23,484 nt of DNA from positions 1 to 23,484 of IMG/VR virus record IMGVR_UViG_3300017769_003165; one strand, given 5' to 3'. This DNA is from a virus. Under the pieces are notes generated by a model. That model made no database searches and had not been told where the DNA came from. It was given only the letters and a program-made list of their open reading frames with translations. Of this stretch, positions 1 through 23,484 are shown one piece after another (within the stretch, counting starts at the first letter, position 1; each line of letters opens with the position of its first letter). The position numbers and the translations under genes are program-made.

Positions 1-11
1 AATTATTACTT

Positions 12-725
12 TTAAGAAGTAACAATTATTTTTTCCTTTAACAAGTTAACATCAGTGTGTAAATGTCTATCCCTTACCTTTTGCCAAACAAAATTGTCCC
101 TTAAATTAATATTAAGATTGTGACGTATTTGTTTGCCAGCGTTGTCATCTATAATCTTTTTTGCCTTAAAAGTTACAGTTGGTAGATAAAGGCACCTGTT
201 TAATTTACGTGCCACTTTCTGTGTGTAGGTGTCTACATGCCAATGCCAAAAGAACGGGGGTGCGAGGTATCCTAATGTGTTCACCCAATTTTTATGCACG
301 GCAAAGTGAGCCGCTGGTAGTGGTTCGTCTGGCCAGAGTTTGGTTTCACTACCTGATTTTTTATTACCTTTGGCTCTGCCGTCGCTGGGCACTACCATCA
401 ATATCTTATCCTCGTATTTGTCAAATTCGTTTGCGATCAACATATCCCAGTCCTTTGTTTGCACTTGTACATCATCGCCCATCAGCATGACTATATCTTT
501 GGTTGCTTTGTCAGCCATGAGATTCCAACTGTAACAAGTGGATTGATTTGGTCCAATAGTGTAATGCTTTTCGTCTAATAAATCTTTGTACTGTTCTAAC
601 TTTTCATCGTCGTCGTTTAGATAGAATAAGAATTCTGTGTCACCTGTTTGTGTTTCGGTAGCAGTATCAATCAATCTTTTCGCAAGTTCAGGCCTACCTC
701 TCGATGGGCAACAAAATGAAATCAT
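12..725 (-). CDS. GT-A type glycosyltransferase-like protein
   Basis: The 237-aa protein is probably a nucleotide-sugar-dependent glycosyltransferase of the GT2-like GT-A fold. It opens with a short beta strand and a CPSRGRP motif (residues 6-12), typical of the first strand and loop of phage GT-A enzymes. An NDDD stretch lies at 37-40, and MGDDV at 82-86 fits the metal- and nucleotide-sugar-binding DxD-type site. An aromatic/His segment with HWHVD follows in the C-terminal half. The start used is the ATG at 725, which overlaps the upstream gene's TGA as ATGA and has a GGAAGAA Shine-Dalgarno 8 nt upstream on the minus strand. A TTG at 743 would extend it by 6 residues but looks weaker. It is the last gene of the five-gene leftward operon. 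Sugar and acceptor are unknown. Confidence 0.75.
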   Translation of the reverse strand: MISFCCPSRGRPELAKRLIDTATETQTGDTEFLFYLNDDDEKLEQYKDLLDEKHYTIGPNQSTCYSWNLMADKATKDIVMLMGDDVQVQTKDWDMLIANEFDKYEDKILMVVPSDGRAKGNKKSGSETKLWPDEPLPAAHFAVHKNWVNTLGYLAPPFFWHWHVDTYTQKVARKLNRCLYLPTVTFKAKKIIDDNAGKQIRHNLNINLRDNFVWQKVRDRHLHTDVNLLKEKIIVTS

Positions 726-1726
726 ATTAATTTGTTCTTCCAAGTGTCTGGGGTTATATCGTTAACGATTTCTAACGGTAAATGGTATTGGAATTTTTTT
801 GTGCCTCTTGATCTAATATATTCGGCAGTTTTCTTCACTGACTGTCGCATGTTAGTTGACGTTTTGTATTTTAACAACTTACGTGCTTTGTCCGACGAAC
901 ACGTTGCTAGTTTAACTTCTTTAGGTCTGTCCTTGTGATGTATTGGCTCTAGATTAACTCCTGTTTCGTTTGCACAGGCTTCTGCTAATTGGTTGATTGT
1001 GACTGGTTCCTCGTCTGGTCCTATGTTAATAATCTCACCAACAACATTGTCTTTGAAAGCAAGAGCGTTCAAACAGTACAAACAATCATCTATGTAACTG
1101 AAACATCTTTTTTGTTCTCCATCTCCGTATATGATTGGTTGCTTTCCTTGTAACATCCTATTCAACATTATTGACATCACATTTCTAAATGGATCATCGT
1201 ACTTTTGTCTTGGACCAACTATGTTGTGTGGCACAGCAATTACGTACTCTACACCATGTGTTTCACATAAATTTTTCAATACATCTTCTCCGGCCTTCTT
1301 TGCGATACCATATGGATCTTGAGGTTTACATTCGTAAGTTTCCTTGTATGGCACGTCGTCGTGATGTCCATATCTTGCCATGCTTGAACAATACACGATA
1401 CGCTTTACTTTGTTTCTGATTGCCGCTGTAATTGTTGTTACTGACGCTTCAAAAATATTCCTAGTAACAAGAACTGGAGAGAATACAGAAAGTCCTTCAT
1501 ATGCCGTTGCGGCTGTATGGTAAACTATATCAGAGCCTTCCATGGCCTTGGTCATGTTTTCTAAATCACAACAGTCTACTTGATGAAATTCTACATCTTG
1601 TGGGACGTTGTCAGTGTATCCGCCTATCATGTTATCATTACCGGCGACTGAATGGCCTTGCGATATCATGAGGTCTGCTAGATGTGAACCTAAAAATCCT
1701 GCAACACCTGTAATAAAAATTTTCAT
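722..1726 (-). CDS. NAD-dependent epimerase/dehydratase (extended SDR)
   Basis: This 334-aa protein is an extended short-chain dehydrogenase/reductase that modifies a nucleotide sugar, as in UDP-glucose 4-epimerase or dTDP-glucose dehydratase relatives. The Rossmann dinucleotide motif GVAGFLG is at residues 7-13, SSM lies at 114-116, and the catalytic YxxxK is YGIAK at 139-143. A GDGEQKR segment and a RCFSYIDD segment in the second half are typical of this family's substrate domain. The length is normal. It overlaps the next leftward gene by 4 nt (ATGA) and starts 9 nt after the FkbM gene ends. It supplies or reshapes an activated sugar for the transferases around it. The exact substrate (4-epimerase, 3,5-epimerase/reductase or decarboxylase type) cannot be decided from motifs. 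Confidence 0.88.
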   Translation of the reverse strand: MKIFITGVAGFLGSHLADLMISQGHSVAGNDNMIGGYTDNVPQDVEFHQVDCCDLENMTKAMEGSDIVYHTAATAYEGLSVFSPVLVTRNIFEASVTTITAAIRNKVKRIVYCSSMARYGHHDDVPYKETYECKPQDPYGIAKKAGEDVLKNLCETHGVEYVIAVPHNIVGPRQKYDDPFRNVMSIMLNRMLQGKQPIIYGDGEQKRCFSYIDDCLYCLNALAFKDNVVGEIINIGPDEEPVTINQLAEACANETGVNLEPIHHKDRPKEVKLATCSSDKARKLLKYKTSTNMRQSVKKTAEYIRSRGTKKFQYHLPLEIVNDITPDTWKNKLI

Positions 1727-1735
1727 TTGCAGTAT

Positions 1736-2371
1736 TTAATTTGCCTTTGAACGGTAGAAAACTTTATCTGGCCAGTGTGATATCAGCACCTTAAAACCTA
1801 AAGAGGTTATGTATTTTTCTATTTTAATATTACTACTGCCATATTTTTTTGTATTATTGTTTAATTCTATCATTAGATACTGCACATTTTCTAAAGTCTT
1901 TTTTGCACCTTTTAATACTTCCATCTCATATCCCTCGACATCAATCTTAATTAGGTCAACGTCATCTAATTTAAGATTATCAATAGTGATCATAGGGATA
2001 TTACCTTCACCTATAATTCTTTTACTTTGAGTAAAATTATCCTCTGATAAAGAAATTAACTTTTCTTCTGAACCTACAGCCAATTGATGTGTTTCTATAT
2101 CATCGCTGACATTTTTAACCAAGCATTCATAGTGTAAACTATCCGGCTCAAACGCAACAACCCTGCCGCAAAATTTATTCATTGCTATGCTCCAAGTACC
2201 AACCCATGCACCAATATCTAATATGTGATTAAATTTTTTATTTTTATCAACACAATAGTCTATAAATTTTAGCAAACATTTATTTTGTGTAAATGGTTTT
2301 CCTGCTTTCCATTCCTCAAAATGCAAATCATTTTTAGGCACCCAAAATCCATTTACTTTCTCTATTTTCAT
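1736..2371 (-). CDS. FkbM family SAM-dependent methyltransferase
   Basis: The 211-aa protein is a class I SAM-dependent methyltransferase of the FkbM type, which usually O-methylates sugars or polyketides. The SAM-binding motif LDIGAWVGTW is at residues 51-60, the acidic FEPD at 74-77, and the FkbM-typical IDVEGYE at 143-149. The frame is open to 2461, but the extra 30 residues lie wholly inside the upstream gene. The ATG at 2371 overlaps that gene's TGA as ATGA and has an AAAGGA Shine-Dalgarno 5 nt upstream, so it is preferred. Within this operon the likely role is methylation of a glycan residue made by the neighbouring transferases, perhaps as a cap or to vary an antigen. That role is inferred. 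Confidence 0.88.
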   Translation of the reverse strand: MKIEKVNGFWVPKNDLHFEEWKAGKPFTQNKCLLKFIDYCVDKNKKFNHILDIGAWVGTWSIAMNKFCGRVVAFEPDSLHYECLVKNVSDDIETHQLAVGSEEKLISLSEDNFTQSKRIIGEGNIPMITIDNLKLDDVDLIKIDVEGYEMEVLKGAKKTLENVQYLMIELNNNTKKYGSSNIKIEKYITSLGFKVLISHWPDKVFYRSKAN

Positions 2372-3180
2372 AGTATTCCTTTGTCCATTAGAATCTCGAC
2401 TGCTGTACCGTTGTTGATCTCTTCTGGAGTGAATTGTTGATATGCCAAACTGTATAGCCATGGTTCAGGCCCACCATAGTAAGGATTTTCTATGTCTGAC
2501 AATTCAACGTTGCCAACGTCTACAGCAAAACTTATGTTATCACAGAACACCGGTATGCCCTCACAAATTGCTTCAACCGCCGCTATGGAACAACTCGTTA
2601 CAACACACCACGCTTCTTTAAGGTCCTCGGATAGGGGTACCGTTGCCTCACTAGGTCCTGATGTACCCCTGCCCCTAGGCTTGTGTCGAAGTTTGATCGG
2701 TCTGTCCGTGTATCTCTTAATCTGTTCTATTGTCTCGTTTGTCCAATTGGGTCTGTTCAAGTATTGGTGTATGCCTGTGGAACTAGGACAAACCAATACA
2801 TGCTTACCGGCAAAGTTTGGTGCCTTTATCTTCATACGAAACTTTTCAAATCTGTCTGCTTTGCAATCTCTCAAGTAAGGAACATGGATTCTATTTTTAC
2901 AAATACGCCAGTAATGATTGTCTGGCATTAAATTATTGTTGTCAAATCTTCCAAAGTATGGTGTGTCTGCGAACCAATATGTATGATTACGTGCATCCAA
3001 CTTTTGTACCATCTCTCTGTTGTTGCCAACAAATCCCCAGAACATGCTATTGCTGACTGGATCTTTTTCTATGGCGTTGTCTAGTTTGGTTATTTGATCT
3101 GGCCACGACTTCTCAACGCCATTGAAAACTTCCCATGCTTTGCTGTTTTTGTTACTAAATGGTGCGTAGATTGTTAGCAT
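2368..3180 (-). CDS. GT-B-like glycosyltransferase/capsule-synthesis-like protein, paralogue 1
   Basis: This 270-aa protein belongs to a family with four members in this window (also 6825-7640, 7630-8610 and 11242-12111). Shared landmarks are a beta strand VLVCPSS (128-134), YTDRPIKLRHKPRG (157-170), a strand plus loop CVVTSCSIAAVEAICEGIP (192-210), and a C-terminal WLYSLAYQQFTPEEINNG (241-258). The S/N-rich loop followed by E/D and G-I-P resembles the C-terminal nucleotide-sugar site of GT-B enzymes such as capsule-synthesis (KpsC/KpsS-like) transferases. I infer a glycosyltransferase, but the donor is unknown. Its start lies 26 nt inside the end of the SGNH gene, and it is coupled by ATGA to the FkbM gene downstream. 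It is the only member of the family on the minus strand. Confidence 0.65.
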   Translation of the reverse strand: MLTIYAPFSNKNSKAWEVFNGVEKSWPDQITKLDNAIEKDPVSNSMFWGFVGNNREMVQKLDARNHTYWFADTPYFGRFDNNNLMPDNHYWRICKNRIHVPYLRDCKADRFEKFRMKIKAPNFAGKHVLVCPSSTGIHQYLNRPNWTNETIEQIKRYTDRPIKLRHKPRGRGTSGPSEATVPLSEDLKEAWCVVTSCSIAAVEAICEGIPVFCDNISFAVDVGNVELSDIENPYYGGPEPWLYSLAYQQFTPEEINNGTAVEILMDKGIL

Positions 3181-3820
3181 CTATAAAATCTCGTAATTGT
3201 TCTGCCCACTGAATGTGTCCTTCTGCTGATGGGTGTGGGTCTTGTGGACTTACAATCAAACCCTTGTCTGCCACAAATTCCAGTTGACTTATTCCTGGAC
3301 TGAAAAATCTATCCATGTTGATTGCATTCCTAATCACTTTGAAGTCTTCAGTTCCGTTACCAAAATCGTTAGGTAAAGAATTATACATAACGTAAGGAAT
3401 CGTGTTACGTTCAAAATAATTTTGTAAATCAAAAACGTTATCAAGATAATTCATAGCAAGGTTGTTTTCTATATCCCACCCTTTATGTTTCCGTATGAAA
3501 CTTACATTATCCAATGTCTTCCATGTCCTCCATGTGAGCTCAGTGCCTGGAACACGGCCTCTCTTCCATCCGTCGTCTGTGATATAATCATTCCTGACCG
3601 AACTAGACCATCCTATCACTGCAAAAATCTTTTCGTCTTTATTCTGCTCGCACCAGACCTTTGTTGAAAAACTGATTCTGGTGTTACCCCTGCCACCCAT
3701 AGCCAAATTAATGAGACCAAGTTTGTAATTGTCTGCGAGGATTTGGGTGGTAAATGTTTCCACACCATCTTTGTTTCTTTGTGTCAGGAAACTACATCCG
3801 TTAGATAATAATTTGATCAT
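3155..3820 (-). CDS. SGNH/GDSL-type hydrolase-like protein
   Basis: The 221-aa protein carries the spaced signature of phage SGNH hydrolases. Block I is SNGCSF (residues 6-11), with the candidate nucleophile Ser10 in a G-C-S rather than G-D-S context. A Gly/Asn block MGGRGNTR follows (41-48). Near the C-terminus DPHPSAEGH (194-202) supplies Asp and His. Such enzymes remove or transfer acyl groups on glycans or lipids, so O-acyl editing of a sugar is plausible here. The frame extends upstream to 3889, but that would run into the divergent gene at 3871 and gives a hydrophobic tail of low plausibility. The ATG at 3820 (MIKLLSNGCSF) is chosen. It is the first gene of the leftward operon, just downstream of the divergent promoter gap. 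Confidence 0.75.
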   Translation of the reverse strand: MIKLLSNGCSFLTQRNKDGVETFTTQILADNYKLGLINLAMGGRGNTRISFSTKVWCEQNKDEKIFAVIGWSSSVRNDYITDDGWKRGRVPGTELTWRTWKTLDNVSFIRKHKGWDIENNLAMNYLDNVFDLQNYFERNTIPYVMYNSLPNDFGNGTEDFKVIRNAINMDRFFSPGISQLEFVADKGLIVSPQDPHPSAEGHIQWAEQLRDFIDANNLRTI

Positions 3821-3841
3821 GTCGTTGTTTAGTAGTATAAT
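3813..3841 (+). promoter_or_regulatory. Putative sigma70-like promoter, rightward
   Basis: TTGATC (3813-3818) lies 17 bp upstream of a perfect TATAAT (3836-3841), which suits a host-sigma70-type early or middle promoter for the rightward glycan operon starting at 3871. The -35 box overlaps the start codon of the leftward gene at 3820, so firing in the two directions would interfere or be coordinated. The call rests on consensus matching only. Confidence 0.5.
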
Positions 3842-3868
3842 TATAAAGTAATTATTGGCAAAATGCAA
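3840..3868 (-). promoter_or_regulatory. Putative sigma70-like promoter, leftward
   Basis: On the minus strand TATAAT (complement of 3840-3845) is preceded, after a 17-bp spacer, by TTGCAT (complement of 3863-3868), a 3/6 match to TTGACA. It would drive the leftward glycan operon starting at 3820. The -10 shares the palindrome TATAATTATA (3836-3845) with the opposite promoter. The call rests on consensus matching only. Confidence 0.4.
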
Positions 3869-3870
3869 AC

Positions 3871-4953
3871 ATGAAAAATATAGATTCAATCAAGTACTTC
3901 ACAGAAAAATGGGAAACTGTCGACAACAGTTACAATTATACTGTGCCATATCATAAAGATATTAATCCTAATTTTGAAAGTTTACCAACTTTTGTTGCTG
4001 AATTTTATGATTGCAAAGTGCATAGTTGTCCATTACTTGTTACCTATCAACAAAAATTAATAACCAATTATATCTGGCCTCTCACCGATCAACGTAAAAA
4101 CAAACCAGACAAGACACACAAACTTTGGAAGCATTGGGGAGACGAAGTACAGGCAGTGTTACCTCCTGTTAGTCAACACTTCCATGAGAAATATCTCTAT
4201 GTATGGCTACCCGTCGACGAAGAGAGTGCAAACAATCCATGGCACATATGGATAGATGTAATATCGAAATTTAGATTAATGGAGAAGCGTTGGTCCACTG
4301 ATTTTACAAAATACTGCTACGTGTTGGCTAACGAAAGCAAGTATTTCAAAAGGGTTATCGAGGAATTGTTTCCAGAAATAAAAGTTCTTGTAATGCCTAA
4401 AAACGAAACGTGGCAGTTTAAACACTTGCTAGTGCCCAGTGCTAGTAATTCAAAGGACGGAGTAATTACTCCTCATCTAGCACCATGGCTAAGGCACTTC
4501 AAAGGTTTACATGGACATGAGGAAAAAGCACCGCATAGAAAGATTGTAGTACTACGTCCAGGAGCAAAATCAAGAAGACTGACAAACTCCGATGAACTCT
4601 TACTAGCACTGAAAGGCTGGGAAACAGTTGTACTTGAAAATATGACAATCAAAGAACAAATAAAAACATTTGCTGAAGCAACACACATTGTTGCGGCCCA
4701 CGGTGCAGGACTAGTAAATTTACTTTGGTGTCAATCTGGAACAAAAGTAATTGAGATACAAGATACTAAGATGGTTCACAAAAAAGTGTATCCAATACTT
4801 TCACACCACCTTGGACTAAAACATGAACTATATCTGGCAGACACAGTGCCAATAAAATTACTAAATGGAAGAAAGCCTATAGGTATAAAAAGAATAAGTG
4901 ATCTAATAGATTTTAAAATTAATATACCAGACCTGCTTAAATATCTCGATTGA
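3871..4953 (+). CDS. GT61-family (DUF563-like) glycosyltransferase
   Basis: The 360-aa protein resembles GT61/DUF563 glycosyltransferases. These are GT-B-like enzymes in which a C-terminal HGAGL motif precedes a strand and an E/Q-containing loop. Here AHGAGLVNLLW begins at residue 276 and is followed by GTKVIEIQD. Upstream is a typical acidic helix region and KIVVLRPGAKSRRLTNSDEL, which matches the family's R-x-x-x-R/N-D/E donor-domain pattern. The N-terminal third contains a repeated Trp-rich segment. The start is the ATG at 3871, the first in frame after the promoter gap; no clear Shine-Dalgarno is seen. It is the first gene of the rightward glycan operon, and the next gene starts 2 nt after its stop. 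The donor sugar is unknown (GT61 members transfer xylose, arabinose or GlcNAc). Confidence 0.75.
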   Translation: MKNIDSIKYFTEKWETVDNSYNYTVPYHKDINPNFESLPTFVAEFYDCKVHSCPLLVTYQQKLITNYIWPLTDQRKNKPDKTHKLWKHWGDEVQAVLPPVSQHFHEKYLYVWLPVDEESANNPWHIWIDVISKFRLMEKRWSTDFTKYCYVLANESKYFKRVIEELFPEIKVLVMPKNETWQFKHLLVPSASNSKDGVITPHLAPWLRHFKGLHGHEEKAPHRKIVVLRPGAKSRRLTNSDELLLALKGWETVVLENMTIKEQIKTFAEATHIVAAHGAGLVNLLWCQSGTKVIEIQDTKMVHKKVYPILSHHLGLKHELYLADTVPIKLLNGRKPIGIKRISDLIDFKINIPDLLKYLD

Positions 4954-4955
4954 CG

Positions 4956-5834
4956 ATGAAAATAAAAGTTATTACATCATACAAACCTGGTTGTTGGAAT
5001 CAATATGCAAAAAAAGGTATAGAGTCCATGGCGGAACAGTTCCCGAAAGAAATAGATTTGGTCGTGTATGCGGAAGAGCAAAAACCACAGTGCAAGTATG
5101 ACAGGATCAAATGGATTGACCTAGATACCGCTGAACCTGGACTTACTGCATTCAAACAACGACACAAGGATGATCCAGTTGCCAATGGAAAATTACAAAC
5201 AAAAGTAAACGGCGTTCGAAGACTCCCAGAACTGCAGACACTTGGCGGTGCAGACAAGAATAAAGAATCTTTCTTATGGGATGCCGTGCGTTTTTCAAAC
5301 AAAGTTATCTGTGTTGTAAACGCACTACGTAATGCAGAAGGATATGACTATGTTGTTTGGATAGATGCTGACACATTTACCTTTAGACCAATACCTATGA
5401 ATTTTTTTGAGTCTTTACTACCAAAAGACACAATGGTCACTTACCTAGGCAGAGAAAACCCAACATTGGGTGATGGTGGAAAATATCCTGAATGTGGCTT
5501 TGTTGGTTATAATTGTAGTCATCCTGAAATACAAAATTTTATAAATGACTGGGAAAAATTATATATAACCGACAGTGTGTTCAAGATATTAGAATGGCAT
5601 GACAGTTACGTGTTCTGGCACCTAACAAAAATATATAGGAAAGAAAAACATATTAAGGTTAACGACATAGGACGTTGGAAAGGGGTCAGAGGACATCATG
5701 TTTTTATAAACAGTGAACTTGGTTTATACATGGATCACATGAAAGGTGATCGTAAATCAAGAGGTACCAGTGCCAAGAATGACCTCCGGCAACTTCATGA
5801 TGTAGAATATTGGAAAAATATCCCACCGTTGTAA
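4956..5834 (+). CDS. Putative GT-A glycosyltransferase with DxD motif, paralogue A
   Basis: The 292-aa protein opens with MKIKVITSYKPG, a beta-strand/loop typical of nucleotide-diphospho-sugar transferases. It has a clear DxD metal/donor motif in VVWIDADTF (Asp137 and Asp139), followed by ECGFVGYN and a C-terminal GLYMDHMKGDRKSRGTS. The 10385-11245 protein shares all of these landmarks at close spacing, so the two are paralogues. The HMKG-type ending is reminiscent of GT8 or GT6-like enzymes, where a C-terminal His-x-x-Gly contacts the donor phosphate, but I cannot name the family firmly. A TTG at 4950 would add two residues and overlap the previous stop; the ATG at 4956 matches the start of the paralogue and is chosen. 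A transferase in the glycan operon is the best guess. Confidence 0.7.
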   Translation: MKIKVITSYKPGCWNQYAKKGIESMAEQFPKEIDLVVYAEEQKPQCKYDRIKWIDLDTAEPGLTAFKQRHKDDPVANGKLQTKVNGVRRLPELQTLGGADKNKESFLWDAVRFSNKVICVVNALRNAEGYDYVVWIDADTFTFRPIPMNFFESLLPKDTMVTYLGRENPTLGDGGKYPECGFVGYNCSHPEIQNFINDWEKLYITDSVFKILEWHDSYVFWHLTKIYRKEKHIKVNDIGRWKGVRGHHVFINSELGLYMDHMKGDRKSRGTSAKNDLRQLHDVEYWKNIPPL

Positions 5835-5854
5835 AAACCTATAATTACATTAAA

Positions 5855-6838
5855 ATGAAAAAGATTGCGTTCATCTCAGGAATGACAGGACAAGATGGTC
5901 CTTACCTAGCAAAGTACCTATTAGAGCAAGACTACAAGGTGTATGGTTTGGTAAAGAGATACAGCAATCCAAATTTCTCAAATCTCGATTATTTAGGCAT
6001 AGAAAATGACGTTGATTTAATTACAGGTGACATCACGGATGACGCAAACATGAATCATCTAATTAGGTCAATCCGACCACATGAATTTTACAATCTTGCC
6101 GCCCAAAGTTTCGTAGGCTCGAGTTGGGATCTAAACAAGCAAACAACAGAAGTAAATGCAATGGGTGTGTTGAATGTGCTAAACGCAATCGTTAACCAAA
6201 ATCCACAGACAAGATTTTATCAGGCAAGTACCAGCGAACTTTATGGCAACGCAAATGATGAAGGAGTGCAAAATGAAAAAACTCCTTTTCATCCACGTTC
6301 TCCATATGGGATTTCAAAACTTTGTGCCTATTGGATGACTGTAAACTTCAGAGAAAGTTATAGCGTACACGCATCAAATGGTATATTGTTTAATCATGAA
6401 TCTCCTATCAGAGGTAAAGAATTTGTAACAAGAAAAGTGTCAGACGGTGTGGCGAGAATTAAATTGGGTCTTGCAAATAAAATCACGCTAGGAAATTTAG
6501 AGGCAAGAAGAGATTGGGGATTCGCCGGAGACTTTGTTAAAGCAATGCACATGATGGTGCAACAGAAAGAACCAGGTGACTATGTAATTTGCACAGCAGT
6601 TCAACACAGCATACGAGAATTATTGACTACTGCTTTCAGAACTGCAGAAATAGAGGATTGGGAAAAATATGTAGAATCAGATCCTCGTTATAAACGTCCA
6701 GCAGAAGTATTTGCACTTCACGGCTCTTACGCCAAAGCAAAAGAAAAATTAGGATGGGAACCTAAAACCGAATTCAAAGACATGATTTCTTTTATGGTTA
6801 AGGAAGATATAAGGCGTTTGTCTCATGATTTACGTTAG
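5855..6838 (+). CDS. gmd: GDP-mannose 4,6-dehydratase
   Basis: The 327-aa enzyme converts GDP-D-mannose to GDP-4-keto-6-deoxy-D-mannose, the branch point to GDP-fucose, GDP-rhamnose and GDP-perosamine. The cofactor motif GMTGQDG is at residues 9-15. The catalytic set Thr126-Ser-Glu128 (STSELYG), Tyr151 and Lys155 (YGISK) is intact. The GMD-specific substrate segments NHESPIRGKEFVTRK (180-194) and GNLEARRDWGFAGDFVKAM are present, which separates it from general epimerases. It is slightly shorter than most bacterial Gmd (about 345-370 aa). The ATG at 5855 places the Rossmann strand at the N-terminus; a TTG at 5810 is possible but overlaps the previous gene. No GDP-fucose synthase, Rmd or perosamine aminotransferase is obvious nearby, so the keto-sugar may be reduced by the SDR at 722-1726 or by a host enzyme. 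Confidence 0.93.
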   Translation: MKKIAFISGMTGQDGPYLAKYLLEQDYKVYGLVKRYSNPNFSNLDYLGIENDVDLITGDITDDANMNHLIRSIRPHEFYNLAAQSFVGSSWDLNKQTTEVNAMGVLNVLNAIVNQNPQTRFYQASTSELYGNANDEGVQNEKTPFHPRSPYGISKLCAYWMTVNFRESYSVHASNGILFNHESPIRGKEFVTRKVSDGVARIKLGLANKITLGNLEARRDWGFAGDFVKAMHMMVQQKEPGDYVICTAVQHSIRELLTTAFRTAEIEDWEKYVESDPRYKRPAEVFALHGSYAKAKEKLGWEPKTEFKDMISFMVKEDIRRLSHDLR

Positions 6839-7640
6839 TTCTACAAACAGAAAACTTACTGAAAAATACATTGATTGGGCCGTTGCAGGACTTCCTGATT
6901 GTAAAAAACTATCACCATTAGAATTAATAAAGAAACAAGATTGCACAAAAGCAGTTTTATTAGGTTTACTACGTGGCACACATCTTGTTTACAGATGGGC
7001 TGAAAAAAATAACATTGACTTCTTCTATATAGACAGGCCGTATTGGGGAGAAACACGTAACCACCCATACTTTATGAAGATAGTAAAAAATAATTTCTTG
7101 AAAAACTGGCAGGAAGAACGGCCGGACGATAGATTCAAAAAATCTTTCCCGTGGCCAATCAAACCATGGAAAAAAAATGGCAAAAATATAATTGTGTGCC
7201 CGCCATCTAATGCTATTAAGGAATTCCGTGGAGCACACGACTGGCTTGATACTACACTGAAAACTCTTAAGGAGAACACTGACCGACCGATTATTGTTAA
7301 AACTAAAGGATACAATCCACTCATAGGAGTAGACGAACACGGTGGTTATGTTGTCAAAGGAAAGGACAAGCAGAAACCAAGTGGACCAATTGAATGGAAT
7401 GAAGCATACGCAATAGTAACTTACAATTCAAATATCACATTGGAAGCAACCACACGAGGCATACCGTGTTTCACAGATCCACATAATGCCTGTGCACCTA
7501 TATCAGAAACTGATTTTACTAAGATAGAGACACCTAAATACGCCGAAAGAGAACCTTTATACCATTCAATGGCCTACGGTCAGTTCACAGCAGAAGAGAT
7601 GAGAAACGGTTACGCATGGAGGATACTAGATGAAAGTTGA
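6825..7640 (+). CDS. GT-B-like glycosyltransferase/capsule-synthesis-like protein, paralogue 2
   Basis: The 271-aa protein is the second member of the four-gene GT-B-like family. It shares the strand IIVCPPS (122-128), NTDRPIIVKTKG (151-162), the loop AIVTYNSNITLEATTRGIP (196-214), and the C-terminal SMAYGQFTAEEMRNGYAW (248-265). It is closest in layout to the leftward paralogue at 2368-3180, including a D-R/T-P-Y-W/F-G aromatic segment near residue 70. The start ATG overlaps the gmd end by 14 nt, with AAGG about 10 nt upstream. Donor and acceptor are unknown. The family likeness to capsule polysaccharide/Kdo-transferase C-terminal domains is a recognition by eye, not a search result. Confidence 0.65.
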   Translation: MIYVSSTNRKLTEKYIDWAVAGLPDCKKLSPLELIKKQDCTKAVLLGLLRGTHLVYRWAEKNNIDFFYIDRPYWGETRNHPYFMKIVKNNFLKNWQEERPDDRFKKSFPWPIKPWKKNGKNIIVCPPSNAIKEFRGAHDWLDTTLKTLKENTDRPIIVKTKGYNPLIGVDEHGGYVVKGKDKQKPSGPIEWNEAYAIVTYNSNITLEATTRGIPCFTDPHNACAPISETDFTKIETPKYAEREPLYHSMAYGQFTAEEMRNGYAWRILDES

Positions 7641-8610
7641 AATTTTTCGAAGAACAGTCAAAGACAGGCGTAGGGGAGCAAGTTGGGACCTACTGCAATA
7701 CATGGCCGAGGGCGTAAGAGCATGTGGAGATGAGCCTGTGATTGTAAACGAAAATATGACAGGTCCATGGCAAAAAGATGAGATGGAACCAACAGCGCCA
7801 ATCGGATGCATGTTTGGTTATGGTGGTACAAATCAAAGACATCACACAAAAGGTCGAAGGTTAGATCTCGTTGAACGTGCAAAGAAAAAAGGAATATACA
7901 TTATAACATTTGACGGGGGACTTTTATCTAGTTTTGGTAATGTGCATGGGCCAGGACATCATTGGAGGGTATCTTTGTATTCTCCCATGAACAACGGAAA
8001 CTTTTTAAGTGACGATTCACCTGCCGATAGATGGGAAGCGGCGAAGACCAGGTGGAACGTTAAGAGTGATGCATGGAGAAGAAGTAATCAAGACGATCCT
8101 ATTATGTTTGTGTTGCAACCTAAAGACAACTGGAGCATGAACGAACTTGATCCTATAGAATGGTTTCATAGTGTATATGAAAAATTAAGACCTATCACAG
8201 ATAGAAAATTTATTGTACGGCCTCATCCTAATCATGTTGTCAATATAGAAGAACGGATAAGCGAATTTCCCGAAGATGTAGAAGTACACATTGGTCAAAA
8301 ATATTTTCAAGGAGATGAGAAAAAGTACTACAGATTTCATTTCCAAGAAGCAATAACTAATTTACATGCTGTTGTTACTCACAATTCTACTGCCGGCGTC
8401 GACTCTTGCGTTCGTGGAATCCCTACCTTTAATACCTCAGATCTTGCAATTAGTTGGCCAGTAGCAAACAAAGATCTAAACAATATCGAAACTCCACAAC
8501 GTCCTGATAGGACTCAGTGGCTACATGATCTAGGTTACAAACTGTGGAGTGAAAAAGAAATAAGAGACGGCACAGAATTCAAAAGATACAAAACAAAGTT
8601 AGGACTATAA
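7630..8610 (+). CDS. GT-B-like glycosyltransferase/capsule-synthesis-like protein, paralogue 3
   Basis: The 326-aa protein is the longest of the four paralogues. Conserved landmarks are MFVLQPKD (first strand of the second domain), TDRKFIVRPHPNH with RPHP at 197-200, VVTHNSTAGVDSCVRGIPTF from residue 248, and a C-terminal GYKLWSEKEIRDGTEF. Its N-terminal half differs from paralogues 2 and 4 and includes a glycine/histidine-rich stretch ending GPGHHW. The ATG at 7630 overlaps the previous gene by 11 nt and has a strong GGAGG Shine-Dalgarno (7618-7622) at 7 nt spacing. Its stop overlaps the start of the asparagine synthetase gene by one base (TAATG), so translation is coupled. A sugar-transfer role is inferred. 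Confidence 0.65.
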   Translation: MKVEIFRRTVKDRRRGASWDLLQYMAEGVRACGDEPVIVNENMTGPWQKDEMEPTAPIGCMFGYGGTNQRHHTKGRRLDLVERAKKKGIYIITFDGGLLSSFGNVHGPGHHWRVSLYSPMNNGNFLSDDSPADRWEAAKTRWNVKSDAWRRSNQDDPIMFVLQPKDNWSMNELDPIEWFHSVYEKLRPITDRKFIVRPHPNHVVNIEERISEFPEDVEVHIGQKYFQGDEKKYYRFHFQEAITNLHAVVTHNSTAGVDSCVRGIPTFNTSDLAISWPVANKDLNNIETPQRPDRTQWLHDLGYKLWSEKEIRDGTEFKRYKTKLGL

Positions 8611-10370
8611 TGTGTGGCATATACGGTATAACCGAACACGATCCAGAATTTATACAACAGTTTATTAAGACATGCGAACACCGAGGACCTGACGGCAACA
8701 AGGTTTGGTGGGATCCGGAGCATAAACTGACACTAGGTCATAACCTGTTAAGTATCATGGCCAACCCACAACTATCTATACAACCATGGAAGACACCCAA
8801 GGGCAACACACTAGTATACAACGGTGAGATATTCAACTACTACGAACTAAAACAGAAATACAATGGAAAAGGTTTTGTAGGTATTACTGGATGTGATACA
8901 GAATTGTTGGCGTGGGGACTAGACGAATTTGGATTGAATTTTATTGATGAGATAGATTCTATGCACGGCTTTGCATATTACCGCAAAGACGAACAACAAC
9001 TTTGGCTATCTAGAGATCATGCTGGCATCAAGCCATTGTACTATGCTGAAATAAAAGAGGGATTGGTGTTTGGCTCCGAAATAAAGGGCATGTTGGACAA
9101 GGTACCGGGAAGCAGAAAAATGGATAACCTAGCAGTAAGTTTCATGGCAAGAACAGGAATTAATGCCCTGCGTAATACTTTTTTTACTGGTATCAAAAAG
9201 TTATTGGCCGGAGAGACAATAGTATATGACATAGCAAAAAAACAGATGATTAAAACACACAGGGTGCATATTAAACCAACAAGTGACAAAAATTTTAATA
9301 TCAAAGAGTTTAGAAATATGGCACATAAAACAGTTGAGATGTGCTCTATTGGAAGAAGAAAGATTGGTGTGTTCTTAAGTGGTGGGTTGGATTCTAGTGT
9401 TGTTGCATATGAACTAAAGCAAATAAAGGGAGAAGCAAACACATTTACAAATAGGATGAATCCAAATGTTCAAGCAGATGAGGACTACAACAGTGACGCC
9501 AATTGTGCCAATATATTGGCCGCACAAAATAATTTTAATCATAAAGAAGTTGTAATAACACCCGAGTCATTCATAGACCAGTGGGACGACAGCATATATT
9601 ACATGGAGCAACCTGTTTACAATCCTAGCATGTCTATGTATTGTTACACCAACAAGTTCCTAGCAGACAATAATATAATCGTTACACTTGCTGGAGACAT
9701 GGGAGATGAAATCCTAGCAGGCTATCCAAAGTATTGGAAGATGAAAAATCCGGAGTGGTTGCAGAAGCAAATAGGGAAAACAAAAATAGAAAGTTGGGAC
9801 GATGTCTTAAGACTTTGGCTTAATAGAATAAAACGTCCATTAAAACTGACAGACAATCCTGTCAGCGACGATATATTACTTAAAGAATTTAAAAAATGTT
9901 ATGAGGGCGAATTATGGAATCCGAATGATCCTATAGGCTCCCACATGGCCTTAGACTGTGTTGCTCAAGTACCCGAAGAGATGTTCAGCAGGAACGACAA
10001 ATATGGAATGGCCTACAGTATGGAAGGACGTTTTCCATTGGCAACAAAAACTTTTATGAGATACTGCATGAGCATACACACAGATAAAAAATTAGGACCA
10101 GATAAAAATGATACAAAGATTCTTATAAAAAAAGCCTATGCAGGAACACTACCCAGAGAGATTATTAACAAACAAAAAACAGGATGGACTGTTCCGGTAG
10201 GACACTGGCTTACAACAAGTACCAGTAGCAAACTAAACAGTTTCTATAAGGAACGCACAGGCACAGCATCTAAACTGAATGTTACCAAAGCAAGCCAGAA
10301 AGCAGGCAAGGCTCTGATACCTGCATGGATTGTTAGCGACTGGATTAAAAAATACAACATGACAAGGTAA
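8610..10370 (+). CDS. asnB: Glutamine-dependent asparagine synthetase-like enzyme (AsnB type)
   Basis: The 586-aa protein has both AsnB domains. The N-terminal class II glutaminase begins MCGIYGI, with Cys2 as the nucleophile after Met removal, and includes HRGPDG (24-29), NGEIFNYYEL and GCDTELLAWG. The C-terminal synthetase has the ATP PP-loop SGGLDSS at 257-263. The family makes asparagine from aspartate, ATP and glutamine; paralogues in O-antigen clusters amidate sugar carboxyls or peptides. One departure is that the usual RLSI motif, whose Arg (Arg49 in E. coli AsnB) binds glutamine, reads LLSI here (Leu46). Because it sits among glycosyltransferases, sugar amidation is as plausible as asparagine synthesis. 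The start is the ATG in TAATG with AGGA at 8601-8604. Confidence 0.85.
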   Translation: MCGIYGITEHDPEFIQQFIKTCEHRGPDGNKVWWDPEHKLTLGHNLLSIMANPQLSIQPWKTPKGNTLVYNGEIFNYYELKQKYNGKGFVGITGCDTELLAWGLDEFGLNFIDEIDSMHGFAYYRKDEQQLWLSRDHAGIKPLYYAEIKEGLVFGSEIKGMLDKVPGSRKMDNLAVSFMARTGINALRNTFFTGIKKLLAGETIVYDIAKKQMIKTHRVHIKPTSDKNFNIKEFRNMAHKTVEMCSIGRRKIGVFLSGGLDSSVVAYELKQIKGEANTFTNRMNPNVQADEDYNSDANCANILAAQNNFNHKEVVITPESFIDQWDDSIYYMEQPVYNPSMSMYCYTNKFLADNNIIVTLAGDMGDEILAGYPKYWKMKNPEWLQKQIGKTKIESWDDVLRLWLNRIKRPLKLTDNPVSDDILLKEFKKCYEGELWNPNDPIGSHMALDCVAQVPEEMFSRNDKYGMAYSMEGRFPLATKTFMRYCMSIHTDKKLGPDKNDTKILIKKAYAGTLPREIINKQKTGWTVPVGHWLTTSTSSKLNSFYKERTGTASKLNVTKASQKAGKALIPAWIVSDWIKKYNMTR

Positions 10371-10384
10371 TGTAAATATTTAGA

Positions 10385-11245
10385 ATGAAAATTAAAGTTA
10401 TCACATCATACAAACCTGGCACATGGAACCAGTTTGCCAAGAGGGCAGTACAGAGTGTGCTTGAGCACTGGCCAGAAGATACCAGCGTGACCGTGTACCA
10501 CGAAACACAGACACAAGACTTTTTCGAACATCCTCGATTAGACTGGGTCGACATACACGAAGCACAACCGGAGTTAGTTAAATTTAAAAACAGGTACAAT
10601 AAAGATCCTGTCGCAAACGGGGAGATAGACGAAATACCAAACGGGGTGAGGAGGCCGGAACCTATGCCAGCAAAAGGATCATTCCAATGGAATGCTGTAA
10701 GATTTGCAAACAAAGTTTTTTGTGTTACACATGCCTTGAAAAATTCTGTAGGATACGATTACGTTGTGTGGTTAGATGCAGACACTTATTCTTTTAGACC
10801 AATGCCATCAAGTTTCTTAGAAAAATTACTACCAGGAGATAGTCTACTCACATACCTTGGACGTGGAGATTTAGACCCAGAATGCGGATTTGTTGGTTAT
10901 AATTTAAAACACACTGACATTAAAAAATTAGTCGACGAGTGGGAAGACCTTTACATCAATAATAAAATATTCAAACTTACATCAGGTTGGACCGACTGTT
11001 CCTCTTTAATATACCTATCACGACAATACCAAAAACAGAACGGCGTAAAAGTATACGACATCGGACATGCAAGTGGTGTAAAAGGACATCACGTGTTTAT
11101 TAATAGTCTGTTGGGACTGTACATGGATCATTTTAAAGGTAAAAGGAAAAAGTCTGGCACAAGTTGGAAGAAAGATTTTTGGCCGCAGGCACATGACGAA
11201 ACTAAAAAAATTGTAGAACTTGATTACTGGAAAAGTATCAAATGA
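10385..11245 (+). CDS. Putative GT-A glycosyltransferase with DxD motif, paralogue B
   Basis: The 286-aa protein is the paralogue of 4956-5834. It shares MKIKVITSYKPGTWNQFAKR at the N-terminus, KDPVANG, NGVRR, the DxD motif in VVWLDADTYSF (Asp131 and Asp133), ECGFVGYN, and the C-terminal GHHVFINS...GLYMDHFKGKRKKSGTS. Similarity runs over the whole length, which points to gene duplication followed by divergence. It starts 14 nt after the asparagine synthetase stop and ends in an ATGA overlap with the next gene. The likely role is transfer of a sugar in the same glycan. Two copies suggest two different donors or acceptors, but this cannot be read from sequence. Confidence 0.7.
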   Translation: MKIKVITSYKPGTWNQFAKRAVQSVLEHWPEDTSVTVYHETQTQDFFEHPRLDWVDIHEAQPELVKFKNRYNKDPVANGEIDEIPNGVRRPEPMPAKGSFQWNAVRFANKVFCVTHALKNSVGYDYVVWLDADTYSFRPMPSSFLEKLLPGDSLLTYLGRGDLDPECGFVGYNLKHTDIKKLVDEWEDLYINNKIFKLTSGWTDCSSLIYLSRQYQKQNGVKVYDIGHASGVKGHHVFINSLLGLYMDHFKGKRKKSGTSWKKDFWPQAHDETKKIVELDYWKSIK

Positions 11246-12111
11246 AACTAGAAGTCTGGACACAGTACGGTCCGCTGAACTCTGAACCTGTATTCAAATC
11301 ATTTATTAAAAGTGTGCAAGATGCAGGAGACCAAGTTGTAATGAACAAATCCAGCGATGCCGACGTTGCCGTTATATGGAGTGTGTTATGGCTTGGAAGG
11401 ATGGCGAAGTACAGGCAGATATGGCAAAGATATAGACAAAACAACAAGCCTGTTGTTGTCCTAGAAGTTGGAGGACTAAGACGAAACAAAAGTTTTAAAA
11501 TTGCAATTAACGGCGTAAACAGAAAAGCCGACTTTGCAAATCAACATGTCGACGATCAGAGATGGCCTTTGTTCGAACACACAATGAAGCCATGGCAACA
11601 AAGAGGACAAACAATAATAGTGCTCGGACAACACAACGCATCAGAACAATGGACAGGCATGCCTGACATGAGGAACTGGTTTGAATCACAAATACAACAA
11701 ATAAGAAAATACACAGATCGTCCAATTCAAATAAGACCGCATCCAAGAAACAATATTGGATTAAATGTTAAAAAATATCCTAATGTAACTTTGAAACTTC
11801 CAGTAATCGATCGTAGTAAAATTGATGACACAGACTTCAAAGACACACTAAAAGATGCCTGGGCAGTTGTAAATCATAGTTCGAATCCAGCCATGGAGGC
11901 TGTCATTAACGGTATACCAGTATTTGTTTCGGAGGCCAGCCTATGCTATGACGTTGGCAACCATTCATTCAACACAATCAATAATCCTGTCATGCCAGAC
12001 AGAAAATCATGGGCAAATAAATTATCCTACACTGAGTGGTTTCCAAACGAAATCGAAAATGGTCTACCATGGAGAAGGATAAAGGCTAGGCTAAAGGAGG
12101 CATACCTTTGA
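11242..12111 (+). CDS. GT-B-like glycosyltransferase/capsule-synthesis-like protein, paralogue 4
   Basis: The 289-aa protein is the fourth family member. Landmarks are IIVLGQH (125-131), KYTDRPIQIRPHPRNN (156-171), AVVNHSSNPAMEAVINGIPVF (208-228), and KLSYTEWFPNEIENGLPW (260-277). It is nearer to paralogue 3 in the RPHP segment and to paralogue 1 in the segment CYDVGN. The N-terminal half reads like a Rossmann-type half domain, with VVVLEVGGLR at 71-80. It is coupled to both neighbours by 4-nt overlaps (ATGA upstream, TTGA downstream). Near its 3' end it carries a perfect AAAGGAGG that serves the next gene. A glycosyltransferase role is inferred; the specific sugar is unknown. Confidence 0.65.
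   Translation: MKLEVWTQYGPLNSEPVFKSFIKSVQDAGDQVVMNKSSDADVAVIWSVLWLGRMAKYRQIWQRYRQNNKPVVVLEVGGLRRNKSFKIAINGVNRKADFANQHVDDQRWPLFEHTMKPWQQRGQTIIVLGQHNASEQWTGMPDMRNWFESQIQQIRKYTDRPIQIRPHPRNNIGLNVKKYPNVTLKLPVIDRSKIDDTDFKDTLKDAWAVVNHSSNPAMEAVINGIPVFVSEASLCYDVGNHSFNTINNPVMPDRKSWANKLSYTEWFPNEIENGLPWRRIKARLKEAYL
12093..12100 (+). promoter_or_regulatory. Strong ribosome binding site for a TTG-started gene
   Basis: AAAGGAGG is complementary to the 16S rRNA 3' end over its whole length and sits 7 nt upstream of the TTG at 12108. It decides the start of the next gene, because no in-frame ATG is found at a comparable position. Confidence 0.8.
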
Positions 12112-12833
12112 TAGAACCAATAGAATTTAAACCATACGTTGGAGAAACTGTAAACACAGTCCTCAGGATTAAGAACAGGGTAAAAACTCAAGAAACAGAA
12201 TGGTATCCGGATAAGGTTAAGGCAGTGCCCAGAGGAAATGCATACTGTATAGGGAATGGGCCATCTCGTAAAGATTTTGATCTTTACAGATTACAAGACA
12301 CTGGACAAACTTACGGTTGTAATGCATTGTACAGAGATTTTGTACCTGATTACATTTTCAGCGTAGATTCGAAAATTACCATGAAGATGTGTGAAGACAA
12401 AGTGTATGAAAAGTGCTTTCATTATGCTCCTTCGCTAGAAGTTAATAGGCCGCATGGCAAAGACAAACTGCATTTGATTCCAAATAACCCACACTGGATA
12501 TCAGGAAACGCCGCCTTCTGGACAGCAGGAGTGCATGGGCACAAGAACATATATCTCATAGGTTATGACTTCAGGGAATACGGAAAAGGTAAACTGAACA
12601 ACATCTATCAAGATACACCCAACTACGGTGAACGTAATGATGACAAGATATTTGATGGATGGCTGAAGCAGTTACGTGACATGATTAAGATGAGGCCATA
12701 CGTCAATTACACCATTGTACATAACAATCCACCAGACTATCTTAACAATCTACAGACAGGAACCGATCTTGGTAACAGTAAAGTTATCAGTTACAATGAA
12801 TTTGAAAAGGTATTAACACCTTGCAAGGATTAG
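12108..12833 (+). CDS. DUF115/MptE-like or phage glycan-associated protein, TTG start
   Basis: The 241-aa protein begins at TTG, overlapping the previous TGA as TTGA, directly after a perfect Shine-Dalgarno. Visible motifs are AYCIGNGPSRKDFDL (45-59), a Rossmann-like strand with a Gly-Asn-Gly-Pro-Ser turn, YGCNALY (69-75), PDYIFSVDSK (80-89), and later NIYLIGYDF. The IGNGPS...N.LY...PDY...D layout is seen in DUF115/MptE-like domains and some sialyltransferase-like proteins encoded near glycan genes. I do not recognise a firm family. It closes the rightward glycan operon. Its 3' end overlaps the convergent SprT-like gene by 21 nt, and no terminator hairpin is evident there. Confidence 0.7.
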   Translation: MIEPIEFKPYVGETVNTVLRIKNRVKTQETEWYPDKVKAVPRGNAYCIGNGPSRKDFDLYRLQDTGQTYGCNALYRDFVPDYIFSVDSKITMKMCEDKVYEKCFHYAPSLEVNRPHGKDKLHLIPNNPHWISGNAAFWTAGVHGHKNIYLIGYDFREYGKGKLNNIYQDTPNYGERNDDKIFDGWLKQLRDMIKMRPYVNYTIVHNNPPDYLNNLQTGTDLGNSKVISYNEFEKVLTPCKD

Positions 12834-13289
12834 GCCTGCCATCCTAAATTTATTTCTCCATGCAAAGAAGTTTGCATTATGATTTGCGTAAGGATCTTTT
12901 ATCCATGTCATCTGATACAGATGCACCATTTCGTGTGCAAGTGTTTCTATGAAGTCTTTCCATTTTGGAAATTTACAATGCAGTTCAATATAGTAATCAA
13001 CATCAACATGATATGGTATTACACGCTGATCAAACTTTCCTTTGGGCGTCTTTCTATTGTCCCAATTGGCAACACATCTGCCCCAGTCCTTGTGCAGTTT
13101 CCTCACATGCAATGGTACCATTGGTAATCTACTATTGAACAGACATCGATTGATGTATCTGAACCATTGGTATGCCTGTTGTTCTGTTGGCTTGAATCCT
13201 TTTGTGTTCTTGTATCTGGTCGCAGTGTTTTCCAACTTGACTTTAAGTTGCTTCCTTACATTTACCGCTTTGTTCTTTACCTTTTTCAT
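12813..13289 (-). CDS. SprT-like zinc metalloprotease
   Basis: The 158-aa protein resembles SprT/Spartan-type zinc metallopeptidases. HEMVH at residues 119-123 supplies two zinc-binding histidines and the catalytic glutamate. The third ligand is probably His137 in NHNANFFAW, matching the family's H-x-x-x-F arrangement. The basic N-terminus (KKVKNKAVNVRKQLKVKLE) may contact nucleic acid. Eukaryotic Spartan cleaves DNA-protein crosslinks, while the role of bacterial and phage SprT proteins is poorly defined. The ATG at 13289 is chosen; a TTG at 13307 would extend it by 6 residues. It is transcribed against both neighbours, and the rightward promoter for the replication operon overlaps its start. 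A repair or anti-host role is possible but not shown. Confidence 0.8.
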   Translation of the reverse strand: MKKVKNKAVNVRKQLKVKLENTATRYKNTKGFKPTEQQAYQWFRYINRCLFNSRLPMVPLHVRKLHKDWGRCVANWDNRKTPKGKFDQRVIPYHVDVDYYIELHCKFPKWKDFIETLAHEMVHLYQMTWIKDPYANHNANFFAWRNKFRMAGLILARC

Positions 13290-13291
13290 GG

Positions 13292-13319
13292 TTGACAGTA
13301 TTACCAATTATGTTATAAT
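13292..13319 (+). promoter_or_regulatory. Near-consensus sigma70 promoter with extended -10
   Basis: A perfect TTGACA (13292-13297), a 16-bp spacer and a perfect TATAAT (13314-13319) preceded by TG at 13311-13312 (extended -10) form an almost ideal host-type early promoter. It would start transcription near 13326, about 18 nt before the ATG at 13344, and drive the HARP-like/uvsW/replication genes. Both hexamers match perfectly, which is rarely accidental in an intergenic gap of this size. Confidence 0.8.
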
Positions 13320-13343
13320 ATACTAATAATTACCTAAAATAGT

Positions 13344-14702
13344 ATGGATAAAATGCACACAGATTTGCCAAAAACAATTAACGAAGCACTTAAAATACTA
13401 GCATATAATGATTATTTTTGGGCTGATCCGTCAATGATTGGAAATACAGGCGCAATTAAGCCACACCCTAAAGATCATGAAACAGTGAGATCACTAGCAG
13501 AGTCACAATACGCCTGGACAGAGAAACAGGCCAGACTAGCACTGGTTATATTAAAGAGATACCTTACAAAGTTCCAGGCACACGGCATGGATATCAAGAA
13601 GTTGTTGGACAATCCTCAATATGAGGACGACTTCAGGGTTATAAGTTTTGACAAAGTGATAGAAAAATACACGGACGATGATAACATTGATAGAATTGAG
13701 ATGAGATTCCCTTACCACAAGAAAGTTATACAACTAATACGTTGCATGAAAGACAAACGTGACCTACCTGGAATGTATGCCATGTATGACGGTGAGAAAA
13801 AGAGATGGACTTTTAAACATAGTGATGTAACCGCCTACTACCTTACATTGATTGCAGTGAGATATGATTTTAAATTCACAGATGACAGCCTGCTTAACGA
13901 TTACGAAGATATCAAAAAACAAGTGATTGGACATCGTCAACCTACAGCGAAATTAATCGCTGGAGAGGTTGTTTTGGATAATGCCTCCGAATCGCTACAG
14001 GAATACTGGAATCAAAATATTAAAAACAAAACAGCACTTGATCAAGTAGACTCATTAAAAAATTTTTATATATCAACCAAAGGCATAAACGTTGAGGCCG
14101 AAACTACAATAGGACACAAGATTGCCCACAACAATTACCACAAATTATGGATAGACTCGAAGGGATTTTCAAAGAATGATGTGGTCAAAGGATTAGTAGA
14201 ACTAGATTGCTTTCCTTTAATAATGCCAGTCAGCGGTGACATACACATGCAGGACGATGTTAAAGACTTTTGGGAATGGTTGAATGTTTTCAAGGCACAT
14301 GGCATAGACATACTGAATGATTGCAGTTGGGGATTCGATGTGAAAGAACCAGTCTACAAAAAAGATTTAGATAAGTTTACAAATGAAAGACACTGGTTAG
14401 TAAACAATCAACAGTCGCATGAGTTCTTCGAAAATCTTTACGAACTACATCAAATGAGTAAACAGTTCAAACTGATCAGTGACAATACCAAAATAATATT
14501 CGTTAGGAACAGAATACCAAGGGCATTGATCAAAAGTAAAGTAAAACCAAAAGCGTCTTTGGTCGCACTGGGTGGCGGTTATTATGCGACAGGCACAGAC
14601 AATCTAAAAAGAATGCTTGAAAATCTTCCAAAAAAGTTGTATTATAGTGATCACCAACCGAGTAGTTGGGATTGGCATGATCACATAATAGTAAAACTTT
14701 AG
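13344..14702 (+). CDS. Unknown 452-aa protein with a HARP-like segment, upstream of uvsW
   Basis: I do not recognise the full-length family. Residues about 115-180 look like a HARP domain: FPYHKKVIQLIRCMK (122-136) followed by YAMYDGEKKRWTF with Trp155. This fits the pattern of a basic/aromatic strand, a helix with Ile and Lys, then a Y-D-x-x-x-R-x-W-x-F hairpin. In SMARCAL1 HARP domains target the adjacent SNF2 motor to branched DNA and support annealing and fork remodelling. No Walker A, DEAD/DEXH or other helicase motif is present in this protein. It is the first gene after a strong promoter, and the UvsW-like motor starts 1 nt after its stop, so a two-subunit fork-remodelling complex is an attractive inference. 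The C-terminal half has no motif I can name. Confidence 0.75.
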   Translation: MDKMHTDLPKTINEALKILAYNDYFWADPSMIGNTGAIKPHPKDHETVRSLAESQYAWTEKQARLALVILKRYLTKFQAHGMDIKKLLDNPQYEDDFRVISFDKVIEKYTDDDNIDRIEMRFPYHKKVIQLIRCMKDKRDLPGMYAMYDGEKKRWTFKHSDVTAYYLTLIAVRYDFKFTDDSLLNDYEDIKKQVIGHRQPTAKLIAGEVVLDNASESLQEYWNQNIKNKTALDQVDSLKNFYISTKGINVEAETTIGHKIAHNNYHKLWIDSKGFSKNDVVKGLVELDCFPLIMPVSGDIHMQDDVKDFWEWLNVFKAHGIDILNDCSWGFDVKEPVYKKDLDKFTNERHWLVNNQQSHEFFENLYELHQMSKQFKLISDNTKIIFVRNRIPRALIKSKVKPKASLVALGGGYYATGTDNLKRMLENLPKKLYYSDHQPSSWDWHDHIIVKL

Positions 14703-14703
14703 A

Positions 14704-16173
14704 ATGAGCAGTTGTAAATTAGTAATAAAAGATGAAGTGAACGTAAAGTTCGAGAACCTTAGCCTCGAATGGCGAAAAAGGTTATCTAATAAATTCAAAT
14801 ATGAAATACCATACGCAAGACATTTGCCTGCTGTGAAACTGGGCAGATGGGACGGTAAGGTCAGTTTCTTTGGTCTCGGAGGAACAACATACCTGAACCT
14901 AGTTGATCAAATACTTCCTATACTAGACGAAGGCGGAGTGTATATAGATGTTGAGGATAAAAGAGAACAACACAATTTTGAATTCAAACAAGTAGACAAA
15001 AATTATCTATCGCACATCACTTGGCCAGAAAATCATCCGGCCGCGGGACAACCAATAGTATTAAGAGACTATCAAGTGGAAACAATAAACAAATTTATTG
15101 AACATCCACAAAGCATACAAGAGATCGCCACTGGTGCAGGTAAGACTATTATTACAGCGGCACTGTGCCAACTGGTCGAACCATATGGCAGGACACTTAC
15201 AATCGTTCCAAACAAGAGTCTAGTAACACAAACCGAAGAGGACTTTCTTGCTTGTAATTTAGATGTTGGTGTGTACTACGGCGACAGGAAAGAACTTGGA
15301 CGTTTTAACACTATAGCAACATGGCAATCATTAAACGTGCTTGAAAAGAAAAGTAAAGACGAACACACAACAGATTTTCTGGAAGCAATACAAGGCATTA
15401 ACACAGTAATAATAGATGAGGTGCACATGGCTAAAGCAGATGTGCTGAAGAGATTGTTGACCGGACCATTTGCACACTGTGGCATACGTTGGGGGCTGAC
15501 CGGCACTGTGCCTAAAGCGGACTACGAGTTCATGGGTTTGAAATGCAGTATTGGTGACGTGTCAAACAGGATACAGGCAAGTGAACTACAAGACAAGGGT
15601 GTGTTAGCAAACTGCCACGTGAATGTATTACAGACCCAGGATCATCCACAGTTCAAGACATACGGAGAGGAACTAAAATGGCTAACCACAGACAAGACCA
15701 GGATGAAGTGGGTGGCAAACACAATCAAAGACATATCGAGTTCAGGAAATACACTGATACTAGTTGATAGGATCTCCGCAGGGGAGATATTAGAAGAGCA
15801 GATCGATGATGCGGTGTTCGTGTCGGGATCAACTAAAAACACAGACAGAAAGGAACAATATGATGAAATATCTACTGCAACAAATAAAGTTATCATTGCC
15901 ACATATGGAGTTGCCGCTGTTGGTATTAATATTCCTAGGATTTTTAATCTTGTTCTCATAGAGCCAGGAAAGTCGTTTGTCAGGGTAATACAATCAATAG
16001 GGCGTGGCATCAGGAAAGCCGCGGACAAAGACAGTGTCCAGATATGGGATATTACCAGCAGTTGCAAGTTTGCAAAAAGACACCTCGGACAAAGGAAAAA
16101 GTTTTACAAAGAGGCAAATTACCCGTATAATATAGAAAAGATAAATTATGAAAATCCTTACACTGGAAAATAA
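14704..16173 (+). CDS. uvsW: UvsW-like superfamily 2 DNA helicase
   Basis: The 489-aa protein is the T4 UvsW type of SF2 ATPase, which regresses stalled forks, migrates branches, unwinds R-loops and helps switch replication from origin- to recombination-initiated mode. It has the small N-terminal domain of UvsW (PAVKLGRWDGKVSFF around 40-54). The motor follows: Q-motif LRDYQ, Walker A ATGAGKT (142-148), DEVH (238-241), LTGT (around 265) and motif VI QSIGRGIR (430-437). The length matches T4 UvsW (about 500 aa). It starts 1 nt after the upstream stop and overlaps the next gene by 26 nt, so it is co-translated with both. Confidence 0.95.
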   Translation: MSSCKLVIKDEVNVKFENLSLEWRKRLSNKFKYEIPYARHLPAVKLGRWDGKVSFFGLGGTTYLNLVDQILPILDEGGVYIDVEDKREQHNFEFKQVDKNYLSHITWPENHPAAGQPIVLRDYQVETINKFIEHPQSIQEIATGAGKTIITAALCQLVEPYGRTLTIVPNKSLVTQTEEDFLACNLDVGVYYGDRKELGRFNTIATWQSLNVLEKKSKDEHTTDFLEAIQGINTVIIDEVHMAKADVLKRLLTGPFAHCGIRWGLTGTVPKADYEFMGLKCSIGDVSNRIQASELQDKGVLANCHVNVLQTQDHPQFKTYGEELKWLTTDKTRMKWVANTIKDISSSGNTLILVDRISAGEILEEQIDDAVFVSGSTKNTDRKEQYDEISTATNKVIIATYGVAAVGINIPRIFNLVLIEPGKSFVRVIQSIGRGIRKAADKDSVQIWDITSSCKFAKRHLGQRKKFYKEANYPYNIEKINYENPYTGK

Positions 16174-16651
16174 AACATACTCACTTGAGAAGATACCGGA
16201 GTGGGTGGATGACAAACTTAGATTTGCTGTGCTTGACAATTCAGATCCTGCCAATCCAGACTTCTTCTACATACCTTTAATTTTTCTAGAGAGCTTCAAT
16301 GCTCCGGCGGCAGTGTTGGAGATAGGATCTCACAAGATAAAAATGCCACTGGATTGGAAGATGCTAATAGGTGAAGCCGGACAATCTGAGATGCACGTGT
16401 TACCAATTACAAGCCTCAACGACAGAGGTTTTGATGCTTTCACATTCAATCCGTTATCGAGTCCAAAACCGGACTTCTACCCAATTGATGTTGTAGACAT
16501 CTACACCGAAGTGAAATGGTATTTTCCTAAGATCAAGTCAGGACAGATGTTGGCAGTGCCATTACAAAATGGGCCGAAACCGATGTGTGCCTACTTTGTC
16601 AAGGACATTTCGAGACAATGTGAACAGGTGGACTATGGCTCGGTTTGGTAG
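16148..16651 (+). CDS. Conserved-type phage protein of unknown function
   Basis: The 167-aa protein overlaps the end of uvsW by 26 nt and the next gene by 17 nt, which supports it as a real member of the operon. I cannot name the family. Visible features are a mixed alpha/beta composition, a Pro- and Asp-rich centre (SSPKPDFYPIDVVDIYTE) and aromatic segments, with no signal peptide, membrane segment, zinc site or ATPase motif. By position it could be an accessory replication or transcription factor, but that is only guilt by association. Confidence 0.75.
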   Translation: MKILTLENKTYSLEKIPEWVDDKLRFAVLDNSDPANPDFFYIPLIFLESFNAPAAVLEIGSHKIKMPLDWKMLIGEAGQSEMHVLPITSLNDRGFDAFTFNPLSSPKPDFYPIDVVDIYTEVKWYFPKIKSGQMLAVPLQNGPKPMCAYFVKDISRQCEQVDYGSVW

Positions 16652-16868
16652 AAGGTCAATCACAATAGAAGCACCTGTCATGATCACAAGTGATAAAATT
16701 GCAGTATGGATGGATGAAAGATGGATGCACGACTTTTTTGACTTCATACATTTACACAAAGTCAAACTTTCAGGTTTACAACACAAACAAAGGAAATTAA
16801 AATTAACATTTGTAACGCCAAAAGAATGTACAATGTTTGGACTAAAATATGCCGGCAGAAAAAAATAG
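16635..16868 (+). CDS. Small conserved-type protein, 77 aa, unknown function
   Basis: The protein begins MARFGRRSITIEAP and is rich in basic and aromatic residues (GLQHKQRKLKLTFVT, GLKYAGRKK at the C-terminus), as expected of a small nucleic-acid- or protein-binding factor. The frame is open further upstream to 16569, but that part lies inside the previous gene. The ATG at 16635 has AGGTGG just 3 nt upstream and is preferred, giving a 17-nt overlap with the previous gene. It overlaps the gp62-like gene by 20 nt. No family is recognised. Confidence 0.6.
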   Translation: MARFGRRSITIEAPVMITSDKIAVWMDERWMHDFFDFIHLHKVKLSGLQHKQRKLKLTFVTPKECTMFGLKYAGRKK

Positions 16869-17301
16869 AAAATTTTTTGATTTAAGGAATGGGCTCAAAG
16901 CAGTAGACTTCCGTAACAAGGACTATTTTGACAGGATAGATGACAAAGAGAAGTCTTTGTATTCTCCATACATGCTGATGAGATACGTATCAAGCACATC
17001 ATCAAAGGATAAGTTCTTTGTTGAACACTACGTAGAAATGGTCAATGAATGTGTCAACAAACACTGTTTCACACTAGGCAAACACAAGAAACTTTTATGG
17101 ATACTAACTGCCATGTGTGGTGCACTGCAACAACAATTCCATCCATGGATTAAACCAATGAAACGTGTACCAAACAAGAGTCTTAAAAAATTACAACAGA
17201 TATATCCGACTTGGAAAGAAACGGACTTGGAGACATTAGATAAAATTATAACAGACAGAGAACTAGAAGAGCTGATAGAAGCACATGGCGTCGACGAATA
17301 A
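16849..17301 (+). CDS. Putative sliding-clamp-loader small subunit (T4 gp62-like)
   Basis: The 150-aa protein resembles the small, non-ATPase subunit of the T4 clamp loader, which with gp44 loads the gp45 clamp onto primer-template DNA. The pattern fits the family: LYSPYMLMRYVSS (38-50), matching the xxPFMxNRxLS-type region; a helix HYVEMVNECVNKHCF; then a helical centre and WIKPMKRVPNKSLKKLQQIYP with the basic W-x-K motif. The length fits the short marine-phage forms. The identification is by eye and the sequence is divergent. If it is correct, the gene lies away from gp44/gp45, which are not in this window. It overlaps the preceding gene by 20 nt and the zinc-finger gene by 17 nt. Confidence 0.55.
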   Translation: MPAEKNRKFFDLRNGLKAVDFRNKDYFDRIDDKEKSLYSPYMLMRYVSSTSSKDKFFVEHYVEMVNECVNKHCFTLGKHKKLLWILTAMCGALQQQFHPWIKPMKRVPNKSLKKLQQIYPTWKETDLETLDKIITDRELEELIEAHGVDE

Positions 17302-17968
17302 ATGTACATACTGTGGCAAAGAATTTGCAAAGGCAAGGACACTGCAAGTGCACCTGTGCGAACCTAAGCGTAGATACCTGCAACGTGATGAGAAGTGGGT
17401 TGTGAATGCATTCATGGTGTTCCAAAGGTTTTATCAGATACACCAACACAATTCCAAACCTAAAACTTATGACGACTTTGTAAAAAGTGCATACTACAAT
17501 GCATTTGTGAAGTTTGGTAGATTCATTATGCACATCAACCCTTTGTATCCAGACAAGTACATAGACTATGTTTTACAATCAAAAGTGAAATTGGATCATT
17601 GGTCAAGGGATGATCTTTATGAGATGTATCTGATTGAAGCATTAAAGAAGGAGCCTGTTGAGGCCGCACTACAAAGAAGCATAGCAACAATGATGGACTG
17701 GGCGACAGAACAAAATGCACAATGGTCAGACTACTTCAGACTTGTTAACACCAACAGAGCGGTGGCACACATACAGCAGGGCAAGATAAGTCCATGGTTG
17801 TTGTTAGGTTGCAACGCAGGAAAAAAAATGTTAAAATCACTTAACGACGAACAATTACAGATGATAGAAAAATTTATACACACAAGTTTCTGGCCAAGCA
17901 AGTTGAAAAGTTATCCAGCGGATCTCATGTTGGTGCAGGACACAGCAAGGGAGGCCAAAATTGTCTAA
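17285..17968 (+). CDS. C2HC zinc-finger phage protein, unknown function
   Basis: The 227-aa protein starts with one classical finger: Cys7-x2-Cys10, then a 12-residue loop with Phe14 and Leu20, His23 and Cys25 (CTYCGKEF...LQVHLC), followed by a basic KRR. The rest is mostly helical with no motif I can name (VFQRFYQIHQHNSKPKTYDDFV; GKISPWLLLGCNAGKK). A DNA- or RNA-binding regulator is likely from the finger, but no function is known to me. It overlaps the gp62-like gene by 17 nt. The strong Shine-Dalgarno for the next gene lies within its 3' end. Confidence 0.75.
   Translation: MASTNKCTYCGKEFAKARTLQVHLCEPKRRYLQRDEKWVVNAFMVFQRFYQIHQHNSKPKTYDDFVKSAYYNAFVKFGRFIMHINPLYPDKYIDYVLQSKVKLDHWSRDDLYEMYLIEALKKEPVEAALQRSIATMMDWATEQNAQWSDYFRLVNTNRAVAHIQQGKISPWLLLGCNAGKKMLKSLNDEQLQMIEKFIHTSFWPSKLKSYPADLMLVQDTAREAKIV
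17947..17954 (+). promoter_or_regulatory. Strong ribosome binding site for a TTG-started gene
   Basis: AAGGGAGG lies 6 nt upstream of the TTG at 17961 and fixes that start. This is the second case in the window of a perfect or near-perfect Shine-Dalgarno paired with a TTG codon overlapping the previous gene's end. Confidence 0.75.
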
Positions 17969-18194
17969 GATTGATTTACAAATTGCAGATAATTTAGAGT
18001 TTGAAGACGGTGATATAGCAATCACAATCAAACAAGACGGATCAATAGGAAAAGTAATATTACCTAAGATGGATTTGAAAACACAGAACAGTGCAGGATA
18101 CAGAGCGATGCTAGATATTGTAGATTTACTACAACCTGGATCCAAAGAAGAATTCATTAAACATAATAAAAAAGAGAAAGGGAGTGTACACTGA
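17961..18194 (+). CDS. Small acidic/hydrophilic protein, 77 aa, TTG start
   Basis: The protein reads MSKIDLQIADNLEFEDGDIA at the start and has a compact beta-rich look (EDGDIAITIKQDG, GKVILPKMDLKT), ending in a charged tail KKEKG. It starts with TTG (read as Met) after AAGGGAGG, overlapping the previous gene by 8 nt. Its TGA stop shares one base with the ATG of the next small gene (TGATG). No family name can be given. It is likely a small accessory factor of the replication block. Confidence 0.7.
   Translation: MSKIDLQIADNLEFEDGDIAITIKQDGSIGKVILPKMDLKTQNSAGYRAMLDIVDLLQPGSKEEFIKHNKKEKGSVH
18177..18184 (+). promoter_or_regulatory. Ribosome binding site supporting a 37-aa gene
   Basis: AAAGGGAG sits 9 nt upstream of the ATG at 18194. 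It supports translation of the short membrane-protein gene that follows. Confidence 0.65.
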
Positions 18195-18307
18195 TGTTTT
18201 ACATTCGAAAATTTTTAACAAAGAATAACTTACTTGGCATAGTGTATATAGGCGTATTCATATACCTACTAGCACTTCTTTTAAATAATTTACAAGGAAC
18301 AATATAA
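18194..18307 (+). CDS. 37-aa single-pass membrane protein
   Basis: This short gene starts at the ATG in TGATG and ends at the TAA in TAATG, so it is coupled to genes on both sides. It has a good Shine-Dalgarno. The protein has a basic N-terminus MFYIRKFLTKNN, then about 20 hydrophobic residues beginning LLGIVYIGVFIYLLALLL, and a short polar tail. The basic N-terminus favours an N-in, C-out single membrane helix. Its place between soluble replication-type proteins is odd. Possible roles include membrane anchoring of the replisome, superinfection exclusion or lysis timing; the sequence does not decide among them. Confidence 0.65.
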   Translation: MFYIRKFLTKNNLLGIVYIGVFIYLLALLLNNLQGTI

Positions 18308-18897
18308 TGCCTGACGTAGATATTGATTTCTTCGACAGAGACAACACTTTGAAATTATTCAGGCACACGCCTGCTTCAATTATCAAGGAAGGCAAAACTG
18401 AAAAACACAAGACAGGAGTGTACTTCCATGCGGTGCCAGAACATCCAGTTACAGGACATGCCACTCTAGACTACAAAAAAGCAGAGGAAAGAGGCTACTT
18501 CAAGATAGACTGTTTGAACGTGAACATATACAAAGATGTCAAATCAGAACAGGAACTGGTTGAACTGATGATACAGGAACCAGACTGGGACATGCTGAAG
18601 GATCCAAAGACAGTGGAAAACCTTTTCCACCTAAATGGCCATTTCAACATAGTGTCCAAACTCAAACCGGAAACCATAGAACAACTTGCGGCTGTATTGG
18701 CTATAATACGTCCTGCGAAGAGACACCTGATGCACAAGGACTGGGTAGACATAATGAAAGAGGTTTGGGTCAAACCCACAGATGGGTCATACTTCTTCAA
18801 GAAATCACATGCTGTTGCGTATGCACAAGCAATAGTTGTTCAGATGAATCTTATCTCAAAAGATAAATATAATTTTGATGCAACATCAAAAAACTAA
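18307..18897 (+). CDS. Miniature DnaE-like (family C polymerase fragment-like) protein
   Basis: The 196-aa protein strikingly resembles short pieces of the bacterial DNA polymerase III alpha subunit, joined in the same order. PDVDIDF (2-8) matches the palm motif PDFDVDF and holds two of the catalytic aspartates (Asp5, Asp7). HKTGVYFHAVPEHPVTG (34-50) resembles the H-x-GG-V-V...PVT region. GYFKIDCL (63-70) matches the third-aspartate motif (Asp68). LKDPKTVENLFHLNGHFNIVSKLKPETIEQLAAVLAIIRP resembles the DPKTFELL...GM..L.KLKP...D..A..A..RP fingers region, and KSHAVAYA (166-173) is the fingers motif. It lacks the PHP, beta-binding and OB parts of a roughly 1100-aa DnaE. The role is unknown. The start is an ATG with AAGGA 8 nt upstream. 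Confidence 0.75.
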   Translation: MPDVDIDFFDRDNTLKLFRHTPASIIKEGKTEKHKTGVYFHAVPEHPVTGHATLDYKKAEERGYFKIDCLNVNIYKDVKSEQELVELMIQEPDWDMLKDPKTVENLFHLNGHFNIVSKLKPETIEQLAAVLAIIRPAKRHLMHKDWVDIMKEVWVKPTDGSYFFKKSHAVAYAQAIVVQMNLISKDKYNFDATSKN

Positions 18898-19033
18898 AAA
18901 AAGAATCAAAAAAAAATCCAAAACAAAATCCAAGTCTTCGCTTCGTTCAGAGAGTAACAGTTATCAGCCGGATAGTCCTTTAACAGGTCACTATCTTACA
19001 ACAGGTGCTATACTTCCTGAAAAAAAAGACTAG
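18878..19033 (+). CDS. Putative 51-aa lysine-rich protein
   Basis: An open frame from an ATG inside the end of the DnaE-like gene (20-nt overlap) to a TAG at 19031-19033 encodes MQHQKTKKRIKKKSKTKSKS followed by a less basic tail ending GHYLTTGAILPEKKD. The first 20 residues are more than half Lys/Arg, which suggests nucleic-acid binding or packaging. The tail is not low-complexity, which favours a real gene. No good Shine-Dalgarno is visible, so coupling to the upstream gene would be needed. It fills an otherwise empty gap and ends 4 nt inside the convergent gene at 19030-19404. Confidence 0.5.
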   Translation: MQHQKTKKRIKKKSKTKSKSSLRSESNSYQPDSPLTGHYLTTGAILPEKKD

Positions 19034-19404
19034 GTAGGTCTTCGTACTAATTGGATGGTACGTCTCTTCACCCGTTTCTTTGAAATATCTGAGAGTTTGA
19101 CAGTGGGGCCGTGTACTATCTCAACATCCTTTGAGTTAAGAGTTATAAGAGTTGTACGAAAATATTTGAATTCGCCCTTTAGGAATATGTTAATTGGTAA
19201 TTTACGATTTGACTCATGCCACCAAGTTTCTCCACATTTCAGAAATCTCATCTTATCCTGTGGCATCATAAGCCTGCTGTAGTCATAGAAACTGATAACG
19301 TTTATGTCCTCATTCTGCACAATGCCCACGTACTCCAAATCACCCTTTCTAATCAGGCTCAAAAATGGGAACTTGTCCCTTAGTGTGTTAAAAATCTCGT
19401 TCAT
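19030..19404 (-). CDS. Conserved-type T4-like phage protein, unknown function
   Basis: The 124-aa protein has a pattern I associate with a small protein common in marine T4-like phages: LRDKFPFLSLI near the start, YVGIVQNED (25-33), CGETWWHESNRKLPINIFL (57-75), NSKDVEIVHGP (90-100), and a very basic end SKKRVKRRTIQLVRR. The basic tail suggests nucleic-acid contact, but the function is unknown. It is transcribed leftward between rightward genes, so it may have its own promoter in 19405-19436, a gap it shares with the late promoter of the divergent virion gene. No Shine-Dalgarno is obvious on the minus strand. Confidence 0.75.
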   Translation of the reverse strand: MNEIFNTLRDKFPFLSLIRKGDLEYVGIVQNEDINVISFYDYSRLMMPQDKMRFLKCGETWWHESNRKLPINIFLKGEFKYFRTTLITLNSKDVEIVHGPTVKLSDISKKRVKRRTIQLVRRPT

Positions 19405-19412
19405 TCTATATC

Positions 19413-19420
19413 TATAAATA
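19413..19420 (+). promoter_or_regulatory. T4-type late promoter
   Basis: TATAAATA is an exact match to the T4-type late promoter box recognised by the gp55 late sigma with the gp33/gp45 coactivators. It is preceded by C, as often in marine T4-like phages. It lies 17 nt upstream of the ATG of a virion-type gene, which fits late control of that gene alone within an otherwise early block. Confidence 0.8.
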
Positions 19421-19436
19421 CTGTTAAATATGTATT

Positions 19437-20237
19437 ATGCAAACAGTTTCAAGGTATTTACTATCACAATTGGTAATAGCCAATGTAAGTGGTTTTCACG
19501 GGAGGAATTCAAAAGTGTACGATAGACGTTTAACACTGCATAGAGGGGTATCAAACCCAGTAAACTTTACGTTTAAGAACGAGGACCAGAAGGCACAGGA
19601 CATCACATCGAAGACCTATGAGTTCAACATGATCGATTCAGAAAGCAAAAAAGCAGTCATTACGAAGACATTGACCGTACTTGATGACGGATCTACAGTG
19701 AGTACCAAAGGTGACGCAAGTTGCACAATCACAGAAGGCGATCTTCTACCGCTAGATGCAAAGTTCTATAACTTTGCTGTTAGAGAAGTTAAAGCCGATA
19801 ATAGCAGAGAGATAACATATTCAGACACAGGCTATGCGGCGGCAGGCACAGTAGAAATATTAGATGGTGCTTATCCTGAATTTTTGCCAAGCACAAATGT
19901 TTCTACTTTTACCACAGGTGGTCCACTGGCTTATGTGTCTGGCAACATAGATGCTAGGCCTGGTATAAACAACAATAAAGCATTACACACAATCGCCGTT
20001 TACACAAAAAACTTTTCAGGTGCCTTAAGGGTGCAGGCCACAATGAGTGCAAGTCCTAGTGATTCTGACTTCTTCGATATAACAATGGAGGGTGCTGGAG
20101 CAACAGCAAACTCATTTACAGATTCAACCACAGTTACCAACTTTAACTTTACAGGTGTTTACCACAGTGTGAGATTTGCCTGGGGCAACGACACGGACAA
20201 CACTGGGGTGATTGACAAAATCCTATATAGACAGTAA
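19437..20237 (+). CDS. Virion structural protein (tail/fibre-associated, BppU-like N-terminus)
   Basis: The 266-aa protein is beta-rich with many Thr, Ser and Asn and almost no Cys, as phage virion proteins are. After a short leader (MQTVSRYLLSQLV), residues about 30-140 look like the Ig-like BppU N-terminal domain of baseplate and fibre proteins: VNFTFKNEDQKAQDI, YEFNMIDSES, FYNFAVREV. A linker (GAYPEFLPSTN) follows, then a second beta domain (HTIAVYTKNFSGALRVQATM...YHSVRFAWGN) of galactose-binding-like character. Its own late promoter directly upstream supports a structural role. It is a stray late gene between replication genes. The exact place in the virion (baseplate, fibre or capsid decoration) is not determined. 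Confidence 0.7.
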   Translation: MQTVSRYLLSQLVIANVSGFHGRNSKVYDRRLTLHRGVSNPVNFTFKNEDQKAQDITSKTYEFNMIDSESKKAVITKTLTVLDDGSTVSTKGDASCTITEGDLLPLDAKFYNFAVREVKADNSREITYSDTGYAAAGTVEILDGAYPEFLPSTNVSTFTTGGPLAYVSGNIDARPGINNNKALHTIAVYTKNFSGALRVQATMSASPSDSDFFDITMEGAGATANSFTDSTTVTNFNFTGVYHSVRFAWGNDTDNTGVIDKILYRQ

Positions 20238-20250
20238 AATAGTATAGATT

Positions 20251-21264
20251 ATGAATCTTATACAGAATACAATTCTGACTAGTCTTCCTGCGAACAGAAA
20301 GAAAACACCAAGTGGTTGGATAAGTTTCAATGCACCTTGTTGTGTACACAATGGTGAAACAGCAGACAAGAAAAAACGTGGTGGCCTAATGACAAGTGCA
20401 GATGGCACTGTGAGTTATCACTGCTTCAACTGTGGCTTCAAAGCAAGTTATGTGATAGGACGTAAACTGGCCTACAAGATGAGGCAGTTCATGGGATATA
20501 TTGGCATACCCGATGACACCATACGTAAACTAGCAATAGAGGCCATGCGTGAAGAAGAGAGTGATGTGAAATATGAAAAGAAAAAATTTGTTACATTTGG
20601 CAAAAAGGATTTGCCAAATAATACTAAATCATTAGACACGTGGTTAGAAAAATACACTACAGGAACATTATCAGACGTAGAACAGAAAAGTATAGACAAC
20701 TTGTTGAACTATCTATCTAGCAGAGGGGTTGGACCAGACTGGTATGACTTCATGTATTCGCCTAGTAAGATATGGGACATATATCAAAGACTATTAATAC
20801 CATTCTATTGGCGTGGAGAGATTGTAGGATTCACTGGACGAGTTTTTGAAGACTCACAGGCAGTGAAATATTACACAGACGTGTGGCCTGGTTATGTTTT
20901 CAATATGGATGCACAGGACTGGACAAGGAAGTTTGTGATAGTGACTGAAGGGCCATTTGATGCGATATCCGTTTCTGGTGTTAGCATACTTGGTAGTGAG
21001 ATAAATGATACACAAAGAGAACTGATAGACAGTCTCGGTAGAAAGGTAATTGTTGTACCAGACAGAGATGCTCCAGGAGAAAAACTGATTAACCAAGCAA
21101 TGGAATATGGATGGAGCGTGGCTTTTCCAGAATGGGACAAAACGGTTGGCGATGTGGCGGATGCTGTGTTAAAATATGGTAGACTGTTTACTATACAATC
21201 GATACTGAAAACTACAGAGTCAAGTAAACTAAAAATAGATTTAAAGAGAAAGATGTATGGCTGA
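20251..21264 (+). CDS. DNA primase (T4 gp61-like)
   Basis: The 337-aa protein makes RNA primers with the gp41 helicase. The zinc-binding region has Cys31, His33, Cys58 and Cys61 (CVH...CFNC). The TOPRIM domain shows VTEGPFDA (Glu233) and the metal-binding PDRD (Asp271, Asp273). A connecting helical region carries SSRGVGPDW. The length and order match T4 gp61 (342 aa). The start follows a short A/T-rich gap after the virion gene, and the 3' end overlaps the helicase gene by 8 nt, which fits the known primase-helicase partnership. Confidence 0.92.
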   Translation: MNLIQNTILTSLPANRKKTPSGWISFNAPCCVHNGETADKKKRGGLMTSADGTVSYHCFNCGFKASYVIGRKLAYKMRQFMGYIGIPDDTIRKLAIEAMREEESDVKYEKKKFVTFGKKDLPNNTKSLDTWLEKYTTGTLSDVEQKSIDNLLNYLSSRGVGPDWYDFMYSPSKIWDIYQRLLIPFYWRGEIVGFTGRVFEDSQAVKYYTDVWPGYVFNMDAQDWTRKFVIVTEGPFDAISVSGVSILGSEINDTQRELIDSLGRKVIVVPDRDAPGEKLINQAMEYGWSVAFPEWDKTVGDVADAVLKYGRLFTIQSILKTTESSKLKIDLKRKMYG

Positions 21265-22696
21265 ATACACATTTGATGTACAAAAACTTTATATAGAGAT
21301 GCTTCTGGCAGATGCAGAATCATTTGCTAGGGCACAGAACATATTCAAACCAGAGTCGTTTGACAGGAAACTTCAGCCGATTGCGAAGTTCGTCAAGGAC
21401 TACATGGACGAATACAAAGTTATGCCGGAGGTTGATATAGTAAATGCACAACATGATATAAAATTAAAATCAGCCAAAGATTTAGATCCAAGCCATTTCA
21501 ATTGGCTACTAGACGAGTTTGAAACGTTTTCAAGACACAAGGCACTAGAACATGCAATACTACAATCAGCAGATCTGCTCGAGAAGGGAGACTATGCTCC
21601 AGTAGAGGACATGGTGAAGGAAGCAGTGAACGTAGGGCTGACACGTGATCTTGGTACAGACTACTTTGAGGATCCAAAAGGAAGACTTGAGGCACTCAAG
21701 GCAAACAACGGACAGGTCAGCACTGGCTGGAATAACTTAGACAAGAAACTATTCGGTGGATTTAATCGAGGAGAACTAAACATCTTTGCAGGTGGATCAG
21801 GCGCAGGTAAGAGTTTGTTCTTGCAGAATCTTGCAGTTAACTGGGCACAGGCAGGCCTGAACGTTTGTTACATATCTTTTGAATTAAGTGAACAACTAAC
21901 AGCAATGAGGTTGGACGCAATGATGACTAACATTCCAACTAAGAAAGTGTTTCCTGAAATAGATAATGTTGAAATGAAAGTCAAGATGCTGAAGAAAAAG
22001 TCAGGTACTTTGCAGATCAAATACTTGCCAAGTGGTAGCAACGTGTTGGACGTAAGAACATATCTAAAAGAGCTCGAGCTCAAGAACAAGAAGAAGATAG
22101 ATTGCATATTGATCGACTACTTGGATCTGATGATGCCTAAGAGCAAAAGGATATCGCCAGCGGACTTGTTTATAAAAGACAAATACGTGTCTGAGGAGTT
22201 GAGAAACTTGGTAGTAGAGAAACAGTGTGTGTTGGCGACAGCATCACAGTTGAACAGGGCATCTGTTGAAGAAATAGAGTTTGATCACTCTCACATCTCA
22301 GGTGGACTATCCAAGATACAGACTGCTGACAACGTGATAGGTATATTCACATCTAGGGCAATGAAAGAACGTGGCAGGTATCAGATACAGTTCATGAAGA
22401 CAAGATCAAGTTCTGGTGTTGGGCAAAAAGTAGATTTAGAGTTTGACGTAGACAGCCTACGTATCAGAGACTTGGCAGACGATCCTGAGTACAAACAATT
22501 TGATAAACAGAGAAGTACGATATACGATAACCTTAAGAAAACATCTAAAGTTACAGGAGGCACCACGCCAACAGACGCAAGGCCGGAGGTTCCTGATCCA
22601 ACAAAAGGTGACACTATAGGAAAAGTAAAAGCCACAGTAGAGGGCGGCAAACTGAGACAACTTCTAAACGAACTGCACTCAGATGAAGAACAGTAA
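21257..22696 (+). CDS. Replicative DNA helicase (T4 gp41-like, DnaB family)
   Basis: The 479-aa hexameric 5'-3' helicase drives the fork and recruits primase. The N-terminal helical domain covers about residues 1-110, a linker follows, and the RecA-like domain carries Walker A GGSGAGKS at 179-186, the downstream FELSE, Walker B-type ILIDYLDLM, and the ASQLNR segment typical of the DnaB family. A charged, Pro-rich C-terminal tail (about 420-479) likely mediates protein contacts. The length matches T4 gp41 (475 aa). It overlaps primase by 8 nt and endonuclease III by 14 nt. Confidence 0.95.
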   Translation: MAEYTFDVQKLYIEMLLADAESFARAQNIFKPESFDRKLQPIAKFVKDYMDEYKVMPEVDIVNAQHDIKLKSAKDLDPSHFNWLLDEFETFSRHKALEHAILQSADLLEKGDYAPVEDMVKEAVNVGLTRDLGTDYFEDPKGRLEALKANNGQVSTGWNNLDKKLFGGFNRGELNIFAGGSGAGKSLFLQNLAVNWAQAGLNVCYISFELSEQLTAMRLDAMMTNIPTKKVFPEIDNVEMKVKMLKKKSGTLQIKYLPSGSNVLDVRTYLKELELKNKKKIDCILIDYLDLMMPKSKRISPADLFIKDKYVSEELRNLVVEKQCVLATASQLNRASVEEIEFDHSHISGGLSKIQTADNVIGIFTSRAMKERGRYQIQFMKTRSSSGVGQKVDLEFDVDSLRIRDLADDPEYKQFDKQRSTIYDNLKKTSKVTGGTTPTDARPEVPDPTKGDTIGKVKATVEGGKLRQLLNELHSDEEQ

Positions 22697-23363
22697 TGAC
22701 ATCAACTACATATACGAGAAATTAAGTTCTCTATATCCAAATTATTCAAACAAGAAACCTAAAGCAAAAATATATGCCAAGGCATATACCAGTCTCATCG
22801 GTGTCATGCTGTCTGCTCAATCACAAGACAAGAGGACAGCAGTTGCTTGTAGACAACTTTTTGCACTAGCAGATACGCCTGAGGACATGCTTAAACTATC
22901 ACAGGAAGAGATCATAGAAGCAATCAAACCTGCAGGCTTGTTCAATGCAAAATCTAAAAATATACTGGCCACAAGTAAAATGCTTTTAGAGAAGTTTGAT
23001 GGACGTGTGCCAAGCACACAGAAAGAATTATTGACACTGCCGGGAGTTGGACGTAAGAGTTCCGACATAGTCATGAGATTCGTTTTTGGCGAACCACACA
23101 TAGCAGTGGACACCCACGTGTTTAGAATGCTGTGGAGACTGGGTTGGGCAGACAGCCTTGACGAAGGTAAAGCATCCATCAACGTAAATGATACTACATC
23201 AAGCAAATACAAATACGGTGCTCACATGTGGTTGATAACACATGCAAAACTTGTTTGCAAATCAAGATCACCATTGTGTGAACAGTGTGTGATCAGTGCG
23301 GCATGCGACAAAAGAGATATCACAATTCCTAAAAATAAACTTCGCCAAAATCTTACTGCCTAA
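22683..23363 (+). CDS. nth: Endonuclease III-like DNA glycosylase/AP lyase
   Basis: The 226-aa protein is an apparently intact Nth. The helix-hairpin-helix is LPGVGRKS (119-126) with catalytic Lys125. The catalytic aspartate is Asp143 in AVDTHVFR. The iron-sulfur cluster loop is C192-x6-C199-x2-C202-x5-C208, exactly the family spacing. The N-terminal MLSAQSQD (42-49) matches the LLSAQ motif. Nth removes oxidised pyrimidines and cleaves the abasic strand. It starts 14 nt before the helicase stop, so it is in the same transcription unit. Base-excision repair coupled to phage replication, or processing of modified host DNA, is a plausible role. Confidence 0.95.
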   Translation: MKNSNDINYIYEKLSSLYPNYSNKKPKAKIYAKAYTSLIGVMLSAQSQDKRTAVACRQLFALADTPEDMLKLSQEEIIEAIKPAGLFNAKSKNILATSKMLLEKFDGRVPSTQKELLTLPGVGRKSSDIVMRFVFGEPHIAVDTHVFRMLWRLGWADSLDEGKASINVNDTTSSKYKYGAHMWLITHAKLVCKSRSPLCEQCVISAACDKRDITIPKNKLRQNLTA

Positions 23364-23374
23364 TAATATACGCA

Positions 23375-23382
23375 GATAAATA
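23375..23382 (+). promoter_or_regulatory. Possible late-promoter variant
   Basis: GATAAATA differs by one base from the T4 late box and lies in the 67-bp gap before the gene at 23431. Marine T4-like phages tolerate variation in the first base. The spacing to the ATG (48 nt) is longer than for the 19413 box, so this is a weak call. Confidence 0.35.
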
Positions 23383-23430
23383 TTCCTGTCCAGAGCTTTA
23401 TGCGAGAGGCGATAACAGGCAAACATAGGC

Positions 23431-23484
23431 ATGAAAAATAAAGAACTAAACGACATAACAAGGCTATACGATAGATTCATTAGG
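23431..23484 (+). CDS. Start of a rightward gene, cut by the window edge
   Basis: An open frame starts at the ATG at 23431 and runs to the right end of the window. The 18 visible residues read MKNKELNDITRLYDRFIR, a charged amphipathic helix. A short purine run, AGG (23426-23428), sits just upstream. Too little is visible to name a family. It follows endonuclease III after a 67-bp gap that holds the possible late box. Confidence 0.5.
   Translation, partial: MKNKELNDITRLYDRFIR

Follow-up and report, generated by a model that had tools for sequence, protein, structure and literature searches.

The window, a 23,484-nucleotide stretch of viral DNA, encodes a 196-residue protein (mini-C; positions 18307–18897, plus strand) in which motifs of the bacterial DNA polymerase III α subunit (Pol III α) follow one another in the correct order. 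Given that E. coli DnaE, the full-length counterpart, has 1,160 residues, what could so small a relative do in a virus? The initial annotation of this sequence had left several answers open, among them a complete miniature enzyme, a degenerate polymerase, a decoy and a regulator. Here we address whether mini-C belongs to family C at all, what it has lost, and where the rest of the enzyme might be encoded.

A family C palm and fingers core

The mini-C open reading frame starts with ATG, with an AAGGA about 9 bases 5' of it, and all of the motifs that had been read from the sequence are in place: PDVDIDF at residues 2–8, H34xxG37V, KIDCL at 66–70, IRPAK at 134–138 and KKSHAVAYA at 165–173. The PDxDxDF block begins at residue 2 (400 in E. 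coli DnaE), KHxxG at 33 (510), K-x-D at 66 (553), the residue preceding RP at 134 (638) and the KSH block at 165 (757). D3, D5 and D68 correspond to D401, D403 and D555 of DnaE, the three catalytic aspartates that are invariant across family C (PMC3919608), while K66 corresponds to K553, H34 to H511, R135 to R639 and H168 to the steric gate H760, the role of which has been described (PMC8485763). D405 of the DnaE palm is shared as well.

As a single sequence, mini-C matched the correct segments of PF17657 (Pol III fingers; E=0.0025) and TIGR00594 (E=0.018), neither match reaching the curated cut-off, and a search of PDB chains returned no relevant match, so profiles are required to detect the relationship. 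The full-length DnaE profile phrog_405 was matched at E=7e-6 and the protein's own family, phrog_11778, at E=4e-66. A profile built from 69 homologues retrieved only Pol III α chains from the PDB sequences (best E=0.026), and its profile–profile comparison with a DnaE alignment gave E=1.3e-5 and a probability of 81%, a significant match of the kind that the initial annotation had called for. An AlphaFold2 model computed from 50 sequences (pLDDT 89.1, pTM 0.73) was compared with the PDB using Foldseek; the best 14 matches were all Pol III α, with probabilities of up to 1.00 and modest E-values (1.7e-3 to 0.8), and beyond these no entry exceeded a probability of 0.1, which we regard as noise. 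The model and its fold matches correspond to the Pol β-type palm and the fingers of solved DnaE structures. The predicted fold thus agreed with family C, and we infer from the fold match that the active-site aspartates cluster as they do in the Pol III α palm. The profile, profile–profile, fold and conservation evidence agree, and the motifs are not due to chance; as judged by sequence and predicted structure, mini-C is a family C palm and fingers core.

Conservation and distribution

Seven residues (D3, D5, D7, H34, G37, K66 and D68) are 100% conserved among 162 distinct complete mini-C homologues, confirming that the three catalytic-type aspartates are real. The steric gate H168 is present in 161 of the 162, the remaining sequence having a gap at this position, and the steric-gate histidine together with the finger motif IRP..K is retained in more than 98% of them. 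In the region that had been described as H-x-x-GV...PVTG, the conserved elements are H34, G37 and P44, whereas the 'PVTG' itself varies. Comparison of the window's gene with those of near relatives indicated strong purifying selection (median dN/dS 0.048 over 74 comparisons). Full catalytic conservation and a dN/dS of about 0.05 argue for a functioning active site, as far as this can be read from sequences.

Relatives of mini-C were found in 90 phage-collection records, nearly all of them jumbo phages, including RaK2, 121Q, PA5oct, Atu_ph07, Phosso, XacN1 and SCTP-2, and, in IMG/VR, on hundreds of contigs, one scan yielding 448 relatives. Members of the window's marine clade share 35–55% identity with the proteins of the named phages. 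Among the matches listed from one scan of prokaryote genome contigs were a 3.7 kb contig in an archaeal metagenome-assembled genome (MAG), probably placed there by a binning error, together with a single weak match. A contig of a Zixibacteria MAG (L507; LJUY01000006.1) shows a weak match, of 30%, to the fingers segment. No match was found among the anti-phage defence families compared.

Domains and residues lost relative to DnaE

The interval between D405 and H511 spans 106 residues in E. coli DnaE and only 27 in mini-C, a shortening that removes the thumb, and that between R639 and H760 is reduced from 121 residues to 33, which removes half of the fingers, including the LRRAMGKK segment (E. 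coli 708–715) for which mini-C has no equivalent. Length and alignment likewise leave no room for the PHP, β-clamp-binding, OB and tau/C-terminal domains. In the absence of a thumb, binding of a primer-template would require other proteins. The GRGS nucleotide-binding segment, which lies N-terminal to PDxDxDF in DnaE, is also absent from mini-C.

The nucleotide-binding half is a separate gene in related phages

Searching with PF07733, we found that each of ten complete jumbo phages encodes another short protein. This protein, phrog_11127 (hereafter the N half), is about 175 residues long, covers only positions 13–98 of PF07733, carries the motif GxGRGS (a GxGRGSS helix) and terminates at '..EFLK', with the identical abrupt end in about 90 N halves from named phages and IMG/VR. 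The N-half profile aligns to residues 322–395 of E. coli DnaE (E=2.5e-6) and matches the DnaE alignment at E=6.6e-10, and its AlphaFold2 model (pLDDT 88.8) returns family C Pol III enzymes as its first matches. At the position of E. coli R390, N halves have a conserved Glu; this replacement, together with the absence of LRRAMGKK, means that dNTP binding must differ in the split enzyme.

The '..EFLK' end of the N half corresponds to E. coli L392/N393 and the MPDVDIDF start of mini-C to M399/P400. In terms of the alignment, the cut falls inside the palm and separates the nucleotide-binding helix from the metal-binding strand, about 6 residues being lost there; DnaE encodes its palm in one gene and these phages in two. 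Mini-C retains the metal-binding palm strands and reduced fingers, and as a separate gene for the Mg/template-binding C half it has the arrangement known from group 2.2 jumbo phages. On sequence grounds mini-C is one half of a predicted two-protein enzyme, for which GRGS is provided in trans by phrog_11127 in related phages, rather than the complete miniature enzyme that had been envisaged.

In complete phages the two halves co-occur. All 11 complete named phages examined (the ten and Slicko01) carry the N half, nine large environmental contigs carry both halves, and tblastn records counted by host genus are nearly balanced between C and N halves (Escherichia 34/34, Pseudomonas 11/11, Salmonella 8/8, Erwinia 8/8 and Klebsiella 11/10). 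We detected only an N half on one 359 kb contig (G037) and only a C half on one of 280 kb (G064), either of which may be incomplete. In most phages the genes lie tens to more than 200 kb apart, for example at 115 and 149 kb in RaK2 and at 321 and 98 kb in Phosso; Slicko01, a phage of 141 kb, has about 11 kb between them. Two lineages have the N half some 1 kb upstream of gp44, the clamp loader gene.

Relation to described polymerases

In 2021, Iyer et al. reported that group 2.2 jumbo phages encode, alongside a family B polymerase, a 'phage-specific minimal version' of Pol III α that is 'split up into separate proteins', and they put this phage form forward as a model for the ancestor (PMC7824862). 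The presence of a family C core beside family B, which had seemed unexpected in the initial annotation, was therefore already published. A truncated Pol III α had been noted earlier in phage CBB (PMC5259590) and a Pol III α subunit in Atu_ph07 (PMC6102473), and a 2022 survey identified PF07733 as the one group-specific gene present in around half the members of the largest cluster of marine jumbo phages (PMC9123017). We found no report in the open-access literature of an activity test of the split minimal Pol III α.

Mini-C is a new marine member of this already described enzyme, the split of which was predicted from genomes in 2021. It belongs to the same gene family (PHROGs 11778 and 11127), with the same division into an NTP-binding and an Mg/template-binding half and with family B in the named phages. 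The marine clade differs in its 35–55% identity, in the addition of a single-chain DnaE in some members, and in that the N half was not located on its contigs, which are no longer than 91 kb. New here are the exact cut point, the deletion of the thumb, the marine clade, the set of residues invariant across 162 proteins, the linkage of the N half to the clamp loader and the co-resident single-chain DnaE of 563 residues.

A conserved replication neighbourhood

The C half sits between uvsW and the primase-helicase genes. The block opens with a UvsW-type helicase (14704–16173, plus strand; phrog_16, E=1e-74) and continues on the same strand with three conserved neighbours whose order is maintained in marine relatives: phrog_11279 (16148–16651), phrog_11758 (16849–17301) and phrog_11058 (17285–17968). 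The last of these, also present in Atu_ph07, has an N-terminal C2H2-type zinc finger and is a possible accessory subunit. Directly 5' of mini-C lies a gene for a fast-evolving protein of 77 residues (17961–18194, plus), which is 28–64% identical among relatives whose mini-C remains 69–91% identical. Mini-C is followed by a convergent gene matching phrog_11637 (19030–19404, minus), one further gene, a DnaG-type primase resembling T4 gp61 (20251–21264, plus; phrog_47, E=4e-37) and a DnaB-type replicative helicase resembling T4 gp41 (21257–22696, plus; phrog_19, E=1e-72).

The block order of the marine window is shared by E. coli phage 121Q and, with extra intervening genes, by Sinorhizobium phage Phosso. 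RaK2 and the PA5oct-like PAC2 have the same order, and most named phages have a minus-strand gene at the phrog_11637 position. The neighbourhood differs in XacN1 and RAS14.

A second, single-chain DnaE in the marine clade

The window ends within a second dnaE gene, of which only the first 18 codons are present (MKNKELNDITRLYDRFIR; 23431–23484, plus strand). It begins 4.5 kb downstream of mini-C. Complete copies in relatives (L183 to L186; L183 1459–3144, L184 1366–3057, L185 1366–3051) encode a single-chain, PHP-less enzyme of 561–563 residues that matches PF07733 (E=3e-43) and PF17657 (E=5e-15) and has all palm residues, R390 included. Single-chain PHP-less phage DnaE of this type (563 residues; Streptomyces phage DnaE-like genes, LR756508.1) shares the family C palm and fingers with the split enzyme, but is one polypeptide and retains R390, an LRRAMGKK-like segment and a reduced thumb. 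In the relatives examined that have both, an endonuclease III (nth)-like gene without a PHROG match (22683–23363 in the window) lies directly 5' of it. Several close relatives lack both genes 3' of gp41, one of them retaining an nth-matching fragment, and relatives with 86–91% identical mini-C have no 563-residue DnaE downstream of it; the pair looks like a patchy two-gene module that has been gained or lost. A search of nine named jumbo phages for this DnaE identified none, the sole match (in SCTP-2) being the N half. We considered whether the 563-residue protein could itself be the missing N half and rejected this idea: it forms a complete enzyme in one chain, and many close relatives lack it 3' of mini-C.

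No N half was detected in the 23 kb window or on window-clade contigs of up to 91 kb; when 28 and subsequently 19 contigs from the mini-C group were searched, the 563-residue protein gave the only match. A family B polymerase, present in all ten named phages tested and on two environmental contigs (G045 and G064), was likewise not detected in the window or on contigs of its clade. Both genes are distant from mini-C in relatives, so their absence from these contigs is no proof that the viruses lack them. A marine cluster of N halves (L121, L133, L136, L166 and L416–L495; contigs G053 and G044) carries an intact family B polymerase (phrog_262, E=3.5e-192) as well as gp44. It may represent the missing half of the window's clade: several sampling sites are common to the two, which is suggestive only, and no collinear overlap with the clade was found for L416–L495, G053 and G044.

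A probable accessory two-chain polymerase

We consider it probable, on the strength of these sequence comparisons, that mini-C and the N half form an accessory heterodimeric family C polymerase whose palm is divided between two genes, and we infer that the two proteins associate and synthesise DNA. The N half would contribute the GxGRGSS nucleotide-binding helix and mini-C the Mg-binding part, so that their union would restore a palm in which the catalytic aspartates, K553, R362-G363-S364 and the steric gate H760 are all present. The resulting enzyme would lack the PHP domain, the thumb, half of the fingers and the domains that bind the clamp and tau. It would probably serve the primase-helicase and the clamp loader by extending primers, filling gaps or acting in repair, with the phage genome itself being copied by the family B enzyme. 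Bacillus subtilis offers a precedent by analogy for family C primer extension before a hand-off, since its DnaE briefly extends primers at the fork and then hands off to the main replicase, PolC (PMC5627055); the split enzyme might act in the manner of this DnaE, although each of the two B. subtilis enzymes is a family C polymerase of full length.

The same pair of halves could instead be a non-templated nucleotidyltransferase engaged in end-labelling, tailing, primer synthesis or nucleotide signalling. A palm that is complete with both halves, yet has lost the thumb, half of the fingers, LRRAMGKK and R390, would suit such a role in phages that already possess a family B polymerase. We nevertheless judge it unlikely: the near-universal retention of H168 and IRP..K points to deoxynucleotide selection, and the genes of the halves are grouped with primase, helicase and clamp loader. 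That mini-C is a structural or regulatory relic, either a decoy for the host clamp loader or tau or a non-catalytic replisome subunit, seems highly improbable. Its small size and missing Pol III domains are what such a relic might show, but the clamp- and tau-binding regions that a decoy needs are precisely the missing parts, and catalytic conservation with invariant metal ligands and low dN/dS led us to reject the decoy and degenerate readings and speaks equally against a mere regulator.

Specific to the window's clade is the prospect that the single-chain DnaE is replacing the split enzyme and leaving mini-C with a residual role. The presence 4.5 kb downstream of another DnaE, its active site complete, would fit this account, as would clade contigs from which no N half was recovered. 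We regard it as highly improbable, given that the gene is patchy even among close relatives, that mini-C is still strongly constrained, that the contigs are fragmentary, and that several of their sampling sites also yielded a candidate marine cluster of N halves.

If the halves of the proposed heterodimer reconstitute a polymerase, they would define the minimum for family C DNA synthesis and show that the palm can be divided so that the nucleotide-binding helix and the metal-binding strand sit on different chains. Such a pair would also provide a simple system for studying the origin of bacterial Pol III and the way in which a phage combines a eukaryote-like with a bacterial-like polymerase. 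We can suggest only tentatively that the thumbless two-chain enzyme is the smallest known Pol III-type polymerase and that some marine forks use two family C polymerases, and probably family B, at once. The exact cut point and the invariant residues make a reconstitution test straightforward.

Other genes in the window

Directly 5' of uvsW is a gene for a 452-residue protein (13344–14702) with no PHROG match and only weak Pfam matches (HARP, E=0.011), preceded on the minus strand by a candidate SprT-like metallopeptidase (12813–13307) in which HEMVH forms an HExxH-type motif; genes of this type have been described from group 2.2 jumbo phages. A run of sugar- or glycan-type genes adjoins the replication block and includes epimerase-like genes at 722–1726 and 5810–6838 and an asparagine synthase-like gene at 8610–10370. 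Within this run lie two paralogues (4950–5834 and 10385–11245), both with KIKVITSYKPG near the start.
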